From Jatrophihabitans sp. (lineage in GTDB: Bacteria; Actinomycetota; Actinomycetes; Mycobacteriales; Jatrophihabitantaceae): 64,000 nt of DNA. The number at the start of each line of letters is the position of its first letter. The stretch's first letter is position 1. The translations under genes were made by a program, and so were the position numbers. Positions 1 through 64,000 of the stretch are shown one piece after another. The DNA is taken from assembly GCA_036399055.1 (NCBI GenBank), contig DASWNX010000004.1:98504-162503 (forward strand). The letters are read 5' to 3'. The notes beneath the pieces were generated by a model. The model was not told the DNA's origin. It saw only the letters and a list, made by a program, of their open reading frames with translations, and searched no databases.

Positions 1-83
1 GCACGAACACCTGCTTGTTCCCGACCCATCTTCGGCGGACACTGCAGTGACGCGACAATCCAATAGGTGTCAATGGGGGCGAT

Positions 84-1412
84 ATGACGACCGGTGGCGT
101 TGGAAACCAAGCGAAAGACCCACGGATAGTCGCGGCCGAGGTGCAGCAGGCAGAGGCTGCGGCGCTCAAGGCCGCCACCGAGGCCGCCGCGGCCCAGCGT
201 CAGGAGCGGGAGGCGATGAGCGAGGCGGCACTCGCGCAGCGTGAGGCCGAACGCCGTAAGGCGGTCGCCGAGGCGGACAAGGCGGTCTCGGACGCACGTC
301 AGACGCAGATCGCATCGCTGATCCCGGACTTCAGCAAGGTGTCGGTTCCCGCCGCCAAGATCGAAGGCGACCAGGCGGTCCGTGGCAACGATCTGGCACG
401 GCACGCGTTGCGCGGCGCAGCCTCCAAAGCTGCGGACCAGATCAAGAACGCAGTGTCGGGAAGTGGCCTCAGACCGCTCGTCCTCGTCACGTCGGATCAG
501 GACCTGGCGACGGCGGACGGCGCGTACGTCGAGGTCGACGCGGGCCTGACCCACCTCACCGAATCGGCCGAGAGCCTGCTGCCGGTCGCGCAGGGCGCAG
601 ATTTCGGGATCACGCTTGCAGCAGCGGCGGCGTACGTCCTGCCGGGCTTGCTCTCCATGCTCGCGCCGCGCCAGACGCTCAGCAGCCGGTCTATCGCTGA
701 CGACGACACGGCTGCGGTCGCCGCGATCTCCGGTGCCCTCATTGATCAATGCGACGTCCACATCGACGACTTCCGTCTCGTGCCTGCCGCCGGTCTCCTC
801 GAGCGCGAGCGCTACCTTCGGCAACGGCGAAATCTGCTCGCGCAATACAAGCTGAGCCAGGACCGGGTCAGGATCGACGGGGAGACCCGTCGGGCTGAGT
901 TGGCCGAACGACTCACTGCTTTGAACAAGCAAAAGGACGCGTCTAACGGCGCGCCCACCCAGGGCCTGCTGGCCGAGATCGCAGAGGTGACAGCCGCCCG
1001 AGACTCGGTGACGGCCGAGGTCTCGTTGGCATCCGTGACCGCTGACACGGTCAATGCGCTGGTGACCGCTATCGATGCATTCTTCATCGCCATCCATACC
1101 ACGGCCGCCGGAGCGAAACGCTCGGCATTCGTATCGGGCGCGCTCCACGAGGCACTGCGCGTGGCCGTCGACGGCAAGAAGTTCGATGCCGTCGTCTACG
1201 TCAAGAGCGCAGGCGGCTCAGTGGACCAGCGCATCGAGGAGTTGTTCTTACGAAAGGATCGGATCGAGTCCACCGCGTCGGTGAGTGTGTCCTATTGGGC
1301 GATCAATCCCGCAACCAGCAACGTGCTGGTCTCCGGAGTGGAGACGGGAACGGTGCGGCTCAGCGGCGAGCTCGGCGGGGATGTGACGCTGACGTACATC
1401 GAATCGCCCTAG
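84..1412 (+). CDS. Hypothetical coiled-coil protein (442 aa)
   Basis: I do not recognise this protein. The N-terminal quarter (about residues 10-80) is rich in Ala, Glu, Arg and Gln with heptad-like spacing, consistent with a coiled coil. A second charged helical stretch lies around residues 240-290. Between them is a mixed segment with a short hydrophobic patch (about residues 170-195), too weak to call a membrane helix. No signal peptide is seen. The ATG is preceded by a GGGGGC purine-rich stretch 4 bases upstream. It converges with larC and shares no obvious operon. The codon use is typical of the window. A structural or phage/effector-associated role is possible, but nothing in the sequence supports a specific function. 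Confidence 0.75.
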   Translation: MTTGGVGNQAKDPRIVAAEVQQAEAAALKAATEAAAAQRQEREAMSEAALAQREAERRKAVAEADKAVSDARQTQIASLIPDFSKVSVPAAKIEGDQAVRGNDLARHALRGAASKAADQIKNAVSGSGLRPLVLVTSDQDLATADGAYVEVDAGLTHLTESAESLLPVAQGADFGITLAAAAAYVLPGLLSMLAPRQTLSSRSIADDDTAAVAAISGALIDQCDVHIDDFRLVPAAGLLERERYLRQRRNLLAQYKLSQDRVRIDGETRRAELAERLTALNKQKDASNGAPTQGLLAEIAEVTAARDSVTAEVSLASVTADTVNALVTAIDAFFIAIHTTAAGAKRSAFVSGALHEALRVAVDGKKFDAVVYVKSAGGSVDQRIEELFLRKDRIESTASVSVSYWAINPATSNVLVSGVETGTVRLSGELGGDVTLTYIESP

Positions 1413-1418
1413 CCGCAC

Positions 1419-1440
1419 TGACGGTTTCAGATCTCCGTCA
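1419..1440. terminator. Short hairpin between convergent genes
   Basis: TGACGG pairs perfectly with CCGTCA across a 10-base loop in the gap between two convergent genes. There is no T tract, so this is a weak bidirectional terminator candidate. Confidence 0.25.
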
Positions 1441-1475
1441 CCCGGTTGTGCCTGGTCGTGGTTGGCCCCCACCCC

Positions 1476-2687
1476 TCAGCTGCGAGCGGAATCGGCGGCC
1501 ACAGAAGGGGTGAGCGCTGAGCGGACCTCGTCGATGATCTGGCGTAGCGGCCGGCCGGTGGACTCGGCCACCGCCTTCACGTCGTCGTACTCCGGTTGCA
1601 CCGTGACCACGGCGCCGTCCAGGTATCCCCGCTTCACCTGCACGATCCCGCCGTCGTGCTGGACGCTCACGCTGTCGCGGTGCAGCGATCGCCGCTGGAC
1701 CGGGTAGAGCCGCACGCCAAGGGTCGAGGTGTGCGCGAAGGTCGCCGCGCAGACGCCGTCCACCCGGTCCGGCGCGACCAGAACGGTCAGGAGCATGCCG
1801 GGCCGGCCCTTGTGCGCGGTGATCGGAGCGCACCAGGCATCGGCCCCGCCCGCCTTGCGCAAGGCAGCGAGAACGTCCGGCCATAGCCGTGGATCGAGGT
1901 CGTCGACGGTGGTCTCGAGAGTGACCAGGTCGGTGCTCACCCAGGTCGGCGTCGCCGACGAGGACTGCCCGATGACGACCCGCACGATGTTGGCGTGCCC
2001 CGGCGGGTCGGCCGTCCCGGCCCCGATGCCGACCGTGACCGGCGTGCAGGCAGGCATCGGGCCGTACCCGTCGGCCAGAGTGACCAGCAGGGCGGCGCCG
2101 GTCGGGGTGCACAGCTCGCGGGCCGCCGGGTGCGCGGCCACCGGGGCCCGGGCCGCACTCAGCAGGGCGAGCACCGCCGGCGGCGGGACGGTCAGCCGGC
2201 CGTGCTCGGCCGTCACCGTGCCGCCGCCAACTGCGATCGGGGACACCGTCACCGTCGCGTCCAGCAGTCCCAACAGGTCCAGGGCGATCGCGCAGCCGAC
2301 CACGTCGACGACGGCGTCCTGCGCCCCGACCTCGTGAAAGTGCACCTCCGCCGGGTCGACTCCGTGAACGTGGGCCTCGGCGTGGGCGAGCCGCTGGAAG
2401 ACCGCGACCGCGAAGCGCTCGACTGCCTCCGGTAGCGCGCCGGCGGTGATCTGCTCGACGATCTCGGGCAGGTGCCGGGCATGGCTGGTGGCCGGCGCCT
2501 GCACACTCATGTGTCGCGCCCGCAGCCCGTGCCGGCGCACCACGCTGTCCTGCAGGTGCACACCCTGCAACGGAATCCGTGACAGGCCGGCGCGAATGGC
2601 GCCCAGGTCCGCGCCGGCGTCGACCAGGGCCGCCAGCAGCATGTCCCCGGCGCATCCGTTGCCGGCGTCGATCCACGCGATGCTCAT
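1476..2687 (-). CDS. larC: LarC, nickel insertion protein / NPN cofactor cyclometallase
   Basis: LarC inserts nickel into pyridinium-3,5-bisthiocarboxylic acid mononucleotide in a CTP-dependent reaction, the last step of nickel-pincer nucleotide synthesis. The protein has 403 residues, the usual length for a fused LarC. It opens with the family signature WIDAGNGCAGDMLLAAL. Later it carries TTVDDLDPRLWPDVL and ADAWCAPITAHKGRPG, matching the conserved C-terminal region. The ATG at 2687 was chosen because it begins the conserved N-terminus and overlaps the larB stop as ATGA, so the two are translationally coupled. In Lactiplantibacillus, LarC is split by a frameshift; here it is one reading frame. 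LarE lies about 9 kb away on the same strand. Family assignment is firm; the client enzyme is unknown. Confidence 0.93.
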   Translation of the reverse strand: MSIAWIDAGNGCAGDMLLAALVDAGADLGAIRAGLSRIPLQGVHLQDSVVRRHGLRARHMSVQAPATSHARHLPEIVEQITAGALPEAVERFAVAVFQRLAHAEAHVHGVDPAEVHFHEVGAQDAVVDVVGCAIALDLLGLLDATVTVSPIAVGGGTVTAEHGRLTVPPPAVLALLSAARAPVAAHPAARELCTPTGAALLVTLADGYGPMPACTPVTVGIGAGTADPPGHANIVRVVIGQSSSATPTWVSTDLVTLETTVDDLDPRLWPDVLAALRKAGGADAWCAPITAHKGRPGMLLTVLVAPDRVDGVCAATFAHTSTLGVRLYPVQRRSLHRDSVSVQHDGGIVQVKRGYLDGAVVTVQPEYDDVKAVAESTGRPLRQIIDEVRSALTPSVAADSARS

Positions 2688-3409
2688 GAGCCTGCTGGGG
2701 CGGTGGCCAGAGCCCGGTGTGAGGCACGGGCGATGCGGGCGGCCGCGACCCCCGCGCCGAAGCCGTTGTCGAGGTTGACCGTGACCACGCCGGCGGCACA
2801 GGTGTTGAGCATCGCCAGCAGGGCGGTGAGCCCTTCCATGTGCCAGCCGTATCCGATGCTGGTCGGGACCGCGATCAGCGGGGCGCCGCAGAGCCCGCCC
2901 AGCACGGACGGCAGGGCCGCCTCCATGCCGGCAACGGCGACGATCGCATCGGCAGTGCTGATCCGCTCGATCTGAGACAGCAGCCGGTGGATTCCGGCGA
3001 CCCCCACGTCGACGATGAGGTCGGCCTCCGCGCCGAAGACGGTCACTGTGGTGGCGCACTCCTGGGCCACCGGCAGGTCCGACGTCCCGGCGCACACCAC
3101 GGCGACGCGTCCGCGGCCGGTGGGCGGTTCGCCCAAGACGACGGTCCGGGCCAGGTCATCGACGTGGGCCTGGGGCAGGTGGCGCCGGCAGTGCTCGCGG
3201 CCGGTGGCGTCTACGCGGGTGGCGAGGATGGCCCGATCGGGATGCGCCTCGTGCAGTCGGCTCATCGATGCCACGATCTGCTCCGGCGTTTTGCCTGCGC
3301 CGAACACCACTTCCGGGTCTCCGGTCCGGGTGGCCCGGTCCAGGTCGAGTCTGGCGAAGCCCAGGTCTGCGGTAGACGGTCCGACGCCGGTGATATCAGG
3401 TCTCGGCAT
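2684..3409 (-). CDS. larB: LarB, pyridinium-3,5-biscarboxylic acid mononucleotide synthase
   Basis: LarB carboxylates and hydrolyses nicotinic acid adenine dinucleotide to pyridinium-3,5-biscarboxylate mononucleotide, the first step of the nickel-pincer cofactor pathway. The C-terminal half is the AIR-carboxylase-like (PurE-type) domain, with VVCAGTSDLPVAQE, the glycine-rich VAGMEAALPSVLGG segment and VPTSIGYG. The N-terminal half has the LarB pattern (GFARLDLDR, EVVFGAGKTPEQI). At 241 residues it is of normal length. The ATG has an AAGG-type site 8-9 bases upstream. It is the first gene of a larBC pair and is transcribed away from the SARP regulator across a low-GC intergenic region that probably holds both promoters. 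Confidence 0.94.
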   Translation of the reverse strand: MPRPDITGVGPSTADLGFARLDLDRATRTGDPEVVFGAGKTPEQIVASMSRLHEAHPDRAILATRVDATGREHCRRHLPQAHVDDLARTVVLGEPPTGRGRVAVVCAGTSDLPVAQECATTVTVFGAEADLIVDVGVAGIHRLLSQIERISTADAIVAVAGMEAALPSVLGGLCGAPLIAVPTSIGYGWHMEGLTALLAMLNTCAAGVVTVNLDNGFGAGVAAARIARASHRALATAPAGS

Positions 3410-3667
3410 AACGCGACCTTAGTGTTGATACGGGGAGGTGTAAACCTAATTATCCTATTGTGCCGATATGGCGCAGATGTTAATAATTGCGGGGTTACAG
3501 CGGTAAGCTCCTATGGGAGCCTGCCGATTTAACGACGACGCATATTGGTCCAGGGCTCGCTCGCCGAGCCCGTTAACCGGCGACCTGCCACATCCGCGCT
3601 GTTCCAGCGCTCCGACTGAAGCTGCCGGTCGTTCCACCACGGGGTACGTGTCGAGTCAGGGGTGTAA
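3410..3667. promoter_or_regulatory. Divergent larB / SARP regulatory region
   Basis: This 258-base gap separates divergent larB and the SARP gene and is clearly more AT-rich than its surroundings (many TTAATAATT/TAAACCTAATTATCC-like stretches at 3420-3500). A hairpin with 7-base arms GGGCTCG/CGAGCCC lies at 3553-3571, and GCTCC-TATG-GGAGC at about 3508-3521. It must carry promoters for both directions, but I cannot place -10/-35 elements with certainty. Confidence 0.5.
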
Positions 3668-5518
3668 GTGTATTTCGAGCTGCTCGGAAATCTTCGGGCT
3701 CAACATGACGGCCCGGTGGACATCGGTGGGCTGCGGCAGCAGAAGCTACTGGTCGTGCTCCTGCTCGAGCCCGACCGCGTGGTCACCGCGGACCGGTTGA
3801 TCGAGGCGGTCTGGGACGACCGGCCACCGGCGACGGTCCGAAGGCAGCTGCACAACGCCGTCTCCGGACTGCGGCGCAGCTTCGGGTCAGCCAAGTCGAT
3901 GATCCTGAAGGACGGCCCGGGCTACCGCCTCGACGTCCCCCCGCAGGACGTCGACGCCCACCGGTTCGTCAGCCTCGTCGGCCAGGCCACGGCTGCGGCT
4001 GCCGAAAAGCAATCCGCCCAGGCCATCAACCTGCTTGAGCAGGGGCTGACGCTGTGGAAGGGCCCGGCGCTGTCCGGGCTCAACGGGTCAGTGCTCGACA
4101 TCATCGCTGCCAGCCTGGAGGAAAAGCGGCTGGGCGCGACCGAGCAACTGCTCGAACTGCGTCTGAGAAGCGGTGAACCGGGAGGGGTGCTGGTGCCGCA
4201 ACTGGGCGTGCTGGTCTCGCAGAACCCGCTGCGGGAGGAAACCCGGCGCCTGCTGATGCTTGCGCTGCTGGCCAGCGGCCGCAAGGCGGACGCGCTGACC
4301 GCCTACGAGCAGGGCCGTCGGCTGCTGCGGGCCGAGATGGGGGTCGAGCCGAGCCTGGAACTGCGCCGGCTGTACGAGCAGATCCTCCGGGACGATCCGG
4401 CGGCCCTGGCCGGACGTCGGGATGCCGCCGCCTCCGCGCCGGCGGCGAGGCCGCGACCGGTGGAAGTCGTGCACCCACCCAGCAAGCCCCTCAGCGGCCG
4501 TTCCTTCCTTCCGTACCACACAGCTCATTTCATCGGCCGGGCCGAAGAGTTGCGCTCGCTCGCCGTGCCCTGCCCGGCCGCGGAGACCGCGCTGCGCATC
4601 GTCGCTGTCGACGGAATGGCCGGTGCGGGCAAGACCACGCTGGCCCTGCGGCTGGCCCACCAGTTGGCGCCGAACTATCCCGGCGGCCAGCTCTTCATCG
4701 ATATGCAGGGTCACACCCCCGGCCAGGAGCCGCTGGAGCCGGAGGCCGCCCTGGAACGGCTGCTGTTGGACTTCGGGCTGCGGCCGGAGGAGATCCCGGT
4801 GGACGCGCGGCAGCGCTCGGCCCGTTGGCGGGCCGAGGTCGCCGAGCGGGGGGTTCTGGTGGTGCTGGACGACGTCCTGGATGTGCGGCAGATCCGTCCG
4901 TTGCTGCCCGGCACCGGAAAGGCCCAAGTGATCATCACCAGCAGGCGGCGGCTGGTCGGCCTGGACGGAGCGACGTTCTGCTCGCTGGACATGATGCCGG
5001 AGGCGGACGCGGTCGAGCTGTTCACCCGCATCGCCGGCGCCGGCCGGGTAGGTGGGCAGCCGAAGGCGGTCGCCGAGGTTGTCGCGCTCTGCGCGAAGCT
5101 TCCGCTGGCGGTCAGCATCGCCGCCTCCCGCTTCCACAGCCGTCCGGCATGGACGCTCACGGACTTGATCGCGCGGTTGCGTGACGATCGGACACGGCTG
5201 AGGGAGTTCTCTCTGGGAGAGCGCGACCTGAGCGCCCTCTTCGCCGCCTCCTACCGTCACCTGTCGCCGGAGCAGCGGCGCCTGCTGTGCGTCCTCGGCC
5301 TGGCCCATGTCCCCGGTGAGCAGTTCGACGCCGGCGCAGCCGCTGCCCTGGCGAACATCTCTGTGCCAGAAGCGGATCGGCTGCTGGAGGAATTGTTCGA
5401 CGTGCACCTGCTCCGGCAGAGCGCGGCCGGGCGGTACCACTTCCACGAGCTGCTGCGGCAGTACGCGCTTACCCAGGTGGCCACCGAACTCCAGCTGAGC
5501 GACGTCCGCTACGGGTAG
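3668..5518 (+). CDS. SARP-family regulator with NB-ARC ATPase domain
   Basis: Pathway-specific activator of the AfsR/SARP type. Residues about 1-90 form the OmpR-like winged helix (DRLIEAVWDDRPPATVRRQLHNAVSGLRR). Residues about 95-245 form the bacterial transcriptional activation domain (LNGSVLDIIAASLEEKRLGATEQLLELRL). An NB-ARC ATPase follows, with a P-loop GMAGAGKTT near residue 316 and a Walker-B-like VLVVLDDVL. At 616 residues it stops shortly after the NB-ARC helical domain and lacks the tetratricopeptide tail of full AfsR. The start is GTG, preceded by CAGGGG at about 5 bases. It sits at the left edge of BGC A between larBC and the ligase operon, which suggests it controls that cluster. 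Confidence 0.9.
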   Translation: MYFELLGNLRAQHDGPVDIGGLRQQKLLVVLLLEPDRVVTADRLIEAVWDDRPPATVRRQLHNAVSGLRRSFGSAKSMILKDGPGYRLDVPPQDVDAHRFVSLVGQATAAAAEKQSAQAINLLEQGLTLWKGPALSGLNGSVLDIIAASLEEKRLGATEQLLELRLRSGEPGGVLVPQLGVLVSQNPLREETRRLLMLALLASGRKADALTAYEQGRRLLRAEMGVEPSLELRRLYEQILRDDPAALAGRRDAAASAPAARPRPVEVVHPPSKPLSGRSFLPYHTAHFIGRAEELRSLAVPCPAAETALRIVAVDGMAGAGKTTLALRLAHQLAPNYPGGQLFIDMQGHTPGQEPLEPEAALERLLLDFGLRPEEIPVDARQRSARWRAEVAERGVLVVLDDVLDVRQIRPLLPGTGKAQVIITSRRRLVGLDGATFCSLDMMPEADAVELFTRIAGAGRVGGQPKAVAEVVALCAKLPLAVSIAASRFHSRPAWTLTDLIARLRDDRTRLREFSLGERDLSALFAASYRHLSPEQRRLLCVLGLAHVPGEQFDAGAAAALANISVPEADRLLEELFDVHLLRQSAAGRYHFHELLRQYALTQVATELQLSDVRYG

Positions 5519-5706
5519 TCACCCCGAGCGCCGGGGCGCAGCCGAACCGATGCTGTCCGGTGAGTGCCGATGTTCGACGGATGCCTGACAAAGGCAGTGC
5601 CGATGGCTCCGGTTGTGATGCTGGCGGTAGCCCATCGCCGGTCCGGGCGGCGGTGTCCACCTGACGCCGCCGCCCTGGCCGGCGCCGCAGGCCCGAGGAG
5701 ATCACT

Positions 5707-5775
5707 GTGGATCGCGCCGCCCCGGCCACGGCTCGTGCCCTGATCGACTCTGCGGCCCACATCAGAAAGCGATGA
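5707..5775 (+). CDS. Small ORF A (22 aa) directly upstream of the AMP-ligase
   Basis: A 22-codon frame starts with GTG behind GAGGAG at 6 bases and stops one base before the ATG of the adenylate-forming ligase. The product is basic and Ala/Arg-rich (starts MDRAAPAT, ends AHIRKR). The ligase ATG itself has only a weak Shine-Dalgarno sequence, so this frame may couple translation into the ligase. The GATCACTGTG start context closely resembles that of small ORF B. I recognise no family. It may be a leader peptide, a ligase substrate peptide, or chance. Confidence 0.35.
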   Translation: MDRAAPATARALIDSAAHIRKR

Positions 5776-5776
5776 C

Positions 5777-7447
5777 ATGATCCTGACGCACAACACCGTT
5801 CTCCCGCCGGATCTGCGCGCTCAGGTGGCTGCGGACCCCACCATCGGCGGAGGCAACCTGCTTCCCGCGCTGCTGGCGCTGAACCCTTTCCCGGACGAGC
5901 CGTTCATCAAGTCACTGGTCCCGATCCCATACATCGACGGCGAGACCCGCACCGAGTTCAGCCTGCGCGACCTCCACCATCTGGTGGAGAGCTGGTCGGC
6001 CTGGTACTGGGAGCAGGGAGTCCGCCCGAGGGACCGGATCGCCGTCTTCCTGCCTGACTCCATCGCCTATTTCGTGCACTATTCCGCGATCGCTCAGCTG
6101 GGCGCCATCGCCGTGCTCATCAACAGCAAGGCCCCGCGCGAGACGGCGGTCGCGCTGTGCGAGCGCACCGGCGCCATCGGCCTCTACACCGACGCCGAGC
6201 GGCTCGATCGGATCGCTCCCGACCTCGGGAAACTGACCCTGGGTTGGACGAGGACCATGGAGGAGGTGCCCGGCCCGGCCTCGGCCACCCTTGCGGAGGA
6301 GGCCCGTTTCCAGCACCACCCGGACGATCCGGTAGGCCTGATGCACTCCTCCGGCACCACCGGCCTGCCGAAGCCCATCATCCACACCCACCGCACCATC
6401 ATGGCCGGGCCGAAGTTCCGGGCCCTGGACTACAAGGAGGAACCGAACGCCCTGATCATGACGGCGCTGCCGCAGTCACATCAGGGCTGCATCTCCTTCA
6501 CCGCGTACGCCGTGCTCGCCGGCCAGCCGTTCCTGCCCTGGGGGGATGTGAACGGACAGAAGCTGGCCACGGCCATCGCCGAACACCAGCCGACGATGGT
6601 GATGGCCTTCGGTCACGCCTACGCCGAGATGGCCGCGCTGCCGCCGTCGCAGGACGCCCTGGACTCGGTGAACATCTGGGTGTCCATCGGTGACGCGGTG
6701 CACGAGCGGCACATCAAGAATGTGCTCAGGCGACGGTCCCCCGAACGCGAGCCCTCGACCTTCCTGGACCGGCTGGGCACCACCGAACTCGGCTGGGGCG
6801 TGCTGATGAAGCCGCGCACGCTGGAGACCGAGCGCAACGACCGCTGCGTCGGCCGCTCGGTCGGCTTCGCCGAAGTGGCGATCGTCCGCGAGAACGGGAC
6901 CCTCGCAGCGCCTTACGAGGTCGGGTACCTCGGCGCCCAGCCGCCGTCGCGGACCCCCGGCTACTGGGGCAACCCGGACACCACCTACCGCAGCATGCTG
7001 GCCGGTTACTGGTTGACCGGCGACATGGCCTACCGCGACGAGGAAGGCAACTTCTACCAGGTGGACCGGGCGACCGACGTCGTGCACACGGTCGAGGGAC
7101 CGCTCTACTCCGTGCAAACCGAGGAACTCGTGCTGAACGAGGTTCCCGAAGTCGAGGAATGCACTGTCGTGGCCGGGGTCATCGGCCTGGAGAACGTCGC
7201 CATCGCGGTGGTGATCGGAGGCGTCGACCCCGAGAAGGTCCTGGTGTCGGCCAATGCGGCGCTGCGCTCGCTGGGCCGTCCGGCCTTGGCGATGGTGGAG
7301 GTGGTAGCCGGCGAGGACGGCGATTACCCGCTCGGCCTGACCGGAAAGTCCCTCAAGCGCTTCCTGCGGCAGAAGTACGCCGACCTGCCCACGTACCTGA
7401 GCAACCGCGCCGGCAAGAACCTCGCCACGAGCGACTCGGTCACCTGA
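5777..7447 (+). CDS. Adenylate-forming acid-CoA ligase-like enzyme
   Basis: Member of the ANL superfamily, which activates carboxylic acids as acyl-adenylates and passes them to CoA or a carrier. The P-loop-like motif HSSGTTGLPKP lies near residue 192, and LTGDMAYRDEEGNFYQVDR (the A8 region with its Asp) near residue 415. The C-terminal lysine region reads YPLGLTGKSLKRFLRQKY, so the catalytic Lys is present. At 556 residues it is the normal length of a stand-alone ligase with no carrier domain. It heads the plus-strand operon of BGC A. A substrate cannot be read from the sequence; anthranilate or another amino-shikimate made by the cluster's TrpEG pair is a reasonable guess but is inference. 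Confidence 0.88.
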   Translation: MILTHNTVLPPDLRAQVAADPTIGGGNLLPALLALNPFPDEPFIKSLVPIPYIDGETRTEFSLRDLHHLVESWSAWYWEQGVRPRDRIAVFLPDSIAYFVHYSAIAQLGAIAVLINSKAPRETAVALCERTGAIGLYTDAERLDRIAPDLGKLTLGWTRTMEEVPGPASATLAEEARFQHHPDDPVGLMHSSGTTGLPKPIIHTHRTIMAGPKFRALDYKEEPNALIMTALPQSHQGCISFTAYAVLAGQPFLPWGDVNGQKLATAIAEHQPTMVMAFGHAYAEMAALPPSQDALDSVNIWVSIGDAVHERHIKNVLRRRSPEREPSTFLDRLGTTELGWGVLMKPRTLETERNDRCVGRSVGFAEVAIVRENGTLAAPYEVGYLGAQPPSRTPGYWGNPDTTYRSMLAGYWLTGDMAYRDEEGNFYQVDRATDVVHTVEGPLYSVQTEELVLNEVPEVEECTVVAGVIGLENVAIAVVIGGVDPEKVLVSANAALRSLGRPALAMVEVVAGEDGDYPLGLTGKSLKRFLRQKYADLPTYLSNRAGKNLATSDSVT

Positions 7448-7506
7448 TCGAGGTGCGCCCCGGAGCCGGTCCGGGCCGCGTCTCCTTCTTTTCCAGAGAG
7501 GTCACT

Positions 7507-7590
7507 GTGCCCCACAACCACGTCCAGCTGCTGCCGGTCGCTGATCCGGAGGCCGTCCAGCCTGCCGTTCCGGCGGGTGCGCGACCGTGA
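7507..7590 (+). CDS. Small ORF B (27 aa) between AMP-ligase and aminotransferase
   Basis: A 27-codon GTG-started frame behind AGAGAGG at about 5 bases lies in the 306-base gap between two operon genes. The product begins MPHNHVQLLPVAD and is rich in Pro, Val and Ala. Its start context (GGTCACTGTG) nearly repeats that of small ORF A 1.8 kb upstream. The frame ends 163 bases before the aminotransferase start, so simple coupling does not explain it. No family is recognised. The rest of the gap holds a GATATACC stretch near 7675 that could be a weak internal -10 element. Confidence 0.3.
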   Translation: MPHNHVQLLPVADPEAVQPAVPAGARP

Positions 7591-7753
7591 TCGGGGGAGC
7601 CGTCGCCGGACGGGGGTGCGCCGTCGGGCTGCGATCGGGAGGAGTCGGACCTGTCCGATCTGATCGATCCGGCAAGATATACCCCAATCAGCGCGGGGCT
7701 GGTCGATCGGCCCGGGGCCGCCTCGACCTCGACCTCGTCCACAAGGAGTCCGC

Positions 7754-8863
7754 ATGACCGTCACCGGGTTGGAGTTCACCTGGCAGCCCGCGCAGCCGGT
7801 CTCGCCCGAACGACGTTCTGAACTGCTGGCACAACCGAGGTTCGGCACCACGTACTGCGATCACATGGTGACCATTCAATGGCAGCCTGATCGCGGTTGG
7901 CACGACGCCCTGGTCCGGCCGCTGGAATCGTTCTCGTTGCACCCGGCGACCATGGCCTTCCACTACGGTCAGACGATTTTCGAGGGTCTGAGGGCGTTCT
8001 GGCGACCGGACGGGCAGCGGGCCCTGTTCCGTCCGGACGATCACGCGGCCCGGTTCAACCGCTCGGCCACTCGGATGGCGATGCCGACCCTGCCGGAGGT
8101 GGACTTCGTGGCGGCGCTGCGAGCGCTGCTGCGGGTCGACCAGGCCTGGGTTCCGTCCACCCGCGGGCACAGCCTCTACCTGCGGCCGTTCATGATCGCC
8201 TCGGAGACTCACCTGAGTAACCGGTCGGCAGAGCAGTTCCTGTTCACGGTGCTCGGCACCCCGTCGTTCTCCTCCGGTCCCAAGCCGCTTCGGCTGCTGG
8301 CCTCCACCGAGTACGTGCGCGCCGCTCCCGGCGGCACCGGGGAGATCAAGTGCGGAGGCAATTACGGCGGCGCCTACATCGCCCAGCGGCAGGCGCTCGC
8401 GCGCGGCTGTGACCAGGTGGTCTGGTTGGACGCGCACGAACGCCGCCACATCGAGGAGTCCGGCGGGATGAACCTGTTCTTCGTGGAGCGGACCGACGCC
8501 GGACCCCGCATCATCACCTCTCCGCTGACCGGCACGCTGCTGGCCGGCGTCACCCGCGACTCCGTCCTGCGATTGGCCGAGCGTGCCGGGTATCAGGTGA
8601 GCGAAGAACGGGTGGCCCTTGACGAGTGGGAACAGGGATGCCGGGACGGACGCTTCATCGAGGCTTTCGCGACCGGGACCGCCGCCGTCGTCCAGCCCGT
8701 GGTTGAGGTGCTTTCCGACAGTCGTGAGTGGACGGTGGGGGACGGCCGTCCCGGTCCGGTGATGGCCCAGCTCCGACAGGAATTGACCGACATCCAATAC
8801 GGCCAGGCGCCAGACACCTTCGGCTGGATGCAGACCGTGGACACCGAAACGAGGACCACATGA
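7754..8863 (+). CDS. Branched-chain-type aminotransferase (PLP fold class IV)
   Basis: Resembles IlvE-type branched-chain amino acid aminotransferases, which swap amino groups between amino acids and 2-oxo acids using PLP. Family signatures are AFHYGQTIFEGLRAF near residue 73, SLYLRPFMIASE near 139, and GEIKCGGNYGGAY near 197, whose Lys forms the internal aldimine. The later ESGGMNLFF and LTGTLLAGVTRDS also match. At 369 residues it is full length. AAGGAG sits 6-7 bases before the ATG. Its stop overlaps the next gene's start (ATGA). Placed inside BGC A, it probably makes or consumes a building-block amino acid rather than serving general branched-chain metabolism. Confidence 0.9.
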   Translation: MTVTGLEFTWQPAQPVSPERRSELLAQPRFGTTYCDHMVTIQWQPDRGWHDALVRPLESFSLHPATMAFHYGQTIFEGLRAFWRPDGQRALFRPDDHAARFNRSATRMAMPTLPEVDFVAALRALLRVDQAWVPSTRGHSLYLRPFMIASETHLSNRSAEQFLFTVLGTPSFSSGPKPLRLLASTEYVRAAPGGTGEIKCGGNYGGAYIAQRQALARGCDQVVWLDAHERRHIEESGGMNLFFVERTDAGPRIITSPLTGTLLAGVTRDSVLRLAERAGYQVSEERVALDEWEQGCRDGRFIEAFATGTAAVVQPVVEVLSDSREWTVGDGRPGPVMAQLRQELTDIQYGQAPDTFGWMQTVDTETRTT

Positions 8864-9708
8864 GTCGCCTCGGCCCGCAGGACCGGGCGAAGCTGCTGCT
8901 CCAGCTGCATTCCAGCGGGGTGCTGGTGATGCCGAACGCGTGGGACGTGGCCAGCGCCGCCGTGTTCGCACAGGCCGGCGCCCGTGCCGTGGCCACCACC
9001 AGCGCGGGCCTGGCCTGGAGCCTGGGCTACCGCGACGGCGAGCAGGTGCCCCGGGCTGACTTGTTCCGGCTGCTGCGCCGCATCGCCGAGGTGGTCGACG
9101 TGCCCGTCAGCGCGGACATCGAGGCAGGCTTCGGTGCGGATGAGTCCCAGGTGGGCCAGACCGTCACCGCGGTCCTGGAGGCCGGGGTCGTCGGGATCAA
9201 CATCGAGGACGCCCCTCCGGGTGGAAGCGGGTTGTTCGATCTGCCGGTCGCCGCCGGTCGGGTCGCCGCCGCCCGGGATGCCGCGGTCGCCGCCGGCGTC
9301 CCCGACCTGGTGATCAACGCCCGGACCGACGTGTACATGCGCGGGATCGGCGACCCGGCCGAGCGCCCGGCCGAAGTGCTGCGCCGGGCCCACGCCTTCG
9401 CCGCTGCCGGCGCCGACTGCGTGTTCGTCCCGGCCCTGTCGGACCTGCAGGTCCTGTCTGACCTGGTGAGGCGTTCCCCGCTGCCGATCAGCGTGGTCAC
9501 CACCGCCGGTGGCGCCAGCGTCGCGCAACTGCAGGCCGCCGGAGTCCGCCGGATCACCGTGGGCCCGGCTCTGGCCCGGGCCGCCTACACCACGGCCAGT
9601 GAGTTGGCCCACGAGTTGCTCGACTCCGGCACCCTGACCGCCTCCTCGCCCTGGCTCGGCTACGACTCGCTGAACGCCCTCCTTCCCACCGTCCCGACCA
9701 AGGAGTAG
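8860..9708 (+). CDS. PEP mutase / isocitrate lyase superfamily enzyme
   Basis: A (beta/alpha)8-barrel enzyme of the isocitrate lyase/phosphoenolpyruvate mutase family (COG2513 type), which makes or breaks C-C or C-P bonds next to a carboxylate. Typical stretches are VLVMPNAWDVASAAVFAQAG, VSADIEAGFG (metal-binding Asp/Glu), VGINIEDAP and LVINARTDVY. The EDK-x5-NS motif of true PEP mutase is absent, so phosphonate formation is unlikely. A lyase or hydrolase on a 2-oxo or malate-like acid fits better. It has 282 residues. The ATG at 8860 overlaps the aminotransferase stop and gives a conserved N-terminus. With the aminotransferase it could supply an oxo-acid/amino-acid pair (inference). Confidence 0.85.
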   Translation: MSRLGPQDRAKLLLQLHSSGVLVMPNAWDVASAAVFAQAGARAVATTSAGLAWSLGYRDGEQVPRADLFRLLRRIAEVVDVPVSADIEAGFGADESQVGQTVTAVLEAGVVGINIEDAPPGGSGLFDLPVAAGRVAAARDAAVAAGVPDLVINARTDVYMRGIGDPAERPAEVLRRAHAFAAAGADCVFVPALSDLQVLSDLVRRSPLPISVVTTAGGASVAQLQAAGVRRITVGPALARAAYTTASELAHELLDSGTLTASSPWLGYDSLNALLPTVPTKE

Positions 9709-9714
9709 ATCACC

Positions 9715-10335
9715 ATGTCTCTGTCTGCGTCCGCCATTCCGAAGGTGGACTTCTACTTCGACCCCGCCTGTCCTTTCGCCTGGATCACCTCCCGGTGGAT
9801 GCTCGAGGTCGAGCAGAAGCGTGACATCGACCTGAGCTTCCAGGTGATGAGCCTGTCAGTCCTCAACGAGCACCGCGAGATCGAGGACTGGTATCGCGCC
9901 TTCTGCGACCGGGCCTGGGGGCCGGTGCGGGTCTGTGTCGCGGCGGCCAAGGATCACGGCGACGGTGTGCTGCGTGAGCTGTACACGGCGCTGGGGACCC
10001 GGATCCACAACGGTGGCAACAAGGATTACACCGAAGTCATCCCCCAGGCGCTGGCCGAGGTCGGGCTGCCGGCCGAGCTGGCCGCGGCGGCCGGCAGCAC
10101 CGACTACGACGAGGAACTGCGGGCCAGCCACCGCCGGGCCCTCGACCCGGTCGGTGAGGACCTCGGCACACCGGCCATCCACATCGACGGGATCGGGTTC
10201 TTCGGTCCGGTGCTGAACGCGATCCCGCGCGGCGATGAGGCGGTCGAGGTCTTCGACGCTGCCCTGGCCCTGGCGCGCAACCCCCACTTCTTCGAGATCA
10301 AGCGTGCCCGTTCCGGTGGCTTGAACTACGACTGA
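9715..10335 (+). CDS. Rv2466c-like DsbA-family protein lacking the resolving cysteine
   Basis: Thioredoxin-fold DsbA-family protein that matches, from memory of the family, the mycobacterial mycothiol-dependent nitroreductase Rv2466c along its whole length. Shared stretches include [47 protein letters not shown] and [12 protein letters not shown]. The active site here is C19-P-F-A22 instead of CPWC: the nucleophilic Cys remains but the resolving Cys is Ala. Such a monothiol protein could still work as a thiol transferase or isomerase (2-hydroxychromene-2-carboxylate isomerases share the fold) but not as a dithiol reductase. It has 206 residues and an AAGGAG just ahead of the ATG. It is operonic with its neighbours in BGC A. 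Confidence 0.85.
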
Positions 10336-10353
10336 CCGAAAGGAGTCTCACTC

Positions 10354-11601
10354 ATGAGACGGATCGGATTCGTCGAGTCCAACCTCTCCGGCTCCGGCTT
10401 CGACGCGTTGCGGGCCGCGCGCAAGCTGGGCCTGCACGTCGTCTTCTTCAACTGCGGTCTGGACCGGTACCACGCGGCGGCCGGTGGCACCGAGGTCCTG
10501 CGGACCTGCGTGGACGAGTTCGTGTCCTGTCAGACGCATGAACTGGCCCCGCTGATGGAGGCAGTCAAGGAGGTCGACGCGCAGGCGCCGTTGAGCGCGC
10601 TGCTGTCGGTCGCGGAGTACGAAGTCGTGCCGGCCGCGCAGGCCGCTCGCCAGCTCGGCCTGCCCGGCCCGGACCCGGACGGGATCAGCATCGCCCGCAA
10701 CAAGGTCGACCAGCGGCGCCGCTGCCGGGAGCGGGGGGTGCCCGGGCCGGCCTTCCAGGTCGTGACCACGCTCGCGGAGGCGTCCGCGGCGGCCGAGGAG
10801 ATCGGCCTGCCCTGCGTGGTCAAGGCCGCGGATGAGACCAGCGGGGTTCACGTGGTGCGCTGCACCACGGTGGACGAGGTGAGCATGGCCTTCTCCGCCA
10901 TCGTGGCCCGGCCCACCAACCGGCGCGGGCAGGCCACGCGTCCGGAGGTCCTGGTGGAGGAGTGCCTGGTCGGGTTCGAGGTCAGCGTCGAGGTACTGGC
11001 CCAGGGCGGCTCGCACAGCGTCCTGGGGGTGACCGACAAGACTGTCAGCGCAGGCAACCGATTCGTCGAGCTCGGCCACACCTTTCCCTCCGTCCTGCCC
11101 GAGGGGGTGCGGGAGGACCTCGCCGGCGCCGCCGTGGCCGCGGCCCGGGCCGTGGACTTCGACCTGGGGATCGCCCACGTCGAGCTGAAGTACACCGCCG
11201 ACGGTCCGAAGCTGGTCGAGATCAACCCGCGCCCGGCCGGTGGGCGGATCACCGAGTTGATGGACCGCAGCCTCGGTGTGGCGAGCATGGAACTCGTGGT
11301 CCGCCAATACCTCGGCGAGTCCGTCGGCCCGGTCACCGGGCCCGTCTCCGGAGCGGCGATCCGGTACCTGAGCGCAGATCCCGGCGTCGTGGACAGTGTG
11401 AGCGGTCTGGATATCGCCCGGGCGGTTCCGGGCGTGCAGGAAGCCGTGGTCTACCTCGCCCCGGGAATGAGCGTGCGGCCGTTGCGGGTGAACGAGGACC
11501 GGATCGGCCACGTCCTGGCCACCGCCGATGACCCCTACCTGGCACAGCGTCTGGCCGAGACCGCGGCCGCCCAGATCGTGGTGACCACCGGCCGAGCATG
11601 A
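10354..11601 (+). CDS. ATP-grasp ligase 1 (amide-bond-forming)
   Basis: Carboxylate-amine/thiol ligase of the ATP-grasp superfamily. An N-terminal Rossmann-like domain (residues about 1-100) is followed by the ATP-binding fold. Its signatures are NKVDQRRRCRERGVP (start of the grasp domain), LPCVVKAADETSG (ATP-binding Lys), EVLVEECLVGFEVSVEVL, VELKYTADGPKLVEINPRPAGGR (metal-binding Glu/Asn) and a C-terminal DUF-type extension. It has 415 residues. AAGGAG lies 9 bases before the ATG. Last gene of the plus-strand operon of BGC A, it converges with larE. Such enzymes typically join amino acids in dipeptide-like products. The substrate is not predictable here. Confidence 0.9.
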   Translation: MRRIGFVESNLSGSGFDALRAARKLGLHVVFFNCGLDRYHAAAGGTEVLRTCVDEFVSCQTHELAPLMEAVKEVDAQAPLSALLSVAEYEVVPAAQAARQLGLPGPDPDGISIARNKVDQRRRCRERGVPGPAFQVVTTLAEASAAAEEIGLPCVVKAADETSGVHVVRCTTVDEVSMAFSAIVARPTNRRGQATRPEVLVEECLVGFEVSVEVLAQGGSHSVLGVTDKTVSAGNRFVELGHTFPSVLPEGVREDLAGAAVAAARAVDFDLGIAHVELKYTADGPKLVEINPRPAGGRITELMDRSLGVASMELVVRQYLGESVGPVTGPVSGAAIRYLSADPGVVDSVSGLDIARAVPGVQEAVVYLAPGMSVRPLRVNEDRIGHVLATADDPYLAQRLAETAAAQIVVTTGRA

Positions 11602-11644
11602 CCGATGCACGCTCGATGGCCCGCGCGCCAGGCCTGCTGGTGAT

Positions 11645-11670
11645 CCGGCGCCTTGGTGATCCGGCGCCGG
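11645..11670. terminator. Perfect hairpin between convergent ATP-grasp and larE genes
   Basis: CCGGCGCC pairs with GGCGCCGG (8 bp) across a 10-base loop, exactly in the 69-base gap between the two convergent operons of BGC A. The same region contains a 14-base direct repeat (GGTGATCCGGCGCC at 11639 and 11655). It probably ends both transcripts; no T tract is seen. Confidence 0.45.
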
Positions 11671-12510
11671 TCAGGGTCCGGACGTGGCCGGCGCCCGGTA
11701 GGTCGACAGCTGCCCCGGACCGGTCCGGATCAGCTCCTGCAGACGGACCAGCACCTGATCGACCAGGGCCGGCCGGGTCATGAGCGCATCGTGCGCAGCC
11801 TGGTCCAGTTCTACCCGGAAACCCTGACCCAGTAACCGGACTCGCAGGTCGCGGGGGGTGAGACCGGCTCCGGTCAGCTGTTCGCGCAGCGCCGCCTCGG
11901 CCCGCTCGACCAGGTTCAGCCGGGTCAGCGAGACCGGTACCCCGACGGCGATCCGTGAGGCCAGACAGGGCATGGCTGGTTTGTCGGCCACCCGCAGGGA
12001 CCAGGACCTGGCCAGCAGGCGGATCTCCTGCTTTCCCAGGCCGGCCTCGGCCAGCGGCTCGATCACCTTCAGCTCCTGGGCTGCCCGCAGCCCCGGCCGG
12101 TGTGCGGCCCGGTGGTCGTCGGCGTGGGTGCCGGTGGCCACGTGGTGGATGCCCTGGCGGGCGGCCACAGCGGACACGGCGGTCAGGACGGTGTGCTTGC
12201 AGAAGTAGCAGCGGTCTCCGGCGTTGCTGCGGTAGCCGGGCACGTCCAGCTCGTCAGTGCCGATCTCGATCAGCTCGACGCCCAGCTCCCCGGCCACCTC
12301 GCGGGCGAGCGCCAGCTCGGTGCGGGCGAGGCTGGGGGAGTCGGCGATCGCGGCCCGGACCCGGTCGGCAGGCAGCGCCCGCAGGGCCGCGGCAAGCACC
12401 AGGGCGGAGTCGACCCCGCCGGAGAAGGCCACGACGACGCCGTCGAGCATCCGCATCCGGGCAAGCAGCCGCTCTGACAGCTCGCCGGGATCCTGCGCCA
12501 CCTCGGTCAC
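11671..12510 (-). CDS. larE: LarE, ATP-dependent sacrificial sulfur transferase
   Basis: LarE adenylates the carboxylates of pyridinium-3,5-biscarboxylate mononucleotide and donates sulfur from its own cysteine, giving the bisthiocarboxylate that LarC metallates. The PP-loop AFSGGVDSALVLAAAL is at residues about 28-43. The family CYFCK pair is at C101/C104. The sulfur-donor position is C182 in KPAMPCLASRI. Its 279 residues match the family. It is the last gene of the minus-strand operon, behind TrpG. It thus lies inside BGC A, while larB and larC sit about 9 kb away beyond the SARP gene. LarE-like PP-loop proteins can also act in other thiolations, but the presence of LarB and LarC makes NPN synthesis the best reading. 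Confidence 0.92.
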   Translation of the reverse strand: MTEVAQDPGELSERLLARMRMLDGVVVAFSGGVDSALVLAAALRALPADRVRAAIADSPSLARTELALAREVAGELGVELIEIGTDELDVPGYRSNAGDRCYFCKHTVLTAVSAVAARQGIHHVATGTHADDHRAAHRPGLRAAQELKVIEPLAEAGLGKQEIRLLARSWSLRVADKPAMPCLASRIAVGVPVSLTRLNLVERAEAALREQLTGAGLTPRDLRVRLLGQGFRVELDQAAHDALMTRPALVDQVLVRLQELIRTGPGQLSTYRAPATSGP

Positions 12511-12589
12511 TGCACGTGCCGTCCGCCGTCGAGGACGACGCGCTCGAGTCTGGCCGTCGATGGGGCCTGCGGTGCGGTGACAGTCGCGC

Positions 12590-13192
12590 TCACGCGGTCA
12601 CGATCCCTTCTGCCCGGACCCGGCTCTGCAGGCAGCGCAGCGCGTTGCCGACCATCTGCATGCCGTGCTCGGTGAACAACGATTCGGGGTGGAACTGGAC
12701 GCCCTCGATTGGCAGGGTGCGGTGCCGCAGGCCCATGATCTCGCCGGTGTCGGTCCAGGCGGTCGCGACCAGCTCGGCCGGCAAGGCTTCGGCCTCGACC
12801 ACCAGCGAGTGGTACCGCGCCACCGTTATCAGCTGCGGCACCCCGTCGAAGACGCCCTCTCCGTCATGGGTGATCGTCGAGCACTTGCCGTGCATCGGCT
12901 CGGCCCCGTGCCGGATTCGGCCCCCGAACGCCGCGGCGATCGCCTGGTGGCCCAGGCAGACTCCGAAAACCGGTATCCGCGGACCTAGTTGTCGCACCAC
13001 CTCGACCGAGATGCCCGCGTCGAACGGGTCACCCGGCCCCGGCGAGATGATGATCAGGTCGGGCGCGAGGTCGGCGACCTGCTGCACCGTCACCTCGTCG
13101 TTGCGGTGCACGACGCGCTCGGCGCCCAGTTCCCCCGTGTATTGCACGAGGTTGTAGACGAACGAGTCGTAGTTGTCGATCACGCAGATCAT
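12590..13192 (-). CDS. Anthranilate synthase component II-type glutamine amidotransferase
   Basis: Class I glutamine amidotransferase that supplies ammonia to a chorismate-using partner. It starts MICVIDNYDSFVYNLVQY, has ISPGPGDP, the nucleophile elbow GVCLGHQAIA and the catalytic His-Glu in VQFHPESLFTEHG. It has 200 residues. The ATG at 13192 gives the standard N-terminus and overlaps the stop of the component I gene (ATGA), which indicates an obligate pair. Its place between the component I gene and larE in a biosynthetic operon argues for a dedicated secondary-metabolite role rather than the cell's tryptophan or folate supply. Confidence 0.92.
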   Translation of the reverse strand: MICVIDNYDSFVYNLVQYTGELGAERVVHRNDEVTVQQVADLAPDLIIISPGPGDPFDAGISVEVVRQLGPRIPVFGVCLGHQAIAAAFGGRIRHGAEPMHGKCSTITHDGEGVFDGVPQLITVARYHSLVVEAEALPAELVATAWTDTGEIMGLRHRTLPIEGVQFHPESLFTEHGMQMVGNALRCLQSRVRAEGIVTA

Positions 13193-14547
13193 GCGGCTGC
13201 TTCTTCTGCTACGGACACGCCGATGACGCGCGCGGCGGAGCCGAGTTTGGCCAGGCATTCGGCGTACTCGTCGGAGGGCTGTGAGTCATGGACGATTCCG
13301 CCGCCGGCCTGCAGGCGGATCAGCCCGTTCCACAGGACGAGGCTGCGGATCGTCAGGAAGAGGTCCACGTGGGCCAGGCCGAAGGAGCCGACGGCGCCGG
13401 AGTACAGCCAGCGGCGGTTCGGCTCGAGATCGTCGATGATCTCCATCGCCCGGACCTTGGGAGTGCCGGTCATGGTGCCTGCCGGGAACGTCGCCCGGAT
13501 CAACTCGTCGGTCCGGCTGCCCGCGAGGATGCGGCCGCGCACATCCGAGGTCAGGTGCATGACGTGGGAGTAACGCTCCACCTCCATCAGCCGGTCCACC
13601 CGCACACTTCCCGGCCGGCAGACCCGCCCCAGGTCGTTGCGGGCCAGGTCGACCAGCATGCGGTGCTCGGCCAGTTCCTTGACCGAGGAACGCAATTCAG
13701 CCTCGATCAACCGGTCGCTCGGCCGGTCTAGGCCGCGTGGGCGGGTCCCGGCCAACGGGCGGATCAGGGCCGTCCCGCCGCCCAGGGTCAGGCACGGCTC
13801 CGGTGAGGCGCCGACAACCTCGAACTGCGGACCGGCGTACCAGAAGTGATACGGGGACGGGTTGATCGACGTCAGCCGGTCGTAGATGGTCAGCGCGTCC
13901 GTGGTGGCCGGCGCGGTCCAGCTGAGCGACAGCACGAGCTGGAAGACGTCACCGTCAAGAATGTGCTGCTGCGCCTGGCAGACGGCGTCGGCGTACTCCT
14001 CGTAACTGAGATTGAACCGGCCCGCGCCGATGCTGACCTCGCCCAGCGCTGTCACGCTGAGCCGGTCGAGGATCCGCACCACCTGCCCGGCCGCGGCGCG
14101 TGCCGCCGCCGGTGAGGACCCCCGGCCGATCACCTGAGCGTGCCCGTCCTCGAAGCGCACCAGCACCTCGGGCAGGAAGAACTCATACACCGGCAGCGGT
14201 TCGGCGGGGTGCCGGCTGGGCAGCCGCTCCATGTCGCGCACTGCGTCGTAGCCGAGAACGCCGTACCAGGCCGCTTCCCAGTCGGGACTGTCCGGTTGCA
14301 GCTCCAGCCCGGCGAGGAAGTCCACGGCGTCGGCCAGCGGCGCCGAGCCGGCGCCACCCGGATGCGACAGCACGGCCAGCTCGCCCACGGCAAGGGTGAC
14401 CGGTCCCCGGCCGCCGGTCCCGGAACTGAGCATGACCCGACCGGCCGGGCGCAGCGCGGCGGCCGCGGCCACCGGCTGCACCGGCTGCAGCGGCAGGACA
14501 TGCCGGTACAGCCGCGAACCGGGACGCAGGGTCGAGGAGATCGTCAA
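13189..14547 (-). CDS. Anthranilate synthase component I-type chorismate-utilising enzyme
   Basis: Chorismate-binding enzyme (452 aa) that adds ammonia at C2 of chorismate. The active-site strand reads RPLAGTRPRG: A266 occupies the position that is Lys in aminodeoxychorismate synthase PabB (PIKGT), so C2 amination of the TrpE or aminodeoxyisochorismate-synthase type is favoured. Other signatures are ELAEHRMLVDLARNDLGRV and PAGTMTGTPKVRAMEIID (residues 355-372), where TrpE usually has SGAPK. It cannot be decided whether pyruvate is eliminated (anthranilate) or retained (aminodeoxyisochorismate). It is coupled to its amidotransferase by a 4-base overlap and follows the DUF362 gene by 4 bases. 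The LTSINP stretch replaces part of the usual Trp-feedback region, which hints at an unregulated paralogue. Confidence 0.9.
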   Translation of the reverse strand: MTISSTLRPGSRLYRHVLPLQPVQPVAAAAALRPAGRVMLSSGTGGRGPVTLAVGELAVLSHPGGAGSAPLADAVDFLAGLELQPDSPDWEAAWYGVLGYDAVRDMERLPSRHPAEPLPVYEFFLPEVLVRFEDGHAQVIGRGSSPAAARAAAGQVVRILDRLSVTALGEVSIGAGRFNLSYEEYADAVCQAQQHILDGDVFQLVLSLSWTAPATTDALTIYDRLTSINPSPYHFWYAGPQFEVVGASPEPCLTLGGGTALIRPLAGTRPRGLDRPSDRLIEAELRSSVKELAEHRMLVDLARNDLGRVCRPGSVRVDRLMEVERYSHVMHLTSDVRGRILAGSRTDELIRATFPAGTMTGTPKVRAMEIIDDLEPNRRWLYSGAVGSFGLAHVDLFLTIRSLVLWNGLIRLQAGGGIVHDSQPSDEYAECLAKLGSAARVIGVSVAEEAAA

Positions 14548-14551
14548 TGGG

Positions 14552-15748
14552 TCACGCCCTGCCCCCCACCAGGCTCGGCGCCCGGAACTGGGTCCGTTCG
14601 TGCGCGCTCACGGTCTGACCCATCGCGTACCTGAAGGCGGCCTTCTGGATCGCCCGCGGCGGGCAACCCTCGATGTAGATGCCGAGTTCTCGATTCTCGT
14701 ACAGGCAGTTGCCGACCAGGACGACAGCGCCACGCAACGTCGGCGTCTCGATCTGCGGTCCGCACAGGATCGTCATCTCCCCGTCCCAGGCCAGCATCTC
14801 CTCGGCCAGCGCGTGCAGCGCCCCGGCCAGGAACCGGCTGCAGGCCCGGCAGGCGTGCTCGGCGTACACGTGGATCCCCACCCTGGGCGAGCGGATCTGG
14901 ACCGGGGCCTTGACCATGTCGAAAGCCAGCTCTTGCGGGGCCGTTCCCAGCATCTCGATGTCGGCCAGATCGATCGGTCCCATCCCGCGGGCATGCGCGT
15001 CGCGCAGGTAGGCCACCTCCCGGGGGTCGAATCCGGCCAGGTCGCCGACCGCGACGTCGAGGGCGACCGCGTTGCGGCTCGCGGCCAGGAAACCCACCGC
15101 GCGCGCCTGCCCGTCCATCGGGTAGTTGCCCTCGATCACGGTCGTCCCGTCGCAGATCACCAGGTCCTGCGGTCGCATCAGGTTGAGGTCGACCGTCGAC
15201 TCGTCGACGCCGGCCATGTGCACGATCCGGGTGGTGTACCCGGGCAGCAGCCCGACCAGATTCTTCATCGCGTTGGAGTAGATGACGCTGGCATGCGTGC
15301 GCAACTGGGGCACCCCGATGAAGTAGTCGCAGTCGAGGATGAGCTCCGGCACCGCGATCGGCACCCGCAGCGAGGTCGCCTCCGCAATGCTGGTGATCCG
15401 CAGCGGCAGGTCGTCGAAGCTCACCACCCGGGCGTACCGGGCGGCCTCGTGCTCGCCCAGCAGCTCGTAGATCGCGTGGGTGCGCTCGGCGATCACCGGG
15501 CGCCCGCCATGCTCGGCCACTGTCCTGGCGATGGCGGCCAGCAGGGTGGTGTTGACGTGGAAGCCAGGCCGGGTCTGGAACAGGTTGGGTTTGATCAGGA
15601 CCGTGTCACCGGCTCGCAGCTGGGCCAGCGGCGAGCCGATCAGTTCCAGGAGCTGTCGCAGGGCATCGGGGATCGCGCTGTCCTCAGGCGCGGGGGCCAG
15701 CGCGACCTGATGCCGCGGGCCGGCCGCCGCGGACGGGTCAGGCTCCAC
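14552..15748 (-). CDS. DUF362 domain protein with cysteine-rich C-terminus
   Basis: Member of the uncharacterised DUF362 family. VLIKPNLFQ at residues 50-58 is the family hallmark. FIGVPQLRTHASVIYSNAMKNLVGLLPG corresponds to the conserved KtH...KN segment, with R150, H152 and K162. The C-terminal part carries C300-x2-C303, C329, C348 and C362 (ending EGCPPRAI), a pattern that could bind a metal or Fe-S cluster. It has 398 residues. It overlaps the upstream cyclase gene by 11 bases and precedes component I. In a cluster with LarB, LarC and LarE but no LarA, it is the most attractive candidate for a nickel-pincer client. That is inference only, and a role as an Fe-S oxidoreductase is equally open. 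Confidence 0.82.
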   Translation of the reverse strand: MEPDPSAAAGPRHQVALAPAPEDSAIPDALRQLLELIGSPLAQLRAGDTVLIKPNLFQTRPGFHVNTTLLAAIARTVAEHGGRPVIAERTHAIYELLGEHEAARYARVVSFDDLPLRITSIAEATSLRVPIAVPELILDCDYFIGVPQLRTHASVIYSNAMKNLVGLLPGYTTRIVHMAGVDESTVDLNLMRPQDLVICDGTTVIEGNYPMDGQARAVGFLAASRNAVALDVAVGDLAGFDPREVAYLRDAHARGMGPIDLADIEMLGTAPQELAFDMVKAPVQIRSPRVGIHVYAEHACRACSRFLAGALHALAEEMLAWDGEMTILCGPQIETPTLRGAVVLVGNCLYENRELGIYIEGCPPRAIQKAAFRYAMGQTVSAHERTQFRAPSLVGGRA

Positions 15749-16415
15749 CGGTCTCCTCCATCGCCAGGACCCGGGTGGGCGCGGCCTCGGCTCCGGCGAC
15801 CTTCATCGGCAGGGCCATCAACTGCACCACCTGGCGGCTCAGCTCATGCAGGTTGGCCACGTACTCCAGCAGCGGGATCCCGGCGGCCAGCAGCCGGTGA
15901 TGCACCGGCGACTCGGCGTCCCCGGGGCGTTCGGTGAGGCAGTCCAACCCGAACAGGCTGGCGCGGTTGTCGATCGCCCAGTCTGCCGCCGAGGGCGTCA
16001 GGTAGGGCGGGCGGTCCCAGTAGTCGGGCTGGCCCCAGTTGTGCCGCAGGTAGTCCGTGCGCACCAGCAGCCGGTCACCCGGCTCCCAGACCGGCCGCAG
16101 AGCCGCCTCGAGATCATCACCGGTCACCGGCTCGAGGTCGAACTTGTGAGACAGGTCGGCGACGCAGGCCCGACCCACCAGGGTGTCGAGGGGAACCTCG
16201 TCGATGCCCTCGGCGCCGGGAAAGAAGTGCAGCCGGTATTCCATGTGAGTGCCGTTATGCGGGAACACGTGCAAGTAGGAGAACGTGCGCTTGGTGCCGT
16301 ACGGGTCGGTCTCCGGCGTCATGGAACGCTCGCTGACGAATTTCGGGAACCAGTCCGCGGGATACGACGGCATTCCGTCGTAGAAGCCGTGGGTCAGGTC
16401 GACGAGTCTGGTCAT
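15738..16415 (-). CDS. Cyclase-family metal-dependent hydrolase (kynurenine formamidase-like)
   Basis: Cyclase-family protein (PF04199 type; kynurenine formamidases, isatin hydrolases and some polyketide cyclases). It begins VDLTHGFYDGMPSYP and carries the metal-binding motif HNGTHMEYRLHF, where the family usually has HxGTHxDxPxH. RLLVRTDYLRHNWG and the C-terminal MALPMKVAGAEAAPTRVLAM also fit. It has 225 residues. The start follows an AAGGAC-type site about 5 bases upstream. Fourth gene of the minus-strand operon, it overlaps the DUF362 gene. Since the operon also makes an anthranilate-type product, hydrolysis or closure of an amide/lactam of an aminobenzoate is plausible (inference). Confidence 0.88.
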   Translation of the reverse strand: MTRLVDLTHGFYDGMPSYPADWFPKFVSERSMTPETDPYGTKRTFSYLHVFPHNGTHMEYRLHFFPGAEGIDEVPLDTLVGRACVADLSHKFDLEPVTGDDLEAALRPVWEPGDRLLVRTDYLRHNWGQPDYWDRPPYLTPSAADWAIDNRASLFGLDCLTERPGDAESPVHHRLLAAGIPLLEYVANLHELSRQVVQLMALPMKVAGAEAAPTRVLAMEETGGA

Positions 16416-16464
16416 GGTCCTTGTCCTTCGGTGAGATCTCTCTCGACAGACGCAAGCGTGTGTG

Positions 16465-16518
16465 TCAGCAGCTCGCAGACTCGGTCAAGGCGTCGGCGAG
16501 CGCCGCGATGGCAGGCAT
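16465..16518 (-). CDS. Small ORF D (17 aa) in the minus-strand operon
   Basis: A 17-codon frame, MPAIAALADALTESASC, starts at an ATG preceded by GAGGTGGGGGG and lies in the 255-base gap between the ATP-grasp/GSS-like gene and the cyclase gene, on the operon strand. Fourteen of its sense codons end in G or C. It ends in Ser-Ala-Ser-Cys. It may be a leader peptide or a chance frame; the remainder of the gap shows no other gene. Confidence 0.22.
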   Translation of the reverse strand: MPAIAALADALTESASC

Positions 16519-16670
16519 GCGCCCCCCACCTCACATCGCCGACCATGGTGGTCGGCGACGTCTGCCGCGAAGCATGTGCCGGTCGGCCATCAAGGGGGTA
16601 TTCGCGCTACATCGCGGGACCGGAAGGGTCGATGTACCCGGCGATCTCCTTCGCCAGTGGCCTGATCCGG

Positions 16671-18014
16671 TCAGCGCAGGAAAACGCAGGTGCTGCGGGT
16701 GTTCGGGTCGGCGCTGTTCGAGATCACGCCGTCGCCACCGGGCGGCACCATCCGCCCTAAGCCGCCGGCGAGACCGTTCGGGGTCACGAAGGCCCCCCAG
16801 AGGATGCGCCAGTCCTGCCGTTCACCGGTCTGCGGGTCGATCACCCCCTCCTCGTTGGGCCGGACCTCCTGCTGGACCAGGGCGCCGGTGGCGGCGCCGG
16901 CCTCGATCACCTCTCGCCAGCGGCGCGGGTCCGCATAGCGGCCGACCACCACTCCCTGACCGCCGGAAAGGCCGGTGGGCTTAAGCACGAGTTCCTCCCG
17001 GCGCTCCCGGCACTCCTCGATCAGCCGACGGTCGACCGCGGTTCCCGGCCGGCCCAGCACACGACTCCACGGCACCAGCCGCTCGATCAGGCTCCGTTCC
17101 GCGGGGGTGAACGTGGCCGCGTCGGCGGCCCGCTCGGACAACAGCGCCAGCGTGCCCTTGTTGCCGAAGGGGTTGCTCGAGAACGGCGTCCACAGCACCA
17201 CGGCGCCGTCCTGATGGGCCCGGAACACCGGTTCCAGCAGGGCCTCGCCCTCGGGATGGGCGAGCATCTCCTCCAGGCCGAAGTAGCGCAGGATCAGATC
17301 GATCGGCGTTCCGTCGAGATGCGGCTTCCCGCGGACGAATTCGAGATCGCTGAGTTCGCCGACCCGGCTGGTCAAGCCATGCCCCATCAGCTGGTCGGCC
17401 AGGGCCTGACGCCGGTGGCCGTAGGCCGTCAACCCGCCCGGCGCCTCCAGGATGGCCACCACCGGATCGTCGACCGCGACCGGCTTGGCCGCCTCGCGCA
17501 GGGTGAGGGCGATGTCCGCGCCGGTGTCGTGCTGGCGCAGCCCGTGCTCGGCCGCGAACTGCGCGAATGCCGGCACTCGCAACATCGCCGAGCCGAGGAG
17601 CTCGGCCATCTCCATCCCGCCGACGGGACTGCCGACGTTGAACTCCAGGAGCCGGTAGGCGGCGCCGTCGTGGTACATGTCCGAGCGGCCGTACATCGGT
17701 GGCGGCGCGTCCCCCAGTCGCCGCATCAGCGCGGCGCGCCGCTCGTCGATACCCAAGAACTCGCAGAACCGGCCCAGGTCACCGTCGAAGCAGCGGGCCG
17801 GCAGCTCGGTGAGCAGGCCGAAGACGGCGGCCAGGTCGTCACCGAAGGCCCTCAGCTCCGCCTCGTCGGCGATCAGGGGCCGGGCCGCCACCCGCCACGA
17901 CTTGAGCCAGTCGACGGACACGTCCACCTCGGTCATCAGATGACGCAAACGGCTTCCTGGCTGGGCGCATTCGTTGAGGTAGGCCTCGGTGGCCCGGGCT
18001 GCGGTGTTCGGCAC
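16671..18014 (-). CDS. ATP-grasp protein of the glutathionylspermidine-synthase-like type
   Basis: A circularly permuted ATP-grasp protein. The middle holds YRLLEFNVGSPVGGMEMAEL, reminiscent of the FN-x-E substrate/metal-binding region. The C-terminal part has EELVLKPTGLSGGQGVVVGR, the ATP-binding Lys and glycine-rich loop, then ALVQQEVRPNEEGVID and RILWGAFVTPNG. The GTG at 18014 was chosen because GAAGGAG lies 9 bases upstream; it gives 447 residues. It sits 38 bases behind the MFS exporter in the minus-strand operon. The family joins amines to carboxylates, so this is a second amide-forming activity in BGC A, next to the two standard ATP-grasp ligases. Its specificity is unknown. Confidence 0.82.
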   Translation of the reverse strand: MPNTAARATEAYLNECAQPGSRLRHLMTEVDVSVDWLKSWRVAARPLIADEAELRAFGDDLAAVFGLLTELPARCFDGDLGRFCEFLGIDERRAALMRRLGDAPPPMYGRSDMYHDGAAYRLLEFNVGSPVGGMEMAELLGSAMLRVPAFAQFAAEHGLRQHDTGADIALTLREAAKPVAVDDPVVAILEAPGGLTAYGHRRQALADQLMGHGLTSRVGELSDLEFVRGKPHLDGTPIDLILRYFGLEEMLAHPEGEALLEPVFRAHQDGAVVLWTPFSSNPFGNKGTLALLSERAADAATFTPAERSLIERLVPWSRVLGRPGTAVDRRLIEECRERREELVLKPTGLSGGQGVVVGRYADPRRWREVIEAGAATGALVQQEVRPNEEGVIDPQTGERQDWRILWGAFVTPNGLAGGLGRMVPPGGDGVISNSADPNTRSTCVFLR

Positions 18015-18052
18015 GATGATCGGCTCCTTCGCCGGGTCGGGCTCTGCCTCGA

Positions 18053-19315
18053 TCAGGCAGGAGCGGGGATGTCGGCCGCCTGGCGGGCCTGGAGATGACC
18101 GAGAACGGCGCGGTATTGAACGATGATGACGACGCCCATCAGCACGTAGAGGGCGGCGATCCCCCAGGAACTCACGATCGCACCCAGCGAGATGGTCACC
18201 GCTGCCAGCGACTGGGCGAGGCGGATGTTGAGGTTGTATGCGGCCATGTAGCGGGTACGCCCCTGCTCGGGAACCAGTTCGGCCAGGATCGACTGCTTGA
18301 TCGGCACGTTCAGCAACTCGCCAAGGGTCAGCACGAGACAGGCCAGCAGCAGCACCCACGCCGAGTTGGTCACGGCCAGCACCGCGAACCCGGCGGTGTA
18401 CATCGTGATTCCGACGTAGAGCCGGGGCCGGTCGGAGACCCGGCGCAGCAGGACCTGGGAGAACAGCGCCAGGACGATGACCAGGATGGTGTTCTCGGCC
18501 TTGAGCAAACCGAGCATCCGAGGGCCGTCGATGTTGTCGAAGCCGAACAGGGACTGGGTAGGCATGTCGCCGGCCAGTCGGATGCCGACGTAGTTGTTCA
18601 TCTGGAGTTCGAGGGTCATGCCCAGGGTGGCCGCGAGCAACAACCGGGCGAACACCCGGTCGACGAAGACCAGCCGGTATCCGTCGATCATCTGGCTGAG
18701 CCCGTTCGGCCTGCTCGGCGCGGCGGGCGCCCCCGCCGCCGGCCGGGGCCGGGTCTCGGAGATGAGAAGCACGGTGGCGAGCAGGGAGCCGGCCATGCCC
18801 GCCGCCGCGATCACCAGCAGCAGGCCGAAGTGCGACCGGTAGAGGAAGCCACCGAGCATGGCCCCGATGGCCAGCGCCAGGTTCACCGCCCAGTAGTTGA
18901 CTGTGTAGACGAACTTGCGGTTCTCCGTGGTCGTCACGTCGACGATCATCGAATCGTTGGCCGGCATGGCCATGCTGGTGCTGAACTTGACCAGGCCGTA
19001 GCTGACATACACCGCCAGCGCTCCCCAGCCGGCCACGTGCGCCAGCGCCATCAATCCGAAGAAGGCGAACGCCGCCAGCTCGCCCACGATCAACACGGGC
19101 CGACGGCCCCAGGTGTCAGACAGATGGCCCCCGACGAGCATGGCCGCGATGGCCAGGACGGCCAGCAACAGCACCAGCGCGCCGGTGATCGCGGCGCCGA
19201 GACGCTCGGCCAGATAGATCGCGATGAAGATGCCGATCATGGAATCGGTGAGCCGCTGGATGAACATCACCGCCATCCGGACCCGGACGTTGCGCGGAAG
19301 CGCCATGAAGTTCAC
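18053..19315 (-). CDS. MFS transporter (12 TM), probable exporter
   Basis: Major facilitator superfamily protein of 420 residues with about 12 hydrophobic segments. The loop 2-3 motif GGHLSDTWGRRPVLIVGEL is intact. The N-terminus has the family-like RMAVMFIQRLTDSMIGIFIAIYL. The start is GTG, overlapping the stop of the upstream ATP-grasp gene (GTGA); an ATG three codons later is the alternative. It most probably exports the product of BGC A or gives self-protection, as judged from its place between two ligase genes. Confidence 0.88.
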   Translation of the reverse strand: MNFMALPRNVRVRMAVMFIQRLTDSMIGIFIAIYLAERLGAAITGALVLLLAVLAIAAMLVGGHLSDTWGRRPVLIVGELAAFAFFGLMALAHVAGWGALAVYVSYGLVKFSTSMAMPANDSMIVDVTTTENRKFVYTVNYWAVNLALAIGAMLGGFLYRSHFGLLLVIAAAGMAGSLLATVLLISETRPRPAAGAPAAPSRPNGLSQMIDGYRLVFVDRVFARLLLAATLGMTLELQMNNYVGIRLAGDMPTQSLFGFDNIDGPRMLGLLKAENTILVIVLALFSQVLLRRVSDRPRLYVGITMYTAGFAVLAVTNSAWVLLLACLVLTLGELLNVPIKQSILAELVPEQGRTRYMAAYNLNIRLAQSLAAVTISLGAIVSSWGIAALYVLMGVVIIVQYRAVLGHLQARQAADIPAPA

Positions 19316-20559
19316 GGGGTGACCACCTGCCCGGCCAGAGCGGGGGCCTCAACCTCGACAGTGATCATCGAGCGCACCCGGTCCGCGCGCTCGAGCGCCT
19401 GCGCGGCGTCGGCCCCGGTGAGAATGACGAACCCGTGGCGGGTCTTGGAGTTGACCGTCTGCGCAATCGTCTGGCCCACCTTGAACGGGAAGCTGACCGA
19501 GTCCACGAAGTCCAGTTCCCGCACGGCCTCCAGACCGCGCACCGCGCGCAGGACGCCCAGCGGCAGGTCGAGAAAGGCGATGTGCCCGACCGAACGTGAC
19601 CGCGGCGCTGCTGGGGCCCGACCAGCCAGCGCTGCGAACACCTCCTGCTTGACATCGATTCCGGTGGCCAGCTCAATGATCACCGGGATCTTGTCCCCGC
19701 CCAGGCGGGCCTGTGACTCCACGATCCGCGGGCCGTCGGCGGTGACGATCACTTCGGTGTGCGCCGGGCCGCACCGGTAACCCGCCGCGTCCAGCAGAGT
19801 CACCGCCAGGGCGGCCACCTGCCGGGTCTGGTCGCTGTCGGGCTCGGGAAACAGATGTCCCATCTCCACGAAATGCGGCAGCGGCCCCAGCAGTTTGCGG
19901 GTGACCCCGATGACGTGGTGGACCCCGTCAACGGTCAGCGTTTCCACGCTGAACTCCGGCCCCCGCAGGTACTCCTCGACCAGCAGCGGCCCGTCGTACT
20001 GGTAGCCGGCCAGGGACTGGCCCCAGGCCGGCAGGTCCGCCGGATCGGTGAGCAGGTAGGTCCCCCGGCTGCCGGCCAGGGTGGTCGGCTTGAGGACCAC
20101 CGGCAGCTCGAAATCAGCCAGTAACCCGGCCACCTCGCTCCAGTGCCCGGCCTCGGCGAACCGGACGGTGGAGATGCCGCGCTCGCGCAGCAGTCGGCGC
20201 ATGGCCAGCTTGTCGTTGACCAGCGTCACCGCCTCGGGCGGGTTGACCGCCCGACCCAGCTCGGCGGCCGTCTGGTACGCCGTCGCCATCGAGTCCTCGC
20301 TACCGAGGTGCCAGACGTAATCGGCGTTGAACTCCCGCACAGCCGCGCGGATCGCCTCCGCGTACGCCGTGCGGTCGGTGAAGTCCACCAGCCGGAATTC
20401 CTCCACCTGCGCCTGGACCTCCGCCAGGTACGCGCCGGCCTGCGAGCCGTAGAGCCGGTCGGCCACCGCCCGGTCCCAGATGGCACTGATGCGGAACCCT
20501 TCTTGATGGGCCTTGGCGATGTAGGCCTGGTAAGGCATCACCATGACGAGGTTCGACAT
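19312..20559 (-). CDS. ATP-grasp ligase 2
   Basis: ATP-grasp ligase of 415 residues. The N-terminal domain is Rossmann-like (LVMVMPYQAYIAKAHQEGF), followed by NDKLAMRRLLRERGIST, FELPVVLKPTTLAGSRGTYL (ATP-binding Lys), PLLVEEYLRGPEFSVETL and the metal site CGPAHTEVIVTADGPRIVESQARLGG. Where most relatives have EIN, this protein has ESQ, so one metal-binding Asn is replaced by Gln. The ATG at 20559 has GAGGAG 6 bases upstream. It is the first gene of the minus-strand operon. It is likely to form an amide bond between cluster-made acids and amines. Confidence 0.88.
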   Translation of the reverse strand: MSNLVMVMPYQAYIAKAHQEGFRISAIWDRAVADRLYGSQAGAYLAEVQAQVEEFRLVDFTDRTAYAEAIRAAVREFNADYVWHLGSEDSMATAYQTAAELGRAVNPPEAVTLVNDKLAMRRLLRERGISTVRFAEAGHWSEVAGLLADFELPVVLKPTTLAGSRGTYLLTDPADLPAWGQSLAGYQYDGPLLVEEYLRGPEFSVETLTVDGVHHVIGVTRKLLGPLPHFVEMGHLFPEPDSDQTRQVAALAVTLLDAAGYRCGPAHTEVIVTADGPRIVESQARLGGDKIPVIIELATGIDVKQEVFAALAGRAPAAPRSRSVGHIAFLDLPLGVLRAVRGLEAVRELDFVDSVSFPFKVGQTIAQTVNSKTRHGFVILTGADAAQALERADRVRSMITVEVEAPALAGQVVTP

Positions 20560-21289
20560 TCCGGTCTCCTCGAAAGTCGGTCGGATGAGCGCTTCACCGC
20601 GACCGGGACGCACGGGTGCGCGCGATCGCGGGTACGGACTGCCCGGTGAATCCCGCCGACTGTGGACGCGGACGACGGCGTGGGCGTTCGGCGCATCACT
20701 TGAGCCCTAGCTGGAAGGCGTCGTCGGAAGCGGCGCGCGCCGCGTCACTCGTCAGGTTCGGCGGACGTGCGGTGGTTCGCGGTGCGAACAGTGAGAACTG
20801 AGTCGTCCTCAGCTGGTGGGCGGGCGGAACTCAGGCTGGACGACGAGGCGCTGCCACCTGCCGTCGGCCTGCCTACGGACCACCTGGGCGCGGGCGCCCG
20901 AACCGTCTTTCGCCCGGTGTGGCGGTTAAGGCGATGTCGCCGAGGGCGAGGGTCGGAAGCGGCTCGATCCTCGGGCTTCAGGACCTTCTCGTTCTCGGGG
21001 CACGAAGTTCCTTCCATCGAGTCGAATGGCCCCATACTCCACATTTGTCCGTAATAAGTCCAGTGAAACTTTCCGTCGCCCCATGAACAGAGTCATGCGG
21101 GATCAGACCGTTCCGGGCCGTTCCGGGCCGTTCCGGGCCTTGATCGACTCGCCCAGTCCCGGCATTGGAGGACTCGGCCGGCACTGGCGACCGTCGCTGA
21201 CCGACCTCCGGCACGCCGGCTAAGCAGGGCTGAGAGAGCCGGCTCCGGGACGGAGCCGCCCCCGCTGCCCGGGATGACAGAATCGCGTT
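20560..21289. other. Intergenic region right of BGC A
   Basis: About 730 bases hold no gene I can support. The left part must contain the promoter of the minus-strand operon. The 20.97-21.09 kb part is lower in GC than its flanks. At 21110-21139 the decamer GTTCCGGGCC is repeated three times in tandem. Confidence 0.5.
21110..21139. repeat. Triple tandem decamer GTTCCGGGCC
   Basis: Three perfect head-to-tail copies of a 10-base unit in a non-coding stretch. Simple sequence repeat; no function inferred. Confidence 0.8.
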
Positions 21290-22027
21290 ATGGATGACGA
21301 TCTTCGGGTGCTCAGCGGCGGGGACGGCGATCCGCTGCTGCTTCTGCTGCACGGACTCGGCGCGACCGGCGACGTGTGGGCCGCGTGGCAACCGATGCTG
21401 GCTGACCGGTGGCCGGGCCGGTGGCTGGCGCCCGATCTGCCCGGTCACGGTGGCTCGGCGCCGCTGCCGGAGTACACGTTCGACGCTCTGGCCGCGGCGG
21501 TGCGACCGCTCGTGGAATCCGGCGGCCAGACCGTCGTGCTGGGGCATTCCCTGGGCGGGGTGGTCGGCCTCGCGCTGGCCGCCGCCGGGGCGCCGGTGGC
21601 CGCGGTCGCCGGGCTGGGGATCAAGGTCGCCTGGACCGACGAGGAGCTCGACAAGGCGCAGGCGCTGGCCCGTCGGCCGGTGACGTGGTTCGCCTCCCGC
21701 GAGGAGGCGGCTACCCGGCACCTGCGGGTGTCGGGGCTGGCGGGCCTGCTGGGCGCCGACGACCCGGCGGTGGCGGCCGGGCTGGTGGGGGAGGACGGCC
21801 GGTGGCGCCTCGCGCTGGACCCGCGCGCCTTCGGGGTCGGAGCGCCGGACATGGCCGGCCTGGTGGCACGCTCCCCGGCGGCGGTCACGCTGGCGCGCGG
21901 CGAGTTCGACCCGATGAACAGCGACGCCCAGCTCGGGCAGTGGGGCGTGCCGGTGGTGACCCTGCCCGGCCTGGGCCACAACGCGCATGTGGAGAGTCCC
22001 GAGCAGTGCCTGGGGCTGCTGGCGTAG
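21290..22027 (+). CDS. Alpha/beta hydrolase
   Basis: Alpha/beta-hydrolase fold protein of 245 residues. The oxyanion region LLLLLHGLGATGDVW, the nucleophile elbow VLGHSLGGVVG (Ser), the acid ARGEFDPM and the catalytic His in LPGLGHNAHVESPEQ are all in order, so it should be active. The cap domain (about residues 110-180) is small. It is not linked to BGC A by operon structure. The 33-base gap to the next gene suggests the two are cotranscribed. Substrate unknown. Confidence 0.88.
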   Translation: MDDDLRVLSGGDGDPLLLLLHGLGATGDVWAAWQPMLADRWPGRWLAPDLPGHGGSAPLPEYTFDALAAAVRPLVESGGQTVVLGHSLGGVVGLALAAAGAPVAAVAGLGIKVAWTDEELDKAQALARRPVTWFASREEAATRHLRVSGLAGLLGADDPAVAAGLVGEDGRWRLALDPRAFGVGAPDMAGLVARSPAAVTLARGEFDPMNSDAQLGQWGVPVVTLPGLGHNAHVESPEQCLGLLA

Positions 22028-22060
22028 CGGAACGGGCCGGCGCTGCGCTTGGATCACGCT

Positions 22061-22909
22061 ATGTCTAGCGAGAACATCCGACACCTGTGGCAGCTGTACG
22101 AGCCACTGCACGCGGTCACCTATTTCGGGACCCAGGCCCGAGCCGCCTTCGAGAGCGCCGGACTGCGCGGCTACTGGCGTGGCTACTTCGCCGGGCGAGC
22201 CGCTCCGCTCGGCGCGGTGACGGCCGCACCGGTCACCGCCGCGTTCTTCTCCTTCGCTCCGGCCATGGTGGCCCGTGCCGTGCCCGACGTGTGGCAGCGG
22301 GCCTCGCCGGAACAGGCTCTCACCGCTCGCCTCGACGGCGCGGTGGGCGTGCTGCGGGCGGTCCTGCCCGACGAGCCGGAACGCTGGGCGGCAGCCGCCG
22401 ACCTGTTGGAGACGGCGGTCCGGGCAGCGGTGACCGAGGGCCGGGTGCTCGGCGCGGCCAATGCCGCCTTGCCCCGCCCCACCGATCCGCTGGCCCGGTT
22501 GTGGCAGGCCGCCACGGTGCTGCGCGAGCACCGGGGCGACGGGCACGTCATCGCGCTGGTCGACGCCGAGTTGGACGGTTGCCAGGCGCTGGTGCTGCGC
22601 GATGGGCTGTACGGCGGCCGCGAACAGCTGCAACCCAACCGTGGCTGGACCGACAGCGAGTGGGACGCCGCAGCCCGGGCGCTGGTGCGACGAGGCTTGC
22701 TGGCAGACGACGGCCGGCCCACCGCCGGGGGAGAGGCCGCGCACCGGGCCGTGGAGAACCGCACCGACCGGCTGGCCGCCCAGCCCTGGATCGCGCTCGG
22801 TCCGGCCGAGCAGAGCCGGCTGGCGCAGCTGCTGGCGCCGCTGGCCGAGGCCGCCGCTGGGGTCGTCCCTTATCCCAACCCGATGGGCCTGCCTCGGCCT
22901 GCGGGGTGA
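22061..22909 (+). CDS. SCO6745-family protein
   Basis: Protein of 282 residues resembling the actinobacterial SCO6745 family (a winged-helix-like, otherwise uncharacterised group). Characteristic stretches are LYEPLHAVTYF at the N-terminus, YWRGYFAGRAAPLG, VTAAFFSFAPAMVARAVPDVW, and near the C-terminus GWTDSEWDAAARALVRRG. The ATG at 22061 was preferred over a TTG 12 bases upstream. The family has no established function; the C-terminal part looks like a small helix-turn-helix. A hairpin that may terminate transcription follows within 65 bases. Confidence 0.8.
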   Translation: MSSENIRHLWQLYEPLHAVTYFGTQARAAFESAGLRGYWRGYFAGRAAPLGAVTAAPVTAAFFSFAPAMVARAVPDVWQRASPEQALTARLDGAVGVLRAVLPDEPERWAAAADLLETAVRAAVTEGRVLGAANAALPRPTDPLARLWQAATVLREHRGDGHVIALVDAELDGCQALVLRDGLYGGREQLQPNRGWTDSEWDAAARALVRRGLLADDGRPTAGGEAAHRAVENRTDRLAAQPWIALGPAEQSRLAQLLAPLAEAAAGVVPYPNPMGLPRPAG

Positions 22910-22971
22910 GGATGCCTTTCGCGTCAAGGGCGCTCGCCTCGAGCGCGATGAGCTGGTTGTCGAACACAGAA

Positions 22972-23009
22972 GGGGCCCGTTCGGAAGCGACTGCCCCCGA
23001 ACCGGCCCC
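22972..23009. terminator. Strong hairpin after the SCO6745-family gene
   Basis: GGGGCCCGTTCGG pairs with CCGAACCGGCCCC (12 of 13 positions) around a 12-base loop. No T tract follows. It is well placed to end transcription of the gene upstream. Confidence 0.5.
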
Positions 23010-23167
23010 TGCCCAACCTTCCCTCGTTGGGCTTGTGCGCCGAAGATCGAGCGTCCTCGGCCAGGTTGTTCATGGGTACCGCGCGGCCAGCGCGGGGGTG
23101 CCACCGGCGTTATCTCCGCACACCGACACACCCGACCAGTTGAGACTCATCCTCCTCTCCTGTGAGC

Positions 23168-23262
23168 TGTCTGATGACAGACACACTATAAGACATCGAG
23201 GTCAGAAGCGTATAGGAGAACCAGTGGGGCGATCATCGGCCTCCGCATGATCGGGCCCCACC
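23168..23262 (+). promoter_or_regulatory. Inverted repeat, -10-like box and leader/hairpin upstream of the EamA gene
   Basis: TGTCTG-ATGA-CAGACA (23168-23183) is a perfect 16-base inverted repeat of operator type, directly followed by CTATAAGAC, a possible -10 box. Downstream, AGGAG precedes an 8-codon GTG frame (23224-23250) that lies inside a hairpin with arms GTGGGGC-GATCAT / ATGATC-(GG)-GCCCCAC. The order operator, -10 box, mini-ORF, hairpin resembles a regulated leader, but all parts are inferred from sequence shape only. Confidence 0.35.
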
Positions 23263-23356
23263 ACTAGTCGCTGCCGGCCCGCCCGGATGCCGCTGAGCCT
23301 GACTGAGGATCACCGCCGAACCGCCGCCAAACCACTTTTAATTTGCCCGATTTGCC

Positions 23357-23383
23357 GTAAACATAAGGATCTAGACGGTTTAC
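23357..23383. promoter_or_regulatory. Inverted repeat GTAAAC-N15-GTTTAC before the EamA gene
   Basis: Two perfect 6-base arms separated by 15 bases end 17 bases before the transporter start, in the most AT-rich part of the gap. A possible regulator site. Confidence 0.3.
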
Positions 23384-23399
23384 CTAGCGCCATGCGAAG

Positions 23400-24374
23400 A
23401 TGCTGCCCATGCCAGGAGTAGGCGCACCGCGCACCGGCCGTCCAGCGGCGCTCATGGCTGTGGCGCTGGCCGCTCTGCTCTGGAGCGTAGGCGCGGTCGT
23501 GGCGAGCGATCTGTTCGATCGGGGGGTGTCGCCGATGGAGCTGGTGGAGTTTCGCACCTTCATCACGGCGGCATGCTTGGGCGCGGTCGTGCTGTGGATG
23601 ACCCGGGCCAGGTCAGGCCGAGCCTCTCCCAAGGTCACGGCCGAGTGGCCATGGTTGGTCTGCTTCGGGCTGGCGATCGGCGTGGCTAACGCCTCGTTGT
23701 TCTTTGCCATCGACCATCTGCCCGTGGCTGTGGCCATCGTGTTGCAGAACTTGGCGCCGGCGTTCGTCGTCATGTGGGTCCTTCTCACCACGCGCCGCAT
23801 GCTGTCCGTCCGTGTCGCCGGTGGTCTGGCGCTCTCCTTGGCGGGCGTGATCTTCGTCGTCCAGTTGCCCACGACGCCCCTTGGCGACATAGACGCACTG
23901 GGCGTGATCTTCGGAATCACCACAGCGGCTGGCGTCGCTGCTTTCTCCTTGCTAGGAGCGCGAACATGCCGGATCTACGGCAGCGTTCGGGCCAACGCCG
24001 TGGCATTCGGTGTCTCCGCCGCCTGTTGGGCGCTGATCCAGGCGGTCCAAGGAGTGCCCAGCCTTGCCAGCCGCACTGACCTGTTACCGGAGGTTCTTGT
24101 CGTGGGGGTGCTTGGCACCTTCGCGCCGTTTCTGTTGTTCGCGTGGGGGACGGCACGGCTGGGGCCTGAGACGGGCGCGTTGAGCATCTCACTGGAACCG
24201 GTGTTCGCCGCGGCGCTGGCTTGGATCTGGCTGGGACAGTCACTCGCCGGGATGCAGATCCTCGGAGCTGTCGCCATCCTCGCGGGCATCGTCCGTGTGC
24301 AATCCGCTAGCCCGCTGCCCCCGGTCGAGGCCAGCGGGCCTTCTCAACGCGAGCAAGCTCCCAGGCCGGTGTAG
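23400..24374 (+). CDS. EamA/DMT-family transporter
   Basis: Drug/metabolite transporter superfamily protein of 324 residues with two EamA repeats and about ten hydrophobic segments (for example ALMAVALAALLWSVGAVVAS and VLVVGVLGTFAPFLLFAWGT). RLGPETGALSISLEPVFAA is the typical signature near the end of the second repeat, and IDHLPVAVAIVLQNLAPAFV that of the first. It probably exports an amino acid-like metabolite. It precedes the SARP gene by 54 bases and so is the first gene of BGC B. An internal ATG 9 bases further in is an alternative start. Confidence 0.88.
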   Translation: MLPMPGVGAPRTGRPAALMAVALAALLWSVGAVVASDLFDRGVSPMELVEFRTFITAACLGAVVLWMTRARSGRASPKVTAEWPWLVCFGLAIGVANASLFFAIDHLPVAVAIVLQNLAPAFVVMWVLLTTRRMLSVRVAGGLALSLAGVIFVVQLPTTPLGDIDALGVIFGITTAAGVAAFSLLGARTCRIYGSVRANAVAFGVSAACWALIQAVQGVPSLASRTDLLPEVLVVGVLGTFAPFLLFAWGTARLGPETGALSISLEPVFAAALAWIWLGQSLAGMQILGAVAILAGIVRVQSASPLPPVEASGPSQREQAPRPV

Positions 24375-24428
24375 GGCTCCTTCTAGGCGCGAGCCTCTCA
24401 ACGGCGAGATATCAAAAGGGGAACCTCC

Positions 24429-26831
24429 ATGGAATTGAAGGTTCTTGGACCGCTCGACCTGGTGGCAGAAGGGCAGCGAATACATCTCGGTGGCCACCGT
24501 CAGCGCGTGGTGCTGGCAGTGCTCGCGCTCAACGCCAACCGCGTCAGCTCGGTTGATCAGCTGGCTGACGCGGTGTGGGGCCCAGCGTCGCCCCCGACTG
24601 CTCGGGCGCAGATCCAGACATGTGTCTCGTCGTTGCGGAGGCTGCTCGGCAGGGCTGGGCATCCGGAGGCGATTGAGACCCGTGACCCCGGCTATCTCTT
24701 GCACGTGTCCCACGATGACCTGGACCTGGCGTGCTTCGAGCGGCTCCTGACACAGGCCTCAGCACGCACCCGCGAAGGTGAGCTGGAAGAAGGGCTCGCC
24801 AAGCTGCGGATGGCATTGGGGCTGTGGCGGGGAGAGCCGCTGGCTGACCTCGACAGCGAAGTCATACGCCGATACGCGCTCAATCTCACCGAACGCCACC
24901 GCGCGGCGCAACTGGAGAGCGCCAGGCTCGAGATCGAGCTAGGCAGCCATGTCCAAGCCGTGGCGGGACTGCGTGAGATGGCAGCGACGAACCCATTCTC
25001 AGAAGAGCCGCACCGGCTTCTCATGCTGGCGCTGCACCGCAGCGGCCGGCAGGCCGAGGCTCTTGAGGTCTACCGCCGCGCCCGTACCCGATTCGTCGGT
25101 CATCTGGGCATCGAGCCGAGCAAGCGCCTCGCCGACCTTGAGCACACGATCCTCAACGGTGAAGACAGGTCAGCAGGCGCGCCCGGCTCGCCTGGCCCTC
25201 GAGCGGCGCCGGTGGCCCAAGCAGTCCCGCGCCTGCTGCCGGCCGATGTCGGGAACTTCGTGGGCCGCAGGAACGAGCTGCAGATGATCGCCCATCACCT
25301 AGCCAGCAGTGCCCGCAACGGGCCGGCCCTGCCAGTGCTGTCAATCAGCGGTCCAGCAGGGGTCGGCAAGTCGGCGTTGGCGATTCACGCCGCACACGCG
25401 TGCGCGCCGCGGTTCGTCGACGGCCAGCTCTATGCCAGCTTGCGAGGCAGCACGCCTGAGGAGGCCCGTATCCGATTGCTCTGCTCTTTGGGCGTGGACA
25501 GAAGCCTCATACCTGAGGATCGGCAGCAGAGCGCCGGACTGTTGCGCAGCCAGCTGGCCCGAAAGCACATCCTCCTCGTCCTCGACGATGTCGTGAACGA
25601 GGAGCAGGTGTCCAGTCTGCTGCCCAGCAGCTCGACCTGCGCGGTGATCATCACCAGCCGACGGCGTCTGCTCACCTTGGCTGGAGCATGCCGTGTCGAG
25701 CTGACCGTGTTCAGCGATGACGAGGCCCTGGAGTTCCTACGCTGCGCCGTGGGCGCCGGGCGAGTCGAAGCCGAGAGGCAAGCAGCCGAAGACATCGTCC
25801 AGTACTGCGACAACCTCCCCCTGGCGCTACGCATCGCCGCCGCGCGCTTGGTCGCCCACCCACAATGGTCGCTCACGCAACTGGCGAATCGGCTGAGCCA
25901 GGAGGGTGACCCCCTTCAGGAGCTGTCCCATGGCGCGATGGATCTGAGTGCCGTCATCAGCGACAGCCAGCAGGACCTGGATCCGCAGAGCGCACTGCTG
26001 TTCCGTCTTCTGACACTGGTCGAATCCCCCACCTACGCCACCTGGACCGCCGCGGCCCTGCTGGGCACTGACATCGACGAGGCACAGCGATCTCTGCGGG
26101 AATTGGTAGAGGCGCGGCTACTTCAGTCCGCGGGGGATGGGCAGTTTGGCCTGGCAACGTTGGTTCGACTGCACGCCAAGCGACTGCTGCTGACCGAAGT
26201 CCCTCCTGCCTCGCGCCGCGCCGCCCTGGGCCGCCTGCACAGCGCCTGGCTGACTTTGGCCGAGCGCGCCCACCGAGAGGTGTATGGCAGTGATCGGATC
26301 GTGGCACACGGTCTGACCGCTCGGTGGAAGGCTTCCGAGCCGTCTCCCTCGGCGGTCCAGACCGACCCGCTGGGATGGCTCAATGCTGAGGGAGCCGCGT
26401 TGCTCGGCTGCGTGCGATCGGCCTATTCACATGGCGACGATGAGCTGTGCTGGCATCTGTCGGTGACACTGGCGTCGCTGTTCACCTACAGCCGCCAGTT
26501 CGAGCATGGCCGGGCGGCCGTCGCCGTCGGACGGCTGGCAGCCGAGCGTGCCGCCAATCCGATCGGCATGGCGGCGGTCGAGTACGCCTGGGGGGTCCTC
26601 GCTCTCGCCAGGCGGGACTTCGAGACTGCCGAGACCGCGCTGCAAGCGGCCGTCGCCGGATTCGCAGCGTGTGAGGACCGGCACGGCCAGGCCATGGCGC
26701 TCACCGAACTGGCAGTCCTGGCCTCCTCGCGCCGTGATGGCGCAGCCGCGCTGGCACAAGATGTGAGGCCTCAGCCACTGCACCGGATCAGGGCGTGGAT
26801 GAGATCACCGAGCTCACGTTCCTCTGCGTGA
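24429..26831 (+). CDS. AfsR/SARP-family regulator with truncated C-terminus
   Basis: Large SARP-type activator of 800 residues. Winged helix (about 1-90: LADAVWGPASPPTARAQIQTCVSSLRR), transcriptional activation domain (about 95-245), NB-ARC ATPase with P-loop ISGPAGVGKSAL near residue 308 and Walker-B-like HILLVLDDVV. Then come winged-helix/TPR-like repeats that break off around residue 780. The last 20 or so residues (rich in Arg, Pro and Ser) do not look like TPR helices, and relatives usually continue for another 100-300 residues. A frameshift or 3' truncation is therefore likely, although the DNA-binding and ATPase parts are intact. It probably controls the downstream decarboxylase-mutase genes. 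Confidence 0.87.
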   Translation: MELKVLGPLDLVAEGQRIHLGGHRQRVVLAVLALNANRVSSVDQLADAVWGPASPPTARAQIQTCVSSLRRLLGRAGHPEAIETRDPGYLLHVSHDDLDLACFERLLTQASARTREGELEEGLAKLRMALGLWRGEPLADLDSEVIRRYALNLTERHRAAQLESARLEIELGSHVQAVAGLREMAATNPFSEEPHRLLMLALHRSGRQAEALEVYRRARTRFVGHLGIEPSKRLADLEHTILNGEDRSAGAPGSPGPRAAPVAQAVPRLLPADVGNFVGRRNELQMIAHHLASSARNGPALPVLSISGPAGVGKSALAIHAAHACAPRFVDGQLYASLRGSTPEEARIRLLCSLGVDRSLIPEDRQQSAGLLRSQLARKHILLVLDDVVNEEQVSSLLPSSSTCAVIITSRRRLLTLAGACRVELTVFSDDEALEFLRCAVGAGRVEAERQAAEDIVQYCDNLPLALRIAAARLVAHPQWSLTQLANRLSQEGDPLQELSHGAMDLSAVISDSQQDLDPQSALLFRLLTLVESPTYATWTAAALLGTDIDEAQRSLRELVEARLLQSAGDGQFGLATLVRLHAKRLLLTEVPPASRRAALGRLHSAWLTLAERAHREVYGSDRIVAHGLTARWKASEPSPSAVQTDPLGWLNAEGAALLGCVRSAYSHGDDELCWHLSVTLASLFTYSRQFEHGRAAVAVGRLAAERAANPIGMAAVEYAWGVLALARRDFETAETALQAAVAGFAACEDRHGQAMALTELAVLASSRRDGAAALAQDVRPQPLHRIRAWMRSPSSRSSA

Positions 26832-27149
26832 GGACAGGCGGGGCTTGCCTGTTGGCGCCACCGCGATCGGCAGGATGTGAGCTTGCTCAAACGCTCACCC
26901 CTCATTGGCCGATGGGTGATCACCTGTCCGCCAACCCCGGCACACGGCCGCGTCGCCGGCGGCTGATGCGGCCCACTCACCACGCGGGCGACGCTCTTCG
27001 GACGCTCTTCATCGTCTCTTGAGGCCCCGCGACCGCTCAGGCCGAGCCAAGAGCGGATGAGGCCTCGACCAAGTGCGGCGGGCACTTCACTGTGCGTGCC
27101 TGACAAACGACGGGCCTGCGCCGAACAATCGACCACACAGGAGCCAGGG
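26832..27149. other. Gap between SARP and decarboxylase genes
   Basis: A 318-base stretch without a supported gene. It may contain decayed C-terminal coding sequence of the upstream SARP gene. A short direct repeat GACGCTCTTC occurs twice at 26991-27010. The promoter of the decarboxylase operon should lie here. Confidence 0.4.
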
Positions 27150-28664
27150 ATGACAGTCGTCTCCACGAAGACCGCCTCATTTCAACCGGTCGGCACCGTG
27201 ACCGGCTTGGAGGAGCTTCGCGGACTGGTCAACGCTGCGATCGACGTTCTGCAGGACGTCGCGATGCGGCGAACAGGGCCGGTCGCCCCAGGCGGTCCGG
27301 TCGCGGCGAGAACCGCTGCGGCAGCCGCTTTACCGTCGTGCCTGCTTCCCTCTGACGCGGACGCGCGCACGCCGTTCACCGACATGATCCGGGCCTATGC
27401 GCAGTGGTCGGTGGACTTGAGCCACCCCGCCGCGCTGGCACGCATGCAATGCCCACCCGCGCCGGTGGCGGTAGCCGCTGAGCTGGTCGTCGCTGCGCTG
27501 AACCAGTCGCTTCACGCCTGGGAATCGGGCCCATTCGCTCTTGAGCTGGACAGGTGGGTCATCGAGGAGCTCGCCGCTGTGGTGGGTTACTCCGACCAGG
27601 CCGGCGGCACCATCACCGCAGGCGGAAGCATCTCCAACTTGATGGCAGTCCTGGTCGCTCGCGACAACACCCTGCGAGCCCAGTTGGGTCTGACAGCATT
27701 CCAGGACGGGCTGGCGACGCTGAAGAAGCGGCCTGTCGTGCTCTGCTCTCCGGCCACCCACTTCTCGATCGGTCGCGGGGTGGGCATCACCGGCATCGGC
27801 GAGCAGCACATCCTGCGGGCGCCCACCGACACGGTGGGGCGACTCATTCCCAGCGGCGTCGACAGGATGCTCGCCGAGTTGCCCGAAGATCAGCTGCCGG
27901 TCATGGTGATCGCCTGCGCGGGAGCCACCGACCTGGGCTGGGTGGATGACCTTCCCGCATTGGCTGAAGTGGCCCGCAAACATGGAGTGTGGTTGCACGC
28001 CGACGCCGCCTATGGCGGCGGCGCGCTGTTCTCCGATGACCTCAGGGGCATGCTCGAGGGAATCGCGCAGGCAGACTCGGTCACCCTTGACCTGCACAAG
28101 TTCGGATGGACGCCGGCCTCCTCGGCGGTCTTCCTGGTCCGTGACGCGCGGACGCTGGACGCGATGGACCAGGCGTCGACGACCCTCAACGCCGGGGACG
28201 ACAAGGCGGCGGGATTCGTAGGGCGTTACAGCACCTCCGTCCAAGCGACCCGCCGTGTCAACGCTTTGAAGATCGCCACCACCATGCAGGCCCTTGGCCG
28301 CGATGGGATGGCCGCCATGGTCGATGAATGCCATTTCCTCGCTCGACATGCCGCGAGCCGTCTGGATGAAGCGCCGGGAGTAGAGCTGGCGTCGCGACCA
28401 CCCCTGAGCACGGTGGTCTTTCGCTTCACGCCGCCACCGGGGGTCGACGCCGATGACTTCAACGGCAAGCTACGGCGGGAGCTCATGACCAGTGGCAAAG
28501 CGCTGCTCGCCCGCACCAGCGTTCCACAGGAGAACGGCGCTTCTCCGGTGTTCCTGAAGATGATGCTTCTCAATCCAGCCACGACCGTCGAAGAACTCGA
28601 CACCGTCATAGACGAGGTGCTCAGGTTCGCGGCAAGCCGGCAGGGGGTCACCGATGGGCCCTGA
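27150..28664 (+). CDS. Group II PLP-dependent amino acid decarboxylase
   Basis: Decarboxylase of the glutamate/2,4-diaminobutyrate/aromatic amino acid type. Signatures are TAGGSISNLMAVLVARD near residue 160, HADAAYGGGALFS (PLP-ring Asp and Ala) and SVTLDLHKFGWTP, whose Lys binds PLP. It has 504 residues from the ATG at 27150, chosen because ACAGGAG lies 7 bases upstream; longer in-frame starts lack this. With glutamate mutase two genes downstream, the likely substrate is 3-methylaspartate, giving 3-aminoisobutyrate, much as in macrolactam beta-amino-acid pathways such as vicenistatin. That pathway uses a carrier-bound substrate and I cannot see one here, so the substrate is inference. Confidence 0.88.
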   Translation: MTVVSTKTASFQPVGTVTGLEELRGLVNAAIDVLQDVAMRRTGPVAPGGPVAARTAAAAALPSCLLPSDADARTPFTDMIRAYAQWSVDLSHPAALARMQCPPAPVAVAAELVVAALNQSLHAWESGPFALELDRWVIEELAAVVGYSDQAGGTITAGGSISNLMAVLVARDNTLRAQLGLTAFQDGLATLKKRPVVLCSPATHFSIGRGVGITGIGEQHILRAPTDTVGRLIPSGVDRMLAELPEDQLPVMVIACAGATDLGWVDDLPALAEVARKHGVWLHADAAYGGGALFSDDLRGMLEGIAQADSVTLDLHKFGWTPASSAVFLVRDARTLDAMDQASTTLNAGDDKAAGFVGRYSTSVQATRRVNALKIATTMQALGRDGMAAMVDECHFLARHAASRLDEAPGVELASRPPLSTVVFRFTPPPGVDADDFNGKLRRELMTSGKALLARTSVPQENGASPVFLKMMLLNPATTVEELDTVIDEVLRFAASRQGVTDGP

Positions 28665-29931
28665 CCAGCGACTCGGCGACCTGGGCAGCAGCAGGCGGTC
28701 CCACAGCTCCACCGGAGATGGGCGGGGGTGGCCGTCATCGGCCACCACTGTCGCCCACGATGACGTCAGAGCCTCGATGAGCCGCCTCCCTAGGCCATGT
28801 CAGTTGCCCCTGACGATGTTGACCGGAAAACCCGAGGCCGGCCAACGCCGGCTGCCGCTGACTCCGACGGCGCATCTGTCAGCCGCGCTGGCGTCCACGC
28901 TGACGGGCCTCCTGGTCAGCGGCTATGCCCTGGGCCGTGGTGGCTGGGCGCTGCTGCTGATCCTCCCCGGTTGGGCGATCACGTTGCACGGCATGCGGAA
29001 TCTGCGCATGATGGTGTTCCATCAGTGCGCTCACCGGAACATGTGGGCCAAGAGTCGGCTCGACGCCGCCGTCGGCCGGATGGTGGCAGCCCTGCTGATG
29101 GTCCAACACTTCGAGCGCTACCGGAGCGAGCATGTGGCAGATCATCACGCGCGCCATCACATGACGCTTCGCGACCCGACCGTCCAGGCCTTCTTGGTCA
29201 GTCTGGAACTCACTCCCGGGATGTGCCGACGGGACATGTGGGCCCGCATGCTGGGAAAGATCGTCTCGCCGAAGTTTCATCTGGCCTTTCTGCGAGCCCG
29301 GGTCCTGTCCTACTTCCACGCCGCGTCTTCCCTTGAGCGAGTGGTCACCCTCGGCTCGATGACTGCGGCGGGAGTGATCTGCTCGCTCGTCGAAGGCGGA
29401 TGGGTCTTCCTTGTCGTCGCGTGGCTGATTCCCCTGACGGTCCTCTACCAGATCAGTAACACGCTGCGCCTTTGCGTCAAGCACACCTTCCCCCCAGCGG
29501 GGCTGCATGAGGGACAACGCTGCGGTCGGAACTACTTCGCGAGCTTGACCAACGCGATCTTCGTCGGCGAGGCCGCCCCTTCGGCCAGCGGCGCCGGCCC
29601 GGCCACGCTGAGAAGTTGGATCAGGTGGTGCGCGCGGATGACGTTCATTCATTTCCCCAGCCGATATCTGGTCTTGACCGGCGACACCGTCGTTCACGAC
29701 TTCCATCACCGCAGGCCCATGACGCGCGACTGGGCGAACTACATCTTCGCTCGAGAAGACGACGTTCGGGCCGGGCACGCCGGCTGGCCCGAGTACCGCC
29801 ACGTGTGGGGCCTGGTGGCAGCCATCGACACCGTCTTCGCCTCCTTATCGGCAGCCGATCCGGACGTGTTCAACCGCGATCGCCTGGCAGAAGTGAATCA
29901 CCGGGATGTCTTCGCCGCATTTGACGACTGA
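28654..29931 (+). CDS. Membrane fatty-acid-desaturase-family diiron enzyme
   Basis: Integral membrane diiron oxidase. The three histidine boxes are present: HQCAHRN, HVADHHARHH and HDFHHRR, with hydrophobic segments between them (for example VICSLVEGGWVFLVVAWLIPL). Such enzymes desaturate or hydroxylate acyl chains or small molecules, using ferredoxin or rubredoxin as electron source. The ATG at 28654 overlaps the decarboxylase stop and has CAGGGGG 5 bases upstream; the first 40 residues look non-conserved, and an ATG at 28777 would remove them. It has up to 425 residues. Its position between decarboxylase and glutamate mutase suggests action on the cluster product or an attached acyl chain (inference). 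Confidence 0.83.
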   Translation: MGPDQRLGDLGSSRRSHSSTGDGRGWPSSATTVAHDDVRASMSRLPRPCQLPLTMLTGKPEAGQRRLPLTPTAHLSAALASTLTGLLVSGYALGRGGWALLLILPGWAITLHGMRNLRMMVFHQCAHRNMWAKSRLDAAVGRMVAALLMVQHFERYRSEHVADHHARHHMTLRDPTVQAFLVSLELTPGMCRRDMWARMLGKIVSPKFHLAFLRARVLSYFHAASSLERVVTLGSMTAAGVICSLVEGGWVFLVVAWLIPLTVLYQISNTLRLCVKHTFPPAGLHEGQRCGRNYFASLTNAIFVGEAAPSASGAGPATLRSWIRWCARMTFIHFPSRYLVLTGDTVVHDFHHRRPMTRDWANYIFAREDDVRAGHAGWPEYRHVWGLVAAIDTVFASLSAADPDVFNRDRLAEVNHRDVFAAFDD

Positions 29932-29952
29932 CACGAGCAAGGGAGAATCGAA

Positions 29953-30375
29953 ATGCAACGCCTGGTCATCCTCGGAGTCGCCGAGAGCGACGCGCATGCC
30001 GTTGCCAACCAGCTGATCGCCCATCACCTTCGCGCAAGCGGGTTCACAGTGATGAATCTGGGGGTGTGCACCGCATTGGCGGACTTCGCCGCCGCCTGCG
30101 GTCGGCATCCGGAGGCCGAGGCCGTGTTGATCGGCAGCCTGAACGGCCACGCCATGCAGGACCTTGAAGGTCTGCTCGACCTCAAGCTGAGCGGCGCCAT
30201 CAGCTGTCCGGTCATCGTCGGAGGAAATCTCTCGGTGGGTAGCCACAAGGGGCCAGATTTACGCGATCGCCTTCTGCGCCAGGGTGTCGACCACATCGCA
30301 GATGACATCTCCGAGCTGCTGCCCCTTCTGGACACCCTGCAGGCCGGCACCCCGGTCAGGGTACGCAGTGCCTGA
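29953..30375 (+). CDS. glmS: Glutamate mutase (methylaspartate mutase) small B12-binding subunit
   Basis: Cobalamin-binding subunit of glutamate mutase, which with the large subunit and adenosylcobalamin rearranges L-glutamate to (2S,3S)-3-methylaspartate. The B12-binding signature DxHxxG reads D13-A-H15-A-V-A18, so the cobalt-ligating His is present and the usual Gly is Ala. The matching SxL and GG elements are IGSLNGH and IVGGNLS. At 140 residues it has the normal sigma-subunit length. AAGGGAG lies 7 bases upstream. The large subunit starts within its last codons. Confidence 0.93.
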   Translation: MQRLVILGVAESDAHAVANQLIAHHLRASGFTVMNLGVCTALADFAAACGRHPEAEAVLIGSLNGHAMQDLEGLLDLKLSGAISCPVIVGGNLSVGSHKGPDLRDRLLRQGVDHIADDISELLPLLDTLQAGTPVRVRSA

Positions 30376-31741
30376 CTTCGGAGGTCTCGACGGGCTGGCG
30401 CCGCCGATCGCCGCTTGCCTACCCACCTGGGCGGAGACGGTGAGCCACTTGCGCCGATCCCCTGCGGCAGTGCGCGTGCTGCGCGACTCAGCCGCGAACG
30501 GTCGCCCGGTGGTGCAGCCACGGTGCGGTGTCGGCGGGCATGAGGCGATGCTCGAATTGCTGCGCGTCCTGGCAGGCGCCGGTCCGGGCATGCTGTCGCT
30601 GACCATCGACTCGCACACCCGACTCAAGCAGTTCGACCGGGCCGCGCGCACGCTCTGCGAGCATCCAGGCGACCTCAATGGCTACCCACTGGTCGCTCAC
30701 GGCTGGCAGCGCGGCCGCGAGCTGGTGGCGGCGTCCCCCGTGCCGCTTGAGGTTCGCCACGGATCTCCGGACGCGCGTGACCTTTTCGCGGTGGCTTTGG
30801 CCTCAGGCATAACCTCATTCGAAGGCGGTGCCATCGGATACAACCTTCCCTACTCCAAGGACGTCTCCTTGCGTGAGTCCTTGGCGGCCTGGAACCAGGT
30901 CGACGTCACCTGCGGGCTGCTCGCTGAAGCCGGTGTCGTGATCGACCGGGAGCTGTTCGGCACGCTGACGGCTGTGCTCGTGCCTCCTTCCATCAGCATC
31001 GCAGTGACGCTTCTGGAAAGTGTCCTCGCGGCGCGAGCCGGGGTGAGGTGCCTTTCTCCGGCTTATCCGCAGGGTGGCGAAGCACATCAGGACGTGGCAG
31101 GTCTGCGCGCGCTGAGCGCGCTGACCCGCCGCTACCTCGGGCCAGACGTCGAGGTCTTTCCCGTTCTCCATGAGTTCATGGGCGTGTTTCCCAAGAGCGC
31201 TGCCTTCGCCGACGCCCTGATCATGCAGGGCGGGTTGATCGCCCGTCTCGGTGGCGCGGCAAAGGTGATCAACAAGACCAACCAGGAGGCGTTCGGGCTT
31301 CCGGACGCGCACGCGAACACCCAGGGCATCATGACGGCTGCGACCGGGGCGTCAGACCTGTTCGACTTCGTCGCCGTGGATGCCGGCCGGGTCGCCGAGG
31401 AGCAGCACTGGATAGAGCGCGAGGTGGCCGAACTCGTGGAGCCCCTTCTCGGCTGTGAGGACCTCGCGGGCGAGATATCGACCGCGTTCGCCGACGGCAG
31501 GTTGGACATCCCGTTCAGCGCCAGCGTCCACGCGCGCTCGGCGGTGGTTCCCCGACGTGACTCCACAGGCGCGATCCGGTACGCCGAGACCGGAAACCTG
31601 CCGTTCTCGGCAGCCACGATCGGGCACAACGCCAGCCGGCTTGCCTCGGTGGCCGGCGGTTCCCTGATTGAGGCGGTCACCGATGACATCTATTACTTCC
31701 TGCGCAAGGAAGAACTGCGACCAGTGAGGGGAAGCTCGTGA
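30368..31741 (+). CDS. glmE: Glutamate mutase large (epsilon) subunit
   Basis: Catalytic subunit (TIM barrel) of glutamate mutase. It closely follows family signatures: LEVRHGSPDARDLFAVALASG, EGGAIGYNLPYSKDVSLRES, FGTLTAVLVPPSISIAVTLLES, LSPAYPQGG and INKTNQEAFGLPDAHANTQG. It has 457 residues from a GTG at 30368 that overlaps the small-subunit stop; this start gives the normal N-terminus. Together the pair makes 3-methylaspartate. In actinobacteria this enzyme occurs both in glutamate catabolism and in antibiotic pathways. No methylaspartase (ammonia-lyase) gene is nearby, which supports the biosynthetic reading. Confidence 0.93.
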   Translation: MPDFGGLDGLAPPIAACLPTWAETVSHLRRSPAAVRVLRDSAANGRPVVQPRCGVGGHEAMLELLRVLAGAGPGMLSLTIDSHTRLKQFDRAARTLCEHPGDLNGYPLVAHGWQRGRELVAASPVPLEVRHGSPDARDLFAVALASGITSFEGGAIGYNLPYSKDVSLRESLAAWNQVDVTCGLLAEAGVVIDRELFGTLTAVLVPPSISIAVTLLESVLAARAGVRCLSPAYPQGGEAHQDVAGLRALSALTRRYLGPDVEVFPVLHEFMGVFPKSAAFADALIMQGGLIARLGGAAKVINKTNQEAFGLPDAHANTQGIMTAATGASDLFDFVAVDAGRVAEEQHWIEREVAELVEPLLGCEDLAGEISTAFADGRLDIPFSASVHARSAVVPRRDSTGAIRYAETGNLPFSAATIGHNASRLASVAGGSLIEAVTDDIYYFLRKEELRPVRGSS

Positions 31742-33099
31742 CAGAAGCGACCGAGGCGACGTCAGCCGCCGGACAGCATGTGCTTGCGTTGGACCGTAAG
31801 CATGTGTTCCATTCGTGGTCGGCGCAGGCGCACATCAAGCCTTTGCCCATCGCGGGTGGCTCCGGCCGGCATTTCTGGGACTATGACGGAAACCGGTATC
31901 TGGACTTCTCGTCGCAGTTCATCAATCTCAACATCGGCCACGCTCATCCGAAGGTCGTGGCAGCCATCCAGGCTCAGGCCGCGCGCTTACCCATGATCGC
32001 TCCGAATTTCGCCAATGATCAGCGCAGTGAAGCGGCACGGCTGATATCTGAACTGGCGCCCGAGGGCATGGACAAGGTGTTCTTCACCAATGGCGGCGCT
32101 GACGCCAACGAGCATGGGGTGCGCATGGCTCGCCTTGTCACGGGCCGGCCCAAGGTGCTCTCGGCCTACCGCTCGTATCACGGGGCCACGGCCACGACCA
32201 TGCAGCTCACCGGCGATCCTCGACGCTGGGCGACCGACACCGGCACCGCCGGGGTGGCTCATTTCTTTCCGCCTTATCTATACCGCTCGCCATTCGACTC
32301 AGAAGACGAGAAGCAAGAATGCGAGCGCGCGCTCCGGCATGTCGACCAGGTCATCCGGTTGGAGGGCCCGGCGACGATTGCCGCGATCCTGGTAGAGGCG
32401 ATCATCGGGACCGGCGGGATACTGGTTCCGCCACCCGGGTACCTAGCTGGTCTGCGCGAACTGTGCGACCAGTACGGGATAATGATGATCACCGACGAGG
32501 TGATGACCGGATTCGGTCGGACTGGTAAGTGGTTCGCCGTCGACAACTGGCAGGTCACTCCTGACCTTCTCACCTTCGCCAAGGGCGTGAACTCCGGGTA
32601 CGTGCCCCTGGGCGGCGTCCTGATCGGTCCGCGCGTGGCCGCATTTTTCGACGACCGCGTCTACCCCGGCGGTTTGACGTACTCGGGGCACCCGCTGGCC
32701 TGCGCCGCGGCTGTGGCGACTCTCACGGCGATGCGTGAGGAACAGATGGTAAACAACGCTGCCGAGCTCGGCCGCGAGGTCTTGGGGCCGGGACTGCGTG
32801 CCCTGGCAGAGCGGCATCCCAGTGTGGGCGAGGTCCGAGGCCTTGGCGTCTTCTGGGCGGTGGAGCTGGTGCGATCCCGAGACACCCGAGAGATGCTCGT
32901 CCCCTACGCGGCAGGTCCTGAGGAGTCCCAGCCGGTTCAGGAAGTCATCACCGCCTGCAAGGAGCGCGGTCTGTGGCCATTCGCCAACTACAACCGCATC
33001 CATATGGTTCCTCCGTGCAACACCACCGCCGATGAGGCGCGCGAGGCTCTGCAGATCCTGGACGAGGCGTTGAAGGCAGCCGATCACTACACCGTCTGA
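31738..33099 (+). CDS. Class III (omega-amino acid) aminotransferase
   Basis: PLP-dependent class III aminotransferase of 453 residues, closest in pattern to taurine/beta-alanine/omega-amino acid:pyruvate enzymes. FWDYDGNRYLDFSSQFINLNIGHAHP near the N-terminus, FFTNGGADANEHGVRMAR, MITDEVMTGFGRTGKWFA, and TFAKGVNSGYVPLGGVLIG whose Lys binds PLP. The GTG start overlaps the glutamate mutase stop (GTGA). A beta-amino acid such as 3-aminoisobutyrate would be a fitting substrate or product in this operon. The direction of reaction is open. Confidence 0.9.
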   Translation: MTEATEATSAAGQHVLALDRKHVFHSWSAQAHIKPLPIAGGSGRHFWDYDGNRYLDFSSQFINLNIGHAHPKVVAAIQAQAARLPMIAPNFANDQRSEAARLISELAPEGMDKVFFTNGGADANEHGVRMARLVTGRPKVLSAYRSYHGATATTMQLTGDPRRWATDTGTAGVAHFFPPYLYRSPFDSEDEKQECERALRHVDQVIRLEGPATIAAILVEAIIGTGGILVPPPGYLAGLRELCDQYGIMMITDEVMTGFGRTGKWFAVDNWQVTPDLLTFAKGVNSGYVPLGGVLIGPRVAAFFDDRVYPGGLTYSGHPLACAAAVATLTAMREEQMVNNAAELGREVLGPGLRALAERHPSVGEVRGLGVFWAVELVRSRDTREMLVPYAAGPEESQPVQEVITACKERGLWPFANYNRIHMVPPCNTTADEAREALQILDEALKAADHYTV

Positions 33100-33167
33100 C
33101 CCGCGGGCAGGGAGCCGGCCCAGGTCCGCCGGGTCTGACGTCCCCTCTGAAGATGATCAGGCGGGAC

Positions 33168-33186
33168 TTAGGGTAGCCTCACCTAC
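33168..33186. promoter_or_regulatory. Iron-box-like operator (IdeR/DmdR type)
   Basis: TTAGGGTAGCCTCACCTAC matches the actinobacterial iron box TTAGGTTAGGCTAACCTAA at 15 of 19 positions. It lies 24 bases upstream of the GTG start of the adenylation-carrier-acyltransferase gene, where it would overlap the promoter. A holo-IdeR/DmdR1 repressor would therefore shut this gene under iron-replete conditions. Confidence 0.6.
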
Positions 33187-33209
33187 TTTGGTGGCTACCT
33201 GGAGGTGCT

Positions 33210-36017
33210 GTGCGCGCGTTGGCTCGGAGCGACAGCTTCGTCGACCGGTTGGCCGACTTCGGGCAGGCGCCGGCCCTGCTCAGCGACGGGCAGACCCTGA
33301 CCTACGCCGAGCTTGACGCGCGCGTCGAGGCGACCCTGGACCGGCTCGGTGGCCAGCGACGGTTGCTGCTGCTGCACGGGAGCAACACGATCGACTCCGT
33401 GGTGACCTACCTTGCGGCTCTGCGGGCCGGTCATCCGGTGATCCTGGTCGACGCCGCCCGCGGCGAGCAGCTGGCCGAGCTGCACGCGCGGTTCGACCCC
33501 GACGTGGTGATCAGGGCGCAGGATTGGCAGCAACGGCGGCCGACCAGCCGTCACGAGCTGCACCCCGAGCTACGGTTGCTGCTGTCCACCTCGGGCTCCA
33601 CCGGCTCGCCCAAGCTCGTCCGGCTGTCCGCGGCCAACCTGCAGAGCAACGCCGCCGCCATCGCCGACTACCTCGGACTGACATCCGAGGATCGGGCCGT
33701 GACCAGCTTGCCGCTGGCCTACAGCTACGGGCTGTCGGTGCTGCACAGCCATCTTCAGGTCGGGGCGAGTGTCGTGTTGACCGAGCACTCGGTGATCGAG
33801 CCCGAATTATGGTCGCTGGCCCGGTCGGAGTCGGTGACCTCCTTCGCCGCGGTCCCGCACACCTTCGCGTTGCTCGACCGGATCTCCGCGCGCTGGCACG
33901 ACGTGCCGAGCCTGCGCTACGTGACGTGTGCCGGCGGGAGGCTGGACCCGGCGGAGGTCCGCCGCCTGGCCGGCCTCGGCTCTCGGCACGGCTGGCAGCT
34001 GTACGTGATGTACGGGCAGACCGAGGCCACCGCCCGGATGGCCTACCTGCACCCGGCGCTGGCGCAGACGCATCCGGACTGCGTCGGGCGCCCGGTCCCC
34101 GGCGGCGCGCTGCGGGTCGACCAACCGGGCGCCGGTGGGGTTGGTGAGCTCGTCTACTCCGGTCCGAACGTGATGATGGGCTACGCCGAGGGCCCCGGCG
34201 ACCTGGCAGCGGACCCGGCGCTGACCGAGTTGCGCACCGGCGACCTCGGCCGGCAGCGGGCCGACGGACTGTTCCAGGTGGTCGGCCGGACCAGCCGCTT
34301 CGCCAAGCTGCTCGGCCACCGGATCGACCTGGACCGGCTCCAGTCGGCGCTCACCGCCTTCGACCCGAGCCTGGTCTGCCTGAGCGATGACCAGCAGTTG
34401 CTGATCGCGGTGACGACCGCTGACCCGTCGCTGGTGCGTGACGCCGCCGCCCGGCTGACCGGGTTGCCCCCTGGTCTGGTGTCGGTGGGCCAGCACACTG
34501 AGCTGCCGCTGCTGCCCAATGGCAAACCCGACCTCGCCGCGCTGCGCCGCCTTGACGCGTCTCCGAGCCTGGGCGCGGTCTTCGAGGGCGCCGCCAACGC
34601 GGGCGCGGTCTTCGAGGGCGCTGCCAACGACGGCGCCGTACTTGAGGGGGTGGCCCTCGAAGGTCCCGATCTCGAGGGCGCGGTCCGGGCCGCGTACGCC
34701 GAGGTGCTGGGCTATGACCGGGTCGACTCCAGCGCCAGCTTTGTCAGCCTGGGCGGGGACTCGCTGAGCTTCGTCACCATGGCGTTCCGGCTCGAGCGGT
34801 TGCTGGGACGCCTGCCGCTCGAGTGGCCCCGGCTGAGCATCCGAGAACTGGCCGCCGCCGGTCGGCGTCCGGCGCCCCGCTCAGCGGCCCTGGTCGAGCC
34901 GGCGGCGCCCTTGGCCCAGCGCGGACCGGTGGGCGGCGCACGCTCACGACGGAGAGGGTCGGTGGCCCACCTGGACACCGGCCTGGTGCTGCGCGCGCTG
35001 GCGATCACCCTGGTGGTGCTGACGCACCTGAAGGTCGCCGAGGTCCGCGGGGGAGCGCACCTGCTGCTCGGCGTGGCCGGCTACACCTTCGCCCGCTTTC
35101 CCCTGGCAGCCATCCGCGACAGCGACCGGATCGACGGGCTGCTCCACTCGATCGCCCGGTTCGCCGTGCCGAGCGTGCTCTACATCGGCCTCGTGGTGGC
35201 CCTCAACGACGCCTATCACTGGCACAACGTCGTGCTGCTCAACCATGTCCTCGGCCCGCCGAGGTGGACCCAGACCTGGAACTTCTGGTTCATCGAGGCG
35301 TTGGTGAGCATCCTGGCCGTGCTCGCGGTCCTGCTGGCGGCGCCGGCCGTGCGGCGGCTCGAACGCCGGCGCCGGATGCTGCTGCCGGCCCTGCTCCTGG
35401 CGGTCGGGCTGCTGTTGCGCGCCGACCTCATCGGCCTGGGCGAGACCACGCTGCGCTACAGCCGGCCTCACCTGGTGTTCTGGCTCTTCGCGCTCGGCTG
35501 GCTCATCCAGGTCAGCGCCGGGGTCCGTAGCCAGCTGCTGGTGAGCGCGTTGACGCTGCTCACCTTGACCGGTTACTTCCCGGACGAGCCGGCGCGTGGT
35601 CTGGTCGTGCACGCCGGGTTGCTGCTGCTGATCTGGATGCCGTCGCTGCCCGTGCCCCGGCTCCTCGCGCCGCTGATCAGCCTTCTCGCGTCGGCCTCCC
35701 TGTGGATCTATCTGACGCACTGGGCTCTCTGGCCGCCCCTGCTCGACGCCGGAGCCCCCGGCCCCGTCGTCGTCCTGGCCTGCCTGGCGGCCGGTGTGCT
35801 CGCCAACGTGGTCGCAAGCAGCGCGGTGAACCGTCTTGAGCAGGCGGCCACCCGGCTGGCCCGCGCCGTGGCCGCCAAGCGTGACACCGAGGCCGCCAAG
35901 CGCGACATCGACGGCGTGTCCGGCGGCGGCCAGCGGACCGGCGAGAGTCCCGCATCGGGCGGGGGAATCGACCGTGTCAGCGTCGAGACGGTGTCCGGGC
36001 GGGCCTACCAGGGCTAG
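33210..36017 (+). CDS. Adenylation - carrier protein - acyltransferase-3 fusion protein
   Basis: A 935-residue three-part protein. Residues about 1-440 form an adenylation domain (LLLSTSGSTGSPKLVRLS, YVMYGQTEATARMAY, LRTGDLGRQ, and LLPNGKPDLAAL with the catalytic Lys). A repeat-containing linker (about 454-485) leads to a phosphopantetheine carrier domain with SLGGDSLSFV (Ser about 518). From about residue 585 to 865 come roughly ten membrane segments beginning RALAITLVVLTHLKV, which resembles an acyltransferase-3 membrane domain with its N-terminal His. There is no condensation domain. The protein may load an amino acid and hand it to a membrane-side acceptor. The start is GTG with GGAGG 4 bases upstream, under an iron-box-like operator, so a role linked to iron uptake is likely. 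Confidence 0.82.
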   Translation: MRALARSDSFVDRLADFGQAPALLSDGQTLTYAELDARVEATLDRLGGQRRLLLLHGSNTIDSVVTYLAALRAGHPVILVDAARGEQLAELHARFDPDVVIRAQDWQQRRPTSRHELHPELRLLLSTSGSTGSPKLVRLSAANLQSNAAAIADYLGLTSEDRAVTSLPLAYSYGLSVLHSHLQVGASVVLTEHSVIEPELWSLARSESVTSFAAVPHTFALLDRISARWHDVPSLRYVTCAGGRLDPAEVRRLAGLGSRHGWQLYVMYGQTEATARMAYLHPALAQTHPDCVGRPVPGGALRVDQPGAGGVGELVYSGPNVMMGYAEGPGDLAADPALTELRTGDLGRQRADGLFQVVGRTSRFAKLLGHRIDLDRLQSALTAFDPSLVCLSDDQQLLIAVTTADPSLVRDAAARLTGLPPGLVSVGQHTELPLLPNGKPDLAALRRLDASPSLGAVFEGAANAGAVFEGAANDGAVLEGVALEGPDLEGAVRAAYAEVLGYDRVDSSASFVSLGGDSLSFVTMAFRLERLLGRLPLEWPRLSIRELAAAGRRPAPRSAALVEPAAPLAQRGPVGGARSRRRGSVAHLDTGLVLRALAITLVVLTHLKVAEVRGGAHLLLGVAGYTFARFPLAAIRDSDRIDGLLHSIARFAVPSVLYIGLVVALNDAYHWHNVVLLNHVLGPPRWTQTWNFWFIEALVSILAVLAVLLAAPAVRRLERRRRMLLPALLLAVGLLLRADLIGLGETTLRYSRPHLVFWLFALGWLIQVSAGVRSQLLVSALTLLTLTGYFPDEPARGLVVHAGLLLLIWMPSLPVPRLLAPLISLLASASLWIYLTHWALWPPLLDAGAPGPVVVLACLAAGVLANVVASSAVNRLEQAATRLARAVAAKRDTEAAKRDIDGVSGGGQRTGESPASGGGIDRVSVETVSGRAYQG
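34571..34660 (+). repeat. 30-bp tandem repeat in the A-PCP linker
   Basis: Two nearly identical 30-base units (34571-34600, 34601-34630; two mismatches) encode GAVFEGAANA/GAVFEGAAND, followed by a decayed third copy. The unit is a multiple of three, so copy-number change alters linker length without breaking the frame. Confidence 0.8.
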
Positions 36018-36030
36018 CCCGCCGTAGCGG

Positions 36031-36057
36031 CATCTGGCAACATCTGACAGATCCTGA
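36031..36057. promoter_or_regulatory. Repeated CATCTG motifs and small palindrome upstream of ORF C
   Basis: CATCTGG and CATCTGA start 10 bases apart, and ATCTG-A-CAGAT (36042-36052) is a perfect short palindrome. They sit upstream of the small ORF C/ATP-grasp pair and may be a regulator site. SARP sites usually repeat every 11 or 22 bases, so the fit to that type is poor. Confidence 0.25.
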
Positions 36058-36080
36058 CTTAACAACCGCAGGGAGTTTGA

Positions 36081-36176
36081 GTGCGCATCGTCGATCGCGC
36101 GAACGCGGAGCCGGCGCACTCAGTCGACGTCGCCCGCCCGAAGCAGCCCGAGCTGTCGGGCTCTGCCGATGTCTGA
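36081..36176 (+). CDS. Small ORF C (31 aa) overlapping ATP-grasp ligase 3
   Basis: A 31-codon frame starts with GTG behind AGGGAG at 5 bases. The product begins MRIVDRANAEPAHSVD and ends ELSGSADV. Its stop lies inside the start of the next gene (8-base overlap). That ATP-grasp gene has no visible Shine-Dalgarno sequence of its own, so its translation very probably depends on this frame. Almost all codons end in G or C, as in real genes of the window. No family is recognised. ATP-grasp ligases that use ribosomal peptides exist (pheganomycin type), so a substrate role is possible, but leader/coupling function is the simpler reading. Confidence 0.5.
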   Translation: MRIVDRANAEPAHSVDVARPKQPELSGSADV

Positions 36177-37500
36177 GCAGGCGTCAGACATCGCCGCGCA
36201 GTCCGCCGAGACGGCAGACACGAGGGACGAGCGACCCTTCCTGATCCTGGTCTCCAGCTTCGGGCGGACTTCGCGGGAGTACTTCCTGACCTCGCTGGGC
36301 TCGCGCTACCGGCTGTGGCTGTTCCTCGGGGGGCCGGGCCGCGCGTCCGAGCCGGACTGGGAGCTGCCCCATCTCGTCGGGCACACCGCTCTTGACACCC
36401 TGGACGCGGCCGCGATGACCGCCGAGGCCAGGCGGTTGGACCTCCAGCTGCGCAGCGACGGAGCCGGCCAGCTGGACGGAATCATCTGCTACGACGAGTC
36501 CCGGATCGTCGCCACAGCCACCGTGGCGGAGGCCCTCGGCCTGCCGAGCAGCCCGGCTGAGGCGATCACGCGCTGCCGGGACAAGCACCTCACCCGGCAG
36601 GCGCTGGACGCCGCGGGCGTCCCGCAGGCTGCCTCCATCGCTGTGCGTTCGGTGGAGGAGGCCGCGAGCGCCGCCGAGCGGCTGGGCTATCCGGTGGTGC
36701 TCAAGCCGCGCAACCTGGCGGCCAGCTTCGGCGTGACCCTGGCCGGCTCGGCCGAGGAGCTGACCCTCGCCTACACCCGGGCCCAGGCCGTCATCCTGCC
36801 CGAGACGCCCGAGCAGTACGAGGACGACGTCCTCATCGAGGAGTACCTGGACGGCCCTGAGATCAGCGTCGACGTGGCCTGCTTCGACGGCCGGGTCGTG
36901 CCGCTCGTCGTGGCGCACAAGGAGTGCGCCTTCCCGCCGGCCTTCGAAGAGGTCGGGCATGTGGTCGACGGGGCGGATCCGCTGCTGCACGACGGGCACC
37001 TGCACGAGCTGCTCAGGCGCGCGCACCTCGCGGTGGGCTTCTCCACCGGCATGACGCACGTGGAGCTGCGGCGCACGGTGGACGGTTTCAAGGTGATCGA
37101 GATCAACGCCCGCCTGGGCGGCGACCTGATCCCCTACCTGGGCCAGCTCGCCACCGGCATCGACCTGAGCCTGGTCGCCGCAGCCATCGCCTGCGGGCAG
37201 GCCCCGGACGTCACCCCGAGCGCGAGCCGTGTCGCGGCGGTGCGCTTCTACTACCCCGAAGAGGACCTGGTCGTGGGGGCGGTCCATATCGACCCGGAGC
37301 TGCTGCCGGCCGGGGTCACGCAGGTCGACGTCCTGGCCGCTCCCGGTCAGCACCTGAAGCTGCCGCCACGGCGGACCTCGTGGGAGTGCAGGGTGGCCCA
37401 GGCAGTCACCGTCTCCGACAGCGAGGCCGACTGCAAGTCCGTCCTCGACGCGGTCGCCGACGCGATCACGGTGCGACCAGCGGCGGCTCCCGTTCACTGA
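36169..37500 (+). CDS. ATP-grasp ligase 3
   Basis: ATP-grasp ligase of 443 residues. Following a Rossmann-like N-terminal domain (FLILVSSFGRTSREYFLTSL) come RDKHLTRQALDAAGVPQAAS, LGYPVVLKPRNLAASFGV (ATP-binding Lys), DVLIEEYLDGPEISVDVA, and MTHVELRRTVDGFKVIEINARLGGD with the intact metal-binding EIN. The C-terminal domain is of the usual ligase type. Translation appears coupled to small ORF C. It shares family with ligases 1 and 2 of BGC A but is not a close copy of either. It may act with the A-PCP-acyltransferase protein 5' of it (inference). Confidence 0.88.
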   Translation: MSEQASDIAAQSAETADTRDERPFLILVSSFGRTSREYFLTSLGSRYRLWLFLGGPGRASEPDWELPHLVGHTALDTLDAAAMTAEARRLDLQLRSDGAGQLDGIICYDESRIVATATVAEALGLPSSPAEAITRCRDKHLTRQALDAAGVPQAASIAVRSVEEAASAAERLGYPVVLKPRNLAASFGVTLAGSAEELTLAYTRAQAVILPETPEQYEDDVLIEEYLDGPEISVDVACFDGRVVPLVVAHKECAFPPAFEEVGHVVDGADPLLHDGHLHELLRRAHLAVGFSTGMTHVELRRTVDGFKVIEINARLGGDLIPYLGQLATGIDLSLVAAAIACGQAPDVTPSASRVAAVRFYYPEEDLVVGAVHIDPELLPAGVTQVDVLAAPGQHLKLPPRRTSWECRVAQAVTVSDSEADCKSVLDAVADAITVRPAAAPVH

Positions 37501-37577
37501 CGCCACGCCGGGCACGCGGGGGCGACAACACGTCCTGACCTGAACTGGCCTGACCGGCTAGGACGTCGGGCGTGCCC

Positions 37578-37613
37578 CGCCGGCGGAGCCCGCTCTCAGC
37601 AGGCTCCGCGGCG
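37578..37613. terminator. Strong hairpin between convergent ATP-grasp and methyltransferase genes
   Basis: CGCC-(G)-GCGGAGCC pairs with GGCTCCGC-GGCG around an 11-base loop (12 pairs, one bulge). It lies in the 136-base gap of two convergent genes. No T tract; probable bidirectional terminator. Confidence 0.45.
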
Positions 37614-37636
37614 AGGTGAGCCGACGGTGGGCGGTC

Positions 37637-38698
37637 CTACTTCTTTGCGACGATGACCCCGTGCGGGGTCCAGGCGCCGGTGGGACGAATTCGCTCGATA
37701 CCGCCGAAGCCGGCGGCGCGCAGGCACTCCTCGTACTTGTGCCAGGCGTAGAGCATGCCGCCGCCGCCCGGGATAGCGGCGAAGTAAGCCGCGTCCAGGG
37801 CTGCCATCAGGGGCCCGTCGCCGGTGTCGTCGGACATGGAGTTCATGATGACCACGCTGCCTCCCGAGGGCAGCGCCTCGTGCGCCCGGCGCAGCAGCTC
37901 GGTGTCCTGGGCGAGCGGCCAGATCTGCATCTGGTGCACGAACATCGCGCCGTCGTGGTCGGAGGGGAACGGGTCGGCGAACATGTCGGTGGCGATGACC
38001 TTGATCCGGTCGGCGAGACCGGCCTCGTCGACCCGCTGCTGCGCCAGGGGCACGACGCCGGGCAGCTCCAGCACGGTGATCTGCAGGTGGGGGAACGCCT
38101 GGGCGACGGCCACCGCGATGCTGGCGTCGCCGCCGCCGACGTCCAGCACCCGGTTGAGGCTGCCGAAGTCCACGCTGTCGATCAGGTAACCCGCGGCCAT
38201 CTTCGACCACGTGCCCATGTACCGGTAGAAGACCTTGCTCAGCTCCGGATCTCCGGTGAGCCGGTGGTAGAGAGTGGGTCCGTCGCCGGGCACGCGGCGC
38301 AGGCCCACGTTGGTGTTGGCCCGCAACGACTCGGTGAAATCGGCCAGGCCGGGGTAGTTGATGTACGCCTCGAACCCGATCGCTGCCGTCACCACATCCC
38401 AGCGGCCTTCGGCGAACAGCCGGCTGATGGTCGGGTTGTTGCGGTACTTGTCGTCGTTGGGATCCACCAGCCGTAGCGCGGTCATCCCCAGGAGCAGGAT
38501 GTCCAGCGCCCGGTCCTGGAGCTCCAGCGCGGCGCCGAGTTCCTTGCGGCTCAGTCCAGGTCGCTGTTCGAGCAGCTCGAACAGGCCCAGCTCCGTTCCG
38601 GCCCGTAGGTACTGGAAGGCCGAGTGGCCGAACAGCATGCGGGTCAGGTCGTCCTCGCTCAGCGGCAGTGCCGACGACGCGGGCTGTGGATCAGTCAC
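37637..38698 (-). CDS. SAM-dependent O-methyltransferase (hydroxyneurosporene/caffeate type)
   Basis: Methyltransferase of the plant-COMT/hydroxyindole-type (Methyltransferase_2) family, 353 residues. The N-terminal helical dimerisation part (about 1-110: FGHSAFQYLRAGTELGLFELLEQ) precedes the SAM-binding fold, with RVLDVGGGDASIAVAVAQAFP near residue 182. The later RRAHEALPSGGSVVIMNSM is also typical. Where plant enzymes have the catalytic His, HQMQIWPL is seen. The GTG start has AAGGAG 7 bases upstream. It is transcribed against the ATP-grasp gene and lies downstream of the split diiron-enzyme gene on the same strand. It probably methylates a hydroxyl or amine of a cluster product. Confidence 0.87.
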   Translation of the reverse strand: MTDPQPASSALPLSEDDLTRMLFGHSAFQYLRAGTELGLFELLEQRPGLSRKELGAALELQDRALDILLLGMTALRLVDPNDDKYRNNPTISRLFAEGRWDVVTAAIGFEAYINYPGLADFTESLRANTNVGLRRVPGDGPTLYHRLTGDPELSKVFYRYMGTWSKMAAGYLIDSVDFGSLNRVLDVGGGDASIAVAVAQAFPHLQITVLELPGVVPLAQQRVDEAGLADRIKVIATDMFADPFPSDHDGAMFVHQMQIWPLAQDTELLRRAHEALPSGGSVVIMNSMSDDTGDGPLMAALDAAYFAAIPGGGGMLYAWHKYEECLRAAGFGGIERIRPTGAWTPHGVIVAKK

Positions 38699-38853
38699 AA
38701 CAGATCTCCTTCTCGGCTCGGCGCGCCACCTTCTCAGCCACCGAGCCGCAATCGGGTAAGACGCCAGCTAGCGCGTCATGGGGTCCACTCAGGTCCTGGC
38801 GCCGAGCCTGTCACCAGTGTGGTGGCAGCCTCAGCACGAGGGGTTGTCACCAG

Positions 38854-39195
38854 TCAGCCCAGGCCGAACAGCTCCTGACGTGTCTTGGAGAAGAACTCCG
38901 CGGCGACGTTTCCCCGTATCAGCACGCCCATCGCCAGCTCCGGAATGGTATCGGGATTCTCTTTTATGTCGGGCGAGAACACCCCGTCGACCCATTCGCG
39001 GCTGTGATCGTGATCGACGACGACGTGGGTGGCTTCATAGCGGTAGACGGAGCTGGGCACGCCCAGTCGCTTGAGCCCGTCGAGGGTCGCGGCGAAGCGT
39101 GCCGGAGCCGTCCGCTCCAGCAATCCGAGACTGCCGAGTCCGCGCAGCAGGTGTCGGCGCCGGAGGGAGTGCATCAGTGATTCACGCATTGGCAT
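38854..39195 (-). CDS. C-terminal part of a frameshifted iron-containing redox enzyme
   Basis: This 113-codon frame reads like the second half of the protein encoded just upstream: LMHSLRRRHLLRGLGSLGLLE, followed by YEATHVVVDHDHSREWVDGVF, in which Glu/His residues would complete a diiron site. It begins in a 14-base overlap with the stop of the first part. Removing one G (near 39185) would join the two frames smoothly as ...KAYAN-RESLMHSLRR.... Alone it cannot be an active oxidase; expression by coupling (the ATG overlaps the first frame) would give a separate subunit-like fragment. Confidence 0.72.
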   Translation of the reverse strand: MPMRESLMHSLRRRHLLRGLGSLGLLERTAPARFAATLDGLKRLGVPSSVYRYEATHVVVDHDHSREWVDGVFSPDIKENPDTIPELAMGVLIRGNVAAEFFSKTRQELFGLG

Positions 39196-39757
39196 ATGCC
39201 TTGGGAATCTCGACTATGCCGAGATCGAACCCCGGTGCTATGGCGTTCTCCCGCATCCACTCAGTGGTGCTGTCGAGCATGACCGTGTGCGCGGCATCGT
39301 GCTTGCCATTGCCCATCTCGTCCCAGTGATCGCGGGCGATCGTCATGGGGTCATCGAAGTAACTCTCGACTTTTCCTTCGGCGAGAACGAGAAGCGCGAT
39401 ATCGAGAAGGCTTGCCTCATTTTGCAGGTAGTCACAGGCGTCGTGGTGCTCGTGAACCTCTGCGGTCGCCTCGAACCAGTCTCGACATTCCTCTGCCGTG
39501 ACGGGGAGGTCGGGACTCATCTCATTTACGCGCGCCTCCTCATACCGGTTCCACTCTTCCTCAATCGTGGCTATCCGGTCTAAGGCGCTCCAGTGGCCAA
39601 GCTTCAGGCTTTCTACGGGAAACGCGAAGAATTGCATGTGATGGCCATGGAGTTCGCGCATGCAGGCAAGCCTTGCCGGGGTATCGGGGACCGCTCCATC
39701 CACAGGGAATGCCCGGCGAATATCATCACCAATGGCGCCGTCGTCCATCCTGGTCAC
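39182..39757 (-). CDS. N-terminal part of a frameshifted heme-oxygenase-like diiron enzyme
   Basis: This 191-codon frame matches the N-terminal two thirds of the iron-containing redox enzyme family (heme-oxygenase-like diiron oxidases/oxygenases, as found in several natural product pathways). Evidence: HHMQFFAFPVESLKLGHW, WFEATAEVHEHHDACDYLQNE, LAEGKVESYFDDP and ARDHWDEMGNG. It stops early at 39182, where the frame shifts into the next reading frame. Start is GTG 39757 or the ATG 9 bases on. The region is lower in GC than its neighbours, a hint of recent acquisition. Members oxidise amines, fatty acids or amino acids; the target is unknown. Whether the shift is a pseudogene, programmed, or a sequencing error cannot be told here. 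Confidence 0.75.
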   Translation of the reverse strand: MTRMDDGAIGDDIRRAFPVDGAVPDTPARLACMRELHGHHMQFFAFPVESLKLGHWSALDRIATIEEEWNRYEEARVNEMSPDLPVTAEECRDWFEATAEVHEHHDACDYLQNEASLLDIALLVLAEGKVESYFDDPMTIARDHWDEMGNGKHDAAHTVMLDSTTEWMRENAIAPGFDLGIVEIPKAYANA

Positions 39758-40117
39758 ATCCTGTAAATTGAATTACATAGGCCTCCATCACCTGATCCGC
39801 CGGGACGGTTCATTGCTGCCACAGCGTACGCCGAGGTTCTCCGGAGTGCCAGCAATCTGTTGGAAGACAATCGCTCGGGTGAGCGGCGGTGCTGCCCGCA
39901 GACACATTGCTGAATTCAGCCTCAGGCAGTCAACGGCGACACGGTCGATACCGACATGTGCGGATTCGCGTCAACTCGCAGCGCAGCGTGAGTTCTGAGG
40001 AGCTGGGTTTCTGTAGTCATGAGCACTGACGCCGGTGCGCTGAGCCTGCCGAAACCAGGGGCCCGCCCCCCACGGGGGCCGCGGCCCTACCGTGCGACGA
40101 CGGCTTGCTGGCCCCGG
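39758..40117. other. Gap beside the split diiron-enzyme gene
   Basis: No supported gene. The right part (40057-40092) has C- and G-runs (CCCCCC-AC-GGGGG) that can form a stable hairpin and may end the GH12 transcript. The left part is AT-richer and should hold the promoter of the split gene. Confidence 0.4.
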
Positions 40118-40270
40118 TCATCTTCCCTCATCCTGCTCCGAGTCCGGAGTGGAGGGGGCGTCTGCGGCGGTCCTAGCTCGCTTGGCAGCGGGCAATGACC
40201 GCAGCGCCCCCTCCACCCGGCCCGGCAGGCTCAAGGTCGTGCGCGCTTGTGCCAGGTAGGCGGCGGCGCG
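40118..40270 (-). pseudogene. Open 50-codon frame directly after the GH12 stop codon
   Basis: Immediately after the TGA of the glycoside hydrolase, the same frame continues for 50 GC-biased codons (from RAAAYLAQARTTLSLPG to TPDSEQDEGR) before the next stop. It looks like a C-terminal coding remnant of a different gene. It has no start codon in a useful place and I do not recognise it. Confidence 0.3.
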
Positions 40271-42508
40271 TCAGCTGGTGGGAACTATTTCGACGGAGTC
40301 CACGTAGAACCAGCCCCAATCCTTGATTATGGCAACGGTGTTGGTTCCGCCGGTCAATGCCACCCCCCTGAGGGTCTTGACCCCCCAACCACTACCGGTC
40401 GCGGTAAAGAGCTGGCTGCCTGAGCTCCCGTTGACGGCGACGTGGTTCTGCTGATCGGCGCCGGAATGGTAACGAATACGGATATCGTAGGAGCCCGCAG
40501 TCACGTTAGTGAAGTCAACAGTGACTTTATCACCGGCGTTGGCGAACGGGCCCACGTAACCATTGCCCTCGTAACCGGCGACCTGGGTCTGAGAGATGAC
40601 GCCTGTCAGGGCGCCGTTCTCTGCCTGCTTTCGAGTGGCAGTGTCGGTGGAGGGGGCGTTGGAGGGAACGATCTCGAGGTAGTCGACGCAGAACCAGCCC
40701 CATTCCTTGCTCACGGCTATGGTGTTCGCCCCACCCGTGAGGGTCACTCCGCTAATGGTCTTGACGCCCCACCCGTCGCCGGTGTCAGGAAATGCCTCGC
40801 TACGACGGGTCCCGTTGACATCCACATAATTCTGCTGGTATCCGCCGCGGTGGCGGATGCGGATGTCGTACTTGCCTGCCGTCACGCCGGGGAAGGTCAC
40901 CGCCACCTTGTCACCGTCGTCCTCAAACTCCCCGACATAACCGCTGCCCTCATACCCCGGCGCCGCGGTCTGGATGGTGAGGCCGGTCAGAGCGCCGTTC
41001 TCAGCCTGGATGCGTGCAGAGGCAGGCGGCGGCGGCTGAATGACCGGCGGATCGACGGGAACGACCTCGACATAGTCGACGTCCATGTACCCCCAACCCT
41101 TGATCAGGTTGATGACGTTGGCGCCATCGGCGAGTGTCACCCACGGGACGGTTTTAACCGCCCAGGCATCTCCGGTCGCGGGAAAGGAGACGTCGCGCAA
41201 CTGGCCGTTGTTGACCTGCACGGTGTTCTGCTGGGCGCCCCCGCGGTGGCGGATGCGCAGGTCATAGGTGCCGGCAGTCATGTTGGGGAAGCTCACGGCC
41301 AACTTGTCGCCGTTGTCAGTGAAGCTCCCGACATGGCCGGCGCCCTCGTAACCGGGCAGGTCAGAGCGCACGCTCACCCCAGAGCCGGTCAGCGTGCCGG
41401 TCTCGGCCTGGACGCGGGTCGTCGGCGTCGGCGGAGAGGGGAACGTAGGCGTCGACGAATTGGTTTGAGACACCTTGTAGTCATGAACGACGATGTCCCC
41501 GGTGCCCTTTATCGGCTCCACTCCCAACTCGGCGTCGACCAGGTACTCGTTGCCCGTGGCCCAGCGATTGCCCCTGGCGTCGGTATAGGTTCCGACGTGA
41601 TTGACGATCGCGGCCAGATCGATTTCCCCCGGGTCCATGGGCATCACATCAGGCTGGAAGACGATAAATTTCCAGCCGGTACGGCCATAGGCGCCGTTGA
41701 GGCTTCCGAAATTAGGAAGCAGGGGGGTGTCATTGTTCTTGCCGTCCACGCACGGGGCCTGATCCCTGGCAGCGTGAACGTGGTACAGCTTGCCACCGAT
41801 GGTGACGTCGTGGGACCACCACCAACACGCTCTCGACGAGTGAGCTCCGTAGCCTCCCCAATTGTCCAGCGGGATCATGATCTCGTGAGTGATCGACGAA
41901 TTCACGAAGCCCCTGTCCTGTCCGGGATGGGACTGCAGCCAGAGGTCGAAGGACAGGTGCCCTACCCCGGTGGGCGCAGTGACGTGGTCCCAGTCGTACT
42001 TGGCGGTGAGGGAGTTGACCGGAAGTTGCAGCGGGAAGAACGTGCCCGGGGTGGCGCCGCTCGGGCTGGTCAGCGAGATGCTGCCATCGCGCAGTCTGAC
42101 CGGTTGTCCGGCAGGTAGGTAGTCGGGGCTGTAGGAGCCAGGCTTACTACCGCTCACGATCGCCGGATATCCCTTGACGTCGCCATTCGTGGTCTCGGGC
42201 CAGCGCCATTTCATCCTGAACGCCACCTCGCCCTGCGGGCCGGCCTTCGGCTCGATGCCGACTTGCTGCTCGTATTGCTCCGGCCCCGGGCCCTCGGTCC
42301 GGTTTTCCGGGTTCTGGGGTCCGGCGCCGTTGACCCAGTAGGCGTCGTTGTCGTTGCCGAGCTGCAGCAAGTGGCCCTCGCTGTCCCGGCTGTCGAGCTG
42401 GACCGCAGGCGCGGGTCCGGCCCCGGCAGGAGTCGTCAGAGCGGCGCCTGAGATGACCGCCGTGACTACAACCAGTGCCACTTTCGCCTTTTTGACAAAG
42501 CTCATCAC
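40271..42508 (-). CDS. Secreted GH12-like glycoside hydrolase with three CBM domains
   Basis: Secreted polysaccharide-active protein of 745 residues. A signal peptide (KKAKVALVVVTAVISGAALTTPAGA) is followed by a domain resembling glycoside hydrolase family 12: FRMKWRWPETT, LTAKYDWDH, LSFDLWLQSHPG and ITHEIMIPLDNWGG (candidate nucleophile Glu). Three homologous carbohydrate-binding modules (CBM6/35 type) follow at about 375-495, 500-620 and 630-745; each runs RxQAE.G.LTG through YEG.G.VG.F...GDK..V.F to NTI..KGWG...VDY.EIVP. It starts at GTG 42508 or the adjoining ATG 42505, with AAGGA upstream. Probably an extracellular beta-glucan or xyloglucan hydrolase, unrelated to the neighbouring clusters. 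Confidence 0.82.
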   Translation of the reverse strand: MMSFVKKAKVALVVVTAVISGAALTTPAGAGPAPAVQLDSRDSEGHLLQLGNDNDAYWVNGAGPQNPENRTEGPGPEQYEQQVGIEPKAGPQGEVAFRMKWRWPETTNGDVKGYPAIVSGSKPGSYSPDYLPAGQPVRLRDGSISLTSPSGATPGTFFPLQLPVNSLTAKYDWDHVTAPTGVGHLSFDLWLQSHPGQDRGFVNSSITHEIMIPLDNWGGYGAHSSRACWWWSHDVTIGGKLYHVHAARDQAPCVDGKNNDTPLLPNFGSLNGAYGRTGWKFIVFQPDVMPMDPGEIDLAAIVNHVGTYTDARGNRWATGNEYLVDAELGVEPIKGTGDIVVHDYKVSQTNSSTPTFPSPPTPTTRVQAETGTLTGSGVSVRSDLPGYEGAGHVGSFTDNGDKLAVSFPNMTAGTYDLRIRHRGGAQQNTVQVNNGQLRDVSFPATGDAWAVKTVPWVTLADGANVINLIKGWGYMDVDYVEVVPVDPPVIQPPPPASARIQAENGALTGLTIQTAAPGYEGSGYVGEFEDDGDKVAVTFPGVTAGKYDIRIRHRGGYQQNYVDVNGTRRSEAFPDTGDGWGVKTISGVTLTGGANTIAVSKEWGWFCVDYLEIVPSNAPSTDTATRKQAENGALTGVISQTQVAGYEGNGYVGPFANAGDKVTVDFTNVTAGSYDIRIRYHSGADQQNHVAVNGSSGSQLFTATGSGWGVKTLRGVALTGGTNTVAIIKDWGWFYVDSVEIVPTS

Positions 42509-42907
42509 GAATGGTCCTTAACTGCGAGTCCAAGGTTTAGGTCCGGTTTGCCCGAACATGCGCATAATAGGACTCAGCAGTTGAAGATCATGTGAGATGT
42601 GCTCCGCACCATGACTCACGCTCACCCCGGCATAGCAGCCGGTGGTGTCCAGGACCTGGCAGCCGGTCGCCTCGACGCGACGGCACAGCGCAGCCGGCTG
42701 CCTCAGATCACCGGAGTCGCTTGCACATCCGCCTCGGCGCCGACGACGGATCGGCCGCGCCCGTCGTGCGGCCGGTCACTGACGTCGCGGGCGGCGCCGC
42801 TGGCGCCGCTCCACCAGGTGCGGCGACCCGGCCCGTCGGGTGCCGGGCGACGCCGAGGTGGCACGCGCTGGTCGGCGCGGCCACCTCCGCGCGCTCGGTG
42901 CGATCTG
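42509..42907. other. Gap between GH12 and monooxygenase genes
   Basis: About 400 bases. On the minus strand a 67-codon frame (42708-42911) begins at an ATG overlapping the monooxygenase stop, but its Pro/Ala/Thr-rich product shows no family features. The GH12 promoter should lie near 42520-42580, which is the AT-richest part. Confidence 0.4.
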
Positions 42908-44443
42908 TCATGCCTGTTCTGAGCCCTTGAGCTGAGGGGCGCTCGTGTCAGCGTGCCTGGCCGAGCCGCCCGCCGCCCCGGGGTGTCCGCACCAGCGCTT
43001 GAGGCCGGCAAGCACCTCGGAGGCGCCCGAGCCCGCCAGGTAACCGTCCGGGCGGACCAGCAACGGCGCCTTGAACTCGGGATGGCCCTCGACCTGGCCC
43101 TGCCAGAGGCACAGCCGGTCGGCCCACGGCTCGGCGCGAGAACCGATGGAACCGTCGTCGACGAGGACGAATCGCCCGTCGTGCATCAGATCGAAGAGGC
43201 GCACGTCGCCGTTCGTTCCGCGCAGGTTGAGGTTGGGCACGCGCCGTCCCTCGTCCCGGTTGCGCAGGCGCCGGTGCGTGGGCGGGTACCTCAGCGTCAC
43301 GCCGGACAGCGCCCCGGCCGCGATCCCACGGCCGCGGGCGGTGGACAGGATCAGCGGAACCACTGTCTTGCGCATCTTCTGCGGCATCCGGTGACCGGCC
43401 ATCATCAGCCGGGTGACGACGTCGGTCACGGTGATCACGGCCCGGGACCTGCGGCGCCGCTCGGCCGCGTAGCTGTCCAGCAGCGATGCGTCGCTGTCGC
43501 CGGCATGCACCGCGGCGAGCTTCCACCCGAGGTTGAAGGCGTCCTGGACGCCGAGGTTGAGACCCTGGCCGCCGAGCGGTGAGTGCACGTGGGCGGCGTC
43601 GCCGGCCAGCAGCACCCGGCCTTCGCGGTAACTGGTCGCCTGCTTCTCCTGAATGATGAAGCGCGAGGTCCAGATGGGCTCGTGCGGGCCCAGGTCGCTG
43701 CCGAAGATGTTGATCAGCGCCTTGCTGATCTCGGTCATGGTCACCGGGTCATCGCTCCAGGGAACGGTGCGGTCGATGATGCCCAGGCGGTAGTAGCCGT
43801 TTCCGAACGCCGTGCAGACGACCAGGCCGAGCTTGGCGACCTCGATCAGCAGGTCGTCCTTGGGCGGGTTCTTCAGCAACACGTCGGCGACCAGGATCGT
43901 GTACGGATAGGGGCGCCCGTTGAACTTCGCGCCGATCGCCTCGCGCACATTGCTCTTGGACCCGTCGCACCCGACCACCCACGAGGCGCGGACGCTGCCG
44001 GGGTCCTTGCCGCCGAAGTGGACGGTCACTCCGTTGCTGTCCTGATCGAGCGACTTCACCCCGGCTTCGCGCCGCACGTGCACGCCCAGCTCGAGGGCGT
44101 GCTCTTCGAGGATCCGCTCGGTCTCACTCTGCGGCAGGATCAGCAGGTGACCGAAGTCGGTGTCGAGCTCGGCCAGGTTCAGCAGCGACTGCTTGCGCTG
44201 CTCGAAGCGGAGCCGGACCTTGGGCACCGGATGGCCCAGTTTCATGAAGGTCTCGGCGAGGCCGCGCTGAGCCAGCAGATCGAGGGTGCGGCCGTGCATC
44301 CCGAGCGCTCGGGACTCTTCTGAGCGGTGCGAACGCCGTTCCAGCACCAGCACCTTCAGATTCTTGAGGGCCAGTTCACCAGCGAGAGCGAGCCCCGTCG
44401 GCCCCGCGCCCGCGATGACCACGTCATATTCCGCGACCTTCAT
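42908..44443 (-). CDS. FAD-dependent aromatic monooxygenase (PHBH type)
   Basis: Flavoprotein hydroxylase of the p-hydroxybenzoate hydroxylase family, 511 residues, including polyketide hydroxylases and antibiotic-inactivating enzymes such as rifampicin monooxygenase. The FAD-binding GxGxxG is in VVIAGAGPTGLALAGELAL, the DG motif in VVGCDGSKSNVR, and the GD motif in VLLAGDAAHVHSPLGGQGLNLGVQDA. The C-terminal thioredoxin-like domain (about 400-490) is short. It is divergent from a DHA2 exporter followed by a TetR gene, an arrangement typical of an inducible drug-resistance or detoxification unit. Substrate unknown. Confidence 0.9.
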   Translation of the reverse strand: MKVAEYDVVIAGAGPTGLALAGELALKNLKVLVLERRSHRSEESRALGMHGRTLDLLAQRGLAETFMKLGHPVPKVRLRFEQRKQSLLNLAELDTDFGHLLILPQSETERILEEHALELGVHVRREAGVKSLDQDSNGVTVHFGGKDPGSVRASWVVGCDGSKSNVREAIGAKFNGRPYPYTILVADVLLKNPPKDDLLIEVAKLGLVVCTAFGNGYYRLGIIDRTVPWSDDPVTMTEISKALINIFGSDLGPHEPIWTSRFIIQEKQATSYREGRVLLAGDAAHVHSPLGGQGLNLGVQDAFNLGWKLAAVHAGDSDASLLDSYAAERRRRSRAVITVTDVVTRLMMAGHRMPQKMRKTVVPLILSTARGRGIAAGALSGVTLRYPPTHRRLRNRDEGRRVPNLNLRGTNGDVRLFDLMHDGRFVLVDDGSIGSRAEPWADRLCLWQGQVEGHPEFKAPLLVRPDGYLAGSGASEVLAGLKRWCGHPGAAGGSARHADTSAPQLKGSEQA

Positions 44444-44471
44444 GTGCCACTCCCCTTGAATAATTCATCGA

Positions 44472-44489
44472 ATGGAGAATTCTATCCAT
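44472..44489. promoter_or_regulatory. Imperfect inverted repeat ATGGA-N8-TCCAT
   Basis: Arms of five bases flank the GAATTCT centre, 29 bases upstream of the monooxygenase start. A second possible site for the TetR protein or another regulator of the divergent promoter. Confidence 0.3.
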
Positions 44490-44490
44490 G

Positions 44491-44519
44491 TTGACTTCTC
44501 GTCCGCAAGAGTGCATTTT
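44491..44519 (+). promoter_or_regulatory. Candidate promoter of the DHA2 exporter
   Basis: TTGACT and CATTTT are separated by 17 bases. The -35 is good and the -10 weak (3 of 6). The adjoining inverted repeat would cover the transcription start. Confidence 0.35.
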
Positions 44520-44534
44520 GGACGCTACCGTCCA
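44519..44534. promoter_or_regulatory. Operator-like inverted repeat TGGACG-CTAC-CGTCCA
   Basis: A perfect 6-base inverted repeat with a 4-base spacer lies between the exporter promoter and its Shine-Dalgarno sequence. Size and place fit a TetR-family operator, and a TetR gene is the third gene of the unit. Confidence 0.55.
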
Positions 44535-44548
44535 GAAGAGGAGTCCGC

Positions 44549-46120
44549 ATGACGAACATCCGCACGCCACGGGGCCGTAGCAGCGAGCCCAGCCACCAGG
44601 AAGCCGGGCATCCCAACCGCAAGAAGATCCTGATTGTCATGTGCCTGTGCCTGGGCACGGTGCTCTCTGCTGTCGCCTCGCTGAACGTGGCGTTGCCCGT
44701 GCTGGCACGCGACACCGACGCCACCCAGACCGAGATGCAGTGGATCATCGACTCCTACGCCCTGGTGTTCGCGGCGCTGCTGTTGCCTGCCGGCGCTCTG
44801 GGTGACCGGTTCGGCCGTCGCAAGATGCTGATCCTCGGCCTGGTGATCTTCGGCGCCGCCGCGACCGCCGCCATGATGATCAGCGAGCCCAACCACCTGA
44901 TCTTCGCCCGGGCGGCCCTGGGCATCGGCGCGGCGCTGGTCATGCCCGCGACGCTGTCCATCATCACCACCACCCACCCGCCGGCCGAACGCGCCGGGGC
45001 AGTGGGCGTCTGGGCCGGGGTCGCCGGCGCCAGCGCGATCCTGGGACTCCTGGCGGCAGGCACCCTGCTCGAGTTCTTCTCATGGCAGTCGGCGTTCGGG
45101 CTCAACGTCGTGCTGGCCGTGCTCGCGCTTGCCGCCACCCTGATGCTCGTTCCCGAGTCAGCCGAACCCGAGGCGGCGACGCTTGACCCGATCGGCGCGG
45201 CGCTGTCCATCGTGGGGCTCGTCGCACTCGTCTACGCCATCATCGAAGGTCCTGCCCGCGGTTGGACCGACGGCCTGACGGTGGGCTGCTTCATCGGCGG
45301 CGCCATCGCCCTCGCGGCGTTCATCGCCTGGGAGCTGCACCACAGCAACCCGATGCTCGACCCGCGGGTGTTCCGGCTGAGCCGGTTCAGCGCCGGCTCG
45401 CTGTCGATCACCATGCAGTTCTTCACCTTCTTCGGATTCATCTTCCTGTTCCTGCAGTACTTGCAGCTGGTGCGCGGCTACCGTCCGATCCTCGCGGCCT
45501 GCGCCCTGGTTCCCACCGCTGTGTGCCTGGTCATCACCGCCAAGCGGGCGCCGCACCTGGTCGAGAAGTTCGGCGCCCGCCGCTTGGCCCCGATCGGCAT
45601 GCTGATCATGGCTCTGGGGTTCGCGGTGCTGGCCTTCATGGACACAGACTCGAGCTACTGGTACACCCTCATCGGCCTGATCGCCCTCGGCATCGGCATG
45701 GGAATCACGACCACGCCGGCCACCGAGGCGATTGTCAGCAGCCTGCCGGATGAGAAGCAGGGAGTCGGCTCGGCCATGAACGACCTCGCCCGTGAGGTCG
45801 GCGGCACGCTGGGCATCGCCGTGCTGGGAAGCATTCTCACCGCCAGCTACCAGTCCGCGGTGGCCGAGGGCACTCGCGGCCTGCCTGGCTCGGTGGCCCA
45901 CGCGGCCCAGGAATCGCTCGGCGTCGCGCTGAACGTGTTCTCCTCGAACCCGCAGATGGCCAAGCTGATCCCGATGGCGCAGCAGTCCTTCATGGACGGC
46001 TTCTCCAGTGCGCTGTGGGCGGCCTCTGCTGTGCTTGCGGTGACCGCGATCGTGCTGGCCGTGCTGATGCGTGGCTCGAACGACACCACCCGCACCAGCG
46101 CGCACGCGGTTCGCGACTAG
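44549..46120 (+). CDS. DHA2-family MFS drug exporter (14 TM)
   Basis: Proton-driven multidrug exporter of the DHA2 group, 523 residues with about 14 hydrophobic segments. LNVALPVLARDTDATQTEMQWIIDSYALVFAALLLPAG is the classical start. The motif A loop is GALGDRFGRRKML, and the motif C-like GVWAGVAGASAILGLLAAG follows. GAGGAG lies 6 bases before the ATG. A 41-base gap joins it to the TetR gene. It is divergent from the FAD monooxygenase, so the three genes probably form one self-regulated resistance unit. Confidence 0.92.
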   Translation: MTNIRTPRGRSSEPSHQEAGHPNRKKILIVMCLCLGTVLSAVASLNVALPVLARDTDATQTEMQWIIDSYALVFAALLLPAGALGDRFGRRKMLILGLVIFGAAATAAMMISEPNHLIFARAALGIGAALVMPATLSIITTTHPPAERAGAVGVWAGVAGASAILGLLAAGTLLEFFSWQSAFGLNVVLAVLALAATLMLVPESAEPEAATLDPIGAALSIVGLVALVYAIIEGPARGWTDGLTVGCFIGGAIALAAFIAWELHHSNPMLDPRVFRLSRFSAGSLSITMQFFTFFGFIFLFLQYLQLVRGYRPILAACALVPTAVCLVITAKRAPHLVEKFGARRLAPIGMLIMALGFAVLAFMDTDSSYWYTLIGLIALGIGMGITTTPATEAIVSSLPDEKQGVGSAMNDLAREVGGTLGIAVLGSILTASYQSAVAEGTRGLPGSVAHAAQESLGVALNVFSSNPQMAKLIPMAQQSFMDGFSSALWAASAVLAVTAIVLAVLMRGSNDTTRTSAHAVRD

Positions 46121-46161
46121 CCGCTGACCCGGCCGCTTCCAGCCAAGGACGGGGAACTGCC

Positions 46162-46830
46162 ATGACAACGTTGGAAGCGGCCGGGCCCGCGGGCCGGCCC
46201 ACCCCCCGGCGAGCTGTGAGCCGGCGCACCTCGAACAAAGAGGCCGCGGTCTTGAGCTCGGCACGCGAGCTTTTCTGCCAACGAGGCTTCGCGGCGACCT
46301 CGATCGAGGCGATCGCCGCGGTCGCGCAGGTGTCCAAACAGACGGTGTACACCTACTTCACCACCAAGGACCGGTTGCTCGAGCACGTCCTGAAGGAGTT
46401 CGTCGACACCGGCACCAAGGCCTGGCGCGCCCAGTACCGCGACGAGCTGCCGATCACCGGCGTGGAACAACTGCGCGCAGAGCTGCGGGTCCTGCTCACC
46501 GCCGTGGTGCGCACCCTGATGAATCCGGACTACCTCGCCATCGTGCGGGTCATCATCGCCGAGGCCGCGCGCCGGCCGGAGCTCGGCACGCTGTTTCGGC
46601 AATCCATCGCCGACGCGATGCTGGCCGCCGTCCGGGGCGTGCTAAGCCGGGTGGTTCCCGAGCTGCGTGCCGGCGTCAAGCCCGAACTCGGCGCGCGGCT
46701 GGTCATCGGCTCGGTGCTGCCCTACGTGCTGCTGGACGGGCTGCTGCGCCCTGATCGCCCCCAGCCGCCCGCGCCCCACCAGATCGACGAGGTCGCCGAC
46801 GTGCTGGCCGTGATGCTGTGCCGGCCCTGA
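46162..46830 (+). CDS. TetR-family transcriptional regulator
   Basis: Repressor of 222 residues. The N-terminal helix-turn-helix is canonical: AREL FCQRGF, then TSIEAIAAVAQVSKQTVYTYFTTKDRLLE. The C-terminal ligand domain contains ELRVLLTAVVRTLMNPDYLAIVRVIIAEA, typical of the AcrR-like C-terminal group. Start is ATG 46162 with GGGGAA upstream; longer frames have no good site. It probably represses the exporter (and perhaps the monooxygenase) through the inverted repeat at 44519-44534. Confidence 0.92.
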   Translation: MTTLEAAGPAGRPTPRRAVSRRTSNKEAAVLSSARELFCQRGFAATSIEAIAAVAQVSKQTVYTYFTTKDRLLEHVLKEFVDTGTKAWRAQYRDELPITGVEQLRAELRVLLTAVVRTLMNPDYLAIVRVIIAEAARRPELGTLFRQSIADAMLAAVRGVLSRVVPELRAGVKPELGARLVIGSVLPYVLLDGLLRPDRPQPPAPHQIDEVADVLAVMLCRP

Positions 46831-47107
46831 GGGCCGCCAGGATCACGCTGTCACCGGCCTCTGGCCCGACGCGCTCAGGCCGCCTGGTCCTGTGCTGGGA
46901 TCGCCGCGGCAGCCGTCGCAGCCCTCAGTAACCGGCCTGCCTGGCCGAATGGAGGCGGAGTGTCGCCGTCATAACGGCTGGATCTGGCCTGGGAGCTGGT
47001 TCAGTTGTTACTCATGATGCTGATAGCACAGATGTTACCTATGTGACATGCTGTCGAGCGGCATGTCGCCGACAGCCATTGATCGAGTCAGCAGTGAGGA
47101 GAGCCGG

Positions 47108-48520
47108 GTGCGGTCACGCAGCGCACGGCAGGCCGGTGCAGTCGCCGTCGCCGTGGCCGGGATGCTGCTGAGCTTGCTCAGCGCCCCGGCGTCAGCGGCG
47201 CCGAAGCCGGTGAACCCCTCCGACGCCCAGCTCGCCGCCGCGCAGGCGCGCAAGCAGCAGGCCGCGCGACTGCTCGGCACGGTGTCGGCGCAGCTTGTCC
47301 TGCTGCAAGGCCAACTCGATCGAGCGGCGGCTGACACCGACGCCGCCATCGCCGTTTACGACGCGACCAACATCGCGCTGCAGGGCGCGGTCGCCGACCT
47401 CGATGCCGCTGACCGGGCGGTCACCGCCGCCCGGGGCACGGTCGCGCGGGCACGCACCCAGATCTCGAATTACGTGTTCAGCCAGTACGTCTACGGACGC
47501 CGGCCTTCGCTCACCGCGATGCTGTCCAGTGACGATCCCAACGCCGCTCTGCAAGCCATGGCCTACCAGCGTTATCTCAGCAGCGCCCAGCAGCAACAGC
47601 TGGCGACCGCCCAGACCAACACGGTCGCGCTGTCCAACGCCGAGACCGGCCGCAAGGCAGCGCTGGCCCGAGCAGAGCGCCTGCAGAAGCAAGCCGACAT
47701 CCAGAAGACCCGGGCGCTGGCCAAGCTCTCCGCCTTCCGGCAGCAGCGGGCCGAGTTCGCCCGTCGCCGCACCGAGCTGGCCCAGCAGACCACCGCCGCC
47801 GCGGCCAAGCTCGCCGGACTGACCAACCAGCGCCAGGCCTACGAACGCTGGCAGGCCGAAGAACGCGCCCGCCAAGCCGCCGAACGCGCCCGCCAAGAAG
47901 CCGAACGCGCCCGCCAAGCCGCCGAACGCGCCCGCCAGGCCGCCGAATGGGCGCGCCAGGAGGAGCAGCGACGTCAGCAGCAACAACAGCAACGTGAACG
48001 CGAGCGGCAAGCCGCCGCCAACCAACCGGCTCCCCAGCCGCCGCCGTACAACCCACCGCCTTATAACCCGCCTGCCTCGGCCCCCCCGCCGGCTGCGCCC
48101 CCGGCGCCCGATGACGGCCAGCCCTGGACGCTGCCGCTGCCCGCCGGCAGCTACTACATGTCCACGTGCTTCTGCATGCGCTGGGGCCAGTTCCATCCAG
48201 GCGCGGACCTCGCCGCCCCGTTCGGCACCCCGATGTACGCGATCGGCGCGGGGACCGTGGTCGCGGCCGGGCCCGCGCAGGGTTTCGGCAACTGGGTGGT
48301 CATCGACCACGGCAATGGCTACACCTCCGTCTACGGCCACATGAGGGTCCTCGCGGTCTCGCCCGGCCAATCGGTCGGAGTCGGCCAGACCATCGCCTAC
48401 GTCGCCAGCGAAGGCCACTCCACCGGCGCCCACCTGCACTTGGAGGTCCGCATCGGAGGGGCGTCGGGCCCGCCGGTCGACCCCCAGGTGTTTCTTGCCC
48501 GACGGGGCGTCAACCTCTGA
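47108..48520 (+). CDS. Secreted coiled-coil M23 metallopeptidase
   Basis: Cell-wall hydrolase with the plan of EnvC/RipA-like proteins, 470 residues. Signal peptide (AGAVAVAVAGMLLSLLSAPASA), a long coiled coil (about 40-275) ending in heptad repeats ERARQAAERARQEAERARQ, a Gln run, a Pro-rich linker (PPPYNPPPYNPP), then a LytM/M23 domain. The metal ligands are HPGADLA and HLHLE (HxH), so the zinc site is complete and the enzyme should cleave peptidoglycan cross-links. The GTG at 47108 has GAGGAG 6-7 bases upstream; an in-frame ATG at 47048 lacks a site and would put 20 residues ahead of the signal peptide. Confidence 0.9.
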   Translation: MRSRSARQAGAVAVAVAGMLLSLLSAPASAAPKPVNPSDAQLAAAQARKQQAARLLGTVSAQLVLLQGQLDRAAADTDAAIAVYDATNIALQGAVADLDAADRAVTAARGTVARARTQISNYVFSQYVYGRRPSLTAMLSSDDPNAALQAMAYQRYLSSAQQQQLATAQTNTVALSNAETGRKAALARAERLQKQADIQKTRALAKLSAFRQQRAEFARRRTELAQQTTAAAAKLAGLTNQRQAYERWQAEERARQAAERARQEAERARQAAERARQAAEWARQEEQRRQQQQQQRERERQAAANQPAPQPPPYNPPPYNPPASAPPPAAPPAPDDGQPWTLPLPAGSYYMSTCFCMRWGQFHPGADLAAPFGTPMYAIGAGTVVAAGPAQGFGNWVVIDHGNGYTSVYGHMRVLAVSPGQSVGVGQTIAYVASEGHSTGAHLHLEVRIGGASGPPVDPQVFLARRGVNL

Positions 48521-49362
48521 GCGAGGGCCATTCGGCCTGAGGCTTCGTCCGCCCGTCAAAGGCAGCGACGGCTTTCTGTCCGAGGCGCCGTGATAGGCCC
48601 GTGATCACGCGCCGCTTCTGCGGTCCTGCCCATCATCGCGCGAATGGCTTTCACAGTGGTTGCAGAACTTGCTTTCGCTGTTCTCGTGCAAAACTCTCTG
48701 ACGGCCATTCCTAAATGTCGCGGGTTTGGTTCTAAGGTCGGCTATACCTGCCGTCGCTGCGCGCGGACCGGTGGACGAGGTTGGGCTGGTCACCGAAAGT
48801 GGTGTTAATGCAAGTAAGGCGAGGCGGCGCGCAACCGCGCAGTCTGCAGCCGGTCGGCCCCGCTTAGCGGCCCCTGGAAGCCCTCTCACCGGCGTTCTGG
48901 CAAGCAATGTGATGCATAACACACTAACTGCGCCAGAGGATCTGGAGTGGTGCTGCGCGAAGCCGGGCAGACCACCCAGAACGCCGTCTCCCGGCGGCTT
49001 GAGGGGAGATCTCGCTGCCCGGGTCCGGCGTTGTCCCCGTCCGCAAAAAGCCCGAAAACACGGGCAGTGTGATGCGTCCAACACTGCAGACAGGCCTGTG
49101 GAGCGCAGGTCGCCAGGTGACTACTTCGGCCATTCAATTGTTTCGCGTTGAACCAAATCCAGCTGTAATTCGATGAGGTGGGGACATGGTCGATGCGTCG
49201 GTTTTCACACGGAAAGTTAACGGGGGAGCTGCCACGAGCACCTACCCCCACTCGCCAGTGGTGGCAGTGATAACGAACAGATGCCATAGTGGCCCAAGTC
49301 TCATTTCTCCCCTGACTGAGGCACGCGCCCTGTCATCCACAAAGTTTCTGAAGGAGTTTTTG
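48521..49362. other. Long gap before the S8 peptidase gene
   Basis: An 842-base stretch without a supported gene. It has lower GC in 48660-48740 and 49120-49330. GCCCG-AAAACA-CGGGC is a small hairpin near 49050. An in-frame ATG at 49186 could extend the peptidase by 59 residues but would bury its signal peptide. I see no c-di-AMP (ydaO) riboswitch consensus here, although such elements often precede wall hydrolases in actinobacteria. Confidence 0.45.
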
Positions 49363-50742
49363 ATGCGCCGTTCTTTGCCCTTGCTGTGCGCCGCGACCAT
49401 GGCCTTGTCGGCCTTTGCGGTGAGCGTTCCCGGTCATGCCGCTGTGCCGGCAAACTCCCCGAGCGCCGCTTCGACCAATGCCGCGGCCAAGTCGGTCGCC
49501 AATGAGCTGGTGGTCGGCTACGTCAGCGGCGCGGCGGCCACCGACCGGGCTCGGGCTCGTGACAAGGTCGCGGCCCGGTTGGCTCAGCGTGTGGTCACTG
49601 CCTCAGGTGCCCGCGCCGAGGTCGAGTTGGTCCGGTTGCCGGCCGGCGCCGACCAGGCGCGTGCGATGCGTGAGCTGAAGGCCGACCCGTCGGTCGCCTA
49701 CGCCGAGCCGAACTGGGTCTACACCCACGCCGCGACCGCCACCGACCCGTACTACACCAACGGCAGCCTGTGGGGCATGTACGGCCCGAACACGACTCCG
49801 GCCAACGCCTACGGCAGCAACGCCGCCGCGGCCTGGGCCGCGGGCCAGACCGGCTCCTCCAGCGTCTACGTCGGCATCATCGACGAGGGCATCCAGTACA
49901 CCCACCCGGACCTGGCCGGCCAGGTGGGCAACCCCCTGGAGACCGCCAACGGCGTCGATGACGACGGCAACGGCTATGTCGACGACGTCTACGGCTGGGA
50001 CTTCGCCGGCAACGACAGCAGCGTCTACGACGGTGGCACCCGAGGCAGCAGCGATGATCACGGCACCCACGTCTCCGGCACCATCGGCGCCAAGGCGAAC
50101 AACGGCGCGGGCGTGGTCGGGGTCAACTGGAACGTCCGGCTGATCAGCGGCAAGTTCCTCGGACGCAACGGTGGCACGTTGGCCAACGCAGTGCTGGCGG
50201 TCGACTACTTCACCGGTCTGAAGGCCCGTGGCGTGAACATCGTCGCGACCAACAACTCCTGGGGCGGCGGCGGTTTCTCCCAGGCGCTGATGGACGCCAT
50301 CGAGCGGGCCAACCGCGCCAACATCCTGTTCATCGCCGCGGCCGGTAACGGCGGCAGCGACCAGGTCGGTGACAACAACGACGTGACCGCTCACTACCCG
50401 AGCACCTACACCAACTCCAACGTCATCGCCGTCGCTGCCATCACCAGCACCGGCACCCGGGCGAGCTGGTCCAACTACGGCGCGACCAGCGTCGACATCG
50501 GCGCGCCCGGTGCCGCGATCTGGTCCTCTACCGCGTACAACATCTACGAGTCCTACAGCGGCACCTCGATGGCCACCCCGCACGTGACCGGAGCAGCCGC
50601 GCTCTACGCCTCGACCCACCCCGGGGCGACGGCCGCCGCGATCAAGAACGCCCTGCTCAGCAGCGCCGTTCCGACCGCCTCGATGTCCGGCATCACCACC
50701 ACCGGTGGTCGGCTGGACGCCTTCGCGGCGATGTCCAAGTAA
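49363..50742 (+). CDS. Secreted S8 (subtilisin-like) serine protease
   Basis: Extracellular protease of 459 residues. Signal peptide MRRSLPLLCAATMALSAFAV..., an I9-type propeptide (about 45-120: ANELVVGYVSG, VELVRLPAGADQARAMRELK, SVAYAEPNWVY), then the catalytic domain with Asp (VGIIDEGIQYTHPDL), His (DDHGTHVSGTIG), oxyanion Asn (AAAGNGGSD) and Ser (YSGTSMATPHVTGAA), so the triad is complete. NGVDDDGNGYVDDVYGWDF is the usual calcium-binding stretch. AAGGAG lies 6 bases before the ATG. It is followed by a strong terminator hairpin. Confidence 0.93.
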   Translation: MRRSLPLLCAATMALSAFAVSVPGHAAVPANSPSAASTNAAAKSVANELVVGYVSGAAATDRARARDKVAARLAQRVVTASGARAEVELVRLPAGADQARAMRELKADPSVAYAEPNWVYTHAATATDPYYTNGSLWGMYGPNTTPANAYGSNAAAAWAAGQTGSSSVYVGIIDEGIQYTHPDLAGQVGNPLETANGVDDDGNGYVDDVYGWDFAGNDSSVYDGGTRGSSDDHGTHVSGTIGAKANNGAGVVGVNWNVRLISGKFLGRNGGTLANAVLAVDYFTGLKARGVNIVATNNSWGGGGFSQALMDAIERANRANILFIAAAGNGGSDQVGDNNDVTAHYPSTYTNSNVIAVAAITSTGTRASWSNYGATSVDIGAPGAAIWSSTAYNIYESYSGTSMATPHVTGAAALYASTHPGATAAAIKNALLSSAVPTASMSGITTTGGRLDAFAAMSK

Positions 50743-50795
50743 GTCAGTCCCCCTCGCTGAATCAGCTACGTCCCCGCTGAGTCAGCACAGCAAGT

Positions 50796-50834
50796 AGGCG
50801 GCGGTGTTCGGGCCAAGCCCGGACACCGCCGTTT
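50796..50834 (+). terminator. Strong rho-independent-type hairpin after the protease
   Basis: GGCGGTGTTCGGGC pairs with GCCCGGACACCGCC (one G-U pair), extended by four more pairs, around a CAA loop. GTTTGCTTGTCT follows, a fairly T-rich tail for this genome. Confidence 0.75.
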
Positions 50835-50901
50835 GCTTGTCTGCCGAACCCGCGCCGACCCGCCACACCGGTGCGGAGCTCGATGAGTTTCGGCCCCACT
50901 C

Positions 50902-50970
50902 CTGCCGGAAGTGGCCTGCTGCCGGGAGTGGCCTCTTGCCGGAGTGGCCTTTTGTCGGAAGTGGCCTCCT
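50902..50970. repeat. Degenerate ~17-bp tandem repeat (TGCCGGAAGTGGCCT)
   Basis: Four imperfect copies of a 16-18-base unit in the gap between the protease and GTPase genes. Each unit contains GGAGTGGCC or GGAAGTGGCC. Non-coding; copies differ by small indels. Confidence 0.7.
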
Positions 50971-51014
50971 GCCACCTGCCTCCGTCGCTCAGCGGCCCCG
51001 AGCCGAACACCCGG

Positions 51015-52679
51015 TCAGCGGCGGGCGGCGGCCAGCGCCTGGCAGAACGCCGTGGCGGCCTCGAGTTCGGCGGCCAGGGGCGTCAGCACACTGCGCCGGG
51101 CCACCTCCCGCACTCCCGAGTCCAATGACCGGCGAGCCCGGGCGCGCCGCCGGGCCGCGCCGACAGCCACGAACGGGCGCACCAGCAGCGACGTGAGCAA
51201 TCCCAGCGCCAGCCCGCCGATCAGCAGCAGGGTCGGCGCCGGAGCGCGCCCGACGTGCAGGCTGGGACCAGGCAGCTGCAGGTAGGCGAAGACGGCCAGC
51301 GTCGCCAGCCAGACGAGCCCGGCGACCGCTGCCAGCAGGAACAGCCACTGCAGTCCGCGCACTCCGCCCCACCACAACGGCCGGTCCGCGTGTGACAGCC
51401 GGGCCGTGCGCACCGCCTGGTCCAGCTCACCGGGCAACTCGTTCTGCCTGACCTCGATCACCGCGGTGGCCGAGGCCTGCCAGTCGGGCGCCAGTCCCTG
51501 CGTGCGGTCGTTGACCAGTTCGCGCAAGGCGTTGGACACCAGGGCGCGCTGGGCTCCGGTGGCGGCCGGGCGCGAGGTGACCCCGCTGGAGTCGGCGTCC
51601 AGGTGCAGCCGGCGTAGCGGATCAGGCCGCAGCCGGCTCAACCAGCGGGTCAGCGGCCAGCCGACACTGGCGGTGGCCCGCATCCGGTAGGAGCGCCCGG
51701 CGGCGTCAGCGACCGGGCCGGCGCCGGCGGCGACCGCCAGCGCGCGCACCAGGGTCTCCTCGCTGCGTGCGGCTTCTCGTCCGGCGTCGCGCGACTTTCC
51801 GGCGCAGAGCGGCTCAAGGGCGGTCACCGCGGCGTCGGCGTCGGCGTGCAGCCGCGCCAGGGCGACCTGGCTGCTCGTGACCCGCTCGGCCAGTGAGGCG
51901 CGCAGCTGGGGCAGGCCGTCGCCGCGGGTAGCCGAGGCCGCGAGCACCGGGACCCCGGCCAGGCCATCATCGGCGAGCAGTTGAGCCAGGTGCCGCCGGC
52001 AACTGTCCAGGGCGTCGTCATCGAGCCGGTCAGCCTTGTTCAGCACCACCATCATCACCTCGCGGTGGGCCCCGAGCGGGCGCAGGTAGCGCTGGTGCAC
52101 CGCGGCGTCGGCGTACTTCTGGGGGTCCAGGACCCACACCAGCAGGTCGACCACCTCGGTCATCCGCTCGGCCTCCAGCCGATGAGCCGCCGCAGTCGAG
52201 TCGAAGTCGGGCAGGTCGACCAGCACCAGCCCCGCCAGCGTCGGCTGGCCTGGTCCGGCGGCGTCGCCGGTCACAAGGTGCCGGTCGCGGACCTCCAGCC
52301 AGTCGAGCAGGCCTGCGACGTCGTCCCCACCGGACCCAGTGCCGGCTGACCCGGCGCCGGCTGACCCAGTGCCGGCTGACCCAGCGCCGGCGGCGGGCCA
52401 GATCGCCGCGCGGGACCGGCTAGTGGTCGGGCGCCGAACACCGGTCGGGGCCAGCACCTCACCCGCCAGCGCGTTGAACAGGCTCGACTTGCCGCTGCCG
52501 GTGCCGCCGGCCAACGCCACCACGGTGCGCTCCGGAGCGAGCCTGCGCCGGGCCGCGGCCCGGCTCAGCAAGATCCGGGCCGGCGCCAGCAGGCTCGGGT
52601 CGCAGCGGCGTTCGCCGAGTTCCACGGCTTGACCCAGCGCCTCCAGGCGAGCACCGAGTTCAGGGGACCGCCGGCTCAC
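51015..52679 (-). CDS. Membrane-anchored dynamin-like GTPase (second of a pair)
   Basis: GTPase of 554 residues. P-loop VALAGGTGSGKSSLFNALAG near residue 57, a threonine-containing switch (RRPTTSRSRAA), the DxxG-like VLVDLPDFDST and the base-recognition motif LNKADRL. A low-complexity Gly/Ala/Ser insert (about 97-115) is encoded by a short tandem repeat. Two adjacent membrane segments (WLFLLAAVAGLVWLATLAVF and TLLLIGGLALGLLTSLL) lie near residues 450-510. The GTG start overlaps the stop of the upstream GTPase (GTGA). Actinobacterial paired dynamin-like proteins act in membrane remodelling at septa (known for Streptomyces DynA/DynB); that role is inferred. Confidence 0.85.
   Translation of the reverse strand: MSRRSPELGARLEALGQAVELGERRCDPSLLAPARILLSRAAARRRLAPERTVVALAGGTGSGKSSLFNALAGEVLAPTGVRRPTTSRSRAAIWPAAGAGSAGTGSAGAGSAGTGSGGDDVAGLLDWLEVRDRHLVTGDAAGPGQPTLAGLVLVDLPDFDSTAAAHRLEAERMTEVVDLLVWVLDPQKYADAAVHQRYLRPLGAHREVMMVVLNKADRLDDDALDSCRRHLAQLLADDGLAGVPVLAASATRGDGLPQLRASLAERVTSSQVALARLHADADAAVTALEPLCAGKSRDAGREAARSEETLVRALAVAAGAGPVADAAGRSYRMRATASVGWPLTRWLSRLRPDPLRRLHLDADSSGVTSRPAATGAQRALVSNALRELVNDRTQGLAPDWQASATAVIEVRQNELPGELDQAVRTARLSHADRPLWWGGVRGLQWLFLLAAVAGLVWLATLAVFAYLQLPGPSLHVGRAPAPTLLLIGGLALGLLTSLLVRPFVAVGAARRRARARRSLDSGVREVARRSVLTPLAAELEAATAFCQALAAARR
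52334..52390 (-). repeat. 15-bp tandem repeat in the GTPase gene
   Basis: About four copies of a 15-base unit (CCAGTGCCGGCTGAC and variants) encode the Gly-Ser-Ala-Gly insert next to the GTPase switch region. In frame. Confidence 0.75.
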
Positions 52680-54451
52680 CGGGCGGCTCGGGCGGCTTCG
52701 ACCGAGTGCACCGCGGCGCGGAACCGGGCAGTCGCCCCGTCCGGCGGCGCCGCCGCTGCCACCAGGTCGTGGAATCGCTGGGCGTCGGCGGCAAGCAGGC
52801 TGTCGACGTGGCGCAGCAACGCCTCTCGGGCCCGAACGGCCAGCGATCGCACCGCCTGGTCACCGAAGATCGCCTCCAGCACCTTCTGGCTCAGCGCCGC
52901 GGTGCCGCCGGCGATGGCGATCTCGCCTCCGGTCAGGCCGCCGGTCTGGGCGAAAAGGGCGACGATCATCACCGAGCCGGCGCCGTTCACCCCGTAGGAG
53001 GCCAGCTTGGCCAGCTGCCGCCGGTCACCGCCCTCAGCCCGCACCAGCTCCAGCACCTCGCCCTGCCAGATCCGCACGCTCTCCTCCGCATGGGTGGCGA
53101 TGTCAGCGGAGGCTCGGTCCAGCTTGACGGGGCTGCCGGTCAACAACGCCTTCCCGTCGCTGCGGGTCGACCAGGCCGCGGCCGCGGTGGCAGCGGCCCG
53201 CTCGGCGGCGTCACGTAGCAGGCCCTGCAAGTTCATCTCCAACGCCGCCTCCACCGGCGCCGCGCCCGACGGGCGGCCGGTGACCGCCGCGACCACCCGG
53301 TCGCGCACCCAGCCGATCCGGGACTCCAGCGTGCGCATCAACTCTCCGGTGCCGACGAACTCCTGCCAGCGGGCCAGCACCTCGCCACGCAGCAGCGTGC
53401 CGTCGCTCACCTCTCGCCCGACGGTGGCCCGTGCCTGGTCATAGGCCTCGTCCACTGCTTGAGCCAGCTCTCGCGCCGCCTGCTCCTGGGCGTCCACCGC
53501 CGAGGCCAGCCCCGCTCCGCGCAGTTGCAGGCTGTTGATCGCGCCGGTCATGGTGGCCCGGATGACCTCTGCCCGAGCCGAGGCGTCGGCGGCCAGCGCG
53601 CCGATCCAGTCGCGGACCGGGGCGACCGCCGAGTCCGGCAGCCGGCCGTTCTGCAGGCTCGCCTCCGGCACCACCAGCAACGGCGCGTCGGCCAGGCCCT
53701 CGCGGTCGAGCAGTTGCCGCAGGTGCGCGTCCACCTCGCCGAGCGCCTCCGGCGGCATCCGGTCCAGCACGACTGCCAGCGCGGTGGCCCGCTCCCGCGC
53801 CACCCGTAACAGGTCCCAGGGCACGGCGTCGGCGTAGCGGGCCGCCGTGGTCACGAACAGCCAGAGGTCGGCCGCGGCAAGCAGCTGCACCGCCAGCTCG
53901 CGGTTGCTCTCGACGAGGGAGTCGATGTCGGGGGCGTCCAGCAGGGCCAGACCCGGCGTCAGCGACGGCACGGCGACCAGGCGCAAGGACCGGCCGGGTT
54001 GGTCGCCGGCCACCTCGGGACCGGTGGTGCGGGCCAGCCCCGGCAGGATCCGGTCGCCGGTGAACCAGCCGGTGTCATCGGGGTGGAAGACCAGCACCGG
54101 AGACCTGGTGGTCGGCCGAAGCACGCCGGCCTGGCTGACCTCATGACCGACCAGGGCGTTGACCAGCGTCGACTTGCCTGCCCCGGTGGAGCCGCCGATG
54201 ACCACCAGCAGCGGGGCGTCCTGCTGCTCAAGCCGGGGGATCAGGTAGTCCTCCAGCTGAGCCACCAGCTGGTCACGCAGCGCCCGCGCCTCAGCGGCGC
54301 CGGGCGTCTGCAGGTTCAGCGGAAGCTCGGCGGTCGCTCGGCGCAACTCGCGCAGGGCTGCCAGCAGCGGCGATGGCGCGCCCTTGTCCAGTCGCGTCAT
54401 GTGCTCAGCGGCGGCAGGCGCCTGGGTCGGGTCACACACCAACCCTGCCAT
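52676..54451 (-). CDS. Dynamin-like GTPase (first of a pair)
   Basis: GTPase of 591 residues. P-loop VVIGGSTGAGKSTLVNALVG near residue 85, RPTTRSPVLVF as switch I with its Thr, LLDAPDIDSLVES as DxxG-like switch II, and AVVLDRMPP at the place of the base-recognition motif, which is degenerate (no NKxD). A helical region follows. The C-terminal part has one hydrophobic stretch (SVMIVALFAQTGGLTGGEIAIAGG). Start is ATG 54451, with an in-frame ATG at residue 18 as alternative. Coupled to the second GTPase by a 4-base overlap. Confidence 0.85.
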   Translation of the reverse strand: MAGLVCDPTQAPAAAEHMTRLDKGAPSPLLAALRELRRATAELPLNLQTPGAAEARALRDQLVAQLEDYLIPRLEQQDAPLLVVIGGSTGAGKSTLVNALVGHEVSQAGVLRPTTRSPVLVFHPDDTGWFTGDRILPGLARTTGPEVAGDQPGRSLRLVAVPSLTPGLALLDAPDIDSLVESNRELAVQLLAAADLWLFVTTAARYADAVPWDLLRVARERATALAVVLDRMPPEALGEVDAHLRQLLDREGLADAPLLVVPEASLQNGRLPDSAVAPVRDWIGALAADASARAEVIRATMTGAINSLQLRGAGLASAVDAQEQAARELAQAVDEAYDQARATVGREVSDGTLLRGEVLARWQEFVGTGELMRTLESRIGWVRDRVVAAVTGRPSGAAPVEAALEMNLQGLLRDAAERAAATAAAAWSTRSDGKALLTGSPVKLDRASADIATHAEESVRIWQGEVLELVRAEGGDRRQLAKLASYGVNGAGSVMIVALFAQTGGLTGGEIAIAGGTAALSQKVLEAIFGDQAVRSLAVRAREALLRHVDSLLAADAQRFHDLVAAAAPPDGATARFRAAVHSVEAARAAR

Positions 54452-54488
54452 GCCACCGCGACGCCGTCACGTGCCAGGCGCCGACCAC

Positions 54489-55319
54489 TCACCAGGTGGG
54501 GATCGAGGCGAAACCCTCGAGGTAGCGATGGCAGCGACCGCTCAGCAGCACCCGGTCACCGGCGATCCGGCAGCGCAGCGTGCCGCCCCGCGCGGAGAGC
54601 TGGCCGGCCGTCAGCGTGGTCTTGCCCAGCCACTGGGCCCACAGCGGGACGAGCTGGGTGTGCGCCGAGCCGGTGACCGGATCCTCGGCCACGCCTGCCA
54701 GCACACCGAAGTACCGGGAGACGAAGTCGAAGTCGGTGCCCTCGCCGGCGCTGGTGACCACCACTCCGCGCACCTGCAGCCTGCTCAGGAGGTGGTGGTC
54801 GGGCGCGAGCCGGCGCACCGTCTCGGCGCTGTCCAGCACGCAGATCAGGTCCGATCCCTGCAGGGACTGCCAGACCGGAGCGCCCAGCGCCTGCTCGAGG
54901 ATCGGGTCGACGTCCACCGGCAGCGACTGCTCAGCGGGAAAGTCCAGGGTGAGCTCACCGTCGGCTTCCTGAGTGACGTGCAGCCAGCCGCTGCGGGTCC
55001 AGAACTGCAGCCGCTCGGCGGTGGGGTGGACGTCGGCGAACAGGTAGGACGCCGCCGCCAGGGTGGCGTGCCCGCACAGGTCGACCTCGATCGCCGGGGT
55101 GAACCAGCGCAGTGCGTACGCCGGCTGGCCGGCATCGGGCGCGGTGGCCTGCGCCGGCAGCTCGGGCACCAGGAAGGCTGTCTCGGACAGGTTGTTCTCG
55201 GTGGCCACCTGCTGCAGCAGGCGGTCCGCCGGCCACTGGCCCAGCGGCATCACCGCGGCCGGGTTGCCCGCGAACAGCGCATCGGCGAAGGCGTCGATCT
55301 GGATCAGGGGCACCCGCAT
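54489..55319 (-). CDS. PhzF-family isomerase/epimerase-like protein
   Basis: Protein of the PhzF/diaminopimelate-epimerase fold, 276 residues. The N-terminal VPLIQIDAFADALFAGNPAAVMPL, the catalytic Glu in ENNLSETAFLV, ALRWFTPAIEVDLCGHATLAAA and EDPVTGSAHTQLVPLWA are all typical. True PhzF isomerises dihydrohydroxyanthranilate, but most stand-alone homologues are housekeeping with unknown substrate. It is far from the anthranilate-type genes and beside unrelated genes, so a link to BGC A is not supported. Confidence 0.88.
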   Translation of the reverse strand: MRVPLIQIDAFADALFAGNPAAVMPLGQWPADRLLQQVATENNLSETAFLVPELPAQATAPDAGQPAYALRWFTPAIEVDLCGHATLAAASYLFADVHPTAERLQFWTRSGWLHVTQEADGELTLDFPAEQSLPVDVDPILEQALGAPVWQSLQGSDLICVLDSAETVRRLAPDHHLLSRLQVRGVVVTSAGEGTDFDFVSRYFGVLAGVAEDPVTGSAHTQLVPLWAQWLGKTTLTAGQLSARGGTLRCRIAGDRVLLSGRCHRYLEGFASIPTW

Positions 55320-55378
55320 GGTAGGAAGCCTAACGACAGGCGTTGCGGCTCAGCTGCCGTGCCTTTGAAGGGAGACCG

Positions 55379-56554
55379 ATGCCTGAGCGCCGCTTTGACA
55401 TCGTCCTGTTCGGCGCCACCGGCTTCACCGGGCGGCTGACCGCGGACTACCTGGCCCGGCATGCCCCGGCGGGTTGCCGGTGGGCGCTGGCCGGTCGCAA
55501 CCAGGCCAAGCTCGAAGCCGTCCGGGCCGAGCTGAGCGCCATCGACGGCGCGCTGGCTCAGCTGCCGTTGCTGAGCGCCGACACCGGTGACCCGGCCTCG
55601 CTGGCAGCGGTGGCGGCCAGCAGCCGGGTGGTGATCAGCACGGTGGGGCCCTACCTGCGGCACGGGGAACCGCTGGTGGCGGCCTGCGCCGAGGCCGGCA
55701 CGGACTACCTCGACCTGACCGGCGAGCCTGAGTTCGTCGACCTGATGTACGCCCGCCATCACCAGCAGGCGACGCGCTCGGGCGCCCGGCTGATCCACTG
55801 CTGCGGCTTCGACTCGATCCCGCACGACCTGGGCGTCTTCTTCACCGTCGGCCTGCTGCCCGATGACGTCGCGATCACCGTCGACGGGGTGGTGCGGGCC
55901 GGGGGCCGGCCGTCGGCCGGAACCGTCCACTCGGCGGTCACGGCCTTCTCGCGGGTGCGCGGCTCGGCCGAGGCTGCGCGGGCCCGCCGGCAAGTGGAGC
56001 CGCGACCGCAGGACCGGCGCGCGCGGGCGGCGCGAACCGCGCCACGTCGGGTGGACGGGATGTGGCTGCTGCCGTTGCCGACCATCGACCCCCAGGTGGT
56101 GGCCCGCTCAGGTAGGGCGCTGGCGCGCTATGGCCCGGACTTCACCTACCACCACTACGCCGGCGTCCGGAAGCTGCCGGTGGCGGTGGGCAGCGTGGCC
56201 GGCATGGCGACGCTGATGGGCCTGGCCCAGCTGCCGCCGGCCCGCCGGTTGCTGTTGAGCCACTTCTCCTCCGGCACCGGGCCGTCGGAGCGGCAACGGT
56301 CCGCGAGCTGGTTCAAGGTGCGATTCACTGCCACCGGCGGCGGTCATCGGGTGGTGACGCAGGTGTCCGGCGGTGACCCGGGCTATGACGAGACCGCCAA
56401 GATGCTGGCCGAGTCGGCGCTGTGCGTGGCCTTCGACGATCTGCCCGTCACCGCGGGGCAGGTCACCACCGCGGTCGCGATGGGTCAACCGCTGATCCAG
56501 CGGTTGACCAGGGCCGGCCTGCGGTTCGCGGTGCTGGAGCAGTCGGTTCGCTAG
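55379..56554 (+). CDS. Saccharopine dehydrogenase-like / trans-acting enoyl reductase family protein
   Basis: NAD(P)-binding protein of 391 residues resembling mycobacterial trans-acting enoyl reductases and saccharopine-dehydrogenase-like proteins. The N-terminal FDIVLFGATGFTGRLTADYLA is the GxxGxxG nucleotide site. VVISTVGPYLRHGEPLVAACAEAGTDYLDLTGEPEFV and IHCCGFDSIPHDLG are family hallmarks. A hydrophobic segment lies around residue 285. AAGGGAG sits before the ATG. Probably reduces a lipid double bond; the substrate is not evident. Confidence 0.87.
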   Translation: MPERRFDIVLFGATGFTGRLTADYLARHAPAGCRWALAGRNQAKLEAVRAELSAIDGALAQLPLLSADTGDPASLAAVAASSRVVISTVGPYLRHGEPLVAACAEAGTDYLDLTGEPEFVDLMYARHHQQATRSGARLIHCCGFDSIPHDLGVFFTVGLLPDDVAITVDGVVRAGGRPSAGTVHSAVTAFSRVRGSAEAARARRQVEPRPQDRRARAARTAPRRVDGMWLLPLPTIDPQVVARSGRALARYGPDFTYHHYAGVRKLPVAVGSVAGMATLMGLAQLPPARRLLLSHFSSGTGPSERQRSASWFKVRFTATGGGHRVVTQVSGGDPGYDETAKMLAESALCVAFDDLPVTAGQVTTAVAMGQPLIQRLTRAGLRFAVLEQSVR

Positions 56555-57066
56555 CGGATCGTCATCATCCCCGCCGGCATGGCGCTCAGCAGCTCACGCG
56601 CCCGCTCGGCGAACCGGTGCTCGACCAGCACCTCGTACTTCGTGGCGACCACCTGGCTGACGGAGGAGAAGTCCCGGGTGCCGCCCCGGGTGATCGCGGC
56701 GAAGCCGATCTGGCTCCAGATCAGGCCGAAGATCGCCCCGAAGATGGGGGTGCTGATCAGGAAGCCGAGCTGGTTGCCGTCGCCGAAGATCGAGAACGCC
56801 AGTCCGACGAAGAGCCCCATCCAGAGCCCGGACATGGCGCCGGCGGCGGCGACCTTGGTGCGGGTGATCCGGCCGGTGACCCGCTCGACCGTCTTGAGCT
56901 CGGTGCCCACGATCGCCATGTTCTGGACTTCGAACTCGTTGTCGGACAGGTAGTCAACGACCTTCTGGGCCTGCTCGTAGCTGTCGTAGACACCCAGTGA
57001 CATCGGGTACTCCAGGTCAAGCCCGGGGCGCGGGATGCTCGCAGAGACATTCGATGACATAGCCAT
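56551..57066 (-). CDS. YflT-like general stress protein
   Basis: Small membrane-associated protein of 171 residues. The N-terminal PMSLGVYDSYEQAQKVVDYLSDNEFEVQNMAIVGTELKTVERVTG is the general-stress (YflT/GSP) domain. A glycine-rich double hydrophobic segment follows (AAGAMSGLWMGLFVGLAFSIF, LGFLISTPIFGAIFGLIW). It converges with the reductase-like gene and overlaps its end by 4 bases. No biochemical function is established. Confidence 0.88.
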   Translation of the reverse strand: MAMSSNVSASIPRPGLDLEYPMSLGVYDSYEQAQKVVDYLSDNEFEVQNMAIVGTELKTVERVTGRITRTKVAAAGAMSGLWMGLFVGLAFSIFGDGNQLGFLISTPIFGAIFGLIWSQIGFAAITRGGTRDFSSVSQVVATKYEVLVEHRFAERARELLSAMPAGMMTIR

Positions 57067-57136
57067 GTCTCAACTGTGCCACTGATCCGGTCCCGACGCC
57101 CGCACTCCACAGCCCGCACCCAGGACCGGCTGCTCG

Positions 57137-58846
57137 CTAGATCCAGCCGGGCAGCCACATCCTGAGCTGCCAGTCGTGGTTGGTCAGCAGGCCGCCGGTG
57201 AAGATCGGCCACATCCAGACGAAGTCGGCGACCACCGCGCCCAACCACAGCGCCACCGCGCCGGTGCGGACCAGCCGCGCCGTCGGAATGCCGTGCAGGG
57301 CTATCCACTCACGCAGGCCGACAGTGCGCGGCTCGCCCGCGCCCTCGATCTCATCACCGCTGTCGCTCACGGCCTGGTGAATGCCGTGAGCACTGTCCTG
57401 ATAACCGCCTCCGGCCTGATAACCGCCTCCGGCCGGCTGCCGGACCGGCTCCCCGGCGTGGGCCGTCGCCACCTCGTCCTCGGCCGCCCGGGCCAGCATC
57501 GCGCCTACCGCGAAGGTCAGCCCGAGCACCAGGAACGGCATCAGCGGCGTCATGTAGAACAGGAAACCGGTCCGCCGGGTGTTCTGCAGCCAGACTCCCC
57601 AGCCGGCCAGAAAGGCCAACCAGACCGCGCCGGCGCGCCAGTCCCGGGTGGTGGCCCAGTGCCACAGGCACCAGATCAGCGCCGGGACGAAGGCCCAGTA
57701 CATCAGCGGGGTGCCGATCAGCAGGATCTCCCGGGTGCAGCTGGGCGCCCCGCAGCCGGTCACGTTGGACGGAGCGTAGAACGAGGTGGGCCGTCCCAGC
57801 ACCAGCCAGGACCACGGGTTGGCCTTGTAGGCGTGCGGGTCGAAGAGGTGGCTGTGAAAGACATAGGCCTGGTGGTGGTAGTTCAGCAGGCTGCGCAGGC
57901 TCGAGGGCAGCAGGCTGAACAGCCCGGTGCCGGGATGGGTGTCTCCCCAGTGCCGGTTCCAGGAGTTCTCGCCGACGAACCAGCCGGTCCAGCTCAGCAG
58001 GTAGGCGAGCACCGGCACGGCCAGCAGCGAGCCCAGGGCGGCCGGGACCGACCGCTTGAACGTCGCGAACCAGGGCTGCTCGACGCCGGCGCTCTTGAAC
58101 GCCCCGCGGTCCCACAGCACCGACAGCAGCGCGAACGCCAGCCAGTAGGACAGCGCGCTCCACTTCACCGCCACCGCCAGCCCGAACAGCAGGCCGCCGG
58201 CCAACCGCCAGGGCCGCGGGCCCAGCCGGGGCGCGCCGTGGCTGAGATCCACCCCGGCCGCGTAGAGCGATCCCAACCTCGCCCGCATCTGGTCACGGTC
58301 GATCACCAGGGCCGCGAACCCGGCGAGGATGAAGGTCTGCAGGAAGATGTCGAGCAGCGCCACCCGCGACATCACCAGCGAGATGCCGTCCAGGGCCAGC
58401 AGGCTGCCGGCCAGCACCCCGAGGATCACCGAGCGGAACATCCGCTGGGCCAGCCTGGCCAGGATCAGGACGCTGACGGTGCCCGCGATCGCCGGCGCGG
58501 CCCGCCAGCCCACCGCGTCGTCGCCGAACATCCAGGACGTCACCGCGATCAGCCACTTGCCCAGCGGCGGGTGCACGATGAACATGTAGCCGCGGTTGTC
58601 CTCATAGCCAAAGCGCAGCATCTCCTGCGCCTCGACGGCGTAGTAGACCTCGTCGAAGCTCTTGCCCTCGGGAAAGCCCAGCGACCAGAACCGGGTGCCG
58701 GCCGCCACCGCGGTGACCAGCAGCGTCCACAGCCAGCTGCGGGCGGCGGACTCCGGCCGCCAGCCAGTCAACGCCGGCGGCGCCTGCCGAGCGGGCTGGC
58801 CTGGCGCCGGGCTGGTGCTGACGGCTTGCAGCGTCGCGGCGGTCAC
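57137..58846 (-). CDS. Dolichyl/polyprenyl-phosphate-mannose protein mannosyltransferase (PMT)
   Basis: Polytopic membrane glycosyltransferase of 569 residues that moves mannose from polyprenyl-phosphate-mannose to Ser/Thr of secreted proteins. The first-loop acidic motif is in FPEGKSFDEVYYAVEAQEML. IVHPPLGKWLIAVTSWMFG, SRVALLDIFLQTFILAGF, HSHLFDPHAYKANPWSWLVLGRP and the C-terminal MWPIFTGG are family signatures. An acidic, Gly-rich cytoplasmic insert (about 470-520) precedes the last segment. GTG 58846 was chosen since it leaves a short cytoplasmic tail as in relatives; longer frames add low-complexity sequence. It is divergent from rsmI, a common actinobacterial arrangement. Confidence 0.92.
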   Translation of the reverse strand: MTAATLQAVSTSPAPGQPARQAPPALTGWRPESAARSWLWTLLVTAVAAGTRFWSLGFPEGKSFDEVYYAVEAQEMLRFGYEDNRGYMFIVHPPLGKWLIAVTSWMFGDDAVGWRAAPAIAGTVSVLILARLAQRMFRSVILGVLAGSLLALDGISLVMSRVALLDIFLQTFILAGFAALVIDRDQMRARLGSLYAAGVDLSHGAPRLGPRPWRLAGGLLFGLAVAVKWSALSYWLAFALLSVLWDRGAFKSAGVEQPWFATFKRSVPAALGSLLAVPVLAYLLSWTGWFVGENSWNRHWGDTHPGTGLFSLLPSSLRSLLNYHHQAYVFHSHLFDPHAYKANPWSWLVLGRPTSFYAPSNVTGCGAPSCTREILLIGTPLMYWAFVPALIWCLWHWATTRDWRAGAVWLAFLAGWGVWLQNTRRTGFLFYMTPLMPFLVLGLTFAVGAMLARAAEDEVATAHAGEPVRQPAGGGYQAGGGYQDSAHGIHQAVSDSGDEIEGAGEPRTVGLREWIALHGIPTARLVRTGAVALWLGAVVADFVWMWPIFTGGLLTNHDWQLRMWLPGWI

Positions 58847-58935
58847 CCGGTGATCGTAGGGTCTGCGGTTATGGAACACCGACGATGACCGCTGAGGGAG
58901 CATCGCAGCGAGGAACGAGCCAGGAGCGGACCGAA

Positions 58936-59832
58936 GTGACAACTCCCGCTCGCCAGCCAGCAGAGCAGCAGCCGGCCGGCCCGCCCCGCCCGGCCGGCCG
59001 GCTGGTGCTGGCCGGCGCGCCGCTGGGGCGAGCCACCGACGCCTCGACCGGGCTGGCCCAGGCACTGGCCACCGCGCCGGTGATCGCGGCTGAGGACACC
59101 AGGCGGTTGCACCGGCTGGCGGCTGACCTCGGGGTCGACGTCCCCGGCAGGGTGCTGTCCTTCTTCGAGGGCAACGAGCAGGCCCGGGTGCCGCAGCTGA
59201 TCAGCGCCCTGCAGGACGGCCAGGACGTCCTGGTGGTGACCGACGCCGGCATGCCGTCGGTGTCTGATCCCGGCTACCGGCTGGTGGCGGCCGCGATCGA
59301 GGCCGGCCTGGTGGTGACCGCGCTGCCCGGGCCCTCGGCCGTCACCACCGCGATCGCGGTCTCCGGGCTGCCGGTCGACCGGTTCTGCTTCGAGGGCTTC
59401 CTGCCGCGCAAGCCCGGCAGCCGCCGGCGGTTGCTGGCCGAACTGGCCGGCGAGCGCCGGACCATGGTGTTCTTCGAGTCCCCGCACCGGATCGCCGAGT
59501 CACTCGCCGACCTGGCCCAGGCGCTGGGCCCTGATCGCCCCGCGGCGCTGTGCCGGGAGCTGACCAAGACCTACGAGCAGGTGGTCCGGGGCTCCCTGGC
59601 CGAACTCCGCGACTGGGCGGCCGGAGAGGTCCGGGGCGAGATCACGCTGGTGGTCGCCGGTCAGCCGGCCGGGTCGGCGCAGGTCGAGGCCGCCGAACTC
59701 GCCGAGCTGGTCAGCGTCCGGGAGCAGGCCGGCCAGGGCCGCAAGGAGGCGATCGCCGAGGTGGCCGCGACGGCGGGGGTGGCCAAGCGGCTGGTGTTCG
59801 ACGCGGTGGTCGCGGCCAAGCGGGGCGGTTGA
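58936..59832 (+). CDS. rsmI: 16S rRNA (cytidine-1402-2'-O)-methyltransferase RsmI
   Basis: Tetrapyrrole-methylase-fold enzyme that methylates the ribose of C1402 in the 30S decoding centre. GRLVLAGAPLG, IAAEDTRRLHRLAADLG, VLVVTDAGMPSVSDPGYRLV, ALPGPSAVTTAIAVSGLPVDRFCFEGFLPRK and MVFFESPHRIAESL are all diagnostic. It has 298 residues from a GTG with AGGAG 9 bases upstream; the ATG at 58885 would add 17 residues. It is divergent from the PMT gene and precedes metG. Confidence 0.94.
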   Translation: MTTPARQPAEQQPAGPPRPAGRLVLAGAPLGRATDASTGLAQALATAPVIAAEDTRRLHRLAADLGVDVPGRVLSFFEGNEQARVPQLISALQDGQDVLVVTDAGMPSVSDPGYRLVAAAIEAGLVVTALPGPSAVTTAIAVSGLPVDRFCFEGFLPRKPGSRRRLLAELAGERRTMVFFESPHRIAESLADLAQALGPDRPAALCRELTKTYEQVVRGSLAELRDWAAGEVRGEITLVVAGQPAGSAQVEAAELAELVSVREQAGQGRKEAIAEVAATAGVAKRLVFDAVVAAKRGG

Positions 59833-59932
59833 GTGGGGCGGCTGAGCTGCGGGGGTCCATTCGACGCTGCCGTCCGGTGGTCGGCGCGGTCTCGCCGGAT
59901 TCGTCGTTGAGGCTGCTCACTAGGCTTACCGC

Positions 59933-61741
59933 ATGAGTTCCCCTGTCAACATCCTGACCGCGGTGGCCTGGCCCTACGCCAACGGCCCCCGGCACATCGG
60001 CCACGTCGCCGGGTTCGGCGTGCCGTCCGACGTCTTCAGCCGTTACCACCGGATGGCCGGCAACAACGTCCTGATGGTGTCGGGAACCGACGAGCACGGC
60101 ACGCCGATCCAGGTCCAGGCCGAACGTGAAGGCGTCTCGCCGCGTGAGCTGGCCGACCGCAACAGCCTGGTCATCGCCAAGGACCTGCAGCAGCTGGGCC
60201 TTTCCTATGACCTGTTCACCCGCACCACCACGGCTAACCACTACGCGGTGACGCAGGCGCTCTTCCTCGGGCTGCTCGACAACGGCTATATCTTCACCCG
60301 CACCGAGCTCGCGGCGATCAGCCCGTCCACCGGCCGGACGCTGCCCGACCGCTACATCGAGGGGACCTGCCCGATCTGCTCGTACCCGAGCGCGCGCGGG
60401 GACCAGTGCGACAACTGCGGCAACCAGCTGGACCCGGCCGACCTGATCGACCCCCGCTCCAAGATCAACGGCGAGACGCCGAAATTCGTCGACACCGAGC
60501 AGTTCTTCCTCGACCTGCCGGCCTTCGCCGACGTCATCTCCCAATGGCTGCGCGGCCAGTCGCACTGGCGGCCCAACGTGCAGAAGTTCGCGCTGAATCT
60601 CCTTTCCGACCTCAAGCCGCGGGCCATCACCCGCGACCTCGACTGGGGCATCCCGGTGCCGCTGGACGGTTGGCGCGATCGCGGCGACAAGCGGATCTAC
60701 GTCTGGTTCGACGCGGTCATCGGCTACCTCTCGGCCTCCATCGAGTGGGCCGCGCGCTCCGGGGACCCCGAGGCCTGGCGAGCCTGGTGGCAGGAGGAGG
60801 ACGCGCGGGCCTACTACTTCATGGGCAAGGACAACATCGTCTTCCACGCCGAGATCTGGCCGGCGATGCTGTTCGGTTACTCCGGGATCAGCGACCGCGC
60901 GCCCAGCGGCGCCAAGCCTGGCGAGCTCGGAGCGCTGAACCGTCCCTTCGACGTGGTGTCCTCGGAATTCCTGACCATGGAGGGCAAGAAGTTCTCCTCC
61001 TCGCGCAATGTCGTCATCTACGTCGGCGACATGCTCTCCCGCTATGACGCCGACGCGCTGCGCTACTACCTGACCAGCGCCGGCCCGGAGAACCAGGACA
61101 CCGACTTCACCTGGGCGGAGTTCGTCCGGCGTAACAACGACGAGCTGGTGGCCGGTTGGGGCAACCTGGTCAACCGGACGATCTCGATGACCGCCAAGAA
61201 CCTCGGCTCGATCCCGGCGGCCGGCGAGCTGACCGACGCCGACCGGGCGATGCTCGCCTCGTCCTCGGCCGCCTTCGCCTCAGTCGGGGCGCTGATCGAG
61301 AAGAACCGGCAGAAGGCGGCGCTCGGCGAGGTGATGAAGCTGGTCGGCGAGGCGAACAAGTACCTGTCCGACACCGCTCCGTGGAAGCTGAAGAACGACG
61401 ATCCGGACCGGATGGCTTCGGTGCTGCACACCACGCTGCAGGTGGTCGACGACGTCAAGACGCTGATCACGCCGTTCCTGCCGTCCTCGTCGCAGAAGGT
61501 GCACCAGGCCCTGGGCGGCACCGGCGCCTGGGCGGCGATGCCCGAGCTGGTGGAGGTTCACGAGCCCACCGCGGCCGGCTCGCCGTCCTACTCGGTGCTG
61601 ACCGGGGACTACCAGACCCAGGCGCGCTGGGCCTCGCAGCCGATCGAGGTGGGCCGGCCGCTGGCCGCCCCGACCCCGATCATCACCAAGCTCGACCCCT
61701 CGGTGGTGGAGGAGGAGCTGGCCCGGCTCACCGAGTCATGA
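59933..61741 (+). CDS. metG: Methionyl-tRNA synthetase
   Basis: Class I aminoacyl-tRNA synthetase charging tRNA-Met, 602 residues. The HIGH motif is PRHIGHVAG, and the KMSKS-type loop reads KKFSSSRN. The zinc knuckle [18 protein letters not shown] has all four Cys. [18 protein letters not shown] and [18 protein letters not shown] match the family. The anticodon-binding domain ([18 protein letters not shown]) is present and no EMAP-like C-terminal domain is attached. Its stop overlaps the tatD start (ATGA). Confidence 0.97.
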
Positions 61742-62613
61742 CCGCCCGAGCCGGCGCCGTTTCAAGCAGCGAGGCAAAGGACCAGCCGCCACCGCCGCCA
61801 CCGCCGCTGGCCGGCACGGTCTTCGACTCGCACTGCCACCTCGATGCGATGTCGGCGCGGTCTGGACGGTCGGCCCGCGGCGAGCCGGCGGGGGCGCAGT
61901 TCACCGCGGCGGTGCTGGCCGAGGCCGCCGCGGTCGGCGTCACCCGGGTGGTGAACGTCGGCTGCGAGGTCGGTGAGTGGGCTTCGGCGCTGGAGTCCAC
62001 CGAGCACCCCGAGGTCTACGCCGCCCTGGCCGTCCACCCGACCGAGGTCAGCGGCCTGACCGAGGCGCACTACCGCGAGCTGGCCGAGCTGCTGGGCCAT
62101 CCCAAGGTGGTGGCCGTCGGCGAGACCGGCCTGGACTACTACTGGGACCGCACCGAGCCCGCCGAGCAACAGCGGCATTTCCGCCGGCACATCGAGCTGT
62201 CCAAGCAGGTCGGCAAGCCGTTGGTGATCCACGACCGGCAGGCGCACGCCGACGTCCTGCGGATCCTGCGCGAGGAGGGCGCCCCGCCGGCCGGAGTGAT
62301 CTTTCACGCCTTCTCCGGTGACGCCGAGATGGCCCGGGAGTGTGTGGCCGCCGGCTACCTGCTGTCCTTCTCCGGCGTCCTCACCTTCACCAACGCGCCG
62401 GCCCTGCGGGAAGCCGCCGCGGTGACCCCCCTGGAGCAACTGCTGGTGGAGACCGACGCCCCGTTTCTGACCCCGCATCCCTACCGCGGCAGGCCCAATG
62501 CGTCATACCTTATTCCGCACCTTGTGCGCCGATTATCCGAAGAGAAAAACGTCCCTGAATCAGTGGTGTGCGCCACTATTTCTGCCACTGGAGCACGTCT
62601 TTTCGGATGGTAA
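61738..62613 (+). CDS. tatD: TatD-family metal-dependent DNase
   Basis: Amidohydrolase-fold nuclease of 291 residues. Metal-binding motifs are [49 protein letters not shown] and [21 protein letters not shown] Pro run (QPPPPPPP) sits at the N-terminus. The last 30 codons use clearly more A/T-ending codons than the rest (for example CTT, ATT, TTA, AGA-like), as if constrained by overlapping signals for the next gene. Coupled to metG by a 4-base overlap. Confidence 0.94.
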
Positions 62614-62640
62614 GTCCATTTCCGAGACTAAGTTCCATGA

Positions 62641-63918
<1,278 letters not shown>

Positions 63919-63935
63919 TCACTAGCCTTCACCGC

Positions 63936-64000
63936 ATGTCAGGGACTGCGGTGCGCCTGCTCGGCGCCGCCGAGGTCCGGCGGCTCGCCGACGAGCTCGA
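63936..64000 (+). CDS. rsmA: Start of rsmA/ksgA (16S rRNA adenine dimethyltransferase), cut by the window end
   Basis: The first 21 codons read MSGTAVRLLGAAEVRRLADEL, matching the usual N-terminus of actinobacterial RsmA (LLGPxExRxLA). It follows rpfB by 17 bases, the expected gene order. The rest lies beyond the window. Confidence 0.75.
   Translation, partial: MSGTAVRLLGAAEVRRLADEL

Follow-up and report, generated by a model that had tools for sequence, protein, structure and literature searches.

Enzymes that use the nickel-pincer nucleotide (NPN) are known from the LarA superfamily (DUF2088, PF09861). According to the part of PMC11770544 that deals with them, DUF2088 and DUF362 belong to one Pfam clan. 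In the LarE of T. maritima, a CxxC...C motif has been tied to a [4Fe-4S] cluster and to multiple turnover, whereas the L. plantarum type is sacrificial (PMC9283937, in its passages on these enzymes). Among natural product pathways, the penzonemycin (pzm) cluster makes a 3-hydroxyanthranilate core from chorismate and includes a CreM homologue (PMC11705231, in its section on this cluster), and CreE and CreD have a role in the aspartate-nitrosuccinate (ANS) pathway (PMC10777205, in its account of that route).

An NPN gene set in a biosynthetic cluster

In the window, i.e., the whole 64-kb stretch of DNA analyzed here, the lar genes lie in a cluster with the following genes:

1476..2687, minus strand: larC (nickel insertion); TIGR00299 183.6 bits (cut-off 90), NF052512 120.9 bits (cut-off 50); PF01969
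2684..3409, minus strand: larB (carboxylase/hydrolase of nicotinate adenine dinucleotide); NF033503 260.1 bits (cut-off 175)
3668..5518, plus strand: SARP-family regulator with NB-ARC domain; PF03704, PF00931
5777..7447, plus strand: AMP-forming ligase, diazotase-like; NF058622 (AvaA6 diazotase) 348.1 bits against a cut-off of 975
7754..8863, plus strand: class IV aminotransferase (branched-chain type); NF009897 415.5 bits (cut-off 307)
8860..9708, plus strand: PEP mutase/isocitrate lyase superfamily protein; PF13714, below all NCBIfam cut-offs
9715..10335, plus strand: Rv2466c-like mycothiol-dependent reductase; PF22234
10354..11601, plus strand: ATP-grasp ligase 1; PF18603, PF13535
11671..12510, minus strand: larE (sulfur insertase, CxxC-C type); TIGR00268 245.5 bits (cut-off 150); Cys101, Cys104, Cys182
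12590..13192, minus strand: TrpG-like glutamine amidotransferase; PF00117; TIGR00566 222.1 bits (cut-off 121.05); homologue-based start
13189..14547, minus strand: TrpE-like chorismate-binding enzyme; PF00425; best TIGR00564 341.9 bits, below the cut-off of 517.7
14552..15748, minus strand: DUF362 protein, candidate NPN enzyme (Lys162, His152, His177, His91); PF04015 107.9 bits (cut-off 24)
15738..16415, minus strand: PF04199 "cyclase"/arylformamidase-like hydrolase; PF04199 99.4 bits; TIGR03035 50.9 bits, below cut-off
16671..18014, minus strand: possible circularly permuted ATP-grasp protein; PF04174 E 0.0012, 18.3 bits (cut-off 23.1); homologue-based start
18053..19315, minus strand: MFS exporter; PF07690
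19312..20613, minus strand: ATP-grasp ligase 2; PF18603, PF13535

LarC (403 aa), LarB (241 aa), and LarE (279 aa) all exceed their NCBIfam equivalog cut-offs, so the NPN gene set is real and complete, as the original prediction had stated. The coupling of larB and larC to the left of the SARP gene is likewise borne out, since larC, reaching to 2687, overlaps the end of larB at 2684, as is the position of larE as the final gene of its minus-strand run. The SARP regulator also adjoins the lar genes in another genome (G661) and in five Amycolatopsis, and the PEP mutase/isocitrate lyase superfamily gene is found in some related clusters only.

The accompanying statement that all key motifs are intact stands for LarB, with AGTSDLP from residue 107, and for LarE, where Cys182, together with Cys101 and Cys104, makes up a CxxC...C set present in all 20 LarE rows examined; by this set the window LarE matches the [4Fe-4S] multiple-turnover type and not the sacrificial one, as the relevant passages of PMC9283937 define them. 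It does not stand for LarC. HKGRPG is present from residue 292, but it replaces the usual MKKGRPAH found in 22 of 34 LarC rows, so that, judged by its sequence, the window LarC is divergent at this site and lacks the canonical motif. HKGRPG or PKGRPG occurs only in the seven rows of clade a (the window, G661, and the five Amycolatopsis), which sits on a long branch in the LarC tree.

Linkage of the lar genes to one DUF362 clade

The larE operon also contains the only DUF362 gene of its genome. The clade of this DUF362 protein was found in 11 further genomes, 12 in all; larE is linked to it in 11 of the 12 and larB and larC as well in 10, with one larC fragmentary. LarC is encoded somewhere in all 12 carrier genomes, and the cluster with the fragmentary gene has another copy. 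The main-cluster linkage comes in two arrangements, and a Streptomyces plasmid provides a third. Linked larB and larC occupy three separate positions in the trees (LarC trees were computed without fragment L101 and duplicate L100, and one also without the partial L144), and main-cluster LarE forms one clade. The Streptomyces plasmid repeats the core, namely larBCE, isochorismate synthase, DAHP synthase, cyclase, and DUF362, and represents a second cluster type without the diazotase part; its seven genes, at 13065-21170 of L145, offer a compact set for expression. Amycolatopsis sp. CA-128772 has the right cluster half only, including DUF362; the 21 kb examined contain none of the lar genes, and its sole larC adjoins LarA. 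A Bacillota relative (L069) gave no lar match within the 21 kb examined.

The predicted absence of LarA was upheld, as a Lar_N (PF09861) profile search of the window's own genome (assembly 99.46% complete) gave no match. Lar_N is also absent from 9 of the 12 carriers, and in the remaining three it always lies beside its own larBC, apart from the cluster. The contrary pattern named in advance, a larA tied to larBCE with cluster homologues lacking these genes, is thus not the one observed.

Many genomes have larC without a recognized LarA: in a phylum sample of 396 genomes, 94 of the 248 LarC-positive ones lack any LarA match below E 1e-8. In this sample, where DUF362 was sought with the window protein as a single diverged query at E up to 1e-10, LarC occurs in 84/90 genomes with DUF362 versus 164/306 without, and, among genomes without Lar_N at E < 1e-8, in 35/38 versus 59/189, all counts ignoring kinship. 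Because of this neglect of kinship and the one diverged query, we do not count the association as proof. By eye, in an unsystematic look through the matches listed for the sample, no close DUF362-larC pair was seen outside the window clade. Flanks were available for 17 LarC loci of the order; LarA is nearby in three and a true DUF362 in none, while 11 lie near a prephenate-dehydratase-type gene and 4 near a seryl-tRNA synthetase gene (each named from one example), and these flanks suggest no other NPN client. Two apparent DUF362 matches in L136 were ferredoxin matches and were rejected.

The DUF362 protein as a candidate NPN enzyme

As a member of the LarA clan, the DUF362 protein is the natural candidate client; the original prediction had noted it as a cluster neighbor but missed the clan membership and hence its candidacy. 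In Pfam scans it matches PF04015 only and not Lar_N, and no other protein of the cluster has a LarA-clan match. An hhalign comparison of 41 DUF362 with 24 LarA sequences scored 44.0 (P 8.2e-5, probability 60.8), a value reached by 0 of 300 block-shuffled LarA controls (highest 29.0). One DUF362 row, L043, had been left out of the alignment as its frame lay outside the motif pattern used; with it restored, the score was 42.3 (P 1.4e-4). HMM searches of the LarA set against the DUF362 set in both directions gave no match up to E 10. Likewise, the sequences of the three closest DUF362 proteins had no match up to E 5 when run against the PDB.

The profile alignment places window His152 on the catalytic His174 of LarA and Lys162 on its cofactor lysine, Lys184 (LarA numbering from 5huq). 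His177 falls one column off the LarA nickel ligand His200 in the L043-restored alignment and reaches His200 only with a gap in a further alignment (P 0.006). L043 retains Lys162 and His177 and has Asn at the His152 position. Two genomes, 96% and 90% complete, that have neither LarC nor a strong LarA match also keep the His-Lys-His segment in their DUF362, so the segment is not specific to NPN-making genomes. The clade itself is set apart, its nearest relatives standing at no more than 37%, except for the Streptomyces plasmid protein at 58%. Cys300, Cys303, Cys348, and Cys362 are conserved in all 11 main-clade proteins, and the Streptomyces protein has Ala at Cys348 and Arg at the position of His91.

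The computations establish the genes, their conserved linkage, the absence of LarA, and the DUF362-LarA profile similarity; NPN binding, the substrate, the order of steps, and the product are what we infer. LarB, LarE, and LarC would make NPN for this cluster, with the DUF362 protein as its likely user. By alignment with LarA, Lys162 would anchor NPN, His177 could provide the fourth ligand to nickel, and the acid/base would be His152, joined by His91 in main-clade proteins. The substrate would most likely derive from chorismate, which TrpE/TrpG may turn into an amino-isochorismate-type compound. The PF04199 hydrolase, whose gene overlaps that of DUF362, would act on this compound together with DUF362, the hydrolase perhaps removing the enolpyruvyl side chain and DUF362 shifting a hydride at a carbinol carbon in an isomerization or oxidation. 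An N-N bond would be formed by the diazotase-like ligase, for which the ANS route would supply nitrite; NF058622 is by far its best NCBIfam match (second best 143.5 bits), short of the equivalog cut-off. The ATP-grasp ligases would attach amino acids. We give this whole reading, a chorismate-derived and probably N-N bond-forming pathway supplied with NPN by its own lar genes and with DUF362 as the NPN enzyme, a probability of about two in three.

Other explanations have to be weighed against it. It is unlikely, though conceivable, that NPN is needed but used by another cluster protein, with DUF362 carrying an iron-sulfur or other cofactor. The four conserved cysteines would suit a metal cluster and the LarC-less genomes have the same DUF362 residues, but the Ala at Cys348 in the Streptomyces protein and the lack of a second LarA-clan match in the cluster speak against this. 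Nicotinate-derived building blocks are known from natural products, and the thiopyridinium or NPN could be incorporated into the product, or be the product, with DUF362 as a possible carrier. This diversion, which the original prediction had also offered, found no support: larC is retained in all carriers and in the Streptomyces cluster, and such a product has no obvious need for the chorismate enzymes of the shared core. We consider it improbable and reject it.

We also reject, as highly improbable, the view that the lar genes are chance neighbors or that their cofactor goes to an unrelated NPN enzyme somewhere else in the cell. Within the flanks examined, larBC without LarA is indeed common in the order, and the phylum sample agrees, but chance would have to explain the linkage in 10 of 12 genomes in two arrangements and in a third on the plasmid, the separate second lar set beside LarA in two carriers, and the finding of LarC in none of the eight other genomes of the window's genus. 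Finally, the altered motif in 7/7 clade-a rows and their long branch might mean that this LarC has taken on a new role, with a different metal or a modified cofactor, in which case the window cofactor would not be NPN. This seems very improbable indeed, given that MKKGRPAH is found in the same setting in clade b and in the Streptomyces cluster and that the window LarC exceeds the cut-offs of both LarC domain models.

The originally predicted NPN-dependent, non-LarA enzyme in a natural product pathway is thus well supported by the linkage across 12 genomes and the Streptomyces plasmid cluster, and the tie of larBCE to one DUF362 clade points to a definite protein group that can be tested as a candidate NPN enzyme of a new kind. 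It is tempting to speculate that all of DUF362 is a second NPN-enzyme superfamily and hence the cofactor user that many larBCE sets of LarA-less genomes seem to lack, and that it was drawn here, along with genes for its cofactor, into a pathway to a chorismate-derived natural product, but we regard this extension as rather doubtful. If the narrower reading is true, this would be, within the literature searched, the first case of an NPN cofactor in natural product biosynthesis.

Comparison with known systems

With the pzm cluster, the window cluster shares the idea of a chorismate-derived core, as that core is presented in the pzm section of PMC11705231; a word search of this review did not find LarA or DUF362 and found "nickel" in one reference title only. 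With the cremeomycin/avenalumic-type ANS clusters, which have an ATP-dependent diazotase, it shares the diazotase-like ligase. Of 11 related clusters, 10 have both CreE and CreD; the window has neither, and its cluster also lacks DAHP synthase. The genome has a CreE/CreD pair elsewhere (contig C18). The lar genes, DUF362, the cyclase, and the ATP-grasp ligases are extra relative to the ANS clusters. The window DUF362 protein is a member of its family (PF04015) by the Pfam cut-off but forms its own, lar-linked clade, marked in its main part by a His91 that is absent from all 30 other aligned members. As in the LarA superfamily, a full larBCE set is accompanied by a LarA-clan protein, here encoded in the larE operon and bearing the aligned His152/Lys162 pair; however, this clan member is DUF362 rather than DUF2088, its genome is without Lar_N, and its setting is a biosynthetic cluster.

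NPN genes in the window cluster

The genes for the nickel-pincer nucleotide (NPN), which the original prediction placed around a biosynthetic cluster, are real, since all three proteins score over the NCBIfam equivalog cut-offs:

1476-2687, minus strand, larC
2684-3409, minus strand, larB
11671-12510, minus strand, larE

In the left part of the window, larBC adjoin a SARP regulator. The plus strand carries, in order, a diazotase-like AMP ligase, an aminotransferase, a PEP-mutase-like protein, an Rv2466c-like reductase, and an ATP-grasp ligase; the minus-strand order is a second ATP-grasp ligase, an exporter, a possible circularly permuted ATP-grasp protein, a PF04199 hydrolase, DUF362, TrpE, TrpG, and larE. 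The predicted absence of the lactate racemase LarA held for the whole genome (99.46% complete), which gave no match to its Lar_N domain and encodes a single DUF362 protein. Of the motifs described as intact, LarE Cys182 stands as part of a three-cysteine type found in all 20 LarE rows, but the LarC motif, HKGRPG, departs from the canonical MKKGRPAH (22 of 34 LarC rows). According to PMC9283937, the three-cysteine LarE of T. maritima needs a [4Fe-4S] cluster and does not sacrifice a cysteine.

A further biosynthetic group lies at 24429-29931, all members scoring below their respective NCBIfam cut-offs:

24429-26831, AfsR/SARP regulator
27057-28664, 2,4-diaminobutyrate-decarboxylase-like protein
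28654-29931, protein weakly matching a hydroxylase family

The occurrence of larBCE without larA was reportedly already remarked on in the 2014 LarA paper. A limited literature survey, covering few subscription papers, showed among the matches listed no paper linking NPN genes with a natural-product cluster.

Conserved linkage and changing lineages

The window-type DUF362 occurs in 3 of 397 genomes of the order, including the source genome. Among 84,980 species genomes, a pattern scan picked out 12 loci, 10 of them from the window DUF362 clade (Geodermatophilus chilensis, Mycolicibacterium pyrenivorans, Mycobacterium sp. OAS707, Pseudonocardia asaccharolytica, and six Amycolatopsis), which together with the window and G661, another carrier genome of the order, make a set of 12 if the third carrier of the order is taken to be G. 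chilensis. Here, larE is linked in 11/12 and larB and larC as well in 10/12, counting P. asaccharolytica, whose linked larC is fragmentary; in G. chilensis larBC lie on a separate short contig, and in Amycolatopsis sp. CA-128772 the right half of the cluster alone was seen, with no lar genes there. LarC is present in all 12 genomes. Lar_N is absent from nine; the other three have it next to separate lar genes, and two of them carry a cluster lar set as well. Neither LarC nor this DUF362 was found in the eight other genomes of the genus (two about 90-91% complete or slightly better, one 63%), which suggests that both arrived jointly.

Maximum-likelihood trees (quick search, SH-aLRT support, 20 to 34 rows) placed the 11 main-cluster LarE proteins in one clade (support 100). 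LarC and LarB of the window, G661, and five Amycolatopsis form clade a (support 100), while those of M. pyrenivorans and the Mycobacterium sp., joined for LarB by P. asaccharolytica, form clade b, which groups with larBC of LarA operons. The lar set of a Streptomyces plasmid falls outside both clades; its LarC lies next to clade b plus those LarA operons (support 94), so that it and clade b may go back to one source deeper in the tree. The linkage persists although the larBC lineage changes, which favours a requirement for the complete pathway.

Other lar loci were noted in passing. P. asaccharolytica, which lacks a Lar_N match, has its cluster larC in fragments (L101) and a second larC-larB-larE set on another contig (L102). 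Amycolatopsis sp. MtRt-6 carries, on contig C77, fragments of an apparently degraded extra larC, trpE, and trpG set (L091, L092). The neighbourhoods of 17 LarC loci in the order (L128-L144) include a prephenate-dehydratase-type gene in 11 cases and a seryl-tRNA-synthetase-type gene in four, with each gene type identified from a single example; adjacent larE was called in four of the 17 and adjacent LarA in three.

DUF362 as the candidate cofactor user

The main idea of the original prediction, an NPN-dependent enzyme other than LarA in a natural-product pathway, stands, and the likely cofactor user can be named: the DUF362 protein (14552-15748, minus strand), there mentioned as a mere neighbour. 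In PMC11770544, DUF362 and DUF2088 (LarA) both belong to Pfam clan CL0471 and DUF362 serves as an outgroup, beyond which the matches listed in our limited survey showed no DUF362-NPN link. Profile-profile alignment of 41 DUF362 with 24 LarA sequences gave a modest match (score 44.0, P 8.2e-5, probability 60.8, 149 columns). None of 300 block-shuffled LarA alignments, run against this 41-row set, reached that score (mean 18.4, maximum 29.0); restoring a dropped DUF362 row gave 42.3 (P 1.4e-4).

The alignment sets window His91, His152, and Lys162 on LarA His108, His174, and Lys184 (numbered along PDB 5huq). His177 falls one column off LarA His200 in the restored-row alignment; an earlier alignment with fewer LarA rows (P 0.006) paired the two residues by means of a gap. 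We take Lys184 to be the cofactor lysine of LarA and His200 its nickel-ligand histidine. As described in PMC12611868, a LarA lysine binds the cofactor, the nickel site is completed by a histidine, and the acid/base residues are His108 and His174.

Lys162 and His177 are present in 11/11 main-clade and 31/31 other aligned DUF362 proteins, the latter mostly best matches of the window protein rather than a random sample; His152 is found in 11/11 and 30/31 (Asn in one locus, L043), and His91 in 11/11 and 0/30 (a gap in L043). The G661 residues agree with the main clade; in the Streptomyces protein, His152, Lys162, and His177 are conserved and the His91 position is Arg. These three residues are no proof of NPN use, because they are also kept in DUF362 of two genomes (96% and 90% complete) without LarC or a strong LarA match, and in five from further LarC-negative genomes that are less complete or have LarA. 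Across the phylum, LarC occurs in 84/90 genomes with DUF362 versus 164/306 without, uncorrected for kinship. The C-terminal Cys300, 303, 348, and 362 are present in 11/11 main-clade proteins, but Cys348 is replaced by Ala in the Streptomyces protein, which leaves an iron-sulfur role of these cysteines unsure.

A Bacillota MAG (L069, 9983-11122) encodes a DUF362 with 37% identity to the window protein over nearly its whole length and a very similar His-Lys-His segment; it adjoins sugar-dehydrogenase-like genes, in a genome with LarC and three Lar_N matches.

Cluster chemistry and a second cluster type

CreE and CreD, of the aspartate-nitrosuccinate route to nitrite, lie between ligase and aminotransferase in 10/11 related clusters, and DAHP synthase in the same interval in 9/11; the P. 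asaccharolytica stretch ends short of that position. Two CreD proteins have nitrosuccinate lyase as their nearest NCBIfam family, at 494 and 531 bits against a cut-off of 650. No NCBIfam family matches CreE, which is named from place and size, following the cremeomycin pathway. All three genes are absent from the window; elsewhere in the source genome, contig C18 encodes a CreE/CreD pair. The nearest family of the window AMP ligase, below cut-off, is the diazotase AvaA6, and according to PMC10777205 CreE and CreD supply nitrous acid to diazotases; the product therefore likely contains an N-N bond. The C18 locus (37001-52000), whose CreE and CreD are 51% and 53% identical to their Mycobacterium sp. 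OAS707 counterparts, also encodes an AMP ligase and proteins like TrpE and TrpG, and may be a second N-N-bond cluster of this genome.

The plasmid of Streptomyces sp. NBC_01450 carries a DUF362 with 58% identity to that of the window, neighboured by larC, larB, larE, isochorismate synthase (TIGR00543, 303.9 against a cut-off of 224.75), DAHP synthase, and a PF04199 hydrolase whose gene overlaps DUF362. LarC has the canonical motif, and LarE the CxxC-C set. A search of 41 kb of this locus with the window proteins, CreE, CreD, and DAHP synthase gave no diazotase-like ligase, CreE, CreD, or ATP-grasp protein. The core common to both cluster types is larBCE, a chorismate-using enzyme, a cyclase, and DUF362. 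At the place where the plasmid has isochorismate synthase, the window instead has an amidotransferase-coupled enzyme, and a shared core with these two enzymes suggests that the substrate derives from isochorismate or its amino analogue.
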